Positions 1-64,000 of a stretch of DNA of 64,000 bases are shown in pieces. Under the pieces are notes generated by a model. The model was not told the origin of the DNA, ran no database searches, and was given only the letters and a program-made list of their open reading frames with translations. The stretch is taken from positions 18,372 to 82,371 of the forward strand of contig JACRCZ010000009.1 of the NCBI GenBank assembly GCA_016218765.1, read 5' to 3'. The DNA comes from Deltaproteobacteria bacterium (GTDB lineage: Bacteria > Myxococcota_A > Polyangia > DRWM01 > JAAZOP01). Positions within the stretch are counted from its first letter, which is position 1; the number at the start of each line of letters is the position of its first letter. A program made the translations under genes and the position numbers.

Positions 1-126
1 CCGTCGGCGCCGGCCGCCGGGAAGCCCGCGGCGAAGTCTCGCCACGGGCTCTACTTCTTCCTCCTGTTCTGGCTTCCGCTGATCGCGCTGTTCATCTTCG
101 CGATCCTGAAGGGCCGGGAGAGCTAG
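1..126 (+). CDS. C-terminal end of a small membrane protein (partial)
   Basis: The reading frame is open from the left edge and stops with TAG at 124-126, so only the last 41 residues are present. A lysine/alanine/proline-rich stretch is followed by one hydrophobic segment (LYFFLLFWLPLIALFIFAIL) and a short charged tail KGRES, as in a C-terminally anchored or multi-span membrane protein. It converges on the pyrophosphatase gene that ends at 137. Function cannot be read from this fragment. Confidence 0.6.
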   Translation, partial: PSAPAAGKPAAKSRHGLYFFLLFWLPLIALFIFAILKGRES

Positions 127-136
127 CCCGACCGGG

Positions 137-2644
<2,508 letters not shown>

Positions 2645-3018
2645 CGTGGACCTCCCTTTCTGCGATTCACGACCGGACGCCCCGTGCGCCGGTAACCCAT
2701 CCGAAAGCCCGCCCCCGATTGCCGCGGACCGTGCTCCCATGCAGGCGGAATGTCAAGCGTTGCGGCGGCCGGCCACGCCCGGCCCCTTCCGCGCCGTCCT
2801 CCGCGAAGCGCGCCCGCCGAACGCTTGGTTGGGGGTCACCGGCGGCCACGTCGCTGCCTCGGGCGCGCGGAGTGTTGCATCCGACCACGTTGAAAGGCCG
2901 CGCGGGAAGCCCGGAACGACGCCTGGGGACTCGTGCGGCCGATATGGGGTCGCGCCGCGACGACGGCAGACCGGCGGGCGCCCGTTCCGTACGGCGCGCG
3001 GAGCGACGCCAAGGAGGT
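2645..3018. other. Gene-free spacer between the two pyrophosphatase genes
   Basis: These 374 bases lie between two minus-strand mPPase genes. The open frames crossing it (for example 2667-2888) have no ribosome site and no recognisable product. I see no strong hairpin or repeat. It presumably holds the terminator of the upstream gene and the promoter of the downstream one, but no convincing -35/-10 pair was found. Confidence 0.5.
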
Positions 3019-5127
<2,109 letters not shown>

Positions 5128-5198
5128 GGCCCTTGCCTCCTCCTCGAACCGCTTGGATCGGATCCCGCTCTCCGCCGCCCCGGCGAAGTCGGGATTGG

Positions 5199-5214
5199 GT
5201 TCGTCTAGACGAAC
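5199..5214. promoter_or_regulatory. Perfect 16-bp palindrome, candidate operator
   Basis: GTTCGTCTAGACGAAC is identical to its reverse complement. It lies between the divergent hppA and response-regulator genes and overlaps the proposed -10 of hppA, a typical repressor position. The cognate regulator is unknown. Confidence 0.5.
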
Positions 5215-5230
5215 GACGGCTGAATGTCAA
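5202..5230 (-). promoter_or_regulatory. Candidate sigma-70-type promoter of hppA
   Basis: On the minus strand TTGACA (5230-5225) is followed, after 17 bases, by TAGACG (5207-5202). The -35 is perfect; the -10 is weak (3 of 6). It points toward the hppA start at 5127, leaving a leader of about 65-70 bases. Confidence 0.4.
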
Positions 5231-5276
5231 ACCGCTGCGCCCGGCCGTCGAGCAATTCGTGCAGACTTTCTCAACA

Positions 5277-5297
5277 GGGCGGGGTTGCATCCCGCCC
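5277..5297 (+). other. Hairpin in the leader of the response regulator gene
   Basis: GGGCGGG and CCCGCCC form a perfect 7-bp stem around a 7-base loop, 35 bases before the ATG at 5333. It could affect mRNA stability or translation. No run of T follows, so it is not a typical terminator. Confidence 0.3.
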
Positions 5298-5332
5298 CGC
5301 GCCGTGTTCCACTCGGCTGTCCGGAGCGGAGA

Positions 5333-5728
5333 ATGCCGCGCGTACTGCTCACCGACGATGAGGTCCTGTTCGTCGACTCGATGGCCAAGGTGCTTCGCCG
5401 CCGGGGCCTCGACGTGGACGTCGCCTACGACGGCGCCGGCGCCCTCGCCGCCGTCGCTCGCGAGCGCTTCGACGTCGTCGTCCTCGACCTGCGCATGCCG
5501 CGCATGGACGGGCTGGAGGCGCTGGCGGCGATCCGGCGCCGCGATCCCCAGGTGTGCGTCATCCTGCTCACCGGTCACGCCGACGTCGAATGCGTCCAGG
5601 CGGCGCTGCGCGGCGGCGCGGACCACTACCTGCTCAAGCCCTGCTCCATCGACGACCTCGCCGCGGCCATCGAGGACGGCTGCGAGCGCACCGGACTGGC
5701 CCGCGAGGCCGCGCGCACCTGCGGCTGA
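5333..5728 (+). CDS. Single-domain response regulator (receiver only)
   Basis: The 131-residue protein is a complete CheY-like receiver: acidic pair TDDE at residues 7-10, phospho-acceptor Asp52 in VVVLDLRMP, the Thr in LLTGH and Lys in LLKP. There is no output domain. The ATG at 5333 follows GGAG; the ORF track start at 5126 is in noncoding sequence. It converges on the kinase-like gene ending at 5731 with only 2 bases between stops. It closely resembles the receiver encoded at 8315-8710 (same VLRRRG-type helix and LLTGH segment), so the two probably arose by duplication and may take phosphate from the same histidine kinase (8707-10374). Target unknown. Confidence 0.85.
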   Translation: MPRVLLTDDEVLFVDSMAKVLRRRGLDVDVAYDGAGALAAVARERFDVVVLDLRMPRMDGLEALAAIRRRDPQVCVILLTGHADVECVQAALRGGADHYLLKPCSIDDLAAAIEDGCERTGLAREAARTCG

Positions 5729-5730
5729 GG

Positions 5731-8310
5731 CTACAGCCGGTACTTCCCCGCCAGGAACGCGCGCACGACCTGATCCACCATGCCGTCGTCGACCATCGCC
5801 ACATCGAGCTGCCGCATGAACTGCAGGAGCCGTCCCAGCACGTCCAGGTGCGCGCGGATCTTCTCCCGGTCCGCCTTGGAGAACCGCGCGGTCACCAGGT
5901 CGCCGCGCGATTCCACCGAGAAACCGTGCTCGCGCAGGATCGCGGCGATCGCGGCGACCCGCCGGCTGCGCCGCGCCTCGTCCGCCGCCCCGCCGTGGAA
6001 GCGGAAGCTGATGTAGTTCTTGTCCGCGGTCAGCCCGCAGTAGGTGTCCACCGCGCTGAAGTGGTAGCCGACCCGGGCGGCGTAGTTGAGGTAACGGTCC
6101 GAGACGATGGCGTAGCACGGGTCCCGGAACGTCCGCTCCTCCTCCGGGTTCTCCATCGCGTGCCGCGCCATGATCGACAGGAGCCCCTTGACGTCGATCG
6201 GCCGCGGCCCGAACCGCGGGATGCCGGGGTCGAGCATCCCGCCCAGCAGCGCCGCCAGCGGCACCGACGTGATGTGCCGCCGCTTCACCGTGCGCCCGTG
6301 CGACGGCGGCGCCAGGCCCCCGCCCAGGTCCACGACGTACAGGTCGATCGGCAGGAACACGTCGAGCTTGTAGCTCGCCGCGCGGAAGTCCCCCAGCTCG
6401 GCCCCCATGCCGAACATCTCCTCGTACGACTTCTCGTGGATGTACCGCGCCACGTCGTGCAACGTGCGGCACTCCGCGATCGTGAAGTCGGGCGAGCGCG
6501 GGTCGGACAGGCGGAGCGGGACCACCACCTCCGCCACCCGCTCCAGCAGGCGGAACGTCGGCGAGGCCCGCACCCGCGCCTCCCGCGCCGCCGCGGCGCG
6601 TCCCTCCGCGCCCTTCGCCTCCAGCCCGGGAACCAGGCCCTCGTACACCCTGCGCCGCGCGGCATCCACGGTGACGATCGTCCCCGGCGCGAGCCGCGCC
6701 GTCGCCTCCCGCGCCCCCAGCAGCGCGGGCACCCGGAGCTCGCGCGCCAGGGACGCCATGTGCCCCGTCGTCCCACCGACGTCCGTCACCACCGCCGCAG
6801 CCCGCGTCAGCGCCCGCACGAAACGGGGCGACGACCGCTTCGCGACGAGCACGCCGCCGGCCGGGAACCCGTCGAGGTCGCCGTTCTCGTCGAGGTGTAC
6901 GACGGGTCCCGAGCCGACCCCCGGGCAGGCGACCTCCCCGCCGGCCAGCAGCACCACGTGCCCGGGCAGCGGCGGCGTCTCCTCGGACGCGCCGGCCGCC
7001 AGCCGCAACGGCCGCGACTGGAGGATGAACGGCCGCCGCTCGCGGTCCAGCGCCCACTCCACGTCCTGCGGGCAGCCGAAGTGCGCCTCCAGCACCAGCG
7101 CCAGCCGTGCCAGCTCCACCGCCTCGGCGTCCGCGAGGCAGGGCTCTCCCCCGGCGCCGCTCTCGCGCCGCACGCCCGGGTGCGGCTCGCGCGCCGACAC
7201 GCGCAGCGCCTCCGCGGGGACGCTGCCGTCCACGAGCGACGAGCCCAGGCCGTGGACCGCATGGACCAGCACGTCCCGCGCGTCGGCCCGGCTCGGATCG
7301 ACGGAGTACGCCACGCCCGCCGCGGCCGCGTCGACCATCGCCACGAACCCGACCGCCATCGTCGCCGTGTCGGAGAGCGCGCACATCGCCGTCCGGTAGT
7401 GCACCGCCCCCGGCGCGTGCAGGCTGGCCACGACCTCCAGGTAGGCCGGCAGCAGGTCCGCCTCCCCCACGCCCAGCACCGTCGCGAACTGGCCCGCGAA
7501 CGACATCTCCGTGTCCTCGCCGGGAGCGCTCGACCGCACCGCCACCCGGACCGTCCGCCCGCAGCGCCGGCAGAGGTCGCCGTAGGCCTCCGCGATCGCC
7601 GCCCGCAGCGGCTCGGGCACCGTCGCCCCGAGCACCCGCCGCCGGATCCGTCCCGAAAGCTCGTCCGACGCGCCGGCGCAGGACAGGCCCTGGTACTCCT
7701 TCTCCACCAGGTCATCGATCCCGTTCTCGCGGAACAGCAGCCGGCACGCCTCGGCCGTGACCGCGAAGCCGTCCGGCGTCGGCAGCCCGACGTTGTTCCG
7801 GACCTCGCCCAGGTTGGCCATCTTCCCGCCCGCGCTCGCCCCGTCGCCCGCCCCGAGGCCGGCCAGCGGCACGACCAGCGCTCCCCCGCGCTCCGTCCCG
7901 GCCGACTCCTCGCCCAGCCGCGCGTGCAGCGCGGCGCCGATCGCGTCCAGCCGTCCCGGCAGCGCCGGGTAGCGCCCCTGCGCGATCGCGTTCAGGCTGG
8001 CCTGCATGCGGTGCACGTCCGCGACCAGCCGCACCGCCGTGCGCTTGACGAACGCGGGGTCGACGGGCTCGGCGCGCAGGAGCTTCTGCTCCAGGTCCGT
8101 CATGCCTTCCAGGAAGTCGTGGTTCGCCCCCAAGAGCGTGCGGAACTCGGCGTAGCACTGCTTGAAACGCACGAGCTGTGCGCTCGTTTCCCGCCGGTCG
8201 CCGCGGCGCAGCCCGATGACCTCCAGGAAGGTCAGGAGCAGGCGCCACAGGCGTGCGAACAGGGCGGCGACGGCGCGGCCGGCCCGGCCCGGGATGCCGC
8301 CTGCCCTCAT
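5731..8310 (-). CDS. PEP-synthase-like phosphotransferase with novel C-terminal domain (copy 1)
   Basis: The 859-residue protein opens with a helical region (residues about 40-130), then a PPDK/PEP-synthase-type ATP-binding domain (ANLGEVRNNVGLPTPDGF, AVRSSAPGEDTEMSFAGQF, CPQDVEWALD). A swivelling phosphohistidine domain follows, with catalytic His near residue 517 in TTGHMASLAREL. After about residue 560 there is no PEP/pyruvate-binding TIM barrel; instead about 300 residues carry CRTLHDVARYIHEK and GYHFSAVDTYCG. By analogy with dikinases it should form a phosphohistidine from ATP and pass it to a substrate held by the C-terminal domain; that substrate is unknown. It starts 4 bases after the stop of the receiver gene, as the last gene of the TauE operon. 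Paralogues lie at 19673 and 27613. Confidence 0.8.
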   Translation of the reverse strand: MRAGGIPGRAGRAVAALFARLWRLLLTFLEVIGLRRGDRRETSAQLVRFKQCYAEFRTLLGANHDFLEGMTDLEQKLLRAEPVDPAFVKRTAVRLVADVHRMQASLNAIAQGRYPALPGRLDAIGAALHARLGEESAGTERGGALVVPLAGLGAGDGASAGGKMANLGEVRNNVGLPTPDGFAVTAEACRLLFRENGIDDLVEKEYQGLSCAGASDELSGRIRRRVLGATVPEPLRAAIAEAYGDLCRRCGRTVRVAVRSSAPGEDTEMSFAGQFATVLGVGEADLLPAYLEVVASLHAPGAVHYRTAMCALSDTATMAVGFVAMVDAAAAGVAYSVDPSRADARDVLVHAVHGLGSSLVDGSVPAEALRVSAREPHPGVRRESGAGGEPCLADAEAVELARLALVLEAHFGCPQDVEWALDRERRPFILQSRPLRLAAGASEETPPLPGHVVLLAGGEVACPGVGSGPVVHLDENGDLDGFPAGGVLVAKRSSPRFVRALTRAAAVVTDVGGTTGHMASLARELRVPALLGAREATARLAPGTIVTVDAARRRVYEGLVPGLEAKGAEGRAAAAREARVRASPTFRLLERVAEVVVPLRLSDPRSPDFTIAECRTLHDVARYIHEKSYEEMFGMGAELGDFRAASYKLDVFLPIDLYVVDLGGGLAPPSHGRTVKRRHITSVPLAALLGGMLDPGIPRFGPRPIDVKGLLSIMARHAMENPEEERTFRDPCYAIVSDRYLNYAARVGYHFSAVDTYCGLTADKNYISFRFHGGAADEARRSRRVAAIAAILREHGFSVESRGDLVTARFSKADREKIRAHLDVLGRLLQFMRQLDVAMVDDGMVDQVVRAFLAGKYRL

Positions 8311-8314
8311 CGGC

Positions 8315-8710
8315 CTACGCCCCGCCCCCGCCCCGCGCCGCGCGGCTTCGCGCGGCCGCAGCCTCGATGCGCGCGACGAGGTCGGGGATCGGATGCGGCT
8401 TGAGCAGGTAGGCCGCGGCGCCCGTGCGCAGTCCGTCCCGCTCGTCGACCACCGACCGGTGTCCGGTGAGCAGGATCACCTCCGTCGCCGGCGACCGCCG
8501 CTTGATCTCCGACAGCACGTCCAGCCCGTCGCGGTCCGGCATCTTCACGTCCAGCACCACGGCGTCGAACGCGCGCTCCGCGACCCGTCCCAGCGCCGCC
8601 TCGCCGCCCTCCGCCACCGTGACCTCGAAGCCGCGCCGCCGCAGCACCTTCGCCAGCGCCGTCGTGAACTCCCGCTCGTCGTCCACCAGCAGCACGCCAA
8701 GCCCCGTCAC
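8315..8710 (-). CDS. Response regulator, receiver only, paired with the adjacent kinase
   Basis: The 131-residue receiver domain has VDDE near residues 9-12, phospho-acceptor Asp54 in VVLDVKMP, LLTGH and LLKPH. The GTG start at 8710 overlaps the TGA of the histidine kinase gene as GTGA, so translation is coupled and the pair is almost certainly cognate. No DNA-binding or enzymatic output is present; signal must pass by protein contact, plausibly to the PEP-synthase-like protein encoded 4 bases downstream (inference). The long ORF-track start at 9061 is out-of-frame sequence from inside the kinase gene. Confidence 0.88.
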   Translation of the reverse strand: MTGLGVLLVDDEREFTTALAKVLRRRGFEVTVAEGGEAALGRVAERAFDAVVLDVKMPDRDGLDVLSEIKRRSPATEVILLTGHRSVVDERDGLRTGAAAYLLKPHPIPDLVARIEAAAARSRAARGGGGA

Positions 8711-10374
8711 GGCGGGCTCCCGGCCGGCGCCTGCACCGGCAGTGCGACCGTGAACGTCGTGCCCCCGCCTTCGGCGCTGTCGACGGCGATCGTTCCGCCC
8801 AGCTCCTGCACGAGGCCGTAGCATATCGCGAGCCCCAGGCCGGTGCCACGTCCCACGGGCTTGGTGGTGAAGAACGGCTGGAAGATGCGCGCCAGGTTCT
8901 CGGGCGGGATCCCCGGCCCGTTGTCCCGCACCCGCAGGACCACGCGGCCGCCCTCGAGCCGCGACGACACCAGCACCCGCGCGTCCCGGCGCCCGGCCGT
9001 CGCGTCCAGCGCGTTGTTCACGACGTTCATCACGATCTGCTGCAGGTGCGCCGGCGTGCACTCGATGGGCGGCAGCGTGCCGAAGTCGGTGTCCAGCGTC
9101 ACCTCATCGACCCGCGCCCGCGCCCGCGCCACGACGCACAGCTCGCCCAGGAACGCCGCGACGTCGATCCGCTCCGGCTGCGCGTCCACCCGGCGCGAGA
9201 ACTTGAGCAGCCCCTGCGTGATCACCTTGCAGCGCGCCACCTGCTCGCCGATCTTCCCGGCCGACTCGAGGATCTCGCGGCGGTCCTCCTCCGGAATCGG
9301 CGGCGTCCCGCCCAGGTCCTGGATCCAGGTCCGCAGCGTATCGATCGTCGCCAGCGGGTTGTTGATCTCGTGCGCCAGCCCGGCGGACATCTCGCCCACC
9401 GCCGCCACGCGGCCCGTGGCCACCAGGCGCTGCGCCATCGCGTCCTTCTCCTGGTCCGCCTGCCGGATGCGCCGCACCTGCCGCCGCGCCACCGCGAGCG
9501 CCAGCACCACCGCCCCCACCGCCCCCAGGAGCCAGATGCCGATCCCGAGCAGCGACGCGTCGAAGAGCGGCGCGAACACGTCGCCCAGCTCCTGCCGGTA
9601 CACCAGCAGCCAGCGCGGGTGCTCCAGCCACGCCGTCGTCACCAGATACCGCGTCCCCCCGATCTCCTCCTCCCCCCCCCGCGTGCCCTCGTGCCACGCG
9701 GGCCGGCCCAGCCCCGCCGGCGCCAGGAGCTGCCCGTGCGCCCCCTTCGTCTGGTACAGGCCCGCCTCGTTGACGATGAACGTCTCGCCCGTGCGCCCGC
9801 TGCGCGAGACGTTGACCAGCCGCTCGAAGTAGTCCGCGCTCACGGTGGCCCGCAGGATCCAGAAGTCGTCGGCCTCCCGCCGCAGCACCGCGATGACGAA
9901 GTGCGGCACGCCGCGGTAGCCCAGGAACACGTCGCTCACGTACACCCCCCGCTCGACGACCTCGGTGAACCACGGGGCGTCGCGGTAGTTCCGCCCCGCC
10001 AGATCGAACGGACCCACGTACTGCACGTGGTCGCCCCGCGAGTCGATGACCCCGATGTCGCTCAACACCTCGGGCTGCTGCCGGATCACCCGGAAGACCC
10101 GGTCCAACTCGCCCTCGCGCAGCTCCGCCTTCGTGTAGCGCTCCGTGATCGCCCGCAGCTCGGCCTCCCGCGCCGCCAGGAACTGCTCCAGCGCCTCCCG
10201 CTGGTGCCGCAGCGACAGCGCGTGCTGGTCGACCACGATCGCCCGGTTGAGCCGGAAGAAGAGCCAGGAGTTCGCCGCGCTGACGACCAGCAGCGGCACC
10301 ACCGAAACGAGCGCCATGCGCAGCACGAGGCTGCGCCGCAGCTTGCGGTAGTCTCCCGCCGGATGTCCGGACAT
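8707..10374 (-). CDS. Membrane sensor histidine kinase with periplasmic dCache-like domain
   Basis: In this 555-residue protein, transmembrane helix 1 (about 17-41) and helix 2 (about 274-297) enclose a 230-residue extracytoplasmic region with Cache-type features ([31 protein letters not shown]). The cytoplasmic part has the phospho-acceptor His335 in [11 protein letters not shown], the N box [16 protein letters not shown], the F box IFQPFFTTK and GTGLGLAI. The start ATG overlaps the upstream stop as TGATG and the stop overlaps the downstream receiver as GTGA, so it sits mid-operon with TauE, receivers and the PEP-synthase-like protein. Cache sensors usually bind small organic ligands; here the ligand may be the TauE substrate (inference). 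The kinase at 33416 has the same layout and a similar sensor (VYLGFRGKPHFIVAV). Confidence 0.92.
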
Positions 10375-11624
10375 CAGGCCGGACCCGAGGCGGACCCGTC
10401 CGGCGCCTCGTCCCCGTCCTCGGGCCGCCGCACCGCGGTTTCGATCGCCAGCGCCAGCCGATCCGGGGAGATGGGCTTGAGCAGGAAGTCGACGGCCCCC
10501 AGGCCCATCGCGTCCAGCCCCGCCGCCGGCGTCCCGTGCCCGGTCAGCATCACCGCCGGCACCCCATGCCCCCGGTCGCGCATCCGTGCGAGCACCTGCA
10601 GTCCGTCCAGCCCCGGCATCTTGAGGTCCAGCACGACGACGTCGAACTCCCCCCGCTCGGCCGCCGCCAGCCCCGCTTCACCGTCCGCCGCGCACGTCAC
10701 GTCGATGTCCCGCCGCCCCAGCACCTTCACCAGCGCCTCGCGAAACGCGTCGTCGTCATCGACCAGCAGCGCCCGCGTCCGCCGCCCCCCGCTCTCCCGC
10801 CCCCGTTCCGCCCTCCGTCTCCCCGCCCCCGCCTCCACGTTCACCGCCTCGTCCACCCCATCCTCGGCCTCGTCGTTCCCGCTCTCCCCATCCCGATTCC
10901 GTGTTCCTGGGTCCCCGTTCCGTGCTCCTGGTTCCGTGTTCCTAGTTCCTAGTTCCTTGTTCCCATTCCCATTCCCATTCCCATTCCCCGTTCCCCCCGC
11001 CCTCAGCCGCCGCAGCATCTCCCGCCCGCTCTTCCTCCACCGCTTGAAGATCCTCACCGGCCCCCCGTCGGCCGCCGGACTCACCTCCACCTCCACCCAG
11101 GTCGCCGGCAAGAGCAGGCCGTGCAGCATCCCCGCGACGCCCAGGAGGATCATCAGCTTCCCCGTGATCAAGAGCCAGGGTCCGGCCAGGAAGGCCAGGC
11201 AGGCGATGACGGCGCCCGCCGCGACCTCCGACCAGCGGATCTCCCGCCGCGTGTGCAGCGCGCGCACGTGGGTCCGCGGCACGACGTCCACGCGCGTGAC
11301 CGAGTAGGGGTCGAGCGCAGCTTCCCCCGTGGGCGGGATCACGGCCCGCACGCGGACCAGCGAGCGTGCCGTCACGAACAGGCTGACCGCCTCCTCCTCG
11401 GGCTCCTCGAGCACCGAGCGGGCGAGTCGCAGGTGGCTGTGGGCGACGTGGTGCTCGGCCAGGAACGGCTCGTCCTCCGGGAGCGCCTCGCGCGCCGCGG
11501 CCCGGAACAGGGCGACGGTTTCTTCGGCCAGACGGCTCTGGAAGCGGCGTCCGGTGAGGTCCCCGCGTTCGCGCTTGCCGTGGAGCTCGCGGATCGCGCG
11601 CCGGGCGGCCTCCACGTCAGTCAT
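10374..11624 (-). CDS. Membrane PH-like domain fused to a response-regulator receiver
   Basis: This 416-residue protein has an N-terminal part (about 1-205) with a helical segment, beta-rich sequence interrupted by two hydrophobic spans (EVAAGAVIACLAFLAGPWLL and LMILLGVAGMLHGLLL), and then VEVEVSPAADG. It looks like a membrane-embedded PH-type module of unknown role. Residues about 210-280 are low complexity (GNGNGNGNGN, then GTRNTEPGARNGDPGTRNRD) and correspond to a degenerate GGAAC repeat in the DNA. Residues 285-416 are a full receiver (VDDDD, Asp near 333 in VVVLDLKMP, LLKP). The fusion brings a receiver to the membrane beside the TauE permease. Start ATG at 11624 overlaps the upstream gene by 8 bases. 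Confidence 0.75.
   Translation of the reverse strand: MTDVEAARRAIRELHGKRERGDLTGRRFQSRLAEETVALFRAAAREALPEDEPFLAEHHVAHSHLRLARSVLEEPEEEAVSLFVTARSLVRVRAVIPPTGEAALDPYSVTRVDVVPRTHVRALHTRREIRWSEVAAGAVIACLAFLAGPWLLITGKLMILLGVAGMLHGLLLPATWVEVEVSPAADGGPVRIFKRWRKSGREMLRRLRAGGTGNGNGNGNGNKELGTRNTEPGARNGDPGTRNRDGESGNDEAEDGVDEAVNVEAGAGRRRAERGRESGGRRTRALLVDDDDAFREALVKVLGRRDIDVTCAADGEAGLAAAERGEFDVVVLDLKMPGLDGLQVLARMRDRGHGVPAVMLTGHGTPAAGLDAMGLGAVDFLLKPISPDRLALAIETAVRRPEDGDEAPDGSASGPA
10895..10996. repeat. Degenerate GTTCC/GGAAC tandem repeat inside a coding region
   Basis: Successive units such as TTCCTAGTTCCTAGTTCCTTG and CATTCC occur about every 6-7 bases. On the coding (minus) strand they translate to the GN/GTRN-rich linker of the 10374-11624 protein. 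Similar runs occur outside genes at 22194-22218 and 63830-63855. Confidence 0.7.
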
Positions 11625-11820
11625 CGTACGGGTATTCTCCCGGCGCGACGGCCCGCGCGTGCAGCGTGGGCACGAAGGAGATGACCAGGGCCAGGACGAG
11701 CACGAAGGCGACGACGAACGCGAACCACGGGTCCCACGCGGCGATGGTCGAGTCGTACAGCAGCCAGAGCAGGAAACCGTACAGGACGATGTTGCAGACG
11801 ATCTGCCACAGCTTGCTCAT
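11617..11820 (-). CDS. Small two-span membrane protein of unknown function
   Basis: The 67-residue protein has two hydrophobic stretches (IVCNIVLYGFLLWLLY and FAFVVAFVLVLALVISFVP) and a short polar tail ending EYPYDD. The ATG at 11820 has GGAGGGG upstream. Its end overlaps the next gene by 8 bases and it begins 9 bases after a 35-residue membrane ORF, all in the TauE operon. Family not recognised; the position suggests an accessory subunit of the permease or of the membrane-receiver protein. Confidence 0.75.
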   Translation of the reverse strand: MSKLWQIVCNIVLYGFLLWLLYDSTIAAWDPWFAFVVAFVLVLALVISFVPTLHARAVAPGEYPYDD

Positions 11821-11829
11821 CGTCCCCTC

Positions 11830-11937
11830 CTACATCCGGCCCTTGAGCCAGATCTCGTACACCACGCCCGCCGTGCCCAGGGAGATCGCCAGCAGCAGCA
11901 GCCAGAAGCCGAGCATCGAGTTCAGGATGCGTTTCAT
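11830..11937 (-). CDS. 35-residue single-span membrane peptide in the TauE operon
   Basis: This short ORF has a clear ribosome site (GGGAGG, 7 bases before ATG) and an ATGA overlap with the TauE stop codon. It encodes MKRILNSMLGFWLLLLAISL followed by GTAGVVYEIWLKGRM: one transmembrane helix with positive charges at both ends. It is too short for the ORF track as a separate entry but appears as the tail of the 11830-12510 line. It is likely a small subunit that stabilises TauE or the adjacent membrane proteins (inference). Confidence 0.65.
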   Translation of the reverse strand: MKRILNSMLGFWLLLLAISLGTAGVVYEIWLKGRM

Positions 11938-13055
11938 GTCGAACCTCCCGCCGTGGCCGCCGCCGGCGCGCCCGGCACCACCTCGTCCTCGACCGGCGTC
12001 AACAACGGCGCCGCCCACTCGGGCACCCAGCTCCCGTGCCGCGCGCGGTAGGCGAAGACCACGAGGCACAAGATGAAGAGGCAGAGGAAGATCATCTCGC
12101 CCAGCGTCAGCATCACCGCCAGCAGCGAGAGCAGCTCCACGGACTGTCCGGTGAGCACGTAGGCCAGTCGCAGCGCAGCGCCGCAGGTGGCCAGGATCAG
12201 CGAGTAGCTGAGCACGAAGCGGATCGCCGGACCGCGGACGTAGGCCGTGGCGATGCTGCCCACCTGCGCCCCGAACAAGGCGCCCGAGAGCATGAACAGC
12301 ACGGCCATCATGTCGACGTGGCCTTCCATCGAATGCCGCAGCGCGCCGTACCCGCCGGAGAAGACGATCTCCACCAGGTCCGTGCCCACCGCGATGTGCG
12401 TCGAGGAGCCCACCAGGTAGACCAGGGCCGGGACGCGGATGAACCCGCCCCCGACTCCGAGGAAGCCGGCGAGGATGCCCGTCACCATGCCGACCAGCAC
12501 GATCACCCACATCGAGACGACGACGCGCGCCGTGCGGCAGCGGACGATCGGGGCCAGGGGGATGCGCTGGAAGAACTTCGGCAGGGAGCTGGTCTGCAGC
12601 TCGCGGTCGACCGCCTTGCCCGCCTTCGTCATCTCCTTCAGCTTCTTGTGCGCACGATGGGTCTCGATCTGCGTGTACAGGAACAGCCCGAACATGATCA
12701 CCACCGAGGCGATCAGCAGCACCACGGTCGCGATGCCGGTCTTCTTGAAGTACACCAGCAGCCGCACCCCCAGCTCCACGCCCAGCATCGTGCCGGCGAC
12801 CATGCTCAAGGCCAGGGTCCAGTCGATGTTGCCGAGCTGCCGGTGCCGCACGGTCGAGACGACGCCCTTTCCCGCGATGTGCGTCATGTCGATGCCGGAG
12901 GCCATGTACCCCGGGAACCCGAACACGATCAGCGCCGGCGTCACCATGTAGCCGCCGCCCACGCCGATGAACCCGCCCACGATGCCCACCGTGAAGCCGA
13001 TGAACACCAGGAGGAAGATCGGCGCCTCGATCCCGGCAATGGGGAAGTCGAACAT
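11934..13055 (-). CDS. TauE/SafE family anion exporter or permease (copy 1)
   Basis: This 373-residue polytopic membrane protein shows the two-half TauE/SafE repeat: GGFIGVGGGYMVTPALIVFG in the first half and GFLGVGGGFIRVPALVYLVG in the second, joined by a charged cytoplasmic loop of about 50 residues (HKKLKEMTKAGKAV). Family members move sulfite, sulfoacetate, sulfolactate or other organic anions; the substrate here is unknown. The ATG at 13055 follows a good purine-rich site and lies 13 bases after the partner-protein stop. It heads an overlapping series with two tiny membrane proteins, a membrane receiver, a histidine kinase, a receiver and a PEP-synthase-like enzyme. Confidence 0.9.
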   Translation of the reverse strand: MFDFPIAGIEAPIFLLVFIGFTVGIVGGFIGVGGGYMVTPALIVFGFPGYMASGIDMTHIAGKGVVSTVRHRQLGNIDWTLALSMVAGTMLGVELGVRLLVYFKKTGIATVVLLIASVVIMFGLFLYTQIETHRAHKKLKEMTKAGKAVDRELQTSSLPKFFQRIPLAPIVRCRTARVVVSMWVIVLVGMVTGILAGFLGVGGGFIRVPALVYLVGSSTHIAVGTDLVEIVFSGGYGALRHSMEGHVDMMAVLFMLSGALFGAQVGSIATAYVRGPAIRFVLSYSLILATCGAALRLAYVLTGQSVELLSLLAVMLTLGEMIFLCLFILCLVVFAYRARHGSWVPEWAAPLLTPVEDEVVPGAPAAATAGGST

Positions 13056-13068
13056 CCGCCCGCTCCTT

Positions 13069-13626
13069 TCAGTGCCCCACGTGGTGCTGGAGGCGCTTGA
13101 TCTTGAGCCCCAACAGGTCCGTGAACCCCTCGGCCATGTACCCCAGCGTCACCCCGAGCAGGAGCACGATGACCACGTTCCAGACCGCCCCCCCCGGATA
13201 CGTCTCGATCCCCTTGTGCTTGAACGTGTCCTTGTACTTGAACCCCTTGGCGGACTTGATCTGCCACGGCACCCGCACCTCGAGTCGTCCCGCGACGAGC
13301 GCGACCCGCTTGCCGTCCTTCACCTCCTTCGAGGAGATGACCCCGTTGGCCCAGCGCGGCAGGAGGTCGCCTTTCTTCACCGGCACCGCCTGGAGCCCCG
13401 TGATCTCCTTGACGTCGGCGATCTCCAGGGATGCCGGGCGCTCCTTCGTCGCGTCGTGGAACGAGTCCGCGTTCACGGCGTAGCCGTCGCTGGCCGCGCG
13501 ATGGTAGTACCAGGACTCCATCTGCCCCGACACGAAGCTGTGGACGACGACCCCGATCACTCCGCCGGCCGCCAGTGTCCAGAACGCGAACTTGATTGCA
13601 GCTCGACCCCTCGTCTGCACCGCCAA
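13069..13626 (-). CDS. Membrane-anchored partner of TauE (copy 1, with an added periplasmic domain)
   Basis: The 185-residue protein has an N-terminal hydrophobic helix (about 10-30), about 110 residues of polar, probably periplasmic sequence (GDLLPRWANGVISSKEVKDG, RVALVAGRLEVRVPW), and a C-terminal helix (AVWNVVIVLLLGVTLGYMAEG) ending LLGLKIKRLQHHVGH. The tail matches the much shorter proteins placed just before the two other TauE genes (GINLGKLDHHE and GMEVHKIEHKE), so the C-terminal helix plus GxxxxKxxH tail is the shared part. A TTG start at 13626 with GGAGGTGG upstream is likely. Function unknown; probably a permease subunit or sensor. Confidence 0.75.
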   Translation of the reverse strand: MAVQTRGRAAIKFAFWTLAAGGVIGVVVHSFVSGQMESWYYHRAASDGYAVNADSFHDATKERPASLEIADVKEITGLQAVPVKKGDLLPRWANGVISSKEVKDGKRVALVAGRLEVRVPWQIKSAKGFKYKDTFKHKGIETYPGGAVWNVVIVLLLGVTLGYMAEGFTDLLGLKIKRLQHHVGH

Positions 13627-13683
13627 GACTCCACCTCCACCCCCCCGGGGAAACGTCCCGGGCCATCGATCATCCGGGCGCCG

Positions 13684-14130
13684 TCAGCGACCCGATTCCT
13701 GGACCTTCGCGAGCACCCGCAGCCGCTGTTTGGCCCAGCGGCGCCGCGCCAAGGCCTTCGCGACCTCCAGGCCCAGCTCGTCCGGCAGGGCCGGGGCGCG
13801 CAGCACCGAATGGACGCCCGCGCGCACCGCCTGCACCGCGTCCTCCACCGCCGGATCCGGGGAAACCACCACGATCTCCGCGGTCGGCGACCGGTCGCGG
13901 ATCCGCTCCAGGAGGGCCATCTGCGCGTCGTCGAGCACGGCCGCGGCGACGACGAAGACGTCCACGGCCTGCGCGAACGCCTCGTCCCAGTCCGCGACCT
14001 CGCGCGGCGAGGCCGCCGCGACCGGCGAGCCCGCGCGTGCCAGACCACGCGCCACGCGGCCGGCCTCCGCCGCATCCGGAGAGACCACGATAATGCGCGG
14101 CTCCGGGGGGGCCGATGCCTCGCGGCTCAC
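13684..14130 (-). CDS. Degenerate receiver-like protein lacking the phosphorylation site
   Basis: The sequence follows a receiver fold pattern (RIIVVSPDAAEAGRVARGL, TAEIVVVSPDPAVEDAVQAV, AGVHSVLRAPALPDELGLEV) but has no acidic pair after strand 1 and reads DVFVVAAAVLDD where the phospho-acceptor Asp is expected. It is probably a pseudo-receiver that acts without phosphorylation. The GTG at 14130 is chosen because codon third positions upstream, toward the ATG at 14379, lose the GC bias of real genes; the ribosome site is poor, so the start is uncertain. It lies 57 bases before the TauE operon on the same strand, after the kinase/NtrC pair. Confidence 0.55.
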   Translation of the reverse strand: MSREASAPPEPRIIVVSPDAAEAGRVARGLARAGSPVAAASPREVADWDEAFAQAVDVFVVAAAVLDDAQMALLERIRDRSPTAEIVVVSPDPAVEDAVQAVRAGVHSVLRAPALPDELGLEVAKALARRRWAKQRLRVLAKVQESGR

Positions 14131-14520
14131 GACCGCGTGCACCGACCCCCCCGAAACCGCGGCGGCCTCCCCGGCCGAACCCTTCGGGCCTCCGAACGCC
14201 GCGCCCTCGCGCAGGCGGTCGAGGCCGTTCCTTCCCGTTCTGGGACCCTCACCCCTCCGGTTTCGGGTCGCTGCCACGGAGGGTCCGGCGAAGCAAGCCG
14301 GATGCCACGTCACGAGCCCTGGAATTCCGTGGCCTTTCCGGCAGGCAGGCTCGAGTGCGCCTGCGACGCTTGATCCCACCCGCGCGGCGCCCGCGCGGCT
14401 CGGCCATCCCGATGAGGGCGTGGGATCACGGTCTTGCGCCCGTTCGGGGCCGGTGGGTCGTTCTGTCCGACTTGCGCCCGCCGGAGCCGCCTCGTCCGCC
14501 CACCCCCGTCGGGCCGCACC
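14131..14520. other. Gene-free spacer after the NtrC-type regulator gene
   Basis: This 390-base stretch lies between the NtrC-type gene and the pseudo-receiver gene. The open frame through it to 14379 has mixed third-position bases and no ribosome site, so I treat it as noncoding. It may carry the promoter for the pseudo-receiver and TauE operon; no clear promoter or hairpin was seen. Confidence 0.45.
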
Positions 14521-15894
14521 CTACTCGTCCGAAGGGCGGTCGGGCTTGCGCAGCTTGCGGTACAGCGTCCGGCGGTTGATTCCCAGGATCCGTGCGACCT
14601 GGGACTGGTTGCCCTTGCACTCGCGCATGAGCTGCTGGATGTAGCGCGACTCCATCTCCTCCAGCGAAACGGCGCCGGCCGGCTGCCGGCCCTTCTCCGT
14701 CAAGACCTCTTCGGGGAGGTCGCGCAGCTGGATCAGCCCCGCCTTGCGCAGGATCACCGCCCGCTCCACCACGTTCTCGAGCTGCCGCACGTTGCCGGGC
14801 CACGAGTAGCCGACCAGGGCATCGAGCGCGTCCGGCCGCACGCCATCCACGTGGTACTCGGCGTTGTGCTTGCGGATGAAGTGGTAGACCAGCGGTGCGA
14901 TGTCCTCGCGCCGGTCGCGCAGGTCCGGGACGACGAGCGGAATCACCGAAAGGCGGTAGAAGAGGTCCTCGCGGAACTTCCCGCCGGCGACCAGGGCGCG
15001 CAGGTCCTTGTTCGTCGCGGAGATCAATCGCACGTTGAGCACGCGCTCGTCGACCTCGCCCACGCGCCGGAACCGGCGTTCCTGCAGGAAGCGCAGGAGC
15101 TTGCCCTGCACGGCCGGCGACAGATCCCCCACCTCGTCCAGAAACAACGTCCCGCCCTCGGCCAGCTCGATCAGCCCCTGCTTGTCCGCGATGGCGCCCG
15201 TGAACGAGCCCCTCCGGTGCCCGAACAGCTCGCTCTCGATCAACGTCTCCGGGATGGCGTTGACGTCGACCGGCACGAACGGCCGTTCGTGGCGCGGGCT
15301 CAGGTCGTGGATCACCCGCGCCAGAAGCTCCGTGCCCGTGCCCGACGCACCGGACACCAGCACGGTGCCGGTGGAGGCGGCGACCTGCCGGGCCATCTCG
15401 AGCAGCGAACCCATCTGCTCGCTGCGGAACACGATCGGGAAGAACGGCTCGGCGCCCCCCGCCGACGCACCGCGCGCCTCCTGCCACTCGCGCACGCGCG
15501 CCGCCGCGGCCGCGGCGATCTCCACCAGATCGTCGATGTTGAACGGCTTGGCGATGTAGTGGTACGCGCCCTCGCGCATCGCCTGGACCGCGAACTCGAT
15601 CGTGCCGAACGCCGTCATCAGGATCACCGGCTGGTGCAGGCTGCGCGCCATGGCCCGCCGCAGGACGTCCATCCCGTCGGCCCCGGGCATGCGCACGTCC
15701 GAGAGCACCAGGTCGAACGCGCCCTCCTCCAGGCGCGCCAGCGCCTCCGTCCCGTCGCGCGCCTCGATCACGTCGTAGCCCTCGTCGCGCAAGACCCGCG
15801 TCAGGAGATCGCGCATCTCCCCGTCGTCCTCGGCCAAGAGCACCCGCACCGGAGACGCCGCGCGTTCCCGGACCTGGGGCGTGGCATCCGTCAT
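14521..15894 (-). CDS. NtrC-type sigma-54 response regulator with altered Walker A motif
   Basis: This 457-residue protein has a receiver (Asp66 in LVLSDVRMP, Lys in YIAKPF), an AAA+ sigma-54 interaction domain and a Fis-type helix-turn-helix (GNQSQVARILGINRRTLYRK). The sigma-54 contact loop is GSFTGA at 229-234 and Walker B is LFLDEVGD near 250-256. Walker A reads GASGTGTE: the invariant lysine that binds ATP phosphates is Thr188. The gene sequence is clean, so this is not an obvious reading error, but ATP turnover should be impaired. The ATG at 15894 overlaps the kinase stop as ATGA, so the kinase encoded at 15891-17690 is the cognate sensor. Likely targets are sigma-54 promoters near the TauE loci (inference). 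Confidence 0.88.
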   Translation of the reverse strand: MTDATPQVRERAASPVRVLLAEDDGEMRDLLTRVLRDEGYDVIEARDGTEALARLEEGAFDLVLSDVRMPGADGMDVLRRAMARSLHQPVILMTAFGTIEFAVQAMREGAYHYIAKPFNIDDLVEIAAAAAARVREWQEARGASAGGAEPFFPIVFRSEQMGSLLEMARQVAASTGTVLVSGASGTGTELLARVIHDLSPRHERPFVPVDVNAIPETLIESELFGHRRGSFTGAIADKQGLIELAEGGTLFLDEVGDLSPAVQGKLLRFLQERRFRRVGEVDERVLNVRLISATNKDLRALVAGGKFREDLFYRLSVIPLVVPDLRDRREDIAPLVYHFIRKHNAEYHVDGVRPDALDALVGYSWPGNVRQLENVVERAVILRKAGLIQLRDLPEEVLTEKGRQPAGAVSLEEMESRYIQQLMRECKGNQSQVARILGINRRTLYRKLRKPDRPSDE

Positions 15895-17690
15895 CGCTCC
15901 ACCTCCGACTCCTCGGGACCCTCCTGCGCGCGGCGGAGGACGATCGTGAACGTCGTCCCCTCGCCTACCCGGCTGTGCACGTCGATCCGCCCGCCGTGCT
16001 GCCGCACGATCCGCCGCACGATCGCCAGTCCCAGCCCCGTCCCTTCCCCCTGGGGTTTCGTCGTGAAGAACGGCTCGAAGATCCGCGGCAGGTCCTGCTC
16101 GGGGATCCCCGGCCCCGTGTCCATGACGCGCAGGTACGCCCCCGGCTGCCCTCCCGCACGCCGTACCTGCTCCCGGCCCGCCTCCGGTGCCGTCGTGTCC
16201 TCCGGGCCCGCCTCCACGGTCAGCTTCCCCCCGTCGACCATGGCCTGGTAGGCGTTGACCACCAGGTTCAGGAGCGCGTGCTCCAGGAGGTGCGGATCCC
16301 CCTCCACCGGCGGCGTGCCCGACGCGATCCGCGTCTCGACCGCGACCTTCCGCATCATCCCCGCCGCCATCTCCAGCGCCTGCGCGACGACGCGGCCCAG
16401 GTCGACCCTCCGGAGCTGCGGCTCGGTCGGCCGCGCGAAGTCCAGCACGCGGCGGATCATCGCCGCCAGCCGCTGCGACTGCCGCACGATCTTCTCCAGG
16501 ACCTCCCGCCGCGGGTCCCCGGCGTCCAGCTTGCGCATCAGGACCTGCGCGTTGCCCGAGATCACGTTGAGCGGCGTGCCGAACTCGTGCGCGATGCCCG
16601 TCGCGAGCTGGCCCAGGAGCGCGCTCTTCTCCGCCTGCAGGAGCCCGGCCTCCGACACCGCGAGCCGCGACTCCAGCTCGTCGAACGCGCGCACCAGATC
16701 GGCGTACTCCACCGTCCCCAGCTCCCCGGCCGGAACCGCCAGCGGCTTCCGTTCGCCCGCGCCCTCGTCGCGCAGCGCGTCCCGGATCCGCAGCAGCGGC
16801 CGCAGCAGCCGGCGACTCGTCCACGCCCCCAGCCCCGCCACCGCCACGAGCGCGAAGAGAATCGACCAGGTGACGACGAGGTAGCGGTCCCGGAGCCCGA
16901 TCACCGCCTCGCCGATGTCCGCGCTGACGATCGCCGCGAGCTGCCCGCCCGGCACCGGCTGGACGAACCCCAGCCGCTCCTTGTCCGTCACCCGGCTCCG
17001 GTAGCGGATCGGACCGCTGCCGCCGTCGCGGAACAGCCGCACCGGCGGGTTGGTCGCGATGTCCTCGGCCCGGCCCGCCAGCCCGAGGTCCGAGTAGAAC
17101 AGCGGCCGGCCCTGCCGATCGACCACGTAGACCCGGCGGTCGACCGCGGCGCCCAGGCTCGCCGTCAGCTCCTCGTGCAGCCCCTCGGGCCGCAGCACGC
17201 CCACGACCGCCCCGCCACCGGCACCGCTCACCCGCGCGGCGATCAGCACCGTGGGCGGCAGCCCCGCCACCCAGCCGCCGACCGGCGTCACCAGCGTCGA
17301 CCTTTCCCACCCCGGACAGGCCAGGATTCCGCCGTAGCCGCCGTCACGGCCGACGCGAGCGGCGTCCACTTGCGAGGCGATCAGCACGCCGTCCGCGCCG
17401 ACGAGCTCCCAGCGCACGTCGCTCGTCGCCGCCGGCAGCTCCGCCCCGCCCTTGCTCGCCGCCAGCGTCGCCTCCGCCCGCGTCGCACGCAGGAACCGAT
17501 CGAGGTAGTGCGCAGCGAGGATCGCGATCTGGCGGTTGGTCGTCTGGATCTCCCCCTCCACCCGCTCCACGTCGTCGCGGTACCCCAGGAAGATGAGCAC
17601 GCCGAGCGGCAGGAACGGCACGACGGCGACAAGTCCGAGCGAGCGGAGGAGAATACCGCGAATCGATGCCCGGGGAGAGCGGTCGCTCAT
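15891..17690 (-). CDS. NtrB/ZraS-type membrane sensor histidine kinase
   Basis: The 599-residue protein has membrane helices at about 15-36 and 268-290 flanking an extracytoplasmic sensor of about 230 residues (Cache-like, VYVVDRQGRPLFYSDLG). A HAMP-like linker is followed by His368 in GIAHEFGTPLNV, N box LNLVVNAYQAM, DTGPGIP, the F box IFEPFFTTKPQ and GTGLGLAIV. The stop overlaps the downstream NtrC-type regulator, forming a standard two-component operon. It is divergent from the second partner/TauE operon across a 272-base intergenic region, consistent with sensing linked to that transporter. Start ATG at 17690 has only a weak purine site. Confidence 0.9.
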   Translation of the reverse strand: MSDRSPRASIRGILLRSLGLVAVVPFLPLGVLIFLGYRDDVERVEGEIQTTNRQIAILAAHYLDRFLRATRAEATLAASKGGAELPAATSDVRWELVGADGVLIASQVDAARVGRDGGYGGILACPGWERSTLVTPVGGWVAGLPPTVLIAARVSGAGGGAVVGVLRPEGLHEELTASLGAAVDRRVYVVDRQGRPLFYSDLGLAGRAEDIATNPPVRLFRDGGSGPIRYRSRVTDKERLGFVQPVPGGQLAAIVSADIGEAVIGLRDRYLVVTWSILFALVAVAGLGAWTSRRLLRPLLRIRDALRDEGAGERKPLAVPAGELGTVEYADLVRAFDELESRLAVSEAGLLQAEKSALLGQLATGIAHEFGTPLNVISGNAQVLMRKLDAGDPRREVLEKIVRQSQRLAAMIRRVLDFARPTEPQLRRVDLGRVVAQALEMAAGMMRKVAVETRIASGTPPVEGDPHLLEHALLNLVVNAYQAMVDGGKLTVEAGPEDTTAPEAGREQVRRAGGQPGAYLRVMDTGPGIPEQDLPRIFEPFFTTKPQGEGTGLGLAIVRRIVRQHGGRIDVHSRVGEGTTFTIVLRRAQEGPEESEVER

Positions 17691-17962
17691 GTCCGATCCG
17701 TTCGATCGTCCCCCCCGCCGCGCCTGCGCCCCTCGGGTCCCGACCCCGCAGCGGCGATTCCTTGTGGCGACACTGGATCACGGCGGCCTTCCGGTCAAGC
17801 CCGACCGGCGCCTCGGGTTCCGGGGAACGGTCCGGCCGTGATTCGTGCTTCAGCGGCCCGCGGGTTGTTGCTTGAATCCACGGAGAGTCCATGCTATGCG
17901 GTGAAACTCAACAATCGGGGGGACGGCCCGGGGGGGCTGCGTTCGCGCGGGGAAGAGGGCTC

Positions 17963-18310
17963 ATGAATCAGGCGATGAATCGTCGGAAGGGGCGTACGCT
18001 GGGTACGATGGCGAGAGTGCTCGCCCGATGGAGGCATCTGGTCTTTCTCGGCTGTGTCCTCGTCGCCTCGACGGCCCAGGCCGCCGGCGGCGGGAAGCCC
18101 GCGACCAAGCTCGTGCAGGTCATCGACACGCGGCGGATGGACGACGGGATCACCCGCTGGGTCGCCGACCTCTACAACGACAACCTCTGGCTCTACGGTC
18201 TGGTGGTCGTGGGCGTCATGGCCGTGATCGGCCTCGCGCTCGGCCTCGTCTTCGATCGTCTCGTCGGCCTGCTCGGGATCAACCTGGGCAAGCTCGACCA
18301 CCACGAGTAG
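17963..18310 (+). CDS. Small secreted/anchored partner of TauE (copy 2)
   Basis: The 115-residue protein carries a signal-like helix (HLVFLGCVLVASTAQA, possible cleavage after AQA), a short polar segment (VIDTRRMDDGITRWVADLYN), one transmembrane helix (LWLYGLVVVGVMAVIGLALG) and the tail GINLGKLDHHE. The core DLYNDNLWLYG is nearly identical to QLYNDNLWLYA in the copy at 26223. The ATG at 17963 follows GGAAGAGGG; the ORF track start at 17891 adds noncoding sequence. The TauE gene begins 11 bases downstream. A fixed partner beside a permease suggests a subunit, but no biochemical role is known to me. Confidence 0.8.
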   Translation: MNQAMNRRKGRTLGTMARVLARWRHLVFLGCVLVASTAQAAGGGKPATKLVQVIDTRRMDDGITRWVADLYNDNLWLYGLVVVGVMAVIGLALGLVFDRLVGLLGINLGKLDHHE

Positions 18311-18321
18311 GAGGGATCGCC

Positions 18322-19362
18322 ATGGATGCGTTCAACGTCCTCCTGCCCGTGGCGGGGATCGAGTTCAACGTCCTCTTGCTGCTGCTCATCGGCTTCACGG
18401 TGGGCGTGTGCGGCGGGTTCTTCGGCATCGGCGGTGCGTGGATCGTGACGCCGGCGCTGAACATCTTCGGCTTCCCGATGCCGTATGCCATCGGCACCGA
18501 CCTGGCGCACATGGGCGGCAAGTCCATCGTCTCCACCATCCGCCACGGCAAGTTCGGCAACGTCGACGTCCGGCTCGCCGTGTCGATGATTATCGGCACG
18601 ACGGTGGGCATGGAAGGCGGCGCGCAGCTCGTGCTCAAGCTCGAGTCGATGGGATTGGCGGAGTCGCTGATCCGCAAGCTGTACATCGGCTTCCTGGCGC
18701 TCATCGGCAGCTACGTGCTGTACGACTACCTCTCGCACGTCAGCCGGCAGAAGAAGGCGGCGAAGTCGGGCGACAAGGCCGCCGTCGTCGGGCCCACGGT
18801 CGCGCAGAAGCTCCAGCGCCTGCGCATCCCCCCGATGATCCACTTCAAGGCCTCGAACATCACCTGCTCGCTCTGGCTGCCCGTCTTCATCGGCCTCCTG
18901 ACCGGCGTCGTCGCCGCCGTGCTCGGCGTCGGCGGCGGCTTCATCCGCATGCCCGCGCTGATCTACCTCGTCGGCTGCCCCACCGCGGTGGCGGTGGGGA
19001 CGGACCTGTTCGAGGTGATGATTACCGGGGCGTACGGCTCGTTCACCTACGGCATCAAGGGCCGCGTCGATCTCATCGCCGCCGCCTGGATGCTGCTCGG
19101 CGCGGCCGTCGGCGCCCAGATGGGCACGATCGCCATCAAGTACGTGCGCGGCTACTCCATCCGGCTGCTCTTCGCCGTCACCATCTTCGTGGCCTGCGCC
19201 TCGGTGCTGCTCAAGCAGCTCGAATTCCAGATCGCCTCGTCGGTGTTGATCCTCGCCGCCGGCATCGGCATCTCCGCGATCATCCTGCTCTGGCTGATCC
19301 GCGGCATCGTCCAGGAGCGCGCCTCGCGCCGCGCCGCCACGGGCGGCGGCGCGATCGGGTAG
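18322..19362 (+). CDS. TauE/SafE family permease (copy 2)
   Basis: The 346-residue permease has the duplicated TauE/SafE signature: GGFFGIGGAWIVTPALNIFG near the N terminus and GVGGGFIRMPALIYLVGCPT in the second half, with a cytoplasmic loop of about 45 residues between. It is closer to the copy at 26523 (same AYAIGTDLAH-type motif and the GCPTAVAVGTDLF segment) than to copy 1. Start ATG has GGAGGG at -8. It is preceded by its partner gene and followed after 10 bases by a small lipoprotein gene, all one operon; the kinase-like gene on the opposite strand converges on them. Transport substrate not determinable. Confidence 0.9.
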   Translation: MDAFNVLLPVAGIEFNVLLLLLIGFTVGVCGGFFGIGGAWIVTPALNIFGFPMPYAIGTDLAHMGGKSIVSTIRHGKFGNVDVRLAVSMIIGTTVGMEGGAQLVLKLESMGLAESLIRKLYIGFLALIGSYVLYDYLSHVSRQKKAAKSGDKAAVVGPTVAQKLQRLRIPPMIHFKASNITCSLWLPVFIGLLTGVVAAVLGVGGGFIRMPALIYLVGCPTAVAVGTDLFEVMITGAYGSFTYGIKGRVDLIAAAWMLLGAAVGAQMGTIAIKYVRGYSIRLLFAVTIFVACASVLLKQLEFQIASSVLILAAGIGISAIILLWLIRGIVQERASRRAATGGGAIG

Positions 19363-19372
19363 GGAGGCGACG

Positions 19373-19666
19373 ATGAACAACGTCACCCGCATGTTGGTTC
19401 CCGCACTCCTCCTCCTGGGTGCCCTCGGCTGCGCGCGTCCCAAGGTCGTGCAGGGGACCGTCGTGGCGGTGGAGGAGGGGGCGCACGGCATCGTGGTGCG
19501 CGACGAGCTGCCGCCCAACGCCGAGCTGCGCTTCGATCTGGCCGAGGCCGAGCTGAACGCCAAGCCCGAGCCCGGCGACGTCGTGCGCATCGCCTACGAC
19601 GAGGACGGCACGACCCTCCGCGCCACCCGCGTCATGCGCCTCCCCAAACCGAAGCCCCCCAAGTAG
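19373..19666 (+). CDS. Small predicted lipoprotein downstream of TauE copy 2
   Basis: The 97-residue protein begins with a signal sequence ending LGALGCARP, a plausible lipobox with Cys at about 19. The rest alternates short strands (VVQGTVVAVEEGAHGIVVRD, ELRFDLAEAE, GDVVRIAYDEDG), suggesting a small beta-barrel of about 75 residues anchored in a membrane. The ATG at 19373 follows GGGAGG and the gap to TauE is 10 bases, so it is cotranscribed. Family not recognised. Confidence 0.7.
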   Translation: MNNVTRMLVPALLLLGALGCARPKVVQGTVVAVEEGAHGIVVRDELPPNAELRFDLAEAELNAKPEPGDVVRIAYDEDGTTLRATRVMRLPKPKPPK

Positions 19667-19672
19667 CGGCGA

Positions 19673-22159
19673 CTAGAACCGCTCCATCTCGTCCGCCAGA
19701 AACGCTTTCGCGAAGAACACCGGGCTGTCGTCCGTCTCCATGAGCATGTCGAGCTGGCGCGCGCACAACGTGAGCCGGCCGAGCTGCACGAGGCGCCCGA
19801 GAACCACCTCGCGGTCGTACTTCTCCAGCCGCGCGAAGAGCATGTCCCCGCGGCAGGAGACCTTGAAGTCCAGGCTGCCCAGCACCTGCGAGAGGAACTC
19901 GCAGCGGCGGCCGCGCCGCACCTCGCCCGCCCCGCCGCCCTGGAACCGGAAGTGGATGTAGTTCTTGTTGATGCTGGCGCCGCACCAGGTGTCGACGGTG
20001 TTGTAGTGGTAGCCCGCCTTGGTGCTGAAGTTCATGTAGCGGTCGGAGATGGTCGCGAAGCTGAAACGGCCCACGCCGCGCTCGGCCGCCGGCGGCGTCA
20101 CCATCGCCTCGCCCAGGACGGTGAGGAACCCGCCGCCGGAGACGGCGCGCGGCTTGTCCCACCGGATGCGCGGGTCCTGGAAGCCCTTGAGGAAGGCCGT
20201 CAGCGGCACCGACCGGATCTCATCGATGTACACTTTCCCGGTCCCCGCCACGCCGTCCGCGAACCCGCCGCCCAGGTCGAAGACGTGGATCACGAACGGC
20301 AGCTTGCCTTCCAGCTCGGCCGACGCGAGGCCCGCGTGCGCCGCCTTGTCGGCGAGGTGGAACATCGAGTCGAACAGCTTCTCGTGGACGAAGCGCGTGA
20401 TGTCGTGGAGCGACCGGCACCCGGCCGGGGTGAACTCGCGCGAGGCGGGGTCGACGAGGTTGAGCGGCGTGATCAGCTCGGCCATGCACCGCAGCTTGAG
20501 CAGCGCCGGCGTCACCACCGCGGGACCACCCGTCGCGCAGGTGCGCAGCACCGCCTCATCGCGCCCGTCCCACACCATCCTCCGCGTCGCGTCGACGGTC
20601 ACCTGCCGTCCGTCACGCAGCGCCGCGGTGGCGCCGGGGAGGCCCACGATCGCCGGGATGCCGAACTCGCGCGCCAGGATCGACATGTGCCCCGTCGGCG
20701 AGCCCGCGTCCGTCACGATCGCCGCGCAGCGGGTCATGACCTGCGAGAAGCGCGGCGACGAGTGCGGGGCGATGAGCACCGCGCCCTGCGGCACGTGGTC
20801 CAGGTCCTGCTCCGATTGCACCAGGACCGCCGGCCCCGCCCCGCAGCCGTGGCACGCCGTTCGCCCCCCCGTGAGCAGCGGCTCCCCCGCCGGCGGCAAC
20901 GACGGCTCCCGGCTCGCCTCCGCCACCCGCGGCGCCGTCAGCATCGGCCGGCATTGCAGCACGAACAGCTCGTCCCGCTCCGAAATCGCCCACTCGATGT
21001 CCTGCGGCGACCCGAAATGCTCCTCCGCCCGCCGCGCCACCCGCACCAGCTCCCCAAGTTCCCCTGTCGCCAGGTGCGCCGAGCGGACCTCCGCCTCCTT
21101 CCCCGGCCGGATCGTCAGGTCCTCGCCGCTCACCGAGCCTCCCGCCAGGCCGTCCGACAGGCCCGACACCGTGCTCACCAGCACTTCGTCCGCCTTCTCG
21201 TCGTCGAACCCGCGCGAGAAGAGGATGCCGCTGCACCGCGGGGCGACCATGCGCAGGCAGCCCACGGCCATCGCCGTGTCCGCCGACGAGAGCCCGTGCC
21301 CCAGCCGGTACGCCACGGCGCTCAGCCCGAACACGCTCGACAGCACCGAGCGGTATGCGTCCAGGAGCCAGCCGCGGCCCACGTTCAACTCCGTGTAGTA
21401 CTGCCCCGCGTGCGAGGTCCCGATGCGGTCCTCCTTGACCGTCGAGGAACGCATCGCGACGAGGATCTCGCCGCCCCCGGCCAGCTTGTCGAAGGCCTCG
21501 TGGATCGCGCGGTCGATGTCCGAGGGCACGGGGGCGTCGAGCACCGCGGACTGCATCTTGCGGCAGGCCTCCGCCGCGACCTTCGTCCCGTACGTCTCGA
21601 GCATCTCCTCCAGCCGCTCGATCCCCTTGCGCAGGTCGTTCTCCGCGATGAAGCGCTGGTACGCGGTCGTGGTGATGACGAAGCCGTCCGGGACGTTGAA
21701 CCCCAGCGCGCGCCGTACCTCCCCCAGGTTCGCGATCTTCGTCCCCGCGACCTGCGCGTCCGCCTGCGTGAGGCTTCCCACGTCGATCACGATCGGCCCG
21801 GGCGGCACGTCCAGCCGCCCCGCGCATTCGTCCTCGAACCGCACGTTGAGCGCGCGCAGCACGTCGTACAGGCCGCCGTACTTCCCGCCCGTCATGCGGT
21901 TCAGGTTCTTGACCATGACGAACACGTCCATGATCGCCCGGCGGACCTGTCGCACGACGGCGTTGAAGGAGAACGGCACGCGTCCCGACAGCCGGTCCTC
22001 GACGTCCGCGATCGTCTGCAGCGTCGCGTCGTTCGCCGCCAGGATCTCCCGGAACTGCTCGTACAGCACCCGCAGCTCCGCCGCCGTGCGCTGCGCCTGT
22101 TCTTCCTTCTTGCGCGTCCGCGCCGCCTTCCCGAACTTCGCCTTGAGCCGCTCGAACAT
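19673..22159 (-). CDS. PEP-synthase-like phosphotransferase with novel C-terminal domain (copy 2)
   Basis: The 828-residue paralogue of the 5731 and 27613 proteins has an N-terminal helical region to about 130, an ATP-binding domain (ANLGEVRRALGFNVPDGF, AMRSSTVKEDR, SPQDIEWAIS), and a phosphohistidine domain with His near 490 in SPTGHMSILAREFGIPAIVG. The C-terminal domain has CRSLHDITRFVHEK, FDLGGGFADG, GYHYNTVDTWCG and NKNYIHFRFQGGG. No PEP-binding barrel is present. The ATG at 22159 with GGAGG upstream is chosen; the ORF-track frame runs on to 23707 only because it reads through the ATPase gene out of frame. It converges with the partner/TauE/lipoprotein operon (7-base gap). Predicted reaction: ATP-dependent phosphorylation of an unknown substrate through phosphohistidine. 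Confidence 0.8.
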   Translation of the reverse strand: MFERLKAKFGKAARTRKKEEQAQRTAAELRVLYEQFREILAANDATLQTIADVEDRLSGRVPFSFNAVVRQVRRAIMDVFVMVKNLNRMTGGKYGGLYDVLRALNVRFEDECAGRLDVPPGPIVIDVGSLTQADAQVAGTKIANLGEVRRALGFNVPDGFVITTTAYQRFIAENDLRKGIERLEEMLETYGTKVAAEACRKMQSAVLDAPVPSDIDRAIHEAFDKLAGGGEILVAMRSSTVKEDRIGTSHAGQYYTELNVGRGWLLDAYRSVLSSVFGLSAVAYRLGHGLSSADTAMAVGCLRMVAPRCSGILFSRGFDDEKADEVLVSTVSGLSDGLAGGSVSGEDLTIRPGKEAEVRSAHLATGELGELVRVARRAEEHFGSPQDIEWAISERDELFVLQCRPMLTAPRVAEASREPSLPPAGEPLLTGGRTACHGCGAGPAVLVQSEQDLDHVPQGAVLIAPHSSPRFSQVMTRCAAIVTDAGSPTGHMSILAREFGIPAIVGLPGATAALRDGRQVTVDATRRMVWDGRDEAVLRTCATGGPAVVTPALLKLRCMAELITPLNLVDPASREFTPAGCRSLHDITRFVHEKLFDSMFHLADKAAHAGLASAELEGKLPFVIHVFDLGGGFADGVAGTGKVYIDEIRSVPLTAFLKGFQDPRIRWDKPRAVSGGGFLTVLGEAMVTPPAAERGVGRFSFATISDRYMNFSTKAGYHYNTVDTWCGASINKNYIHFRFQGGGAGEVRRGRRCEFLSQVLGSLDFKVSCRGDMLFARLEKYDREVVLGRLVQLGRLTLCARQLDMLMETDDSPVFFAKAFLADEMERF

Positions 22160-22239
22160 CGCCAAGCCCGCCTCCCCCCGACTATAATCCACCCCCGTTC
22201 CCCGTTCCCCATTCCCCGGGTGCGCCTTCCCCTCGCCAA

Positions 22240-23412
22240 TCACGTCCGCCCCGGCTCCAGCGTCGCGAACGCCGCCAGCGCGTCGGTGACCTCGATGCCG
22301 TGGTCGGACCACGGACGCTTGAGGTCGCGCACGATCCGGCTGGCCTTCGCGGGCCGCAGGCGCTGGGCGAAATAGCGCAGCCCGCGCCCCACCTCCGGAT
22401 CGCCCACCTTCGCCTCGACCAGCTCGACAATCTTCCCCTCGCGCTCCAGCAGGAAATCCGCCTCGTGTCCTTCCTTGTCCCGCACGTACCACAGGCGGCA
22501 GCGGTAGCCGTCGCGGTCTTCCCAGAAGTGCAGGCGGCGCAGGAGGCTCGCGGCCACGAAGTTCTCGAACCGCGCCCCGTCGTCGCCGACGACGTCCCCG
22601 CTGTCGAAGAAGTACACCTTGGGCGGCTTCTGGATCGCGCGCGGCAGGCTCCGCGTCCACGGATAGACCGCGAAGCAGAGGTACATCCGCTCGAGACTCT
22701 CCAGCCACTTGCGCAGCGTCACCGGGCTCACCTGGAGGTCCCCGGCGATGTGCGACAGCACCACCGGGCTGCCCACGCGCTGCCGCAACGCGTCCACGAA
22801 CAACTCGAGTTTCGCCATCTCGCGAATCGCTTCCATGTCGCGCAGGTCGTCGCGCAGGACGCGTGCGAAACGCTCGCGCCGCCAGCGCCGCGCCTCCCGT
22901 TCGTCGTTTCCCAGGAACGGCTCGGGAAACGGCCCAACCGTCAGGAACCGCCGCAGCGCCTCCTCCGGGGCTATGCCCCGCGGGATCTCGTCCAGGCCGA
23001 ACGGATGCAGCCTCCAGTAGTGGTACCGACCCTGCAAGGAGTCTCCCCCCCGCCGGTACACGTCCAGCCGCGCGCTGCCGGTGACGACGAAGCGGTGCTT
23101 GCCGGCGGTGGTGTCCCACAGGCCCTTGATCCACCGCTTCCAGCCGGGATACTTGTGCAGCTCGTCCAGGGCCAGCAGGCGATCCGCGTCCCGCCACCGG
23201 CGGCCCAGCAGCGCGCGCCGGTCGTCCTCCGCGTCCCAGCTGAAGTACGCCCCCCCGGGGAAGATGGCCGGCCCGCCCTCCAGCGGCTCCGTCGGCCGCG
23301 GGTCTCCCACCAGGTACCGGGCCAGCGTCGTCTTGCCCGACTGCCGCGGTCCGCCGATGAACACCATCTTCCGCCGCAGGTCGCGCACCACGTCCCCGGC
23401 AATGTAGCGCAT
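22240..23412 (-). CDS. DUF4143-type AAA ATPase (first)
   Basis: This 390-residue protein has Walker A GGPRQSGKTTLARYL near residue 20, a Walker B-like LLALDELHKYPGW, sensor VTGSARLD, and a C-terminal DUF4143 region with the nuclease-like EGHEADFLLEREGKIVELVE-AK pattern. Such proteins are abundant, mobile ATPases whose cellular role is mostly unproven. The start ATG lies 6 bases after a good -10, with no ribosome site, so the mRNA is probably leaderless. It belongs to a different subfamily from the second ATPase at 23895 and is divergent from it. Confidence 0.85.
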   Translation of the reverse strand: MRYIAGDVVRDLRRKMVFIGGPRQSGKTTLARYLVGDPRPTEPLEGGPAIFPGGAYFSWDAEDDRRALLGRRWRDADRLLALDELHKYPGWKRWIKGLWDTTAGKHRFVVTGSARLDVYRRGGDSLQGRYHYWRLHPFGLDEIPRGIAPEEALRRFLTVGPFPEPFLGNDEREARRWRRERFARVLRDDLRDMEAIREMAKLELFVDALRQRVGSPVVLSHIAGDLQVSPVTLRKWLESLERMYLCFAVYPWTRSLPRAIQKPPKVYFFDSGDVVGDDGARFENFVAASLLRRLHFWEDRDGYRCRLWYVRDKEGHEADFLLEREGKIVELVEAKVGDPEVGRGLRYFAQRLRPAKASRIVRDLKRPWSDHGIEVTDALAAFATLEPGRT

Positions 23413-23418
23413 GCGACC

Positions 23419-23446
23419 ATCCTATACCGCACTGGAAATCGGTCAA
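23419..23446 (-). promoter_or_regulatory. Promoter of the first DUF4143 ATPase, probably leaderless
   Basis: On the minus strand TTGACC is followed after 16 bases by TAGGAT, and the ATG begins 6 bases later. Transcription would start at or next to the start codon. Confidence 0.5.
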
Positions 23447-23451
23447 GTCCG

Positions 23452-23471
23452 TTTTCCAGCGCGGTGGAAAA
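23452..23471. promoter_or_regulatory. Inverted repeat upstream of the ATPase promoter
   Basis: TTTTCCA and TGGAAAA form 7-bp arms around a 6-base centre, 5 bases upstream of the proposed -35. The position fits a regulator binding site. It lacks the trailing T run of a terminator. Confidence 0.4.
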
Positions 23472-23739
23472 CAGCCGCTCCCTGTTGCCGCGGGCGGCTC
23501 GCGCCGCGGGCCGCTCGGGCCTCGGCCCTGCTGCGGATGCTCGATCCGGACCTCGCCCGGTTCTTCCCCGACTCCCGCTCCGTCAACGACGCCTTGCACG
23601 CCCTCGTGGCGCTTGGCAGCGCACGGCCGAAGCGCCGAGCCCGGGGCCGCCGGGCCGCCTGACCAGGGCCGTGGGGCAGGGCTTCCGCTCGCCCCGCCAA
23701 GTCGCAAGTTCGTGCCGAGCGTCGGGACGCCAGCCGTTC

Positions 23740-23769
23740 ACGTAACCACATGCAATAACTCGGTTACGT
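23740..23769. promoter_or_regulatory. Inverted repeat in the AT-rich island
   Basis: ACGTAACC and GGTTACGT are perfect 8-bp arms separated by 14 bases, about 125 bases upstream of the second ATPase gene. It could be an operator or a remnant end of an element. Confidence 0.4.
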
Positions 23770-23894
23770 ACTGGATCCACTCCCGATGGGCTTGATCTTG
23801 CTCGAGTCATATGCTACGAATGCCTTGCTTTATGTAGTAGAAACGACAGTTATAGCCTTGCCTTCTGGCCGATCCTGCGGCACCCTGGCCCATC

Positions 23895-25226
23895 ATGTGG
23901 AGGAGAATCGAGAACGATCTGCTCGCCTGGAAGGACGACCCCCGACGAAGGGTCCTGCTGGTCAGGGGAGCCCGACAGGTCGGTAAGACGTTCTCCATCC
24001 GCCAGCTCGGCAAAACCTTCCCCCACTTCCTCGAGGTGAACTTCGAGGAGAACAAGGACGTGGCGGCCTTCTTCCAGGGGTCCCTCGATCCGGCGCGTCT
24101 GGTCGAGAAGCTCTCGGCCTATTTCGCTGTTCCGGTCATCCCCCGCCAGACGCTCCTCTTCCTCGACGAGATCCAGGCATGCCCGAACGCTCTGGCCTCC
24201 CTTCGATTTTTCCACGAGAAGATGCCGGGGCTGCATGTCGTGGGCGCGGGCTCCCTCCTGGAGCTGGCCATGGAGCAGATCCCCTCCCTCGGCGTGGGCC
24301 GACTCGGCTCCCTCTTCATGCACCCCATGTGCTTCAGCGAGTTCCTCGCCGCCACGGGCGGCGAAGGCTTGGCTCGCGTCGTCGAGCCGGCGGACCCGGA
24401 GCATCCGGTGGACGCCCCGTTCCACGCGCGGCTCCTGGACGTGCTGAGGACCTACCTTCTGGTGGGAGGCATGCCGGCCGCCGTAGCGACCTACGCCGAG
24501 CAGCGGTACCTCCCCACTTGCTTCAAGGTCCTCGACGATCTCGTCCTGACCCTGGAGGACGACTTCGCGAAGTACAGGAAACGGTCTCCCGTCGCGCGGC
24601 TCGTCGAGGTGTTTCGCTCGATCGCCGGCCAGACCGGAGGCAAGTTCAAGTTTTCCCGCGTCGGCTCGGGAGCCCCTTCCGGCCCGCTCAAGGACGCCTT
24701 GATGCTCCTCGTGCGCGCGGGGCTGGCGCACCGGGTCGTCCACACCGACGCGCGCGGCATCCCGCTCGGCGCCCAGACGGACGACAGGAAGTTCAAGGTC
24801 CTCCTGTTCGATCTCGGCGTCCACCAGCGGATGCTCGGCCTCGACGTCCCTGCCTTCCTTGCCGCGAGCGACATCGATCTGGTCAACAAGGGAAGCCTGG
24901 CGGAGCTCTTCGTCGGGCTGGAGCTTGTCGCCAACGGCCCGTCGCACCGGAGGCCCGGCCTGTACTACTGGCACCGGGAAGCGCGGGCCAGCAACGCCGA
25001 GGTGGACTACGTCGTCCAGCGCGGCTCCGCGATCGTCCCCGTGGAGGTCAAGGCGGGCACCCGAGGCGGCATGCAGAGCATGCGCATCTTCATGGATGAG
25101 CGCCGGCTGGGGTCCGGCGTCCGCGTCTCGATGGAGAACTTCTCCAGGCTCGAACGGATCGAGGTCCTCCCCCTCTACGCGGCCGGAAGGCTCGCGCAAT
25201 CGCCGCTGCGGGCGCCGGAGACCTGA
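23895..25226 (+). CDS. DUF4143-type AAA ATPase (second)
   Basis: The 443-residue protein has Walker A RGARQVGKTFSIRQLG near residue 25, a Walker B-like LLFLDEIQACP, sensor VVGAGSLLELAM, and the C-terminal DUF4143 domain with FEL-type helices and the pattern AEVDYVVQRG...VPVEVKAG. This is the classic DUF4143 ATPase subfamily, common on genomic islands. The ATG at 23895 has no clear ribosome site. The gene follows an AT-richer noncoding stretch and is divergent from another DUF4143 gene. Substrate and role unknown. Confidence 0.87.
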   Translation: MWRRIENDLLAWKDDPRRRVLLVRGARQVGKTFSIRQLGKTFPHFLEVNFEENKDVAAFFQGSLDPARLVEKLSAYFAVPVIPRQTLLFLDEIQACPNALASLRFFHEKMPGLHVVGAGSLLELAMEQIPSLGVGRLGSLFMHPMCFSEFLAATGGEGLARVVEPADPEHPVDAPFHARLLDVLRTYLLVGGMPAAVATYAEQRYLPTCFKVLDDLVLTLEDDFAKYRKRSPVARLVEVFRSIAGQTGGKFKFSRVGSGAPSGPLKDALMLLVRAGLAHRVVHTDARGIPLGAQTDDRKFKVLLFDLGVHQRMLGLDVPAFLAASDIDLVNKGSLAELFVGLELVANGPSHRRPGLYYWHREARASNAEVDYVVQRGSAIVPVEVKAGTRGGMQSMRIFMDERRLGSGVRVSMENFSRLERIEVLPLYAAGRLAQSPLRAPET

Positions 25227-25427
25227 CGGCAGCCGCATCAGCGCGCGCAAGGCCTCGCCCGCGCAGCGGAGGAAGCATGAGCAGGGTTGATGTCGCGAAA
25301 TTGCCCGAGGGACACGTCGACCGCCGCCGTGGCGTCGCGAAGCGACGACCTCGGGCTGAGGGGCGGCCGTCGAATGGGTGGTGGAGTTCGGGGCCGCCGA
25401 AGGGCGCTCGACCGGCGTGGTGTCCAC

Positions 25428-25994
25428 ATGGTTTGGTGGATAGTGGGGCTGTGTGCCCTCCTGCTCGCAGAATGCGGGCGGTCCGGAGGACGTGCGGGGT
25501 CCGGGCGACCTTCCGCTTCGGTTGACGCGAACCGTTTCGGGGCGGGCGCCGACCGCGTCCCGGAAGATCGTTGCGTAGGATCGTGCCGGTCTGGCGCGGA
25601 GATGAGGGAAGAGACCATCCTGTTGCCCTGCCCGTGTCCCCCCGGCGCGGCGCGCGTTTCCGAACTTCCCCGCGTTCCTGGCGGTGACCAGCATGAACAG
25701 TGGCTCTGCGGACGAGTAAGCGCGCACGGAATGGCCGTTACGTTCTACCTCAAGGAGGGAGGTCGGCTCGTGGGGGTGGACTTGCTCGGCGATACCCTGC
25801 TGAGGTCCGAGAGCCGTTCGGGGGCTCCGGCCATGGACGTCGGGCCGATGGAGCTGGACCCATGGTTGCACGCCAAGCCCGCGACGTGCTCTCCCTACTT
25901 TTGCGACGGGGCGTGCGCCACGGTTCGAGGCACGACGATTGCGGATTCTTGGGAGAGCGTGGTCGCACAGGAGGTCGTCTTCATCCTCGAGTAG
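25428..25994 (+). CDS. Cysteine-rich exported protein of unknown function
   Basis: This 188-residue protein has an N-terminal hydrophobic segment (MVWWIVGLCALLLAECG), possibly an unusual lipobox with Glu before Cys, then a low-complexity serine/glycine region and a Cys-rich part (RCVGSCRSG, LPCPCPPG, LCGRV, CSPYFCDGAC). Nine or more cysteines suggest disulfides outside the cytoplasm. The ATG at 25428 is chosen because the signal-like helix begins there; the ORF-track start at 25287 adds 47 residues without a ribosome site. No family recognised. Codon third positions are somewhat less GC-biased than in the neighbours, fitting its place beside the ATPase island. Confidence 0.5.
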   Translation: MVWWIVGLCALLLAECGRSGGRAGSGRPSASVDANRFGAGADRVPEDRCVGSCRSGAEMREETILLPCPCPPGAARVSELPRVPGGDQHEQWLCGRVSAHGMAVTFYLKEGGRLVGVDLLGDTLLRSESRSGAPAMDVGPMELDPWLHAKPATCSPYFCDGACATVRGTTIADSWESVVAQEVVFILE

Positions 25995-26142
25995 CCGGGC
26001 GGCAGAGGTCGCACTCGCGGACGGCGAGTTCGACACCGGATGTACGGCCGCCGCCCGTTCCGGCTTCGCACGATTGCGCCCCCCACGCCCCCCACCCCCC
26101 ACCCCGCCCCCCTCCCCACGCCGGCTTCCGCCCCCTCCACCG

Positions 26143-26171
26143 TTGACAAGATCCACAGTCCAGAGGATCAT
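26143..26171 (+). promoter_or_regulatory. Sigma-70-type promoter of the third TauE operon
   Basis: TTGACA (26143-26148), a 17-base spacer and GATCAT (26166-26171) lie 52 bases before the ATG at 26223. The -35 is perfect and the -10 matches 4 of 6. Confidence 0.55.
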
Positions 26172-26222
26172 CGCCCCTGCTGCGGTCTAGTGGGGCGGTG
26201 CGCCGCACGAAGGAGCGAGATC

Positions 26223-26516
26223 ATGAAGCGATCCGTCCAGGGTTTGGTCGTCGCCATCCTCGCGCTGCTTCCCTCGCTCGCCGCCGCCGGCGGCGAAGGC
26301 CTCGAGGTCCCGGAGGCGATGGGTAAAAAAGTCCCACTCGAGGACCTCTCCGGCATCAACCTCTGGGCCGGGCAGCTCTACAACGACAACCTCTGGCTCT
26401 ACGCCGTCGTCTGTACCGTGGTCATGGGCGTCGTCGGCGTCACCATCGCCTTCGGCACCGACCTCATCCTCAAAGCCATCGGCATGGAAGTCCACAAGAT
26501 CGAGCACAAGGAGTAG
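26223..26516 (+). CDS. Small secreted/anchored partner of TauE (copy 3)
   Basis: The 97-residue protein has a signal peptide (MKRSVQGLVVAILALLPSLA, then AAGGEG), a short polar segment (VPLEDLSGINLWAGQLYN), one transmembrane helix (LWLYAVVCTVVMGVVGVTIA) and the tail GMEVHKIEHKE. The sequence from QLYNDNLWLY onward matches copy 2 closely. The ATG follows AAGGAG. TauE starts 6 bases after its stop with its ribosome site inside the end of this gene, so translation is coupled. The conserved position and tail argue for a dedicated subunit. Confidence 0.82.
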   Translation: MKRSVQGLVVAILALLPSLAAAGGEGLEVPEAMGKKVPLEDLSGINLWAGQLYNDNLWLYAVVCTVVMGVVGVTIAFGTDLILKAIGMEVHKIEHKE

Positions 26517-26522
26517 ACGGCC

Positions 26523-27572
26523 ATGTTCGACATCTACCTTCCCATCGCCGGCGTCGAGTTCAACCTCCTCATCCTCCTCTGCATCGGGCTCACCGTCGGC
26601 GTCCTCGGCGGCTTCTTCGGCGTCGGCGGCGCCTGGGTCGTTACCCCAGCCCTCAACATCTTCGGCTTCCCCATGGCCTACGCCATCGGCACCGACCTCG
26701 CCCACATCTTCGGCAAGTCCATCGTGGCCACCAAGAAACACGGCAAGATGGGCAACGTCGACGTCAAGATGGGCCTCATCTCCATCGTCGGCTCCGTCAT
26801 CGGCGTCGAGATCGGCGCGCAGATCGTCATGTGGCTCACCGCCAAGGGTCTCGCCGGACCCGTCGTCCGCTACTCCTACATGGCCCTCCTCTTCGGCCTC
26901 GGCCTCTTCATGCTCTGGGACTACTTCACCAAGGACAAGCGCGCCGCCGCGAAAGCCGCCAAGGACGCCGCGGCGGGCATCGTCCCCGGCCAGAAGCCGA
27001 AGAAGTCCGGCTGGAACCTCCCCCCCATGATCCACTTCCCCGTCTCCGGCGTCACGATCTCCCTCTGGACCGTCGTTCTCGTCTTCCTCCTCACCGGCCT
27101 CCTCTCCGGCTTCCTCGGCGTCGGCGGCGGCTTCATCCGCATGCCCGCCCTGATCTACCTCATCGGCTGCCCGACCGCCGTCGCCGTCGGCACCGACCTC
27201 TTCAGCGTCGTCTTCTCCGGCGCCTACGGCTGCTTCACCTACGCCGTGAAGGGCCGCGTCGAGATCATCGCCGCCCTCCTCATGCTGATCGGCGCCTCGA
27301 TCGGCGCGCAGATCGGCGTCACCGCGGTCAAGTACATCCACGGCTACGGCATCCGCCTGCTCTTCGCCATCATGGTCATCCTCGCCGGCTCGTCCGTCGC
27401 CCTGAAGCAATTCCACGCCACGACCGCCGCCGCGTACCTCGTCATGATCTCCGCCGTCTCCATGTGCGTTATCATCGTCATCCAGATGTCCCGCGGCTTC
27501 TCGCGGGAGAAGGCGGCCAAGGCCGTCGAGGCCGCCAAGAACGCCGCGGCGGCCAAGAGCCCCGCGGGCTGA
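26523..27572 (+). CDS. TauE/SafE family permease (copy 3)
   Basis: The 349-residue permease has the TauE/SafE duplicated motif (GGFFGVGGAWVVTPALNIFG; GVGGGFIRMPALIYLIGCPT) and a cytoplasmic loop rich in Lys and Ala (KDKRAAAKAAKDAAAG). The C-terminal tail is alanine/lysine-rich (KAVEAAKNAAAAKSPAG). It shares AYAIGTDLAH and GCPTAVAVGTDLF with copy 2. The operon order is partner, TauE, PEP-synthase-like kinase, CBS protein, with gaps of 6, 40 and about 50 bases. The substrate is probably an inorganic or organic sulfur or carboxyl anion by family; unproven here. Confidence 0.9.
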   Translation: MFDIYLPIAGVEFNLLILLCIGLTVGVLGGFFGVGGAWVVTPALNIFGFPMAYAIGTDLAHIFGKSIVATKKHGKMGNVDVKMGLISIVGSVIGVEIGAQIVMWLTAKGLAGPVVRYSYMALLFGLGLFMLWDYFTKDKRAAAKAAKDAAAGIVPGQKPKKSGWNLPPMIHFPVSGVTISLWTVVLVFLLTGLLSGFLGVGGGFIRMPALIYLIGCPTAVAVGTDLFSVVFSGAYGCFTYAVKGRVEIIAALLMLIGASIGAQIGVTAVKYIHGYGIRLLFAIMVILAGSSVALKQFHATTAAAYLVMISAVSMCVIIVIQMSRGFSREKAAKAVEAAKNAAAAKSPAG

Positions 27573-27612
27573 CCGGTGTTCCGGCCCGGGGGGTCGGGAG
27601 CGGATCGCCACC

Positions 27613-30225
27613 ATGGGCCTGTTCCAGAGGATGTTCGGCAAGGGGAGCGACGAACACCTCGCCGCGCTCCGCCGCATTCGCGAGAAATTCTCCCTCTTCC
27701 GCTCGCTGCTCGATCACCAGAACCGCGTCCTCAAGGACATCGGCCAGCTCGAGGTCCGCTCGCGCCGCAACCTGCCCATCGAGGCCGCCGACGTCGTCGC
27801 CGTCGAGGAAGCCGTCGCGGGCCTCGTCGAGCAGATGGTCGAGCTGGGCGGCGACTCGTACGCCGTCCTGCGCGAGCGTCTTTCCGAGGTGCGTCGCGAG
27901 ATCCGGGCCGACGCCGCGGGGACCCGGCGCGTCGCGCCCGACGAGTTCGTGATCCCCTACGATCGCCTGGGACGCGAGCGCGCCCCGTCCGTCGGCAACA
28001 AGAACGCGAACCTCGGCGAGCTGCGCTCGCGCCTCGGCCTTCCCGTCCCCGACGGCTTCGCCGTCAGCGCCTGGGGCTTCCATCGCTTCCTCGAAGCCAA
28101 CGCGCTGCGCGAGAAGATCGACGCCCTGCTGCGCGAGGCCGGGCCGGCGGGACCGGGCGAGCGCGACGCCGCGGCCGGCCGGGTCCGCTCGCTGGTCGTC
28201 GCCAGCCCCGTGCCCGACGACCTGCGCGCCGCGATCACGGACGCCTTCGAGAAGCTGTCCGCGCGCTGCCGCGACCACCGCTTCGCCGTGCGCTCCAGTG
28301 CCATCGATGAGGACGGCGCGCTCTCCTTCGCCGGCCAGTTCGTCACCCTGCTCAACGTCGGCCGCGACAACCTCCTCGAGTCGTACAAGCACGTCCTGGC
28401 CAGCACGTTCACCCCCGCCTCGGTGCACTTCGCGCGCGGCCGCGGGGCCGAGCAGTTCGAGTCCCCCATGGGCGTGGGCTGCCTCGCGCTCGTCGATGCC
28501 GCCGCCAGCGGCGTCCTCTACACCCGCGACCCGCTCGACCCCGACGCCCCGCGCATGCTCGTCAACGCCATCCGCGGCCTGGGCGCGTACCTCGTCGACG
28601 GCGTCCTCACCCCCGACGTCTTCCACGTCTCCCGCGACGACCGCTCCGTCGCCCTCGTCCGCGTCGCCAAGAAGACCGTCCAGCTCGTACCTCAGCCCGG
28701 CGGCGGCGTCGCCGAGGCCCCCGTGCCCCAGGCCGATCAGGAACGCCCCGCCGCCTCCGACGACCAGCTCCGCATGCTCGCGGGCTTCGCCCTGCGCGTC
28801 GAGGAGCACTACGGCGTCCCACAGGACATCGAGTGGGCGATCGACCACGACGGCCGCCTCTTCCTCCTTCAGGCCCGCCCCCTGCGCCTCGTTCGTCGCC
28901 GGACCCCGGCGCCGGCGCCCCCGGAGCTCCACGGCCGCGCGCTCGCCGGCGGCGGCACCTGCATCTGTCCGGGCGCCGGCGCCGGTCCGGTCTTCCACGT
29001 CCGCTCCCCGGGCGACATCCATCTCGTGCCCGACGGCGCCGTCGTCGTCGCGGAGAACCCCTCCCCCAGGCTCATCGCCATCATGCACCGCGCCGCCGCC
29101 CTCGTGACCCGCGTCGGCGGCGCCGCGAGCCACATGGCTACCCTCGCCCGCGAGGCCGGCATCCCCACCGTGGCCGGGATCGAACGGGCCGGCGAGCTGC
29201 CGGACGGAATGGAGATCACCGTCGACGCCACCGCGGGGACCCTCTACGAGGGGCCGCAGCGCGAGCTGGTCGACGCCCGCCGCCGTGAGACCGAGCCGCA
29301 GGCGGACGACGCCGGCGCCGCCCCCAGTCCCCTGCGCCGCACCGTCGAACGCATCGCGCACCTCAACCTCATCAGCCCGGGCGATCCCGAGTTCCGCGCC
29401 GAGCGTTGCCGCACCCTCCACGACATCACCCGCTTCATCCACCAGCGCGCCATGGAGGAGATGTTCGGCACCGCCCGCGCCACCGCGCACAAGGACCGCA
29501 TCGGCCTCCGCCTGAAGACGGACATCCCGCTCGCGGTCGACGTCATCCGCCTCGACGAGGAACACGCCGGCGCGGCGCGGCGCGGCAAGGTCGCCGAGGC
29601 CGAGCTGGACTCGGTCCCGATGCAGGCCCTGTGGAGCGGCATCAAGGAGGAAGGCTGGCCGTCGCGCCCCGTCCCCGCGGACCTGAAGGGCTTCCTGGCC
29701 GTGATGGGCACGAACATCACCGAGGGCAACCAGCCGCAGTTCTCGGAGAGCAGCTACGCCTTCGTCAGTCGCGAGTACATGCTCTTCAACATCCGCATGG
29801 GCTACCACTACGCCACGATCGAGGCGCTGCTCACGGCCGAGCCGAGCGCGAACTACGTCCGCATGCAGTTCAAGGAGGGCGGGGCGCCGCTCGAGCGCCG
29901 CGTGCGCCGCATCCGCCTCATCTGCGACCTCCTGCGCCGGATGGGTTTCGAGACCTCCAGCCAGGCCGACTTCATGGACGCGACGCTTGCCTACCAGGAC
30001 GCCGACACGCTTGCCCACCGCCTCCGCCTGCTCGGCCGCGTGAACATCATGACCAAACAGCTCGACATGGCCCTCTCCAACGACTCCGTGACACAATGGT
30101 ACACGGACGATTTCAGCCGGCGGCTGGGTCTCGAGTCCGCGCCCGCCGGCCGGACGGGCGCGCGGCCCGGCGGCGACGTGCCGATCGCGAAGCTGCCGCC
30201 GGAGAGGGAAGGGGGCGCGTCGTGA
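27613..30225 (+). CDS. PEP-synthase-like phosphotransferase with novel C-terminal domain (copy 3)
   Basis: This 870-residue protein has an N-terminal helical region (about 1-115), an ATP-binding domain (ANLGELRSRLGLPVPDGF, AVRSSAIDEDGALSFAGQF, VPQDIEWAID) and a swivelling domain with His near 506 in AASHMATLAREAGIPTVAG. The C-terminal domain has CRTLHDITRFIHQR, VSREYMLFNIRMGYHY and VRMQFKEGG. It is the most divergent of the three at the C terminus: the NKNYI motif reads SANYV. The start ATG follows GGGAG. It lies directly downstream of TauE and upstream of a CBS-domain gene. An adenylate-sensing CBS partner would suit an enzyme that consumes ATP and releases AMP (inference). Confidence 0.82.
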   Translation: MGLFQRMFGKGSDEHLAALRRIREKFSLFRSLLDHQNRVLKDIGQLEVRSRRNLPIEAADVVAVEEAVAGLVEQMVELGGDSYAVLRERLSEVRREIRADAAGTRRVAPDEFVIPYDRLGRERAPSVGNKNANLGELRSRLGLPVPDGFAVSAWGFHRFLEANALREKIDALLREAGPAGPGERDAAAGRVRSLVVASPVPDDLRAAITDAFEKLSARCRDHRFAVRSSAIDEDGALSFAGQFVTLLNVGRDNLLESYKHVLASTFTPASVHFARGRGAEQFESPMGVGCLALVDAAASGVLYTRDPLDPDAPRMLVNAIRGLGAYLVDGVLTPDVFHVSRDDRSVALVRVAKKTVQLVPQPGGGVAEAPVPQADQERPAASDDQLRMLAGFALRVEEHYGVPQDIEWAIDHDGRLFLLQARPLRLVRRRTPAPAPPELHGRALAGGGTCICPGAGAGPVFHVRSPGDIHLVPDGAVVVAENPSPRLIAIMHRAAALVTRVGGAASHMATLAREAGIPTVAGIERAGELPDGMEITVDATAGTLYEGPQRELVDARRRETEPQADDAGAAPSPLRRTVERIAHLNLISPGDPEFRAERCRTLHDITRFIHQRAMEEMFGTARATAHKDRIGLRLKTDIPLAVDVIRLDEEHAGAARRGKVAEAELDSVPMQALWSGIKEEGWPSRPVPADLKGFLAVMGTNITEGNQPQFSESSYAFVSREYMLFNIRMGYHYATIEALLTAEPSANYVRMQFKEGGAPLERRVRRIRLICDLLRRMGFETSSQADFMDATLAYQDADTLAHRLRLLGRVNIMTKQLDMALSNDSVTQWYTDDFSRRLGLESAPAGRTGARPGGDVPIAKLPPEREGGAS

Positions 30226-30275
30226 GCGATGCGGGTGCCGGAGCGCCGGAGCCACGGGGGCAGGGAGCGCGGCCG

Positions 30276-30800
30276 ATGACGTCCAAGCGCGCGGGCGAGA
30301 TCATGATCCCCCTCGATCGGTTTCCGCACATTCCGTACTGGTTCACGTTGCGCCAGGCCATGGCCGAGCTGAGCGGTGTGGGGCCTGACCAGACCCTGCG
30401 CTGCCCCTGCGGCATCGTCCTGGTCTTCAGCGCGCAGAACCAGCTCCTGGGCATGCTTCGCGCCCAGGACATCCTCGGCGGCCTGCGCCCGCGCCTCACC
30501 TCCAGCGCCGCCGAGAACCGCGCCGACCGCGCCTTCGACGTCGCCGTCGACCCCAACCTGTTCCGCTTCTACGAGTACGAGCGCGCCGTCGGGAAGCTGC
30601 CCGAGCAGATCGAGCGTCCGGTCGTGGACTTCATGCAGCCGCTCGCGACGACGGTCAACGTCGATGACGATCTCCTGCAGACCGCGTACCTCATGATCCA
30701 CGAGGGTCTCGATCAGGTCCCCGTCCTGGAGGGCGAGCGCATCGTCGGCCTCGTCTCCGCCCTGGACGCCCTGCGCCACATCGCCCGCCTGGTCGTGTGA
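30276..30800 (+). CDS. CBS-domain protein following the PEP-synthase-like kinase
   Basis: The 174-residue protein has a split pair of CBS motifs: GEIMIPLDRFPHIPYWFTLR near the start and VVDFMQPLATTVNVDDDLLQ with EGLDQVPVLEGERIVGLVSA near the end. CBS pairs bind adenosine nucleotides and often regulate transporters or enzymes. The ATG at 30276 has GGGAG 9 bases upstream. An alternative GTG at 30222 overlaps the kinase stop as GTGA and would add 18 residues; both are plausible. It is the last gene of the third TauE operon and a likely energy-state sensor for that module. Confidence 0.8.
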   Translation: MTSKRAGEIMIPLDRFPHIPYWFTLRQAMAELSGVGPDQTLRCPCGIVLVFSAQNQLLGMLRAQDILGGLRPRLTSSAAENRADRAFDVAVDPNLFRFYEYERAVGKLPEQIERPVVDFMQPLATTVNVDDDLLQTAYLMIHEGLDQVPVLEGERIVGLVSALDALRHIARLVV

Positions 30801-30817
30801 TTGCGAGAATAACGTCG

Positions 30818-31363
30818 TCAGGGTCCGGCGGCGCGCACACGCCGGAACGCGGCCGCCACGTGCTGCCGGACGCTTTCTCGGATCGCGTCCACCACGCCCA
30901 TCGTGGCAAGGCGCTCCAGCAGCACCGCCTGTTCGACCAGTCCCGCCCGGACCGCGCCGTCGAGGAACCGCCAGTCCTTCTCTCGCCCGGCCGCGCACTT
31001 CGACAGGACCAGGTCGTGGATCTCCGGGCACCAGCCGATTGCGTTCCGCGTGTTGCGGTTCTGGATGCGCACCAGCCGGTCGGCCCATCCCTCGGGCAAC
31101 GTCGCCGTCTCCGGCCCGACCCCCTGGGCGTAGTACCCGAACGTGTCGTGGAACGGCGAGCCCTCGCCGATCGATCCATCGATGAGATCCGCGCGATCCG
31201 GATGGTTCCGCGGGTACACGTCCGCCTCGGTCGAGACGAGCAGCTCGGGAGGCGCGGCGGGGAACTGGCCCAGGACCGCCTGCGAGCCGACGATGATGAT
31301 CTCCTCGTCGTCGGCGATGACCGCCGACGCTCGGATGATGTGCTCGAGCTGCTCCCTGGTCAT
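30818..31363 (-). CDS. Nucleotidyltransferase-fold protein (DUF6036-like)
   Basis: The 181-residue protein has the short nucleotidyltransferase signature IIIVGSQAVLGQF followed by STEADVYPRN, and a later EIHDLVLSKCAAGREKDWRF, the pattern of minimal nucleotidyltransferases found with small partner proteins in toxin-antitoxin or defence modules. The start ATG at 31363 overlaps the upstream gene stop as ATGA, so the two are made together. The ORF-track start at 31411 lies inside the partner gene. Whether this pair is a toxin-antitoxin module is an inference from layout. Confidence 0.65.
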   Translation of the reverse strand: MTREQLEHIIRASAVIADDEEIIIVGSQAVLGQFPAAPPELLVSTEADVYPRNHPDRADLIDGSIGEGSPFHDTFGYYAQGVGPETATLPEGWADRLVRIQNRNTRNAIGWCPEIHDLVLSKCAAGREKDWRFLDGAVRAGLVEQAVLLERLATMGVVDAIRESVRQHVAAAFRRVRAAGP

Positions 31364-31698
31364 GTCGCGCCCGATTCCAGGCGCTCGCGCACCTCGCGCC
31401 ACAGACCCCAACGCTCGCGCGGCGACACGACGAAGCTGAACGGCGACGTCTGTCGCAAGCGGCGGCCCGCTTCGCTCTCATCGACCAGCACCCGCAGCAA
31501 TTCCCCGCGAGGACCGCGCAAGAGCCCCATCCAGAGCTCTGCGTACTCGCCGTGCAGCGCTCCGCTCGCTCGCCAGGCCACGACACGCTCCGCCGCTCGC
31601 GACACGATCGCCCCGTCACGCGCGAGCTCCGCCGCTACGCGCCTGTGCAACTCCAGGCTCCGTTCCTCGGCAAGCCGATGCGGGTCAAACCCGGTCAC
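31360..31698 (-). CDS. Small helical protein paired with the nucleotidyltransferase
   Basis: This 112-residue, mostly helical, charged protein (RLAEERSLELHRRVAAELAR, ERVVAWRASGALHGEYAELW) has no recognised domain. It ends with an ATGA overlap on the nucleotidyltransferase gene. Start is GTG at 31698 with a weak ribosome site. By position it could be the antitoxin or substrate-recognition partner of a two-gene module. Confidence 0.6.
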   Translation of the reverse strand: MTGFDPHRLAEERSLELHRRVAAELARDGAIVSRAAERVVAWRASGALHGEYAELWMGLLRGPRGELLRVLVDESEAGRRLRQTSPFSFVVSPRERWGLWREVRERLESGAT

Positions 31699-31772
31699 GG
31701 CGGCATTCTAGCATCGGGCGCAGGAAGTGGCACCGGGGCCCGCGTGCCGCCGTCCGCACTTCCCGCCCTCCT

Positions 31773-33254
31773 CTACCGCGCCACCGCCATCCCCATCGCC
31801 GGCCAGATCACCCCGACGAACAGCGCCAGGACGCCCAGCAGGAGCGCCGTCATCGGCAGCCCCACCAGCAGGAACTCGCGTGCCGTGAACTGCCGGCTGG
31901 CGTAGGCGATCGCGTTGGGCGCCGCGCCGACGAGGAGCACGAACGGCATCCCCGCCGCGACCAGGATCGCGAACAGGATCACGTCCGGCGCCACGCCCAG
32001 GTACGGGGCGGCGACCAGCGCCACGGGCAGCGACACGGAGATCGCCGCCACGTTCATCGTCAGGTTCGTCATGACCAGCACGATCGAGGCCACCGTCAGC
32101 ACGAACACCACCAGCGGCGCGCCCTCCAGCAGCGCCAGCCACTGCATCGCGAGCCAGTGCGCCGCTCCCGTCTCCCACAGGCACAGGCCGATGCTGGTGG
32201 CGCCCCCGAACATGAGGATGATGTTCCACGAGGTCCCCTCCAGGTCCTCGATGCCCAGCACGTTCAGCACGAAGAGCAGCAGCGCCGCGCCGGCCAGGAT
32301 CGCGCTCTGGTCCATCTCCCCCAGCGGCGGGACCAGCGCCCGCAGCGCGAACAGCACGAAGGCGCCGGCCACGACCAGCAACGTCCGGATCTCCCGCGAC
32401 GAGATCGGACCCAGGCTTCCGTGCAGCCTTCTGGCGCGGTCGCGCAACCCCGGGATCGTCTTGCGCTCGGGCCGGAACACCAGCAGCAGGAACAGCCAGA
32501 CCAAGAGCGTCATCGCCAGCCCGATCGGCAGCATGTACCAGGAAAGCTCGAAGAAGCCGACCGTCCGGCCGGTGAAATGGCGGAAGAAGCCGACCGAGAC
32601 GGCGGCCCGCGCGGAGCCGAGCAGCGTGATCACGCTCCCCGCGCCGGCGGCAAACGCCATCCCGATGAACAGGGCCTTCCCGAACCGGGTCGGCCGGTCG
32701 TCGTCCGTGTACAACGAGTGCACCGCGAGGAACAGCGGGTACACCGTCGCCGCGACCGCCGCGTGCGCCATCACCAGCGTCAGCCCCATCGTGAGGAGCA
32801 GGCATCCGAGCAGGATCCGCGGGGTGCGCTCGCCGACCAGGAGCAGCGTGCGGTAGGCGATGCGCCGCGTCAGCCCGGTCTTGGTGAAGGCCATGCCGAT
32901 CGCCAGCGCGGCGAAGATGAACCACACCCCCGGGTCCATGAAGTCGGTGAAGGCCGTGCGGGCGTCGCGGATCGAAAACAGCCCCTGTCCCGCCGCGACC
33001 GCGATGCTCGTAACCCCGATCGGCAGCACCTCGGTCATCCACCAGCACAGGGCGAGGAGGAACAGCGCGAGCGAGGCCTTGGCCTCATGTCCCAGGGCGA
33101 ACGCCCGGCCGTGGGGATCGATGGCGTCGGGCCACGCGGGCGAGAGGTAGACGCCTGCGAACAGCGCGACGCCCAGGAGCAGGAACCCCAGCCGCCGGAG
33201 GTCGAATCCCCGCCAGCCCCCGCGCAGATCCCGGGTGCTTCTCTCCGGCATCAT
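31773..33254 (-). CDS. DASS/SLC13-family anion transporter
   Basis: The 493-residue membrane protein with about 12 spans shows DASS features: LALCWWMTEVLPIGVTSIAV, the EDLEGTSWNIILMFGGATSI segment, VMTNLTMNVAAISVSLPVAL and AAPNAIAYASRQFTAREF near the C terminus. Family members carry di- or tricarboxylates, sulfate or phosphate, usually with Na+. The ATG at 33254 has GGGAG 8 bases upstream; the GTG at 33263 would add three residues. It is divergent from a dCache histidine kinase gene, which may sense its substrate (inference). It stands alone on the minus strand. Confidence 0.88.
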   Translation of the reverse strand: MMPERSTRDLRGGWRGFDLRRLGFLLLGVALFAGVYLSPAWPDAIDPHGRAFALGHEAKASLALFLLALCWWMTEVLPIGVTSIAVAAGQGLFSIRDARTAFTDFMDPGVWFIFAALAIGMAFTKTGLTRRIAYRTLLLVGERTPRILLGCLLLTMGLTLVMAHAAVAATVYPLFLAVHSLYTDDDRPTRFGKALFIGMAFAAGAGSVITLLGSARAAVSVGFFRHFTGRTVGFFELSWYMLPIGLAMTLLVWLFLLLVFRPERKTIPGLRDRARRLHGSLGPISSREIRTLLVVAGAFVLFALRALVPPLGEMDQSAILAGAALLLFVLNVLGIEDLEGTSWNIILMFGGATSIGLCLWETGAAHWLAMQWLALLEGAPLVVFVLTVASIVLVMTNLTMNVAAISVSLPVALVAAPYLGVAPDVILFAILVAAGMPFVLLVGAAPNAIAYASRQFTAREFLLVGLPMTALLLGVLALFVGVIWPAMGMAVAR

Positions 33255-33317
33255 GCCCGCCACTCCCGTGCCGGCGAGAATGCCGCGCCGCCGTGCAACC
33301 TGTCAACGCCGGCCGAA

Positions 33318-33350
33318 GGAAGAAACCGCCGATGAACACCGATGGACACC
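33318..33350 (+). repeat. Dispersed intergenic repeat, copy A
   Basis: The unit reads GGAAGAAACCGCCGATGAAC followed by ACCGATGGACACC. A second copy with few differences lies at 45537-45567 on the opposite strand. It contains ATG codons in the kinase reading frame, which misleads start prediction for the gene at 33416. Confidence 0.6.
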
Positions 33351-33415
33351 GCTGGGGGACCACATTATGCTCGACAAACGTGTCGAAGGGGTTCCCCGCA
33401 CCCGGGGGTGCGACC

Positions 33416-35164
33416 GTGCCGGCGGGTCCGTCGCCGGATGCGCGGGGACGCACCGACTTCGGCCGCCTGCGGACGAAGCTCCGGTGGCAGCTCCTCGTCG
33501 CCTACGTCACGCCGCTGCTGCTCCTCGCCGCCTACTTCCACTACGCCTACGTCGACATGATGCAGGAGTCGATCCGCCGCCACCTGGTGTCCGTCGCCGA
33601 GAACCAGCGCAACACGGTCGACCTGTTCCTGCGCGAGCGCGTCTCGGGCGTCCGCCGCGCGCTCTACTCCGGCATGCTCACCTTTCCGCCCGGTCCGGGA
33701 GTCATGGACCGGCTGCTGGAGGAGATGCGCACCGCCAGCCGGACCTTCGTCGACGTCGGCCTGTTCAGTCCCGACGGCAAGCTCGTCGCCTACGCCGGTC
33801 CCGAGACGTCGCTCGTCGGCCGCGACTACTCCAGCCAGGCGTGGTTCAGGCGCCTCCGCGAGGAACCGCAGGACTCCGTGATCAGCGACGTCTACCTCGG
33901 CTTCCGCGGCAAGCCCCACTTCATCGTCGCCGTCCGCCAGTCCACCGATCACGCCGGCTGGGTGCTGCGCGCCAGCGTCGATCCCGAGTCGTTCGCCGAG
34001 TTCGTCGCCAGCTCGTACCTGCTCGCGGACGCGGAGGCGTTCATCGTCAACGTCGCCGGGCAGCGGCAGACGCTGCGGGACCCCGGGACCGCGGCCTCCG
34101 AGCTCGTGGCGGTGGGGGCACGCACGGCGGAGACCGTGGCGTCCGAGGCGACGACGGGCGGGACGGAATTCCTGCGCGTCGCCGCCTGGCTCACCGAGCA
34201 CGAGTGGGCGCTGGTGGTGCAGGTCCCGCGCGATCGGGCCTACGCGCCCATCGCACAGACGCGGTTGATCGTGGGCGCCATGGTCCTGGTCGCGCTGCTG
34301 GTCATCGTCGGCGTCGTGCTGCGCGGCACCCGCAAGCTCGTCGCGCAGCTCGAGGCCGCGATCGAGGCCCAGGAGAGCCTGCGCCACCAGCTCTTCAACG
34401 CGGCCAAGCTCGCCTCGGTCGGCGAGATGGCCGCGGGCGTCGCCCACGAGATCAACAACCCGCTGGCCATCGTCTACGAGGAAGCCTCCATGATGACCGA
34501 CATGCTCGACCCCGAGCTGGGGGGCAAGCCCGACCTCGACGACTTCAAGGAACGGCTCGACGCCATCCGCGACGCGGTCAAGCGCGGCCGGACCATCACC
34601 GGGAAACTCCTCGCGTTCGCCCGCCGCCACGACCCGGATCCGGAGCCTTCGGACCTGAACCTGCTCGTGTCCCGCGTCCTGGCGGTCAAGGAGCACGAAT
34701 ACGAGCTGGCCAACATCGAGGTCGTGCGCGAGTTCACCCCGGACCTGCCGCGGGTCATGGTCAACCGCAACCTCCTGGACCAGGTCGTGCTGAACCTCCT
34801 CAACAACGCCCACGACGCGATCGTCGCGCGCGGCTGCCGCGGCCGCCTCAGCCTGCGCACCACCCGCCGCGAGGACGGAGCCACGCTCGAGATCGGCGAC
34901 AACGGCTGCGGCATGACGCCCGAGGTCATGGCGAAGATCTTCTTCCCCTTCTTCACGACGAAGGGCGTGGGCAAGGGGACCGGGCTCGGGCTGTCGATCA
35001 GCCACGGGATCATCGAGTCGTTCGGCGGACGCATCGACGTCAAGAGCCGGGTCGACGAGGGCTCGACGTTCACCATCTTCCTCCCCGCCGCAGCCGCCGA
35101 CGCGCGTGCCGGCGGCAAGGCGGAGCTGGACGGCAGGCGCGGGGGCGCGGAGGTCGGAACATGA
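33416..35164 (+). CDS. Membrane sensor histidine kinase with dCache-like sensor
   Basis: This 582-residue protein has helix 1 at about 23-43, an extracytoplasmic Cache-type region (FVDVGLFSPDGKLVAYAG, SDVYLGFRGKPHFIVAV), helix 2 near 275-300, then HisKA with His344 in [12 protein letters not shown] box LNLLNNAHDAI, DNGCGMT, IFFPFFTTKGVG and GTGLGLSI. The GTG start at 33416 is preferred because the upstream ATG choices at 33293 and 33332 lie in an intergenic repeat that translates as MNTDGHRW; this is an inference. The stop overlaps the receiver gene as ATGA. The layout resembles the kinase at 8707, implying recent duplication. Confidence 0.88.
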   Translation: MPAGPSPDARGRTDFGRLRTKLRWQLLVAYVTPLLLLAAYFHYAYVDMMQESIRRHLVSVAENQRNTVDLFLRERVSGVRRALYSGMLTFPPGPGVMDRLLEEMRTASRTFVDVGLFSPDGKLVAYAGPETSLVGRDYSSQAWFRRLREEPQDSVISDVYLGFRGKPHFIVAVRQSTDHAGWVLRASVDPESFAEFVASSYLLADAEAFIVNVAGQRQTLRDPGTAASELVAVGARTAETVASEATTGGTEFLRVAAWLTEHEWALVVQVPRDRAYAPIAQTRLIVGAMVLVALLVIVGVVLRGTRKLVAQLEAAIEAQESLRHQLFNAAKLASVGEMAAGVAHEINNPLAIVYEEASMMTDMLDPELGGKPDLDDFKERLDAIRDAVKRGRTITGKLLAFARRHDPDPEPSDLNLLVSRVLAVKEHEYELANIEVVREFTPDLPRVMVNRNLLDQVVLNLLNNAHDAIVARGCRGRLSLRTTRREDGATLEIGDNGCGMTPEVMAKIFFPFFTTKGVGKGTGLGLSISHGIIESFGGRIDVKSRVDEGSTFTIFLPAAAADARAGGKAELDGRRGGAEVGT

Positions 35165-35661
35165 CGCGGAAGATCAAGCTGCTGATCGTCGACGACGAGG
35201 AGCGTTTCCTCCGTACCCTGGCGCAACGCCTCACGCTGCGCGACTTCGACGTCACGCCCGTCGGCAACGGCGCGCAGGCGGTCGAGATCGCCCGCGAACA
35301 GGCGTTCGACCTGGCCATCGTCGACCTCAAGATGCCCGGCATCGGCGGCGAGAAGGTCCTGGAGCTGCTCAAGAAGCAGGACCCGCACATCGAGGTCGTC
35401 ATCCTGACCGGGCACGGGACGATCGATTCCGCCGTCGAGTGCACCAAGCTCGGCTCGTACCACTACCTCCAGAAGCCCTGCGAGACCGAGGAGCTGCTCG
35501 ACGTGCTCAAGAACGCCTACTGGCGACGAGTCCAGAGCAAGCTGCGCGTCGACGAGGACCGCCTGAGCGCGCTGCTCGACTCCGCCACGAGCGAGTCGCC
35601 CTTGTCGATCCTCCGCAAGCTGCGCGAGCTGGAGGAGTCCGGCAAGCCGCCCGGGAAATAG
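35161..35661 (+). CDS. Response regulator with a C-terminal helical extension
   Basis: The 166-residue protein is a receiver with VDDEE near 10-14, Asp55 in LAIVDLKMPG, LTGHG and YLQKPCE, followed by about 45 helical residues (ALLDSATSESPLSILRKLRE) and no DNA-binding motif. Start ATG overlaps the kinase stop, giving a cognate pair. It is followed after 25 bases by a PAS/sigma-54 activator gene, so the three may act in one pathway. Confidence 0.87.
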   Translation: MTRKIKLLIVDDEERFLRTLAQRLTLRDFDVTPVGNGAQAVEIAREQAFDLAIVDLKMPGIGGEKVLELLKKQDPHIEVVILTGHGTIDSAVECTKLGSYHYLQKPCETEELLDVLKNAYWRRVQSKLRVDEDRLSALLDSATSESPLSILRKLRELEESGKPPGK

Positions 35662-35686
35662 CCGGGGGAAGGGGGAGCGTCGGGAG

Positions 35687-37084
<1,398 letters not shown>

Positions 37085-37221
37085 GCCGAAGTTCCGTCCG
37101 CGAAACAACGTTTCACGACACCCGTTCCGTCTTCGCAACCCCGGCCCGCGAAACCTTGCCGGGTTTCAGGCGGAAGGACGCCCCGGCTCCCGCCCCCTCC
37201 CCGTGGGGCGTGGAGCCGTTC

Positions 37222-37258
37222 CCTCTGCGTCTCTGCGTCTCTGCGCCCCTGCGCGACA
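37222..37258 (+). repeat. CTCTGCGT tandem repeat in an intergenic region
   Basis: CTCTGCGTCTCTGCGTCTCTGCG and a degenerate continuation lie in the 280-base gap between the PAS activator and the NifX-like gene. This class of short tandem repeat is known from intergenic DNA of several unrelated large bacterial genomes (recollection). Confidence 0.55.
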
Positions 37259-37364
37259 TTCCCTCCGGCCCCGTTCCCCCCCCGGCATGCCCCCACTTCC
37301 CCCCCCTTGGCCCGGAACTCGCTCTGCGGCGCGGACGCGGGGGCCGGGGGGCGGAGGCTCGGGA

Positions 37365-37721
37365 GTGAAGGTCGCCATCCCGCGTTTCGCCGAACAGGTT
37401 GCGCCCTGTTTCGAGTACTCCGCGACAATCACGATCTTCGCGATCCGCCGCCGCGAGGTCGTCGAGCAGCAGGACTTCCGGCTCCAGAGCCGCGACGCGC
37501 TCGATCGCGTGCGGCTCCTGCGCGACCAGCGGGTCGATACGCTGATCTGCGGCGGCCTGCACGAGCGGGTCGAGCAGATGCTGTGCGCCTCCGGCATCCG
37601 GGTCATCTCCTGGGTCGCCGGCGGCGTCGATGAGCTGCTCCATCGATACCTCGAAGGACGTCTGACGGCGGGAGGGGGCCGGCCGGGCCAGGCGCCCGGC
37701 GCCGGCAGGGAAGGAGTCTGA
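37365..37721 (+). CDS. NifX/NifB-type iron-molybdenum cofactor family protein
   Basis: The 118-residue protein is a small dinitrogenase iron-molybdenum cofactor-binding fold: KVAIPRFAEQVAPCFEYSAT at the start, then ALDRVRLLRDQRVDTLICGG and MLCASGIRVISWVAGGVDEL. Stand-alone members of this family are poorly characterised and probably hold metal-sulfur clusters. The GTG at 37365 has GGAGG upstream. The next gene, HdrD-like, starts 3 bases after its stop, making this the first gene of the redox-complex operon. A role in cluster handling for that complex is an inference. Confidence 0.82.
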   Translation: MKVAIPRFAEQVAPCFEYSATITIFAIRRREVVEQQDFRLQSRDALDRVRLLRDQRVDTLICGGLHERVEQMLCASGIRVISWVAGGVDELLHRYLEGRLTAGGGRPGQAPGAGREGV

Positions 37722-37724
37722 GCC

Positions 37725-39095
37725 TTGGCCCAGCAGAGCGGCAGGTACAGCTACTACGAAGAGACCCGGGCGCTCGAAGTCACCGACCGTCCGCGCAAGT
37801 TCCTCGAGGCGTTCGCCGCGGTCCTCGAGCACTCCAGCTACGGCATCGCCCTGGACGCGTACGCGCGTGTCGGCGCCAAGTGCAGCCGGTGCGCGGCGAG
37901 CTGCCAGCTCTACCAGGCGACCGGGGATCCCCGGGACATCCCCTGCCGCCGCTCGGAGCTGCTCCTGCGCGTCTACCGGCGCTACTTCACGTACGGCGGG
38001 ATGCTGCGCGCGCGGCTGTTCGCCGACTTCGCGCTCGACGACGCGGCCATCGACCGGATGGCCGAGGAGTTCTACCGCTGCACGGCGTGCCGACGCTGTA
38101 AGCTCACGTGCCCGTTCGGCGTCGATCACGGCCTCGTCACCCACCTGGCGCGCTACCTGCTGGCCGAGGTCGGCGTCGTTCCCAAGGCGCTCGTGGTCTC
38201 CGTTCGCGAGCAGCTCGCGGGCGTCGGCAACACCTCGGGCATCCCCGCGGCCGCGCTGCGCGACACCTGCGAGTTCCTCCACGACGAGCTCCAGGAGACG
38301 TACGGCGCCGATGTGCCGTTCCCGATCGACGTCGAAGGCGCGGAGCACGTGTTCTTCCCCGCGGTCTCCGACTACCTCCTGGAGCCCGACACCCTCATGG
38401 GCAACGCCGCCGTGATGCACGTCACGGGCGGCTCGTGGACGATCGGCACGGGCAACTTCGACGGCATCAACTACGGGCTGTTCTACAGCGACCGCATGAT
38501 GGAGCGGATTTGCAAGCGGGTGGGGGCCGAGGTGCGCCGCCTCAAGGGCCGCAAGGTGCTGGTCGGCGAGTGCGGCCACGCCACCCGCTCGGCCTGGCTC
38601 CTGCCCAACTTCCTCGGCGCCGACGCCCCGCCCGCCGTCGCCTTCCTCCAGTACACGTACCGCGCGCTCGCCGCGGGGAAGATCCCGCTCAAGCGGGAGA
38701 AGATCGCGGAGCGGCTCACCTACCACGACCCGTGCAACCTCGCGCGGGCCGGCAGGATCACGGAGGAGCCGCGGGAGATCCTCCAGGCGATCAGCGCCGA
38801 GTACGTCGAGATGACGCCGAACCGGTCGGAGAACTACTGCTGCGGCGGGGGCGGCGGCACGGTGTCGATCGACGAGATCCGCGCCTTCCGCACCAGGAAG
38901 ATGGGCAAGGCCAAGGCCGACCAGATCCGCGCCACCGGCGCGAAGCTCGTCGTGGCCCCCTGCGCCAACTGCAAGAAGCAGCTCAAGGAAGTCTGCGAGG
39001 ACAACGGCCTGGAGGACGTCCGCGTCGTCGGCCTGCACGACCTCCTCCTCAAGTGCATCGACTTCGGCGCCGCCGGCGGCAAGGGGAAGGAGTAG
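37725..39095 (+). CDS. HdrD/DsrK/HmcF-like iron-sulfur protein
   Basis: The 456-residue protein has two N-terminal [4Fe-4S] motifs (CSRCAASCQLYQATGDP and CTACRRCKLTCPFG) and a C-terminal CCG-type domain (HDPCNLARAG, NYCCGGGGG, APCANCKKQL). These are the hallmarks of the catalytic subunit that reduces or oxidises disulfides at a noncubane cluster in Hdr, Dsr and Hmc complexes, on the cytoplasmic side. A TTG start at 37725 is set by AAGGAG 8 bases upstream. It is followed by cytochrome b, ferredoxin and NrfD subunits, so the full module is membrane-bound. The thiol/disulfide partner is unknown. Confidence 0.92.
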   Translation: MAQQSGRYSYYEETRALEVTDRPRKFLEAFAAVLEHSSYGIALDAYARVGAKCSRCAASCQLYQATGDPRDIPCRRSELLLRVYRRYFTYGGMLRARLFADFALDDAAIDRMAEEFYRCTACRRCKLTCPFGVDHGLVTHLARYLLAEVGVVPKALVVSVREQLAGVGNTSGIPAAALRDTCEFLHDELQETYGADVPFPIDVEGAEHVFFPAVSDYLLEPDTLMGNAAVMHVTGGSWTIGTGNFDGINYGLFYSDRMMERICKRVGAEVRRLKGRKVLVGECGHATRSAWLLPNFLGADAPPAVAFLQYTYRALAAGKIPLKREKIAERLTYHDPCNLARAGRITEEPREILQAISAEYVEMTPNRSENYCCGGGGGTVSIDEIRAFRTRKMGKAKADQIRATGAKLVVAPCANCKKQLKEVCEDNGLEDVRVVGLHDLLLKCIDFGAAGGKGKE

Positions 39096-39103
39096 CTGAC
39101 ACC

Positions 39104-39805
39104 ATGGACGCCTGGCTGGACTGGGCCCGCGGGCCCGCGTTCGTCTTCTCGTTCGTGTTCCTGCTCCTGGGCCTCCTGCGCCACGTCGCGCTCACGGCGT
39201 GGGAGGTCGCGCACGTCTGGCGCCGCGCCGGCGACAGGAAGCTGCCGCTGGGCAAGCTCCTGCGTGCGACCCTCTTGTGGCTCGTCCCGTTCACCCGGCT
39301 GCGCCACCGCTTCTGGTTCGGCCTGACCTCCCTCGTCTTCCACGTCTGCATCCTCGTCGTGCCGGTCTTCCTCGCCGGCCACGTCGCCCTGTGGGCCCGG
39401 GGCCTCGGCCTCTCCTGGCCGGCCATCCCCAACGCCGTCGCCGATGCCCTGACGCTCCTCGCGGTCGTCACCGCCGTCCTGCTCCTCGGCCAGCGCGTCT
39501 TCTCCCGCGCCACGCGCTCGCTGTCCCGGGTCCAGGACTTCGCGTTGCCTCCGCTCGTCGCCGTCCCCTTCGCCACCGGTTTCCTCATGATGCATCCCGG
39601 CTGGAACCCCTTCGACTTCCAGGCGACCTTCTTCGTCCACGTCATGAGCGCCAACCTCCTCTTCGTGCTCACGCCGCTCACCAAGCTCAGCCACATGATC
39701 CTCATGCCCTCGACCCAGCTCGTCGCCGAGCTGGCCTGGCACTGGCCCGTCGATTCGGGCTCCGCCGTCGGCCGTGCGCTGGGGAAGGAGGGAGAGCCGG
39801 TATGA
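39104..39805 (+). CDS. Cytochrome b (DsrM/HmcE/NarI-like) membrane subunit
   Basis: The 233-residue protein has about 6 membrane spans and several membrane His residues suited to haem b ligation (LRHVALTAWEVAHVW, LVFHVCILVV, FVHVMSANLL, KLSHMILMP). It matches the gamma-type cytochrome b that anchors HdrD-like subunits and exchanges electrons with menaquinone. Start ATG lies 8 bases after the HdrD stop with AAGGAG overlapping it; its stop overlaps the ferredoxin start as ATGA. With the HdrD-like subunit it forms the DsrMK-type half of the complex. Confidence 0.88.
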   Translation: MDAWLDWARGPAFVFSFVFLLLGLLRHVALTAWEVAHVWRRAGDRKLPLGKLLRATLLWLVPFTRLRHRFWFGLTSLVFHVCILVVPVFLAGHVALWARGLGLSWPAIPNAVADALTLLAVVTAVLLLGQRVFSRATRSLSRVQDFALPPLVAVPFATGFLMMHPGWNPFDFQATFFVHVMSANLLFVLTPLTKLSHMILMPSTQLVAELAWHWPVDSGSAVGRALGKEGEPV

Positions 39806-40662
39806 CCGTCCCCAAGGCGATCCTCAACGACACCACCCGCTGCACCGGCTGCGAGAAGTGCGTCGCCGCCTGCAAGCGGGAGAACGGCCTGGGCCGCGAC
39901 CTCCCGCGCCGCTGGAAGCTGTGCATCGATGACCTCTCGTCCACGCGTCTGACGACCATCCAGCGCCGCGAGGACGGCCGGCCCGTGCGCCGCATGTGCC
40001 TGCACTGCCTCGAGCCCGCCTGCGTCTCGGCCTGCATCGTCGGCGCCCTCCGGAAGCGCCCCGACGGCCCCGTCGTCTACGACCGCGACCGCTGCATGGG
40101 CTGCCGCTACTGCATGATGGCCTGTCCCTTCGGCGTCCCGCGCTACGAGTGGGAAGAGCCCGTCCCGTACGTCAAGAAGTGCGTCCTCTGCCACCACCGC
40201 CTCGACCAGGGCAAGGTTCCCGCCTGCGTCGAGGCTTGCCCCGAGAAGGCGACGATCTTCGGCGACCGCGACGAGCTGCTGGCCGAGGCCGAGCGGCGCG
40301 TCCGCGGCGAGCCCGGGCGCTATCGCCCCGACGTTTTCGGGCGCGACGAGGTCGGCGGAACGTCCGTCCTCTACGTGTCCGATCTCGACCTGGGCTTCCT
40401 GGCCTGGAAGCCCGAGCTCGGGGCCGAGGCGCTGCCGGACCTCACCTGGGCGGCGCTGGGCAAGGTGCCGACGATCGTCCTGGTGATGGGCGGCCTCATG
40501 ACCGGCGCCTGGTGGCTCGTCGGCCGGCGCAACAAGCTCGCCGCCGAGGCCGCCGCGGCGAAGGAGAAGGAAGCGGCCGCGGCGAAGGAGAAGGGCGCCG
40601 GCGGCGGCGACCCGCCGTCCGCCGCTCCGCCGGCCGCCGCGCCGGAAGGGAGGAAGCCGTGA
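39802..40662 (+). CDS. DsrO/HybA-like ferredoxin subunit with C-terminal anchor
   Basis: The 286-residue protein carries four cysteine clusters typical of four [4Fe-4S] centres (CTGCEKCVAACKREN, CLHCLEPACVSACIVGAL, CMGCRYCMMACPFGVP, CVLCHHRLDQGKVPACVEAC). A C-terminal membrane helix follows (IVLVMGGLMTGAWWLVG), then an Ala/Lys-rich tail. There is no twin-arginine signal peptide, unlike many DsrO/HybA proteins, so the side of the membrane is uncertain. Overlaps with both neighbours (ATGA and GTGA). It should pass electrons between the NrfD/haem part and the membrane. Confidence 0.9.
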   Translation: MTVPKAILNDTTRCTGCEKCVAACKRENGLGRDLPRRWKLCIDDLSSTRLTTIQRREDGRPVRRMCLHCLEPACVSACIVGALRKRPDGPVVYDRDRCMGCRYCMMACPFGVPRYEWEEPVPYVKKCVLCHHRLDQGKVPACVEACPEKATIFGDRDELLAEAERRVRGEPGRYRPDVFGRDEVGGTSVLYVSDLDLGFLAWKPELGAEALPDLTWAALGKVPTIVLVMGGLMTGAWWLVGRRNKLAAEAAAAKEKEAAAAKEKGAGGGDPPSAAPPAAAPEGRKP

Positions 40663-42644
40663 CCCGACGCCTCACCGCGGTCAAGACCGCTCTCTGGCTC
40701 CTCGCCGGCGTGCTCGGCGTGCTCACCGCCGTCCGCTTCCTCCGCGGGCTGGGAGCGACCACCGCCCTCACCGACACGGCCCCCTGGGGCTTCTGGATCG
40801 CGTTCGACGTCATGAGCGGCGTGGCCCTGGCCGCCGGCGGCTTCGTCGTCGCGGCGACCGTCTACGTCTTCGGGCGCGAGCGCTACCGCGCCTTCGCCCG
40901 CCCGGCGATCCTCACCGCCTTCCTGGGCTACGCCGCCGTCGCCGTCGGCCTGCTCTACGACCTCGGCCTGCCCTGGCACATCCTGAACCCCGTCGCCCAT
41001 CCCCAGCACCACTCGGTCCTCTTCGAGGTCGCGATGTGCGTGATGCTCTACCTCACGGTGCTGTTCCTCGAGTTCAGCCCCGTCATCCTGGAGCACCCGC
41101 GCCTCCAGCGCCCGCTGCTCGCGCGCGTCCACCGCGCGCTCCAGAAGGTCACGATCCCGCTCGTCATCGCCGGCATCGTGCTCTCCACCCTGCACCAGTC
41201 CTCGCTGGGCTCGCTGTTCCTCATCGCGCCCTACCGCCTGCACCCGCTCTGGTACAGCCCGTACCTGTGGGTCCTCTTCTTCGTCTCCGCCGTGGCGCTC
41301 GGACTGGCGATGGTCATGGCCGAGTCGTTCTTCTCGGCGTGGCTCTTCGGCCACAAGCCACGGCGCGAGCTCCTGGGCAACCTGGGGCGCGCGGCCTCGG
41401 TCGTCCTGCTGCTCTACGCCGCGCTGCGCCTGGGCGACCTCGCGGCCCGGGGCAAGCTCGACCTCGCCCTGCAGCCCACGGGCCACGCGGCATTGTTCTG
41501 GTTCGAGCTGGGGGTGAGCGCGCTCCTGCCCGCCGTGCTGCTCCAGTCCGGCCGCGTGCGCGCCGGTTCCGGCGGGCTCTTCGGCTCGGCCGCGCTGATC
41601 GTGCTGGGGATGATCGGCTACCGCTTCGACGTGTGCATCGTCGCCTTCGCCCGGCCGGAGGACATGCCGTACTTCCCGAGCTGGACGGAGATCGCGGTGA
41701 GCGTCGGGATCGTCGCCGCCGCGATGCTCGTCTTCATCTTCTTCGTCGAGCACCTGCGCGTCTACCCGCCGGAGGAGCACGGGCCGGCGGAGCCGCGCCC
41801 GCGCCCGGACCCCGGTACCGTGCGCCCGCTGCTCGCCGGCCCCGCCGCCGCGCCCCGCCGCTACTCGCTGGTCGCCGTCCTCGGCGCCGCGCTCGCCGTC
41901 GCCCTCCTCCCCGCCGGGGCCCTCTTCGGCGACCAGGTCGCGCGAACGCCCGTCGCCGGTCCGCGGACGCTGGACGCGATCCGCGTGGCGGTCGACGGCC
42001 GGCCCGACGACCTGGTCCTGGCCGCGGAGCCGGCGCGGCAGGCCCCGGACGGCATGCCCGCCCGCGCGCTGCTGCTCGACGCCGATCGCGACGGCCGCAC
42101 CGTGCTCTTCGACCACGACGCGCACGTCGAGCGCGCGGGCGGCGAGACGTCCTGCGGGAGCTGCCACCACCAGAACCTCCCCTTCGATCGCGCCTCGTCC
42201 TGCGGCTCGTGCCACGCCGACATGTTCCTCGTCTCCGACACCTTCCGGCACGAGAGCCACGTCGGGCATCTCGGCGGCAACGCGGGCTGCGCGCGGTGCC
42301 ACGACGGCGGCGAGGGGGCGAAGACGCGGGAGAAGGCCCGGGCCTGCGACGACTGTCATTCCGACATGCTGGTCCCCGGCGCGGTCGTCCGTCCGCGCCC
42401 CGGCGGGCTCGACGGCCGGGCCGTAGGCTACATGGACGCGGTGCACGGGTTGTGCGTGGCCTGCCACGAGCGGGAGGTCGCCCTGCGGCCCGGCGAGCTT
42501 CCGGCGAGCCTCGCCGACTGCGGTACGTGCCACGGGCGCGAGGACCCGGCGCGGCTGCGGCGGCTCGGCCCCTACGCCGCCGCGGACGTCCGCCGCGCCG
42601 CGCCGCCGCCGGGAGCGGCCGCGGTTCCGGGGCCGTCCGAATGA
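40659..42644 (+). CDS. NrfD/HybB-like quinone protein fused to a six-haem cytochrome c domain
   Basis: The 661-residue protein has residues 1-385 with about 9-10 membrane spans in the NrfD/PsrC pattern (DTAPWGFWIAFDVMSGVALA, GLPWHILNPVAHPQHHSVLF, LHQSSLGSLF). After another hydrophobic segment near 410, a periplasmic domain carries six CxxCH haem sites (CGSCH twice, CARCH, CDDCH, CVACH, CGTCH) with extra His for bis-histidine ligation. In DsrMKJOP the NrfD (DsrP) and cytochrome (DsrJ) are separate; here they are one chain. The GTG at 40659 with GGGAGG overlaps the ferredoxin stop. The protein links the quinone pool to periplasmic electron carriers. Confidence 0.9.
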   Translation: MTRRLTAVKTALWLLAGVLGVLTAVRFLRGLGATTALTDTAPWGFWIAFDVMSGVALAAGGFVVAATVYVFGRERYRAFARPAILTAFLGYAAVAVGLLYDLGLPWHILNPVAHPQHHSVLFEVAMCVMLYLTVLFLEFSPVILEHPRLQRPLLARVHRALQKVTIPLVIAGIVLSTLHQSSLGSLFLIAPYRLHPLWYSPYLWVLFFVSAVALGLAMVMAESFFSAWLFGHKPRRELLGNLGRAASVVLLLYAALRLGDLAARGKLDLALQPTGHAALFWFELGVSALLPAVLLQSGRVRAGSGGLFGSAALIVLGMIGYRFDVCIVAFARPEDMPYFPSWTEIAVSVGIVAAAMLVFIFFVEHLRVYPPEEHGPAEPRPRPDPGTVRPLLAGPAAAPRRYSLVAVLGAALAVALLPAGALFGDQVARTPVAGPRTLDAIRVAVDGRPDDLVLAAEPARQAPDGMPARALLLDADRDGRTVLFDHDAHVERAGGETSCGSCHHQNLPFDRASSCGSCHADMFLVSDTFRHESHVGHLGGNAGCARCHDGGEGAKTREKARACDDCHSDMLVPGAVVRPRPGGLDGRAVGYMDAVHGLCVACHEREVALRPGELPASLADCGTCHGREDPARLRRLGPYAAADVRRAAPPPGAAAVPGPSE

Positions 42645-43786
42645 AGGACGTCCGCCGCTGGATCCGCGTCCACCTGTGGGACGAGGTCCCGGTGCGGATC
42701 TGCGTCATCGATCGCGACTTCCGCATCGTCACCGCTAACCGCGCCTTCGGCCGGGAGCTGGGACGCTGGTACCGCCGCCCGTGCCACGTCGTCCTGCGCG
42801 GTCGCGACGCCCCGTGCTCGCCGTGCTCCGCGGTGGCGTGCTTCCGGGACGGCCGCATCCGCAACGTCGAGGAGCAGGGGGTGCCGCGCGACGGCGCCCC
42901 CACGTGGTACTACTGCCAGATGATCCCGATGGTCCGTCCCAACGGGGCCATTCCCTACATCGTCGAGATGTCGACCGACATCACCGCGATCAAGCGCCTC
43001 GAGCACGGGAAGATCGAGGCGGAGCGCCTAGCCGCCGTGGGCCAGACGGTCGCCGGGCTCGCCCACGGCATCAAAAACGTCCTCATGGGCCTGGACGGGG
43101 GCATGTACGTCGTCCGCTCGGGCCTGGAGCGCGGCGACGCGGGGCGCATCGCGCAGGGCTGGCAGATGCTCGAGGGCAACGTCGCGCGGATCGGCACCTT
43201 CGTGCGGGACTTCCTCGAGTTCGCCCGCGGGCGCGTGCCCCGCGTGCAGCTCGTCGAGCCCAACGCGGTCGTGCGCGACGTCGTCGCCTCCTTCGCGGAG
43301 GCGGCCCGCCGGGCCGGAATCGCCCTGCGCGCGGACCTCGAGCCCGACGTCGGGTCGGCGATGATGGATCCCGACGGCCTGCACACCTGCCTCGCCAACC
43401 TCGTCTCCAACGCCCTGGACGCCTGCCAGGTCAGCGACAAGGCCCGCCGGCACGTCTGGGTCACCACCGCGGACCGCGCCGGCGTGCTGGTGATCGAGGT
43501 CTCCGACGACGGCGCGGGCATGGACTACGATGTCCAGAAGAAGGCCTTCTCCACCTTCTTCAGCACCAAGGCCGTCGGCAAGGGCACCGGACTCGGCCTG
43601 CTCACCACGCGCAAGATCGCACAGGAACACGGCGGCCGGGTGTCCTTCGAGACGAGGGAAGGGAAAGGCTCCGTGGTCCGACTCGAGTTCCCCCGCGACC
43701 GGCTGCCCCGGCTCGAGCCCGAGGCCGCGACGGACGCCGGGACCACCGCCGCGCCGCGCCCGCCGCGCCGCGCCTCCGGGAGGTGA
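42641..43786 (+). CDS. Cytosolic PAS histidine kinase in the redox-complex operon
   Basis: This 381-residue protein has a PAS domain (about 15-115) with a cysteine cluster (CHVVLRGRDAPCSPCSAVAC) that could bind metal or sense redox. The phospho-acceptor is His142 in GLAHGIKNVLMG, followed by N box LANLVSNALDACQ, DDGAGMD, FSTFFSTKAVGKG and GTGLGLLT. There are no membrane helices. Start ATG overlaps the NrfD-cytochrome stop as ATGA, so the sensor is made with the complex. Two receiver genes follow and are its probable partners. Confidence 0.88.
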   Translation: MKDVRRWIRVHLWDEVPVRICVIDRDFRIVTANRAFGRELGRWYRRPCHVVLRGRDAPCSPCSAVACFRDGRIRNVEEQGVPRDGAPTWYYCQMIPMVRPNGAIPYIVEMSTDITAIKRLEHGKIEAERLAAVGQTVAGLAHGIKNVLMGLDGGMYVVRSGLERGDAGRIAQGWQMLEGNVARIGTFVRDFLEFARGRVPRVQLVEPNAVVRDVVASFAEAARRAGIALRADLEPDVGSAMMDPDGLHTCLANLVSNALDACQVSDKARRHVWVTTADRAGVLVIEVSDDGAGMDYDVQKKAFSTFFSTKAVGKGTGLGLLTTRKIAQEHGGRVSFETREGKGSVVRLEFPRDRLPRLEPEAATDAGTTAAPRPPRRASGR

Positions 43787-43790
43787 CGCC

Positions 43791-44315
43791 ATGGTTGAGC
43801 CCGCGGACAAGCTGATCCTGGTCGTCGATGACGAGCCGAACGTGCGCGAGTACCTGCGCGCGATCCTCGAGGACGCCGGCTTCCGGGTGCTCGTCGCCGG
43901 CGACGGCGAGGAAGCGCTCCGGCTCATCAAGTCGAAGAAGCCGGACTTCATCTCGCTCGACCTCGTCATGCCGCGCAAGTCGGGCCACCGCCTGCTCTAC
44001 GAGCTGCGGCGCAGCAAGGAGCTGTCCCGCATCCCCGTCCTGGTCGTCACCGCCCACGCCCGGGACGACCTCGGCAAGAACGACATCAAGGACCTGCTCG
44101 ACAACCGCATCATGTCCGGACCGGGCACCTACCTCGAGAAGCCGGTCAACCCCCGGACCTACGTCGATGCCATCCGCCGCGCCCTGGGCCTCCCCCTGTC
44201 GCCGCCGGCCGACGAACGCGTCGATCTGGCCGAACAGATCCGCAAGGGCCTGACCGGAGCCAGCCCCGACGCGCTGCGGCAGGCGTTGCAGGCGTTGCAG
44301 AAGAAGGGCGGCTGA
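43791..44315 (+). CDS. Response regulator, receiver with C-terminal helix
   Basis: The 174-residue receiver domain has VDDEP near 12-16, Asp57 in ISLDLVMPRKSG, VTAHARDDLGK and YLEKPVNP, followed by a helical tail (EQIRKGLTGASPDALRQALQ). It has no DNA-binding domain. The ATG has GGGAGG and lies 4 bases after the kinase stop. It is probably phosphorylated by the PAS kinase upstream and may regulate the redox complex by contact. Confidence 0.87.
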   Translation: MVEPADKLILVVDDEPNVREYLRAILEDAGFRVLVAGDGEEALRLIKSKKPDFISLDLVMPRKSGHRLLYELRRSKELSRIPVLVVTAHARDDLGKNDIKDLLDNRIMSGPGTYLEKPVNPRTYVDAIRRALGLPLSPPADERVDLAEQIRKGLTGASPDALRQALQALQKKGG

Positions 44316-44365
44316 ACGGTGCGGTGGAGCGGTAGAGCGGTGGCGGGGACCCTGGGAGGCGAATC

Positions 44366-44767
44366 ATGTCCACGGTACCGAAGAAAGTGCTGGTTGTTGA
44401 CGATGAGCCCGATGTGGTGACGTACCTGGAGACGCTGCTCCGGGACAACGGCTACGCCACGATCGGGGCGGCGAACGGCCAGGAGGGGATGGAGAAGCTG
44501 CGCGCGGAGCGCCCCGACCTCGTCTGCCTCGACATCACGATGCCGGTCGAGTCCGGCATCCGCTTCTACCGCGACCTCCGGTCCGATCCCGCGCTGTCCG
44601 GGATCCCGGTGATCGTGGTCACCGCGGTGACCGGCCATGGTGCGGACCCGGCCCCCTTCCGCAACTTCCTCGGCACCCGCAGGCAGTTCCCCCCGCCCGA
44701 GGGCTTCTTCTCCAAGCCGATCGACCGCGACAAATTCCTCGCCGCCGTCAAGAGCGTCCTGGGCTGA
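44366..44767 (+). CDS. Response regulator, receiver only
   Basis: The 133-residue receiver has VDDEP, Asp56 in LVCLDITMPVESG, VTAVTGHG and FFSKPIDRDKF. An insertion between strands 4 and 5 (DPAPFRNFLGTRRQFPPPEG) is longer than usual. It lies 50 bases after the previous receiver, separated by a GCGGTGGAGCGGTAG-type repeat, and is the last gene of the redox operon. Start ATG follows GGGAGG. Confidence 0.87.
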   Translation: MSTVPKKVLVVDDEPDVVTYLETLLRDNGYATIGAANGQEGMEKLRAERPDLVCLDITMPVESGIRFYRDLRSDPALSGIPVIVVTAVTGHGADPAPFRNFLGTRRQFPPPEGFFSKPIDRDKFLAAVKSVLG

Positions 44768-44785
44768 CCGGCCGTCACACGCGCT

Positions 44786-45187
44786 CTACCAGACCACCTC
44801 GACACACGAATCGCGGATCCGCGCGTCACGGGTCACCAGCGGCAGCCCCAGGTGCAGTGCGGTAGCCGTAATGATCCGGTCCGGCATGTCGGGAACCTGG
44901 TTGCGCGACACTCGCGGCAACGCATCGGCAACGCCCCGATCAAGCGGTGCGAGCTCGAAGCCGGACTCGGAGTCGTCCAGGTGGTGGAGGACACGGTGGC
45001 GAACCACCGCGGGAAGCCGGCCCTTTTCGGTCAGGTAGACGAGTTCCACCAAGCAAATGGTCGGCAGGTGCAGGGGGGATCCTTCGCCAACAGCGGAGCG
45101 CATGCGCTCCCGTGCGGTGCTCGAGAGCAGGGGCGACCCGAGGACGAACCACACCATGGAGTGAGTCTCAAGCACCAATCCGGCCAT
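44786..45187 (-). CDS. VapC-type PIN-domain toxin
   Basis: The 133-residue PIN domain protein has N-terminal LVLETHSMVWFVLGS, middle CLVELVYLTEKGRL and C-terminal DMPDRIITATALHLGLPLVT with TRDARI. The first catalytic acid, normally Asp in LDTH, is Glu (LETH); the others are present, so activity may be retained or altered. VapC toxins are RNases that usually cut initiator tRNA or rRNA. The ATG shares one base with the antitoxin stop (TGATG), a typical toxin-antitoxin arrangement. Confidence 0.87.
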   Translation of the reverse strand: MAGLVLETHSMVWFVLGSPLLSSTARERMRSAVGEGSPLHLPTICLVELVYLTEKGRLPAVVRHRVLHHLDDSESGFELAPLDRGVADALPRVSRNQVPDMPDRIITATALHLGLPLVTRDARIRDSCVEVVW

Positions 45188-45411
45188 CAGATGTCCTCGC
45201 GCGGGAAGTCTCCCCACATCTCGCGACGCGCCTGCGCGATGTCCTCTTCCGTGATGTCGATCCCCAGGTCCGCGCACAGTCCTTCCGGGCTTCGCAACGG
45301 CTTCTTCCCGCGGGCTCGCGCCCGCACGAACTCCACGAAGTCGAGCACCTCCTGCTGCTTCTCCGGCGGCAGTTCCTTGGCCCGCTCGGCGATCATCTCC
45401 CACGTCGTCAT
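45187..45411 (-). CDS. DUF2281-type antitoxin
   Basis: This 74-residue protein has MIAERAKELPPEKQQEVLDF and VEFVRARARG, the DUF2281 signature found before PIN toxins, followed by a C-terminal toxin-binding region (ITEEDIAQARREMWGDFPRE). The ATG at 45411 is chosen by homology to the family start; upstream sequence is noncoding. It is cotranslated with the PIN toxin and should neutralise it and repress the operon. Confidence 0.87.
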   Translation of the reverse strand: MTTWEMIAERAKELPPEKQQEVLDFVEFVRARARGKKPLRSPEGLCADLGIDITEEDIAQARREMWGDFPREDI

Positions 45412-45536
45412 GTCACGCCTCCTGCCCGCGCCACACCCTGCCAGTGTAGGCCCGGGGCGGCGCCCCTTCAACCGCCGACTTGGTCTCTTGGGGACGTCGT
45501 CCGTCGCGCCGCTCTGGCCCGGTCCCCCGTTCCCCC

Positions 45537-45567
45537 GGAATCGGTGTCCTTCGGTGGTTTCTTCCCT
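45537..45567 (-). repeat. Dispersed intergenic repeat, copy B
   Basis: The minus-strand sequence GGAAGAAACCACCGAAGGAC with ACCGATTCC matches copy A at 33318-33350 with a few substitutions and one shorter unit. It lies in the 217-base gap between the antitoxin and glgP, next to a GTTCCCCC run of the other repeat class. Confidence 0.55.
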
Positions 45568-45628
45568 CCGCCCTTCCGCCCTCCTCCCCGTGTGACGTAT
45601 GCTCCGCGGAACCCTGGAGGTGAACGCC

Positions 45629-48190
45629 ATGCGCCCTGTCCGCTCCTACCTGGTCCATCCCAACCTGCCGGAGAGGCTGCGGCCCCTCGAGAAGATCGCC
45701 GTCAACCTCCGCTGGTCGTGGGACCACGAGACGATCAGCCTCTTCCGCCGCATCGATCCCGCGCTGTGGGAGAAGACCGAGCACAACCCCGTGCGCATCC
45801 TCCAGACCGCCCCGCAGGAGCGCCTGGACGAGCTCGGGCGCGACGAGGCGTTTCTCGCGCACATGGAGCGCGTCGAACGCAGCCTCGAGCTGTACCTCGC
45901 GGGGAACAACACCTGGTACGCCCGCACGCACGGCAAGGCCGACCGGCCGCTCGTCGCCTACTTCTCCATGGAGTTCGGCATCACCGAGTGCCTCCCGATC
46001 TACTCCGGCGGGCTGGGGATGCTGGCCGGCGACCACCTCAAGTCCGCCAGCGAGCTCGGCCTGCCGCTGGTCGGGGTCGGCCTCCTGTACCAGAAGGGCT
46101 ACTTCCGCCAGCACCTCGACGCCGAGGGCTGGCAGCAGGAGCGGTATCCGACCAACGACTTCCACAACCTGCCCGTGCAGCTCGTACGCGAAGCCTCGGG
46201 CGCTCCGCTCCGCATCCGCCTCGACCTGGCCGGGCGCACCGCCCTGGTGCAGGTCTGGCGCGTCCAGGTCGGCCGCGTCGCCCTCTTCCTCCTGGACACC
46301 AACGTTCCCGAGAACCCGCGCGACATCCAGGACATCACCGACGAGCTGTACGGCGGCGACAGCGAAACGCGCATCCGGCAGGAGGTCGTCCTCGGCATCG
46401 GCGGAATGCGCACCCTCCTGGCGCTCGACCTGCGCGCCCGCGTCTACCACATGAACGAAGGCCACTCCGCGTTCGTGGCCCTCGAGCGCCTCGGACGGCT
46501 GATGCAGGCGCACGGGCTCACCCTGCGCCAGGCCTGGGAGATCGTGCGCGCGACCACCGTGTTCACGACCCACACCCCGGTCCCCGCCGGCATCGATGTC
46601 TTCCAGCCCGCGCTCGTCCAGCAGTACCTCGGCTCGTACCTGGAGAACCTCGGCGCCAGCCGCGATCTGCTGCTGGACCAGGGACGACTCCATCCCGGGG
46701 ACCGCACCGAGCCGCTCAACATGGCGGTGACGGCGCTGCGGCTGTCGGGATGGGTCAACGGCGTCAGCCGCCTCCACGGCAAGGTCGCGCGCGCCATGTG
46801 GCACGACGTCTGGCCGGCCGTGCCGGTCGACGAGCTGCCGATCGCGCACGTCACCAACGGCATCCACCCCGGTTCCTGGATCTCCGACGACATGCGTACG
46901 CTGTACGACCGCTACCTCGGGCCGCGCTGGTCCGAGGAGCCGGGCGACACGCGCGTCTGGCAGGCCGTACACCAGATTCCCGGCGAGGAGCTGTGGCGTA
47001 CGCACGAGCGGCGCCGCGAGCGTCTGGTCGCCTTCGCCCGCCGCCGGCTGGCGCAGCAGCTCCGCAACCGCGGCGCCGGGCGGGACGAGCTGGCGCAGGC
47101 CGAGGAGGTGCTGAACCCCGAGGCGCTGACCATCGGCTTCGCGCGCCGCTTCGCCACCTACAAGCGGGCGACGCTGATCCTGCGGGACGCCGATCGGCTG
47201 GGGTACATCCTCAACGATCCGACGCGACCGGTGCAGCTCATCTTCGCCGGCAAGGCCCATCCCAGGGACGACGAGGGCAAGCGGTTCATCCGCGACATCG
47301 TCCAGTTCGCCGCCCGCCCCGAGTTCCGCCGGCACATCGTCTTCATCGAGGACTACGACGCCTCCGTCGCCCGCTACCTCGTCCAGGGCGCCGACGTCTG
47401 GCTCAACACCCCCCGCCGCCCCCGCGAGGCCAGCGGCACCAGCGGCATGAAGGCCCTCTTCAACGGCGTGCTCAATCTGTCGATCCTCGACGGCTGGTGG
47501 GACGAGGCGTACTCGCCGCGCGCCGGATGGGCCATCGGCGGCGGCGAGGAATACTCCGACCTCGAGCTGGGGGACCGGTCGGAGGCGGGAGCGCTGTACC
47601 AGCGGATCGAGCGCGAGGTCGTGCCGCTGTTCTACGAGCGGGGCAGCGACCATCTGCCGCGCGGCTGGATCGAACGGATGAAGACGGCCATGGAGGATCT
47701 TTGTCCGGTCTTCAACACCAACCGCATGGTGTGGCAGTACCTCACCGAGGCGTACCTGCCGGGGCGGCGCAGCCGCGAGACGCTCGAAGCCGACGACTAC
47801 CGCCGGGCCCGCGGCCTGGCCGCGTGGCGGGCCCGGGCCTACAAGGCATGGCCGGAGGTGGCTGTCGTCCGCGTCGCTGCCGACGTGCCGGATGAGCCCC
47901 GCGTGGGCTCCTCCTTCCCCGTCCGGGCCTGGGTCCACGCCCCCGGCCTGGCGGCCGCCGATCTCGCCGTGCAGGTCGTCCTGGGCGGCCTGGACGACCG
48001 GCAGCAGCTCGTCCCCCGCGAGAACCTCCCCATGGAAGCCGCCGGCACCGCCGACGACGGAACCCTCGCGTTCTCCGCCGCCGTCCCCTGCCGCTCCAGC
48101 GGCATGCAGGCCCTCGCCGTCCGCGTCCTTCCCCGCCACGAGGACCTCACCCACCCCCAGCAGACCGGTCTCGTCGTCTGGGCTTCCTGA
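45629..48190 (+). CDS. glgP: Alpha-glucan (glycogen/maltodextrin) phosphorylase
   Basis: The 853-residue enzyme releases glucose-1-phosphate from alpha-1,4-glucans using phosphate and pyridoxal phosphate. The N-terminal DUF3417 region (LPERLRPLEKIAVNLRWSWD) marks the AlgP/TmAgP-type subfamily. Conserved sites include AYFSMEFGITECLPIYSGGL, YHMNEGHSAFV, the catalytic centre FARRFATYKRATLI, and the cofactor lysine segment EASGTSGMKALFNG followed by LDGWWDE. The ATG at 45629 has GGAGG 8 bases upstream, so the ORF-track start at 45599 is too long by 10 residues. Unlinked to a glycogen operon here; it stands alone before rplM. Confidence 0.95.
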   Translation: MRPVRSYLVHPNLPERLRPLEKIAVNLRWSWDHETISLFRRIDPALWEKTEHNPVRILQTAPQERLDELGRDEAFLAHMERVERSLELYLAGNNTWYARTHGKADRPLVAYFSMEFGITECLPIYSGGLGMLAGDHLKSASELGLPLVGVGLLYQKGYFRQHLDAEGWQQERYPTNDFHNLPVQLVREASGAPLRIRLDLAGRTALVQVWRVQVGRVALFLLDTNVPENPRDIQDITDELYGGDSETRIRQEVVLGIGGMRTLLALDLRARVYHMNEGHSAFVALERLGRLMQAHGLTLRQAWEIVRATTVFTTHTPVPAGIDVFQPALVQQYLGSYLENLGASRDLLLDQGRLHPGDRTEPLNMAVTALRLSGWVNGVSRLHGKVARAMWHDVWPAVPVDELPIAHVTNGIHPGSWISDDMRTLYDRYLGPRWSEEPGDTRVWQAVHQIPGEELWRTHERRRERLVAFARRRLAQQLRNRGAGRDELAQAEEVLNPEALTIGFARRFATYKRATLILRDADRLGYILNDPTRPVQLIFAGKAHPRDDEGKRFIRDIVQFAARPEFRRHIVFIEDYDASVARYLVQGADVWLNTPRRPREASGTSGMKALFNGVLNLSILDGWWDEAYSPRAGWAIGGGEEYSDLELGDRSEAGALYQRIEREVVPLFYERGSDHLPRGWIERMKTAMEDLCPVFNTNRMVWQYLTEAYLPGRRSRETLEADDYRRARGLAAWRARAYKAWPEVAVVRVAADVPDEPRVGSSFPVRAWVHAPGLAAADLAVQVVLGGLDDRQQLVPRENLPMEAAGTADDGTLAFSAAVPCRSSGMQALAVRVLPRHEDLTHPQQTGLVVWAS

Positions 48191-48195
48191 AGCTG

Positions 48196-48224
48196 TTGAC
48201 AGGAGGTCCCAACAGCGCTAAACA
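48196..48224 (+). promoter_or_regulatory. Promoter of rplM-rpsI
   Basis: TTGACA, a 17-base spacer and TAAACA lie just after glgP and about 55 bases before the rplM start. The -35 is perfect; the -10 matches 4 of 6. This is the best sigma-70 promoter in the window. Confidence 0.7.
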
Positions 48225-48279
48225 CCCGCGTTCTGCCGTGCCGAGCGGCCTTGGCCGGGGCGGCGAGGAGTCGGGTCCG

Positions 48280-48717
48280 ATGCTGAGCAAGACCTATCAG
48301 CCCAAGCCGGGTGACGTCGAACGCAAATGGTACGTCGTCGACGCTTCCGGCCAGACGCTTGGGAGGCTCGCCTCCCGCATCGCCGCCGTCCTGCGCGGCA
48401 AGCACAAGGCGTCCTTCGCGCCCCACCTGGACGTCGGCGACTTCGTCATCGTCACCAACGCCCACAAGGTCGCCGTCACCGGGCGCAAGGAGAAGCTGAA
48501 GCCGTACCGCACCCATTCCAACTACCCGGGCGGGCTCACCACCCGGATGCTGGGAGACGTCCGCAAGCGCCACCCCGACCGCATCCTGCGCGAGGCCGTG
48601 CGCGGCATGCTGCCCCATACCACCCTCGGCCGGAAGCAGATCCTCAAGCTCAAGCTCTACGCCGGCTCCGATCATCCGCACGTGGCCCAGAAGCCCGTGC
48701 CGCTCCCCAGCGTGTAA
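48280..48717 (+). CDS. rplM: Ribosomal protein L13 (uL13)
   Basis: At 145 residues this is normal bacterial L13 length: KWYVVDASGQTLGRLASRIA near the start, RGKHKASFAPHLDVGDFVIV, YRTHSNYPGGL and AVRGMLPHTTLGRKQILKLK. It binds 23S rRNA early in large-subunit assembly. Start ATG has GAGGAG about 9 bases upstream. rpsI follows after 12 bases, the nearly universal L13-S9 operon. Confidence 0.97.
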   Translation: MLSKTYQPKPGDVERKWYVVDASGQTLGRLASRIAAVLRGKHKASFAPHLDVGDFVIVTNAHKVAVTGRKEKLKPYRTHSNYPGGLTTRMLGDVRKRHPDRILREAVRGMLPHTTLGRKQILKLKLYAGSDHPHVAQKPVPLPSV

Positions 48718-48729
48718 GGGAGGAGAGCG

Positions 48730-49128
48730 ATGCCCAGCGACGTCCAGCGTTGGCAAACCACCGGCAAGCGCAAGACCGCCATCGCCAGGGTCCTGCTCGT
48801 GCCCGGCACAGGCACCATCACCGTCAACAAGCGCACGCTGGAGGACTACTTCCCGCGCCTGCCGCTACGCACCGTCCTGCGCCGCCCGCTGGCGCTGGCC
48901 GAGTGCGAGGCGTTGTACGACGTGATCGCGAACGTGCGCGGCGGAGGTCCGACGGGGCAGGCCGAAGCGATCCGCCACGGCATCGCGCGCGCCCTGGTCC
49001 TGGCCGATGCCGCCCGCCGCCCCACGATCAAGAAGGCCGGCCTGCTCACCCGCGACGCCCGGAAGAAGGAGCGCAAGAAGTACGGCCAGCCGGGCGCCCG
49101 CAAGCGCTTCCAGTACAGCAAGCGGTAA
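48730..49128 (+). CDS. rpsI: Ribosomal protein S9 (uS9)
   Basis: The 132-residue protein has TGKRKTAIARVLLVPG at the start, GGGPTGQAEAIRHGIARAL in the middle and the basic end KKYGQPGARKRFQYSKR. The C-terminal SKR reaches the peptidyl-tRNA in the small subunit. GGAGGAG precedes the ATG. It is the second gene of the L13-S9 operon; a small hairpin follows. Confidence 0.97.
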   Translation: MPSDVQRWQTTGKRKTAIARVLLVPGTGTITVNKRTLEDYFPRLPLRTVLRRPLALAECEALYDVIANVRGGGPTGQAEAIRHGIARALVLADAARRPTIKKAGLLTRDARKKERKKYGQPGARKRFQYSKR

Positions 49129-49133
49129 GAGGT

Positions 49134-49152
49134 TCTCGGTCGAAAACCGAGA
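49134..49152. terminator. Hairpin between rpsI and the convergent lipoprotein gene
   Basis: TCTCGGT and ACCGAGA form a 7-bp stem around CGAAA, starting 5 bases after the rpsI stop and ending just before the stop of the convergent gene. No T run follows on either strand, so termination activity is likely but unproven. Confidence 0.45.
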
Positions 49153-49153
49153 T

Positions 49154-50845
49154 CTACCTGATCCTGGCCACGCGCACCCGCAACGCGGCCGTCTCCGAAC
49201 CGGTCACGCGCACGGACAGCACCGGGCTCGTCCCGTCGGCCTCCAGCAGCACCAGCTCGTTGCCCGTCGCGGGGAGCTCGCCGTCCGCGGTCGCGAGCGT
49301 CACGGTGTGCGGGCCTTCGAGGTTGAACATGCCCAGGAAGTCGCCGTACGGGTCCAGGCCGCGGTTGTTGCCGGTGACGGGATCGACGGACCGCGGCAGG
49401 TAGGTGAAGCGGTCCTCGACCGGCAGCGGGTCGCCGGCCCCGTCCGTGCGGCCCGTCAGGAGCAGCGCCGTGTACCAGTCGAAGAGGATGTCGTCGATCG
49501 GGATCCCGACGGTCGCGGCGAAGTTGGCCCGGCCTTCCAGCGACGAGTCGATCGTCTCGTGCGCCCAGGCCACCGCGCCCAGGTCGGTGATCGAGCCGTC
49601 CGCCTCCACGCGCTCGCCGCCCGCGCGATCCCACATGTAGCGGATGAAGAGGTAGGCCGCCCCGCGGAGCATCCCGTCGCGGGCCGTGTCGTAGCCCGCC
49701 CCGCTGCGCAGGATCTCGATCGCGCCGTACTGGTCCGATTCCTCCAGGCCGATCTGCTGGATGAAGAAGATGCCGCGCCCGTAGCCGGCGACGTCCTCCC
49801 CGACCTCGGCCCAGCCCTCCAGGATGTACGCGTTGTCGTCGCCCCGGCCCCCGCCCAGGGTCACCTTGTGGTGGAAGTAGATCAGGTGCTGCAGCTCGTG
49901 GGAGATCGTGTCGAGGATCGAGGAGGGGCGCGCCATGCGCGGGTCGAGCATCGACGGGGGAGTCGCGTAGAGGACCTCCTGCTCGTTCGAGTAGGGACAG
50001 CCGAGCGGCAGGGCCGCCGAATCGAACAGGTCGCAGGGGTAGAAGTAGGCCATCGCCCCCGTCTCGTACACGATCGGCGACCAGAGCACGTTGACCACCC
50101 CGTCGGTGTCAATGTCCGACTCCTCGCCGAAATACTCGCGCTCCCGCGGCAGCACCGTGTCGTCGAAACCGGCCATCACCTCCGCGAGGGTCGCGGCGTC
50201 GGGCGGCTCACCGCCGGCCGTCGTGCGGTCGATCCACGCGGCGATGTCGTCGCCCACGGCGATGCACTCGGCGTCGATCGTCACCACGCCCGCCGAGGGG
50301 TCATCGATGCGGAAGTCGCGGCGGTCGCCGACGAGCGGCGTCGGCAGCGGGTCACGCGCGATGCGGGCCGCGCCCTCGCGGAGCGCCCGCGCCAGCTCCG
50401 GCTCCAGCGCCGAGAAGTCCGGGCCGGGCCGCAGCCAGGGTGCGCCCTCGGTCTTTGCTGCGCCGTCCTCCGCCCGCGACGCCGCCGCGCCGGTCGCCGT
50501 CAGCTCGTAGCTCACCGCCCCGTTGATCCACGCGGCCGAGTAGAGCACCAGTCCGAACTGCCGGTCGTCGCCCGGCGTCGCCAGGTCCGCCGCGAAGGCG
50601 CCGTCCGGGTCCGCGGTCAGCTCCACCACCTCGCCCAGGGCGAGATCCAGCGGCGGCGGCCCCGAGTCCTCCTCTTCGACCTCGTCCGCCGCCTCGGGCG
50701 TGTCGTCGACGTCCGGCAGGACCTCCTCGCCGTCCGGCGCGATGTCGCCTCCGTCGGCCGTGTCGCCGCTCCCCCCGTCGGAGCCGCAGGCCCCCGCGAG
50801 CATCCACACCACGAGCCACAACCCGATGCCGACGATTCGCGACAT
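49154..50845 (-). CDS. Secreted lipoprotein with M30-like zinc peptidase motif
   Basis: The 563-residue protein has a signal ending MLAGACGSDGG (lipobox Cys20), an acidic low-complexity spacer to about 65, then a domain with the zinc motif HELQH at 316-320 and downstream EGWAE at 343-347. This is the HExxH...E arrangement of hyicolysin-like M30 peptidases. DTDGVVNVLWSPIV and GMLRGAAYLFIRYMWDR are further family-like blocks; the C-terminal 130 residues are beta-rich. It probably degrades proteins at the cell surface. Start ATG follows GGAGG. It converges on rpsI. Confidence 0.8.
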   Translation of the reverse strand: MSRIVGIGLWLVVWMLAGACGSDGGSGDTADGGDIAPDGEEVLPDVDDTPEAADEVEEEDSGPPPLDLALGEVVELTADPDGAFAADLATPGDDRQFGLVLYSAAWINGAVSYELTATGAAASRAEDGAAKTEGAPWLRPGPDFSALEPELARALREGAARIARDPLPTPLVGDRRDFRIDDPSAGVVTIDAECIAVGDDIAAWIDRTTAGGEPPDAATLAEVMAGFDDTVLPREREYFGEESDIDTDGVVNVLWSPIVYETGAMAYFYPCDLFDSAALPLGCPYSNEQEVLYATPPSMLDPRMARPSSILDTISHELQHLIYFHHKVTLGGGRGDDNAYILEGWAEVGEDVAGYGRGIFFIQQIGLEESDQYGAIEILRSGAGYDTARDGMLRGAAYLFIRYMWDRAGGERVEADGSITDLGAVAWAHETIDSSLEGRANFAATVGIPIDDILFDWYTALLLTGRTDGAGDPLPVEDRFTYLPRSVDPVTGNNRGLDPYGDFLGMFNLEGPHTVTLATADGELPATGNELVLLEADGTSPVLSVRVTGSETAALRVRVARIR

Positions 50846-51195
50846 GCCCGGTCCTCCAAGACCCGGCGGCGCGCCTGGCCTCCGGGACGAAGCGGGACGA
50901 TACGGCGAAAGCGGGGAGGGCGCCAGGGGGAGGGGGCGGAGGGCGCGGAGACCGGATTCACCGCTGACCCTTCGACAAGCTCAGGGTGCGGGCCGACGCT
51001 GAGGGCGCTGAGACAAACGCTGAGAGGGGGGGGCTGGGTGCGGGGGACGTGCCGGGACGTCTTGCTCGCGGGCGCAGAGCCCCCACTCGGGACACGCCGC
51101 GCTGAAGCCGATGCAGGTCGTTCCCGGGACGCCGGAGCAGTCGGGCGTGCCGGCGAGGATGCAGTACTTGCAGCCGAGATGGGGCGGACCGCCGG
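50846..51195. other. Intergenic region holding a dispersed repeat and a possible small Cys-rich frame
   Basis: These 350 bases lie between the M30-like gene and rtcA. The part near 50961-51030 is repeat-rich (CCCTTCGACAAGCTCAGGG, then GCTGAG units). The part near 51050-51195 may encode the end of a small cysteine-rich protein on the minus strand (listed separately). No clear promoter was seen. Confidence 0.5.
50968..50986. repeat. Short dispersed repeat CCCTTCGACAAGCTCAGGG
   Basis: An imperfect palindrome of 19 bases. The reverse-complement form (CCCTGAGCTTGTCGAAGGG) is a widespread intergenic repeat in many unrelated bacteria (recollection). It is followed by GCTGAG-rich units. Confidence 0.5.
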
Positions 51196-51199
51196 TCAA
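50981..51199 (-). CDS. Possible small cysteine-rich protein overlapping the end of rtcA
   Basis: A frame starting with TTG that overlaps the rtcA stop (TTGA) could encode 72 residues with six cysteines in the first 42 (HLGCKYCILAGTPDC, TTCIGFSAACPEWGLC). The cysteine-rich part does not look like random translation of GC-rich DNA, but the last 25 residues run into a repeat (PPSQRLSQRPQRRPAP). The start codon is weak and no family is recognised. It could be a metal-binding or disulfide-rich protein cotranslated with rtcA, or a chance frame. Confidence 0.3.
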   Translation of the reverse strand: MTGGPPHLGCKYCILAGTPDCSGVPGTTCIGFSAACPEWGLCAREQDVPARPPHPAPPSQRLSQRPQRRPAP

Positions 51200-52218
51200 G
51201 CGGCCCCCACGCGCACCTCGACGACGTCCTCGCCGGCCTCCGTCACGCCCACGTCCACCTCGAGGAACCGCCGGAGCACCTCGATGTTCGTCAGCGTGTG
51301 GCGCGAGAGGCGCACGGTGCGGAAACGCCCGCCACCGGCCTGAGCCAGCGGCAGCAGGAGCTGGTCCGACAGGTACGGGCCCACCGGGACGCCGGTGCCG
51401 AGGTACCGGCGCGCCGCGTCCGCCGCTTGCCGCCCGACGACCTCGGCCGCCACGCCCCGCTCGCCGAACGCCGTGAACACTTCCGTCACGTGCTCGCTCT
51501 CCACCTCGACCAGCACCACGTTCCCCGGACCACGCGAGTTCCGTACCTCTTCCAGCTGCAGATCGTCCGGGCCGCACCCCAGCCGCGCCGCGATCGCGTC
51601 CAGCTCGCGCCGGCCGACTTCCCGCGGCAGGGAGGCGACGAGCGCGCGCGCCGAAGTCCGCCGCACGGCCCCGCGCTCGAGCAGCTCCAGCGGCTCCAGC
51701 TTCACCGCCGGTCGTACCTCGACCTCGAAGGCGCCGCCGCCTGCCGGGTAGAACCCCGGCCGCACGAGCCGCGCCTCGACCGCCGGACCCATCCGCCCCA
51801 GCAGCGGCAAGTAGGCGCGCTCCAGGAAGTCGAACGGCGGCGCGTACGGGTTGTGCGTGCCGCCCTCGAGCACCAGCGTCGACGGCCCACCGGCCGTGCA
51901 CAGCGCCGGCAGCACGGTCTGGAGCACCAGGGTCGTGCTGCCCGCCGTGCCGACCGCCAGCGCGTAGCGTCCGGGCCGCACCGAGCTGGGCCGGAACGTG
52001 ATCGTCACCGCGCCGATCGCCGCGCCCTCGACCTCGGCCCCGCCGATGCGCACCGCGGCGTCCAGCGCCGTGAGGTGCTGGCGCAGGAGGCCCGGCCTGG
52101 GCCGCCCCGCCCGGATGTGTTCGATGCGGAACGGCGCCCCGGTGACCAGCGACAGGGCGAGCGACGTGCGCAGCACCTGCCCGCCGCCTTCGCCCATGGA
52201 TCCGTCGATGACCAGCAC
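51196..52218 (-). CDS. rtcA: RNA 3'-terminal phosphate cyclase
   Basis: This 340-residue enzyme turns RNA 3'-phosphate ends into 2',3'-cyclic phosphates using ATP through a covalent histidine-AMP. Seen: DGSMGEGGGQVLRTSLALSL and IRAGRPRPGLLRQHLTALDA at the N terminus, GPGNVVLVEVESEHVTEVF, and the active-site His307 in SRHTLTNIEVL. The GTG start at 52218 fits the family start but its ribosome site is poor. It is downstream of the TROVE protein gene with a 91-base gap and lies in the RtcR-controlled locus. No rtcB ligase gene is present in the window. Confidence 0.95.
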   Translation of the reverse strand: MLVIDGSMGEGGGQVLRTSLALSLVTGAPFRIEHIRAGRPRPGLLRQHLTALDAAVRIGGAEVEGAAIGAVTITFRPSSVRPGRYALAVGTAGSTTLVLQTVLPALCTAGGPSTLVLEGGTHNPYAPPFDFLERAYLPLLGRMGPAVEARLVRPGFYPAGGGAFEVEVRPAVKLEPLELLERGAVRRTSARALVASLPREVGRRELDAIAARLGCGPDDLQLEEVRNSRGPGNVVLVEVESEHVTEVFTAFGERGVAAEVVGRQAADAARRYLGTGVPVGPYLSDQLLLPLAQAGGGRFRTVRLSRHTLTNIEVLRRFLEVDVGVTEAGEDVVEVRVGAA

Positions 52219-52242
52219 GAGTCCGACATTCTAGCGCGAAAA

Positions 52243-52298
52243 GGGGCCGACGAGGTTCGCCGAGACGTTGACCTGTAGTCCCGGCAGCATTCGGCCCC
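52243..52298 (-). ncRNA. Candidate structured RNA between rsr and rtcA (Y-RNA-like position)
   Basis: The minus-strand transcript can fold as an outer 8-bp stem (GGGGCCGA with TCGGCCCC), an internal loop of 5 and 8 bases, an inner 8-bp stem with one G-U pair (GCCGGGAC with GTCTCGGC) and an 11-base loop, followed by TTTT. In enteric rsr-rtc operons, Ro-binding Y RNAs are encoded between rsr and rtcBA, the same place. Ro proteins bind the end-paired stem of such RNAs. Alternatives: an intrinsic terminator, or chance structure over a 19-codon frame (52231-52290) that lies in the rtcA reading frame and ends at TAG before its start. Evidence is structural only. Confidence 0.4.
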
Positions 52299-52309
52299 GC
52301 GTTCCTCCT

Positions 52310-53866
52310 TCACAGGGGCACGGCGTCGACCGCCCCCACCCAGTGCCGCGCGTCCAGCCGCCCGGCGGCGAAGTCGGCCACGACGTCGAACACGGCGTCC
52401 GAGAACCCGCCGACGTTGAGCACGTCGTGGCGCTCCTGTGCCTGCGTCGTCCCGTACGGCTGCAGGTCGATGCACACCAGCTTCGCCCCCGCCCGGCGGG
52501 CGGCGAGCGCGTTCCACTCGCGCAGCAGCGCCGTGCCGCGCCCGCCGCCCGCATCGACCCACGACTGGTTGTCGGACACGAAAAGTACCAGGTCGACCGC
52601 CTCCTTCCGCTCGTTGAGCCGCGCCAGCGGCGCCGAGCAATTGGTGCCGCCGCCGCCGACCGCCGCGAGCCTCGCGGCGTTCGTCATCACGCTGTCCCGC
52701 GGATTCGGCTCCACGTCCACCACCTCGTTCTCGAACGCCAGCACCTCCGCCCGCGGGTTGGCCCGCAGCACCGACGCCGCCATCAGCGCCGCGACGTCCA
52801 CGCACCGCACCGCCGTCGTCGCACCCTTGCGCACGCCGGTGAGCGGCGAGCGCATCGAGCCCGAGACGTCCGGACAGACGACGACCCGCCCCTCGAGCGC
52901 CGGCACGTTGGCCGTCGCTGCTTCCAGCGCGTCCTGCAGCGCCTCGCGCACCACCGCCGGCACGCCGGTGCCCGCGCTCATGGCGTAGGCCGCCAGGAGC
53001 TGGTACGGGAACGCCTTCGCCCGCCGCACCTCCTGCGGGTCGCCGAGCTTGCCGGCGACCTTCCGCGTCACCGCCTCGTCCTCGAACACGCCGTGCCGCG
53101 CGAACGTGTTGAGGTTCATCCGCGTCGTTTGCCACGACGCCCGCTCCGCGATCCCGCACCAGGCCTTGCGGTCCAGCGGGAGCGCCGTGAGCATCAGGAA
53201 CGGCACGTCCGGCGCCTCCCGCGTTCGGCCCGCCTTGAAGTCCTCGAACCGCCGCACGACGTCCGGCAGCGCGGCCGCGTCGTGCTCCCGGCCCAGCAGG
53301 TAGCCGTAGAGCGCGGAGCGCTCCGGCGTCACCGGGCGCGGGTGCACCATGCGGATCACGTCCGCCAGCGACGGGCTTGCACCCACCGACGCACGGAACA
53401 GCTCCTCCTCCGTCCGCTCCTGGAGCCAGTTCCGCACCAGCCGCCGCGGATGCGTGCCCAGCGACTTGCGACCGGCGATGCCCGAGCGCACGACCTGGAC
53501 GTAGTTGCGCAGCATCTTCCCGTCGTCCACGACCCGCGGGAAGATCGCGTCCAGCAACTCCGGCTTGCGCGCCGTCAGCACGGCCGCCAGCACGGCCGGC
53601 GCGTCCTTCATCCGACCCCGCTGCCGCGCGTGGACCGCCGCCCGCGCCACGAACTCGGGCTCGACCTCGTTCGTCGCCGCGAGCAGCTCCTCGAGCTGCC
53701 GCTCCGCGGTCGCGTAGAACGCCCCGCCGAAGCACCCGGTCGAGGCGAGCTGCGCGAGGCGGTGCTTCGGCGTGTACGCGTACGCCGGCGCCCCCTCGCG
53801 GTTGCGCGCGTCCGCCCGCGGAACGAGCTTGCCGACCGGCGTTCGGAACAGGCCCTTGTTCGCCAT
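52310..53866 (-). CDS. rsr: Ro60-family TROVE-domain RNA-binding protein
   Basis: The 518-residue protein is a HEAT-repeat ring (about 1-345; YTPKHRLAQLASTGCFGGAF, AVHARQRGRMKDAPAVLAAV, SGIAGRKSLGTHPRRLVRNW) followed by a VWA-like domain with metal site DVSGSMRSP and the GGGTNCSAPL loop. Bacterial Ro proteins hold Y RNAs and assist RNA decay by exonucleases under stress. The ATG at 53866 follows GGGAAGG; the track start at 53923 is upstream noncoding. A sigma-54 promoter candidate precedes it and rtcR is divergent, so it is the first gene of the RtcR regulon, followed by rtcA. Confidence 0.92.
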   Translation of the reverse strand: MANKGLFRTPVGKLVPRADARNREGAPAYAYTPKHRLAQLASTGCFGGAFYATAERQLEELLAATNEVEPEFVARAAVHARQRGRMKDAPAVLAAVLTARKPELLDAIFPRVVDDGKMLRNYVQVVRSGIAGRKSLGTHPRRLVRNWLQERTEEELFRASVGASPSLADVIRMVHPRPVTPERSALYGYLLGREHDAAALPDVVRRFEDFKAGRTREAPDVPFLMLTALPLDRKAWCGIAERASWQTTRMNLNTFARHGVFEDEAVTRKVAGKLGDPQEVRRAKAFPYQLLAAYAMSAGTGVPAVVREALQDALEAATANVPALEGRVVVCPDVSGSMRSPLTGVRKGATTAVRCVDVAALMAASVLRANPRAEVLAFENEVVDVEPNPRDSVMTNAARLAAVGGGGTNCSAPLARLNERKEAVDLVLFVSDNQSWVDAGGGRGTALLREWNALAARRAGAKLVCIDLQPYGTTQAQERHDVLNVGGFSDAVFDVVADFAAGRLDARHWVGAVDAVPL

Positions 53867-53929
53867 TGCCCGCCTTCCCTTCTCCGGCCCGCAGCCCCGG
53901 GCCACGTCTTCGTCTCGCCCCAAGGACAG

Positions 53930-53945
53930 TGCGCGGCCCGTGCCA
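53930..53945 (-). promoter_or_regulatory. Sigma-54 promoter candidate for rsr-rtcA
   Basis: The minus strand reads TGGCACGGGCCGCGCA. The -24 block TGGCAC is perfect and the -12 block has the required GC at the right spacing, with two mismatches (GC for TT). It lies 63 bases before the rsr start and points at it. RtcR is a sigma-54 activator, so the site fits the regulation known for rtc operons. Confidence 0.65.
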
Positions 53946-54047
53946 GGGACTCGAAACGACCAGGTCCCCGGTCTCCCGCGGCGCCGTCCGGAACGGGTAC
54001 CGCCGGAACTCTCCGGACCGACAGCAAGGATCCGGCGATCGCGAGCC

Positions 54048-54073
54048 GGCGACCGCCGGGCGGCGACCGCCGG
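54048..54073. promoter_or_regulatory. Tandem GGCGACCGCCGG repeats, candidate RtcR enhancer sites
   Basis: Two exact copies of GGCGACCGCCGG (54048-54059 and 54062-54073) start 14 bases apart, about 105-130 bases upstream of the sigma-54 promoter and just before rtcR. The distance suits an upstream activator site; identity of the bound protein is inferred. Confidence 0.4.
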
Positions 54074-54144
54074 CCCCCGGCCGCTCTTGCCGCCCTCCCT
54101 CTCCTGCCGTATCCTGACGGCTAAGTCCGTAGCCGGAGGGATAG

Positions 54145-55761
54145 ATGCGGCGCAAGACGGTGATGATCGGCCTCCTGGGCTCGGTGCTCGACGCCGGACC
54201 CGCCGGAACGGCGCGCTGGGAGAAGTGGCGCCCGACGGTCGCGCTCTGCCGTCACCCCGACCTGCTCATCGATCGCTTCGAGCTGCTCCACCCGTCGCGC
54301 ATCGCGTCGCTGGCCCGCATCGTGGAGGCGGACATGCGGTCGGTGGCGCCTGAGACCGAGGTCCGCGCCACGCCGTTCGAGCTGAAGGACCCGTGGGACT
54401 TCGAGGAGGTCTTCGCGGCGCTGCACGACTTCGCCCGCGCCTATCCGTTCGACCCGGAGCGCGAGGACTACCTGGTGCACATCACGACCGGCACCCACGT
54501 GGCGCAGATCTGCCTCTTCCTCCTCACCGAGTCCCGCCACTTCCCGGCCCGCCTCGTCCAGACCGCGCCGCCCGCCGGGCGCTCCCGCGGCGGCCCCGGC
54601 ACCTACCGCGTCATCGATCTCGACCTCTCCCGCTACGATCGCATCGCGTCGCGCTTCCGGGTCGAGCGCGACGAGGCGTTGGTCTCGCTCAAGTCGGGCA
54701 TCGCCACGCGCAACGCCGCGTTCAACGCGCTCATCGAGCGCGTGGAGCGGGTGGCCGTGCGTTCCACCGCGCCCATCCTGCTCCAGGGTCCCACCGGCGC
54801 CGGCAAGACCGTGTTGGCCCGACGGATCTACGAGGTCAAGAAGGCCCGGCGCCTGGTCGAGGGCCCGCTGGTCGAGGTCAACTGCGCGACGCTGCGGGGT
54901 GACGCGGCCATGTCGACCCTCTTCGGCCACGTGCGCGGCGCTTTCACCGGCGCCCTGCGCGACCGCCCCGGCCTCCTGCTCGCCGCCCACAAGGGCCTCC
55001 TGCTCCTCGACGAGATCGGCGAGCTGGGCCCGGACGAGCAGGCGATGCTGTTGCGGGCGCTGGAGGACCGCCGCTTCCTGCCGTTGGGCGCCGACCGCGA
55101 CGTCGGCAGCGAGTTCCAGCTCATCGCCGGCACCAACCGCGACCTCGCCGCGGCCGTCGCTCGCGGGACCTTCCGCGAGGATCTTCTCGCGCGCATCGAC
55201 CTGTGGACCTTCCATCTCCCCGGCCTGCGCGAGCGGCCCGAGGACGTCGAGCCGAACCTCGGGTACGAGCTGGACGAGTTCGCGAGGCGGACCGGGCAGC
55301 GGGTGGGGTTCAACGCCGAGGCGCGGGCGCGGTTCCTCGCGTTCGCCGCCGACCCGGGCGCCCCGTGGCCGGCGAACTTCCGCGAGTTCAACGCCGCCGT
55401 GACTCGCATGGCCACGCTCGCGGCGGGAGGGCGCATCACGGCAGCCGTGGTGGACGACGAGGTCGCGCGGCTCCAAGCCGGCTGGCGTCGCCGCGCCGCG
55501 GTTCCGCCCACCGGCCCGGGCGCCGACGTCCTGCCCTCGCGCATCGCCGCCGATCTCGATCGCTTCGACGCCATGCAGCTCGCCGAGGTCGTCCGCGTCT
55601 GTCGCGGCTGCCGCTCGCTGTCCGAGGCGGGGCGCGAGCTCTTCGCCGCATCGCGCCGCCGCAAGGCCTCGCCGAACGACGCCGATCGCCTCCGCAAGTA
55701 CCTCGCCCGCTTCGGCCTGCGCTGGGACGAGCTTCGCGCCCCGGCACCTCCGGACCCATGA
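54145..55761 (+). CDS. rtcR: RtcR, CARF-domain sigma-54 activator of the RNA repair operon
   Basis: The 538-residue protein has an N-terminal CARF-type ligand domain to about 185 (KTVMIGLLGSVLDAG, YLVHITTGTHVAQICLFLL), which in this family senses cyclic-phosphate-ended RNA or nucleotides. The AAA+ domain is intact (GPTGAGKTVLARR, GAFTGA, LLLLDEIGELG, NFREFN-type arginine region), with a C-terminal helix-turn-helix region (RVCRGCRSLSEAGRELFAAS). Start ATG follows GGAGGG. It is divergent from rsr-rtcA across 278 bases that hold a sigma-54 promoter candidate and repeated sites. E. coli RtcR needs release from self-inhibition by its ligand; the same is expected here. Confidence 0.95.
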   Translation: MRRKTVMIGLLGSVLDAGPAGTARWEKWRPTVALCRHPDLLIDRFELLHPSRIASLARIVEADMRSVAPETEVRATPFELKDPWDFEEVFAALHDFARAYPFDPEREDYLVHITTGTHVAQICLFLLTESRHFPARLVQTAPPAGRSRGGPGTYRVIDLDLSRYDRIASRFRVERDEALVSLKSGIATRNAAFNALIERVERVAVRSTAPILLQGPTGAGKTVLARRIYEVKKARRLVEGPLVEVNCATLRGDAAMSTLFGHVRGAFTGALRDRPGLLLAAHKGLLLLDEIGELGPDEQAMLLRALEDRRFLPLGADRDVGSEFQLIAGTNRDLAAAVARGTFREDLLARIDLWTFHLPGLRERPEDVEPNLGYELDEFARRTGQRVGFNAEARARFLAFAADPGAPWPANFREFNAAVTRMATLAAGGRITAAVVDDEVARLQAGWRRRAAVPPTGPGADVLPSRIAADLDRFDAMQLAEVVRVCRGCRSLSEAGRELFAASRRRKASPNDADRLRKYLARFGLRWDELRAPAPPDP

Positions 55762-55912
55762 GTTGACCCGGACGATCGACCGACAACCAGCAACTCCTCC
55801 AGACATCCCGCTCCCACCCCCCGCGTGCACGTCTCCCCGCCTCGTGCTACCCTCCGCGCGGATGGTCGAAGCCGGCGGCCGGGCTGTGGAGCACGGGGCC
55901 GAGGAGGAAGAC

Positions 55913-58018
55913 ATGGGCCGAACGAACCGGTGGGGATTCCTGGTCGCGTCGCTCGCCGTGACGGTGATGCTCGGCTGTTCGCCTTCCGGAGGCGACGACG
56001 TGCGCCCGGACGTCGTCGAGGCCCGCGACGGCACGGACGGCGACATCGTCGGGCCGCCGCCCCCGGACGCCGACGGGGACACGATCTCCGATGCCGACGA
56101 GGGACGGGCGACGGGCGACGACTTCGACACCGACGGCACGCCCGACTACCTCGATTCCGACAGCGACGACGACACCATCCCCGACTCGCTCGAGGCGGGC
56201 GACCTCGATCCGCGCACCCCTCCGGGCGACGCGGACGGCGACCACGACCCGAACTTCCGCGACATCGATTCCGACGGCAACGGGATCTTCGACATGGCGG
56301 AGAGCATCGAGGACCTCGACCGCGACGGCGCGTACGACTTCGCCGACCAGGACGACGACGGCGACGGCATCGGCGACATCGATGAGATCGCCGCCAATCC
56401 CGCGCTGCCGCCCGACTTCGACACCGACGGCACGCCCGACTACCGCGACTTCGATTCCGACGCCGACACCATCTCCGACCGCGAGGAGGCGACCTCGGAC
56501 GTCGACGCCGACACGATCCCCGACCGCTTCGACTCCGACACCGACGCCGACGGCTGGACGGACGCCGAGGAGGCCGGCGACGCCGACGTGGCGACCTCCG
56601 CGGTCGACACCGACCTGGACGGGGCGCCGGACTACCGCGACCACGACAGCGACGCCGACGGGCTGCTCGACAGCCTGGAGCGCGAGGCGGGCACGAGCCG
56701 TACCGACACCGACTCCGACGACGACGGGACGGACGACATGGTCGAGTACGCGGCCGGGACGGATCCGCTGCTCCCCACCGACAACCCGCGCGCGCGCGGC
56801 GACTTCGTCTTCATCGAGCGGTACAACGACCCGGCGGAGCCGCCGGTCCCGCCGTACGACCCCGACCCGCTGGAGGACACGCTGATCTTCTCCACCAACA
56901 TCCAGTTCGCGGACGTCTACTTCCTGGTCGATTGCACCGGCTCGATGGGCGGCGAAATCGCCAACCTGCGCAGCTCGATTTCCGGCACCGTCATCCCCGG
57001 CCTGGTCGCGGCGATTCCGGACGTCTGGATCGGCGTCGGCCATTTCGACGACCTGCCGATCGGGGGCTACGGCGGGTCCGGCGACTGGGGCTACCGGAAC
57101 CTGCAGGACCTGACGGTCGACCGCGCGGCGGCCCAGACCGCCGCCAACAACCTGCCGGGCAACTACGGCGCGGACGGGCCGGAGAGCGACATCGTCGGGT
57201 TGTACGCGCTGGCCACCGGGGACCACACCCGGACACTGCCGGCGATCCCGGCGCCCGTGTGCGGGGCCGGGACGTGGGGCTACCCCTGCTTCCGGGACGG
57301 CGCCGTGCCCATCGTGATCGTGATCACCGACTGGCCGATGCACAACGGGCCCAACCCGTCCTACAACTACGGCGCCGACGCCGCGTTCGCCCCGTCGTAT
57401 ACGGAGACCATCGCGGCGCTCAACGCCCGTTCGATGCGCGTCATCGGCGTCAGCTCCGACGACTACGGCTCCGGTGCCCGCGCCGACCTGGAGGCGGTCG
57501 CCGTCGCCACCGGCGCCGTCGACATCGGCGGCACCCCGCTGGTCTACGACATCCCGGGCACCGGCACTGGCCTGGGCGACCAGGTCATCAACGCCGTCCA
57601 GACCCTGGCCACCTCGGTCCCCCTGCGCATCGACGCCGTCCCCGTCGACGGCAGCGACGAGCCGGCCGGTCCGACGCCGGTCAACGCGCCGGCGGAGTTC
57701 ATCGACTACATCGAGGCCAACGCGTCCGGCGAATCGATCACCGACCCGGTCTCCGGCGTGGTCCGCGTCTGCACCGTCACCGACCCCCTGCCGCTCGACG
57801 AGACCGGCGACGGCCATCCGGACTACTTCCCGCGGGTCCTGCCCGGCACCTCCGTGTGCTTCGACATCCACGCCAAGCAGAACTGGACCGTGCCTGCGAC
57901 CCGCGAGCCGCAGATGTTCCGCGCCACGATCCAGGTCATGGGCGACGGCATCACCATCCTCGACGAGCGCGAGATCTTCTTCCTCGTTCCCCCCGAAATC
58001 GGCGAGATCCTCGGCTAG
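55913..58018 (+). CDS. Surface lipoprotein with calcium-binding TSP3 repeats and a VWA domain
   Basis: This 701-residue protein has signal and lipobox VTVMLGCSPSGG (Cys22), then residues about 50-285 of thrombospondin type 3-like Asp-rich repeats (PDADGDTISDADEG, DFDTDGTPDYLDSDSDDDTI, repeated about ten times), expected to bind calcium. A VWA domain starts near 334 (DVYFLVDCTGSMGGE, the MIDAS motif with C for S in DxSxS) and is followed by a beta-rich tail to the C terminus. Start ATG has GAGGAGGAAG upstream. Likely an adhesive or structural surface protein of myxobacterial type. It is followed by a cluster of hairpins before the convergent gene. Confidence 0.88.
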   Translation: MGRTNRWGFLVASLAVTVMLGCSPSGGDDVRPDVVEARDGTDGDIVGPPPPDADGDTISDADEGRATGDDFDTDGTPDYLDSDSDDDTIPDSLEAGDLDPRTPPGDADGDHDPNFRDIDSDGNGIFDMAESIEDLDRDGAYDFADQDDDGDGIGDIDEIAANPALPPDFDTDGTPDYRDFDSDADTISDREEATSDVDADTIPDRFDSDTDADGWTDAEEAGDADVATSAVDTDLDGAPDYRDHDSDADGLLDSLEREAGTSRTDTDSDDDGTDDMVEYAAGTDPLLPTDNPRARGDFVFIERYNDPAEPPVPPYDPDPLEDTLIFSTNIQFADVYFLVDCTGSMGGEIANLRSSISGTVIPGLVAAIPDVWIGVGHFDDLPIGGYGGSGDWGYRNLQDLTVDRAAAQTAANNLPGNYGADGPESDIVGLYALATGDHTRTLPAIPAPVCGAGTWGYPCFRDGAVPIVIVITDWPMHNGPNPSYNYGADAAFAPSYTETIAALNARSMRVIGVSSDDYGSGARADLEAVAVATGAVDIGGTPLVYDIPGTGTGLGDQVINAVQTLATSVPLRIDAVPVDGSDEPAGPTPVNAPAEFIDYIEANASGESITDPVSGVVRVCTVTDPLPLDETGDGHPDYFPRVLPGTSVCFDIHAKQNWTVPATREPQMFRATIQVMGDGITILDEREIFFLVPPEIGEILG

Positions 58019-58044
58019 CACGCCCCCCGGCGGCCGCTGCTCTC

Positions 58045-58167
58045 CCCGGGGCGGAAGCCCCGGGACAGCACGACAACGTCCGCTGCGCGGGCTGGCTGGA
58101 AGGGAACGCGTCCTCTTGAAGCCTGCGCAGCAGGCTTCGTGGTGCAGCCGGCGCCTTCAGGCGCCGG
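58045..58167. terminator. Three hairpins between convergent genes (terminator / REP-like cluster)
   Basis: Stems are CCCGGGGC-GGAA-GCCCCGGG (58045-58064), GAAGCCTGC-GCA-GCAGGCTTC (58118-58138) and CCGGCGCC-TTCA-GGCGCCGG (58148-58167). All are perfect. The third overlaps the last codons of the minus-strand gene. Position between two convergent stops suggests bidirectional termination; the form also resembles mobile REP-type palindromes. Confidence 0.55.
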
Positions 58168-58744
58168 TCGGCGCCTTCCGCGCGGCCGCCGCCGCCCGCT
58201 TCCGCTCGCGCTCCTTCTGCTGCACCTGCTCCCCGGCCATCCCGCCGAGGTAGGCGATGCCGAGGCACAGCACCGCGGACGCGACGAGCATCGCGGTCGA
58301 GACGCCGCGGTTGCGGTAGACGAAGTGCTCCAGCAGCCAGTTCGCCGGCGCCGCGACCAGCGCGGCGAGGAACGGCTCGCGGACGAGGTACCCCTTGGAG
58401 TACCGCCCCAGGACGAAGCCGGCCGCGAAGTAGACGGCCGCCGCCAGGAGGATCATCGCCGACCAGAAGCCGACCATGTTCGGCGAGCGGCCGCCGAGCA
58501 TCGCCGACGACAGGAACGGGACGAGCGCCAGCCCGACCACGGCCTGGAGGCCGATGATGATTGCCGCGCCCAGTCCGGCCGCCGGCCACGAGATGGACGG
58601 CTTGTTCATCGCGTCGAAGCCGTACATCGACTCCTGCGACGGAGCCGGCGCACCCGCGGCAACCAGCTCCGCTCCGCACTTCACGCACCGCGCCGCCCCC
58701 GCCGCGTTCTCCGCTCCGCACTTGGCACATTTGTTCTGGACCAT
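58157..58744 (-). CDS. Zinc-ribbon membrane protein of unknown function
   Basis: The 195-residue protein has an N-terminal zinc ribbon (CAKCGAENAAGAARCVKCGA, two CxxC), a linker, then four or five hydrophobic spans (GLGAAIIIGLQAVVGLALVP, FWSAMILLAAAVYFAAGFVL, VSTAMLVASAVLCLGIAYLG) and a basic C-terminal tail (KERERKRAAAAARK). The ATG at 58744 follows GGAGGAG. A soluble zinc finger joined to a small integral membrane part occurs in many uncharacterised bacterial proteins. It stands alone, convergent with the VWA gene. Confidence 0.75.
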   Translation of the reverse strand: MVQNKCAKCGAENAAGAARCVKCGAELVAAGAPAPSQESMYGFDAMNKPSISWPAAGLGAAIIIGLQAVVGLALVPFLSSAMLGGRSPNMVGFWSAMILLAAAVYFAAGFVLGRYSKGYLVREPFLAALVAAPANWLLEHFVYRNRGVSTAMLVASAVLCLGIAYLGGMAGEQVQQKERERKRAAAAARKAPTGA

Positions 58745-59008
58745 CGTCGCTCTCCTCCCATGGCGGCCCGTGGGCCGCAGAGCGCGCGCGCCGGGAAGGT
58801 GGTTGGGCCGAATCACTGCCGGCCCCGCCCGGCGTGCTCCCCGCCATCATCCGTGCGAGAGGCCCCGAAAGCAAGGAAGGGATCGACGCGCGCGACCGGC
58901 CGGGGAGCCGCTTCGGGCTCCTCCCCACCTCTCCAGCCGGCCTCCCCACCTCTCCCCGTCCGGTCCGGAGAAGGCCGACGCGTCTTCCCAAGCCGTGGGA
59001 CAAGCAGC

Positions 59009-60259
59009 TCAGAACATGGAAAACCCGACCAGGACCACGTGCGTGTCGGCGATGTTGTAGGCCGCGGCGGCGGGGATGAACCGGTAGCCGGCGCTGAAGC
59101 CGCCGAGCGTCACGTCGGCGCCGACGATCAGGCCGACCCCGTGCCGGCCGAGATCGTCCGGCGTCGGCCCGGACACCAGCCGGCAGACCGCTCCGGGCGC
59201 CGAAGGATCGCAGGCGGGATCCCCGGAGTACAGCGCCGGTCCGCTCGGGTCCCGCCCGAGGTACTCGTAGCGCACGCCGGCGGCGAAGCGCAGGTGCAGC
59301 GGCATCGGCCACCGCGCGAGCAGCAGCCGGTACTGCAGCTCCAATCCCAGATCGATGCCGATGTCCTCCACCGTCAGCCGGCCCGGACCGACGGTCGCAC
59401 TCGGCGCGTCCAGCCGCAGCTCGTGCACCCCCTCGCCCCCGTTGACGCCGAAGCCCACCACGATCCCGAGCTGATCCCAGAGCGACACCCCCAGCTCGAA
59501 CAGCGCTCCCCCCGTGCCGTCGGGCATCCCCCCCCACTGGTAGTAGCCGCGCAGCCCCAGCACGGGCAGCAGCGCCATCGGCCGGGGCTGCAGGCTCTCC
59601 GGCTCGAGCAGCCGGGCCACCCCCACCACGCCCGTACCCCAGTCGACCAGCCCCACGATCCGTCCGGAGGCGTCGAGCACCGGAGCGCCGCCGTACGTCT
59701 GCGCCCCCGCCATCCCCAGGGTGAAGCGCGAGGCCGACGCCGACGTCACCGTCGTCTCGACCAGCTCGAACCGCTCCTCCCCGTCGTCGTCGGTCGCCGT
59801 GTCCAGCGTGTACACCCGGTCGCCCAGCCGCGGCGGATCCGCCGCGAGCTCCAGCGGCCTTCCGTCCAGCGGTCGTTCGAGCGTCAGGACGAAGAACCCG
59901 TAATCGACGTTCCAGACGACCGAGCGGCGTACGTCCGCGGCGTCGGCCTCCGACTCCGGGTGCTCGACGGAGTGCACCCGGATCGTTCGGCCCGCGTCCG
60001 CCCCCGGCTCGGGGAACACGACCGTGCGGTCGTCGCGGACGAGCAGGCCGTAGCCCGAAGCCCACGGCGTGTCGTACTCGACGACGGCCTCCAGGACGCG
60101 CTGGAGCTCGATGGCCGGCGCGCCCGCCGCCGTCGGCTCGTCCGTCGCTTCCGTCGCCGCCGTCGCGACCTGGGCGGCGGCGGGCCTCGAAGCCGACGCG
60201 GCCACGAGCACCAACGCGGCCAACCCGAGGACCATCGGCGAGCGTGTCGGAATCATCAT
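59009..60259 (-). CDS. Inactive trypsin-like domain fused to an outer-membrane beta-barrel
   Basis: The 416-residue protein has a signal peptide (LGLAALVLVAASASRPAAAQ), a region to about 215 built like a trypsin-type fold (VDYGFFVLTLERPLDG, GDRVYTLDTATDD, GAQTYGGAPVLDASGRIVGL), and a C-terminal half of amphipathic strands with aromatic ends finishing VVLVGFSMF, the terminal Phe of outer-membrane barrels. The usual GNSGGP catalytic serine is replaced (QTYGGAP) and no active-site His is visible, so proteolysis is unlikely. The ATG at 60259 follows AGGAGG. The domain may bind peptides or partners at the outer membrane. Family not recognised. Confidence 0.65.
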   Translation of the reverse strand: MMIPTRSPMVLGLAALVLVAASASRPAAAQVATAATEATDEPTAAGAPAIELQRVLEAVVEYDTPWASGYGLLVRDDRTVVFPEPGADAGRTIRVHSVEHPESEADAADVRRSVVWNVDYGFFVLTLERPLDGRPLELAADPPRLGDRVYTLDTATDDDGEERFELVETTVTSASASRFTLGMAGAQTYGGAPVLDASGRIVGLVDWGTGVVGVARLLEPESLQPRPMALLPVLGLRGYYQWGGMPDGTGGALFELGVSLWDQLGIVVGFGVNGGEGVHELRLDAPSATVGPGRLTVEDIGIDLGLELQYRLLLARWPMPLHLRFAAGVRYEYLGRDPSGPALYSGDPACDPSAPGAVCRLVSGPTPDDLGRHGVGLIVGADVTLGGFSAGYRFIPAAAAYNIADTHVVLVGFSMF

Positions 60260-60333
60260 CGGTTCCTCCTGACCCCACGCACCGATAGGGCGTATCGCGT
60301 CCGCCGTCAACTTGGCTCCGGTCGACTTGTCGC

Positions 60334-60405
60334 AACCGAACCGCGGGCTTGAGCCCGCGGCTGGGCTTGCGGAGTCAGCCGCGCCCTGAAGGGCGCGGTT
60401 CGGTT
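60334..60405. repeat. Nested palindromic element upstream of the barrel gene (REP-like)
   Basis: Outer arms AACCGAACCGCG (60334-60345) and CGCGGTTCGGTT (60394-60405) are perfect complements. Inside are two perfect hairpins, CCGCGGGC-TTGA-GCCCGCGG (60341-60360) and CCGCGCCC-TGAA-GGGCGCGG (60379-60398). The whole could form a cloverleaf-like structure. It lies between coaX and the barrel gene, both on the minus strand, so it may also act as the coaX terminator. Confidence 0.65.
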
Positions 60406-60431
60406 TCCGCCGACCCGCGGGTCGTTGCGAA

Positions 60432-61256
60432 CTACTTGTTCCTCTCCCACAGGAGGCGCAGGCCGGTCAGCGTCAGGTGCTCGTCGACCTCGTCGATCGT
60501 CGCCGAGCCTTCGGCGATGAGCCCGGCGAGTCCGCCCGTGGCCAGGACGCGGGCCGGGAATCCCAGCTCCGCCCGCAGGCGTTCGACCAGGCCATCGACC
60601 AGCGCGACGTAGCCGAAGTAGATGCCGGACTGCAGCGAGTGCACGGTGTTCTTGCCGACCGCGTTCTTCGGCTTGCGGATCTCGACGCGGAAGAGCTTCG
60701 CGGCGCGGGTGAAGAGCGCGTTGGCGGCGGTGTCGAGACCGGGGGCGATGGCGCCGCCCAGGTAGGCGCCGTCGGGGGCGATGCAGTCGAAGGTGGCGGC
60801 GGTGCCGAGATCAACGACGATGCAGCCGCCGCGGACACGGTCGTGCGCCGCCACGGCGTTGACGAAGCGGTCGGCGCCGACCTCGCGAGGATCGTCCAGG
60901 CGGATGGCGATCCCCGTGCGGATGCCGGGCCCGACGCAGAGGGGGGCGCGGCCCAGGACGCGGTTGCCGAGGCGCTCGAAGGTGACGGTCAGCGCCGGGA
61001 CGACGGACGCGACGGCCAGACCCTCCAGGTCGGCGAAGGCCAGTCCTTCGGCGGCGAGCAGTCCGCGCAGCGAGACGGCCAGCTCGTCGGCCGTGGCGTC
61101 GGGGATGGTCCGCAGCCTCCAGTCGTGGCGCAGCGTCGGACCGACGAAGAGGCCGAGGCAGATGTTCGTGTTGCCCACGTCGGCGACGAGCAGCGGCGCG
61201 CGCGCCTCCGGGCTCGCGGCGCCGGGCGGCGCGGCGGTGCGTTCGTCGGGGCTCAC
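60432..61256 (-). CDS. coaX: Type III pantothenate kinase
   Basis: This 274-residue enzyme phosphorylates pantothenate, the first step of coenzyme A synthesis. Seen: LLVADVGNTNICLGLF at the N terminus (ATP phosphate binding), GADRFVNAVAAH, VVDLGTAATFDCIAPDGAYL and GGAIAPGLDTAANALFTRAA. The type III fold belongs to the ASKHA superfamily, unlike CoaA. The GTG at 61256 follows GGAGG. The gene lies 9 bases after a small lipoprotein gene on the same strand, so they may be cotranscribed. Confidence 0.95.
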   Translation of the reverse strand: MSPDERTAAPPGAASPEARAPLLVADVGNTNICLGLFVGPTLRHDWRLRTIPDATADELAVSLRGLLAAEGLAFADLEGLAVASVVPALTVTFERLGNRVLGRAPLCVGPGIRTGIAIRLDDPREVGADRFVNAVAAHDRVRGGCIVVDLGTAATFDCIAPDGAYLGGAIAPGLDTAANALFTRAAKLFRVEIRKPKNAVGKNTVHSLQSGIYFGYVALVDGLVERLRAELGFPARVLATGGLAGLIAEGSATIDEVDEHLTLTGLRLLWERNK

Positions 61257-61265
61257 GGGGACCTC

Positions 61266-61790
61266 CTACGGCGCCGGCGGCGCGTTGTTGGCGCGGTACC
61301 AGGCGATGAAGTCCGAGACGTCGCGCCGCAGCCGCGCCTGCACCTCGCGGATCGTGTACGGCGCCTCGGGCATGTCGGGCGGCGGGTTGGGCTGGAACCG
61401 GAAGTGCTGGTCCGTGAACACGCGGAGCATCAGGCTCTGCTGCGTGTCCTTGCGCTCGACCATCACCACTCGCGGCATCTCGTCCGGCGCGGCCTGGATC
61501 GGCACGCGGTCGCCGATCCGCTCCCGATCCTGCGCGGTGAGGAACTCGACCGCGACGGGCAGATTCGTGCCCACGACGTCCACGGTCCACTCCGTCCGGT
61601 CCGGCAGCAGTACCGTGACGAAGGTCGCCGTCTCCACGCTCTTGGCGGCCAGCGCCTGCACGACCGTGTCCAGCGCCACGGCCTGGTCCAGCGGCCGCTC
61701 CTCGATGTCGTGTTCCACGCCGCCCGGGCCGCAGCCGAGCAGCGCGAGAGCCAAGGTCGTTCCGAGTCCCGAGCCGATCCGCATCGCCAT
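61266..61790 (-). CDS. Predicted lipoprotein upstream of coaX
   Basis: The 174-residue protein has an N-terminal signal and lipobox (LALALLGCGPGG), then a mixed alpha/beta domain (ALAAKSVETATFVTVLLPDR, LTAQDRERIGDRVPIQAAPD, VVMVERKDTQQSLMLRVFTD) ending in a proline-rich tail. The ATG at 61790 with GGAGAGGAG is chosen; the track frame runs to 63647 only by shadowing the next gene. Family not recognised. It is followed closely by coaX and preceded by the MYXO-CTERM gene. Confidence 0.7.
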   Translation of the reverse strand: MAMRIGSGLGTTLALALLGCGPGGVEHDIEERPLDQAVALDTVVQALAAKSVETATFVTVLLPDRTEWTVDVVGTNLPVAVEFLTAQDRERIGDRVPIQAAPDEMPRVVMVERKDTQQSLMLRVFTDQHFRFQPNPPPDMPEAPYTIREVQARLRRDVSDFIAWYRANNAPPAP

Positions 61791-61837
61791 GCTCCTCTCC
61801 CGCCCCTCCCGCACTTCTCGCCCTCCCCGCACTTCCC

Positions 61838-63664
61838 CTACCGGCGCCGTCGGCGCGCGCGCGGCCTGCATGCGAGCACGCCGAGGAAGGACAGCGCAGC
61901 GGCGATCGACGCCCCCGTGCCTTGCGCCTCGGCCCCGCAGGAACAGCCCCCGCCGCCGTCGCCGTCCGTTCCGGCGTCGCCGCCGGCGTCGCCGCCGGCG
62001 TCGCCCGAGTCGGTCCCGCCGTCGCCCCCTCCGGCGCGCAGCTCGAACCACGTGCTGGCCGGCCGTCCGTCGATGATCCCGTCGTTGGCCCAGACGCGCC
62101 AGTCGTAGCGGTGCGGCGGGAGCGCGGAGGGCACCTGCCAGGACGTCTGCCCGCCCGCGCCTTCCGCGACCGGTCCGGACCGCAGCACTTCCGCGCCGCC
62201 GAACGTCCCGTCGGCGTCGAACTCGAAGAAGTAGGTGAGCGGGTCGCCGTCCGGATCCGTCGCGTTGTCCACGACGAGCGTGGGCCGCGGGTCGAAGGTG
62301 TTGACGCGGTCGGGCGAGACGATGGTCGGGGCGCCCGGCGGCGCGTTGGGCACGACCGTGAGCGTGAAGGTCTGGTCGACCGTCCCGCCGTCGTCGTCCA
62401 CGACGCGCACGACGAGCTCGTGGTCGCCGACGACTTCGTCCGTTTCCGGCGGTGTCCATTCCAGCGTCCAGTCGGCGCCGACGAGCATGCCGTCGGGCTT
62501 GGTGGGAACGGTGAGCGTCAGTTCGTCGGCGGCGGCGGGATCGGTCGCGGTCACCGTGTAGGTCCACTCGAAGCCGCGCAGCAGCTCCAGCGCGGCGGGG
62601 GTCGAGGTGATTTCCGGGTTGGCGTTGGTCACGGTGATTTCGCGCCGGCGATCGGACACGTTGGTCCCGTCGCTGGCCTGGATGCCGATTTCCGCGGTGG
62701 CGGGACCATCGAGGGCGGCCGCGGAGAACGTCGCCGTCAGCTCGGTGCCGTCGTCGTACGCGCCGTCGCCGTCCAGGTCCCAGGCCACCGTCGTCGGATC
62801 GCCCTCGCGGTCCTCGACCGTCACGGCGAGCGCCAGCTCGCCGCCCTCCGGGACCTCGAACGTCGTCGCCGGATCCCAGCGCACGATTGGCGCGCCCGCC
62901 AGGCCCCAATTCACCACCAGGGCCAGATCGCCCCCGTCCATGTCCTCGGTGGCGCCCGCGATGTCCGCGACCAGGGTCTCCATCTGCGTCTGCACGGTGG
63001 CCCGGCTGCGGCCCTGCCAGGCGAAGACGAGGAAGCCGACCGTGTCGCCCGCCGGGATCGTGACGCTGAAGTCCACCGTCGTCTCGCCCGAGCCGGCCCG
63101 CTGTCCGGTCGGCGTGACCGTCGCCCCGTCGCCGAAGTACGCGTGCCCCAGCGACGGGTCTCCGGAGCCGTCCGTGTCGTCGGTCCCGAACCAGTAGTCG
63201 TCGGTGGCGACGAGCGTGTCGCCCGAGGATGTCGCGTAGATCGACTCGCTGCCGTCCGAGCCGAGGTTGCAGTAGTACTGCACGGTCACCGTCTGGCTCG
63301 TCGTGCCGCTGTTCTCGATCGTGTCGTGGTAGCGGCAGTAGTCCCCGCCCGTGGCGGGCACGTAGGCGCGGCGGATGACGCGCAGGTTGCTGCCCATGAG
63401 CGAGGTCGCCATGGTCACGTGGCGGCCGTCGGTGGACAACGTGCCCGGGACCGAGCCGGCGCTGTAGGGCGCGCCGCCGATGCGCAGCAGGTAGCAGCCG
63501 TCGTAGGCGTCGCCGCCGCCGTCGAGCAGGCTGCCGTCCGTCGTGTCCTGGATGTCGAACAGCAGGCCCCCCTCGGAGGTGAGGTTGATCGCGGCCGCGG
63601 CGGGTGCGGCCTGGACGGCCAGGACGAGGCCCGCGACGCTCCCCCAACCGAGCAGACGCTTCAT
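61838..63664 (-). CDS. MYXO-CTERM-type surface protein with cadherin/PKD-like domains
   Basis: The 608-residue protein has a signal peptide ([18 protein letters not shown]), a beta-rich N-terminal domain of about 240 residues ([20 protein letters not shown]), then immunoglobulin-like repeats ([40 protein letters not shown]) and a Gly/Asp-rich linker. The C-terminal tail CSCGAEAQ, one hydrophobic helix and RPRARRRRR matches the MYXO-CTERM sorting signal of myxobacteria and relatives, which directs lipid attachment and surface display. The ATG at 63664 follows AAAGGGG. Likely surface-exposed adhesion or matrix protein. Confidence 0.85.
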
Positions 63665-64000
63665 GTCGAGTCCCCTTTCCGGCTTGCGCCCTGCGCGACG
63701 CGCGTTCCCCCGGCGCGGTGGCCGATGGTGGAGTCTACCGGGGCAGGGCGGGGCGCGCAACGCCCGGACGCTCGCGTGTCGCTCGCGTGGCCCGAAACCG
63801 GCCGATCTCGCCAAGCCGGGTTCGGACCGAGAACCGATGACCAAGGACCAGGAACCCTGGGGTAATGAGCCGGGACATCGTGGACCACCGTTCGGTGCTC
63901 GCTGATCGGAAGCACGTTGCCAAGTAGTTGGGGGAGCGGGCCGAGCTGATCGAGCAGGATGGTCGGGAAGAGGGCGACGTCGCGGCGGAGTTGGGGGAGG
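63665..64000. other. Right-edge region without a supported gene
   Basis: A minus-strand frame is open from the right edge to a TGA that overlaps the ATG at 63664, and translates partly like protein near the edge ([20 protein letters not shown]) but like noncoding sequence nearer the gene. It could be the end of a truncated gene. A GACCAAGGACCAGGAACC-type run at 63839-63856 belongs to the repeat class at 10895. No call is made. Confidence 0.3.

Follow-up and report, generated by a model that had tools for sequence, protein, structure and literature searches.

Genomic organization of the locus

The window, i.e., the whole stretch of 64,000 nucleotides that was analyzed, carries three dikinase-like paralogues, P0001, P0002, and P0003, surrounded by genes encoding permeases and two-component proteins.

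5731-8310, minus strand: P0001, paralogue, 859 aa
8315-8710, minus strand: stand-alone receiver, immediately upstream of P0001 and contained in ORF 8315-9061
8707-10374, minus strand: histidine kinase with a dCache sensor
10374-11624, minus strand: protein with a C-terminal receiver (residues 286-394)
11934-13055, minus strand: TSUP/TauE permease of the P0001 module (PF01925, 1.2e-40)
14521-15912, minus strand: NtrC-type response regulator
15891-17690, minus strand: histidine kinase
17891-18310, plus strand: small membrane protein recurring beside TSUP
18112-19362, plus strand: TSUP/TauE permease beside P0002 (8.7e-43)
19673-22159, minus strand: P0002, 828 aa, the gene to which the finding refers, stop-free translation
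26040-26516, plus strand: small membrane protein, family of 17891-18310
26523-27572, plus strand: TSUP/TauE permease directly upstream of P0003 (2.8e-44)
27613-30225, plus strand: P0003, paralogue, 870 aa
30276-30800, plus strand: CBS-domain protein, assigned through its homologue L101_23 (PF00571), downstream of P0003
31773-33263, minus strand: permease of the DASS (sodium:sulfate symporter) type, assigned through its homologue L101_11 (PF00939)
33293-35164, plus strand: histidine kinase, assigned through its homologue encoded at 8707-10374

Downstream of P0001, two adjacent membrane H+-pyrophosphatase genes are located (137-2740 and 3019-5127, both minus strand), the second matching PF03030 and the first being its homologue. 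This pair was considered as a hint of PPi production and dropped, being present in only 2 of the 51 loci compared below. Between P0001 and the neighboring pyrophosphatase gene, the opposite strand carries a receiver-domain ORF (5126-5728, plus strand). The start region of P0002 is flanked by 22240-23412 (minus strand) and 23895-25226 (plus strand), whose translations read like AAA-type ATPases often annotated with DUF4143.

Domain architecture of the three paralogues

P0001, P0002, and P0003 share an architecture composed of a helical N-terminus, a PEP-synthase-type ATP-grasp domain, a phosphohistidine domain, and a C-terminal domain of about 280 residues, and their Pfam matches are confined to PPDK_N and PEP-utilizers. 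In P0002, these parts are distributed as follows.

About residues 1-120: helical N-terminus
20945-21751, minus strand, about residues 137-405: ATP-grasp domain (PF01326)
20582-20791, minus strand, residues 457-526: phosphohistidine domain (PF00391) with H491
19676-20515, minus strand, residues 549-828: new C-terminal domain

P0002 and P0003 are 38-40% identical to P0001 over the entire protein length. An earlier note, made from the sequence of the window, had described an intact RSS motif of the ATP-grasp domain and an intact phosphohistidine motif in all three proteins, and both descriptions were confirmed: RSS followed by ED is found in each, and the His motifs read TGHMASLARE, TGHMSILARE, and SHMATLARE. 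The C-terminal motifs listed in the same note were recovered in part. The CR..LHD-type motif is present in the three paralogues (CRTLHDVARYIH, CRSLHDITRFVH, and CRTLHDITRFIH), with GYHF or GYHY further on, but FxxGG does not hold literally in P0001, which reads FHGG at this position, the true invariant being F739..G742.

The three paralogues sit in three deep clades, with P0001 and P0002 grouping with relatives labelled as other phyla; they are ancient paralogues and not recent duplicates. No fourth copy was found in the source genome, whose assembly is about 80% complete. The other PPDK_N proteins of this genome (L004-L007) are also not ordinary PEP synthases and, by eye, have other architectures.

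The C-terminal domain matches no known family and is not a barrel

According to the earlier note, the C-terminal part replaces the PEP/pyruvate barrel of PEP synthase and pyruvate, phosphate dikinase (PPDK), and the sequence and structure analyses bear this out. PF02896, the family of this barrel, was absent from the three paralogues, and its matches in the source genome were limited to two other proteins. A scan of 75 family members gave no convincing Pfam family for the C-terminal domain. When aligned by hhalign with the PPDK of the same genome, the profile of the C-terminal domain reached a probability of 0.5%, compared to 99.6% for the full-length profile. The AlphaFold2 model of the C-terminal domain (pLDDT 84.2, pTM 0.72) is a mixed alpha/beta structure without a barrel pattern. 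The full-length model of P0002 (pLDDT 86.6) has PEP synthase, rifampin phosphotransferase (Rph), and PPDK as its structural matches. Thus, the outcomes that would have refuted the note, a TIM barrel or a damaged His motif, were not observed.

Foldseek searches of the C-terminal model against the PDB and viral models returned no match at E<=0.001. The best weak matches had values of 0.028 (PDB) and 0.0066 (viral models) with low TM-scores, and because of this weakness, we leave the fold unnamed; arginine-kinase-like matches among them were judged to be noise. Sequence searches of the PDB gave nothing usable, the one match at E=0.003 being to UPF0166 over 76 residues. Chance is excluded as the source of the domain, since it recurs in 204 confirmed relatives from other genomes (see below). 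Carried by a known phosphohistidine engine, the C-terminal domain is a real third domain that is conserved and has no description in the libraries searched.

Residue conservation and family distribution

Conservation was determined in 82 sequences gathered by HMM or protein search and not by motif, i.e., an unbiased set. The ATP-site residues, which in P0002 correspond to K141, R237, E389, Q402, and R404, are retained in 79-82 of these sequences, and the position of H491 is His in 80. Considering the 101 complete ORFs of the family, all eight ATP residues are present in 88 and the His in 95. Within the C-terminal domain, F576, H585, D586, H592, G659, H718, G742, R752, D772, G794, and D804 are invariant (82/82), and R589 (81/82) and N733 (80/82) nearly so. 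The Cys to which the earlier note had drawn attention is less conserved: its position is Cys in 71 of the 82 sequences and V, M, or I elsewhere. A nearly invariant Cys (99%) had been obtained from a set fetched with a Cys-containing pattern, and this value was rejected. Consequently, the Cys is dispensable, and it is His, Asp, and Arg that mark the site.

The 204 relatives, all confirmed in a single scan of species genomes, are distributed over several phyla. In the order around the genome of locus L048, the family is present in 67 of the 81 sampled genomes with one to nine copies each. Among the genomes around the source genome, 8 of 96 carry it, the source included, so its distribution there is patchy. 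A scan of viral contigs found no relative of the family, and PADLOC gave no match.

A few family members lack the ATP-grasp domain and/or the His. These comprise forms of 557-583 aa (L107, L108, L063, L081), two members without the His domain (L111 and L110), and three with Arg in place of the catalytic His (L096, L130, and L133), and several of these degenerate copies share their locus with an intact one. Among the Arg forms, L130 and L133 retain H585, D586, H592, and H718, and the other degenerate copies retain part of this set. The persistence of the C-terminal domain in such copies suggests that it does more than accept phosphate from the His of the same protein. In two genomes, at L130 (4963-12395) and L133 (6329-14277), a four-gene unit is conserved, composed of the Arg-for-His copy, a kinase, a stand-alone receiver, and an intact copy, which looks like an active/dead pair.

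Gene neighborhood of the family

Neighboring genes were counted within 5 kb in 51 loci with enough flank, which come from related genomes and do not represent independent events; the names of the neighbors have Pfam support for representatives. A TSUP/TauE permease is near the family gene in 41 of these loci, a receiver in 40 (median gap 18 bp), and a histidine kinase in 29. Other neighbors were a small membrane protein (20 loci), a universal stress protein (10), DASS (6), and CBS (4). In 49 loci, one or more of TSUP, DASS, receiver, and kinase are present. Nevertheless, 11 loci have no receiver within 5 kb and 22 have no kinase, so the two-component link is not universal. No recurrent catabolic enzyme was seen among the commonest neighbor clusters. 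The same module pattern appears in loci labelled Acidobacteria, Bacteroidetes, Chloroflexi, Poribacteria, and Deltaproteobacteria, and three of the four TauE genes of the source genome adjoin the three paralogues. Such conservation of the module suggests a control role rather than one in pyruvate metabolism.

In 36 of 123 family genes, a receiver ends at most 250 bp upstream; since only 2-46 residues follow the receiver, these proteins have no output domain. The small membrane protein beside TSUP (17891-18310 and 26040-26516 in the window; also in L048 and L066) has one helix and no confident Pfam family, and it is possibly a permease subunit.

Relationship to the Desulfovibrio nitrate cluster

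Korte et al. (2014; PMC4001038) reported that insertions in Dde_0598/DVU0251 (TauE), DVU0249 (PtxB), DVU0247 (receiver), and DVU0246/Dde_0604 (PPDK-like) lead to nitrate resistance, and suggested a leaky thiosulfate transporter. The assays were pooled, with some disagreement between them; the DVU0246 insertion mutant was also resistant when grown alone (PMC4001038). The cluster (DVU0251-DVU0245/Dde_0597-0605) comprises TauE, PtxB, a kinase, a single receiver, the dikinase-like gene, and a phosphatase. One subfamily of the dikinase-like proteins is syntenic with this cluster. The same order is found in our locus L141, where TSUP is followed by a PtxB-like lipoprotein, a kinase, a 120-aa receiver, a family member, and a dual-specificity-phosphatase-like protein, the PtxB and phosphatase names being our own reading of the sequences. 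This family member carries the new C-terminal domain, which is not described in PMC4001038. DVU0246, given as 2235 bp and thus shorter than most family members (PMC4001038), would belong to the family by its synteny with L141 and its published annotation. The nitrate cluster differs from the window in its PtxB and phosphatase genes, neither of which was found adjacent to the paralogues here. If DVU0246 is the same protein, the resemblance of its mutant to the permease mutant favors a control role over one in downstream metabolism, although the phenotypes of the nitrate mutants could instead reflect a toxic metabolic product. This cluster decides whether sulfate reducers resist nitrate, which is a problem for the control of oil-field souring, and its mechanism was left open in PMC4001038; with the domain assignment, the cluster can be tested residue by residue.

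Proposed function and alternative explanations

We favor, over a plain metabolic dikinase and with about even confidence, a PEP-synthase-derived phosphohistidine protein whose new domain makes it a two-component-linked effector of an anion-permease module. The ATP-grasp domain would use ATP to form phospho-H491 on the swivelling His domain with release of AMP and Pi, as the intact active-site residues suggest. The phosphoryl group would then be carried to the C-terminal domain, where the invariant His, Asp, and Arg could make up a site for an acceptor, a ligand, or a metal; the phospho-acceptor may be a ligand, a metabolite, a receiver, or the permease. Judging from the neighbors and the published mutants, the protein would act as a cytoplasmic effector of the TSUP (sometimes DASS) permease module and be required for permease function, and this effector would be driven or read out by the histidine kinase and the stand-alone receiver encoded next to it. 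Precedents would be VadK, a regulatory dikinase remnant, and Rph or HpeHI, with their swapped third domains.

A possible, if somewhat unlikely, explanation is that of a small-molecule dikinase, in which TSUP imports an organic acid or a sulfur compound that the C-terminal domain then binds and phosphorylates, with conversion of ATP to AMP and Pi, several paralogues corresponding to several imported substrates. The intact ATP-grasp and His, the invariant His/Asp/Arg set in the third domain, and the frequent proximity of anion permeases agree with it, as does the pairing of a different third domain with a different acceptor in Rph and HpeHI (PMC4844700, PMC12167813). However, in nitrate the dikinase-like mutants behave like permease mutants, a result difficult to reconcile with an enzyme acting downstream; family members that lack the His or ATP-grasp persist with their C-terminal residues wholly or partly intact; and the commonest neighbor clusters offer no recurrent catabolic enzyme.

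We consider it unlikely that the protein is a phosphotransferase acting on proteins, whose phospho-His491 gives its phosphoryl group to the aspartate of the adjacent stand-alone receiver, or takes it back, as an ATP-grasp-type histidine kinase or phosphorelay unit. The stand-alone receivers directly upstream would fit this arrangement, and so would the D. vulgaris cluster, where the kinase is a pseudogene and the receiver and dikinase-like mutants still have phenotypes (PMC4001038); VadK, a PPDK-derived protein that autophosphorylates on His and is itself a regulatory histidine kinase, provides a precedent (PMC13400623). Against it, some loci have no receiver, and the strongly conserved C-terminal residues are left without a stated job. 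Finally, it is highly improbable that the proteins are ordinary PEP synthases or PPDKs whose barrel has diverged: PEP synthase models are the best NCBIfam matches, but every score falls far short of its curated cut-off (e.g., 317 vs. 598), and the PF02896, hhalign, and AlphaFold2 results given above point away from a barrel.

We tentatively suggest, as a rather unlikely reading, that the family could be an unrecognized widespread signalling device in which a dikinase-type phosphohistidine protein with a fold-orphan domain couples two-component receivers to anion permeases. Phosphohistidine made by ATP-grasp, and not only by a HATPase kinase, would then supply or gate the output, with the dead tandem partners as regulatory subunits.

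Comparison with known dikinases

PEP synthase (pyruvate, water dikinase; EC 2.7.9.2; NF005057, TIGR01418) is the best sequence match to the first two domains and shares the order of ATP-grasp, phosphohistidine, and third domain, including PF01326 with its K, R, E, Q, and R nucleotide residues and PF00391 with the catalytic His. In contrast to the C-terminal PF02896 barrel of PEP synthase, the family bears an unrelated domain, together with an extra helical N-terminus. Automatic PEP synthase or PEP/pyruvate-binding labels are therefore misleading, the pyruvate domain being missing. The NCBIfam scores reach at most 317.3 vs. a cut-off of 598 for NF005057 and 303.5 vs. 739.75 for TIGR01418, and those for PPDK (TIGR01828) are 43.8-45.9 vs. 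843.45. No biochemistry of any family member was found in the literature.

Rph and HpeHI, like the family, combine an ATP-grasp and a swivelling His with a different third domain, but neither matches the new domain in sequence or fold. Scores for Rph (NF041857) were at most 215 vs. a cut-off of 999. Rph has its rifampin domain in a central position and its His domain at the C-terminal end (PMC4844700), and HpeHI consists of two chains (PMC12167813); in the paralogues, the His domain is central, and the domains follow each other as in PEP synthase and not as in Rph. The interpretation given in the earlier note is partly supported: the barrel is replaced, but the analogy with Rph, by which the swapped third domain should mean a new acceptor, is weakened by the dispensable Cys, the domain order, the degenerate copies that retain the C-terminal domain without a usable His, and the neighbors and mutants that point to permease control.

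VadK (Rv1127c) is a PPDK-derived regulatory histidine kinase that autophosphorylates on His and does not serve to make PEP (PMC13400623). It represents a truncated PPDK of about 50 kDa, reduced to the ATP-binding and His parts, whereas the three paralogues do not end after the His domain, and the family adds a third domain of about 280 residues.
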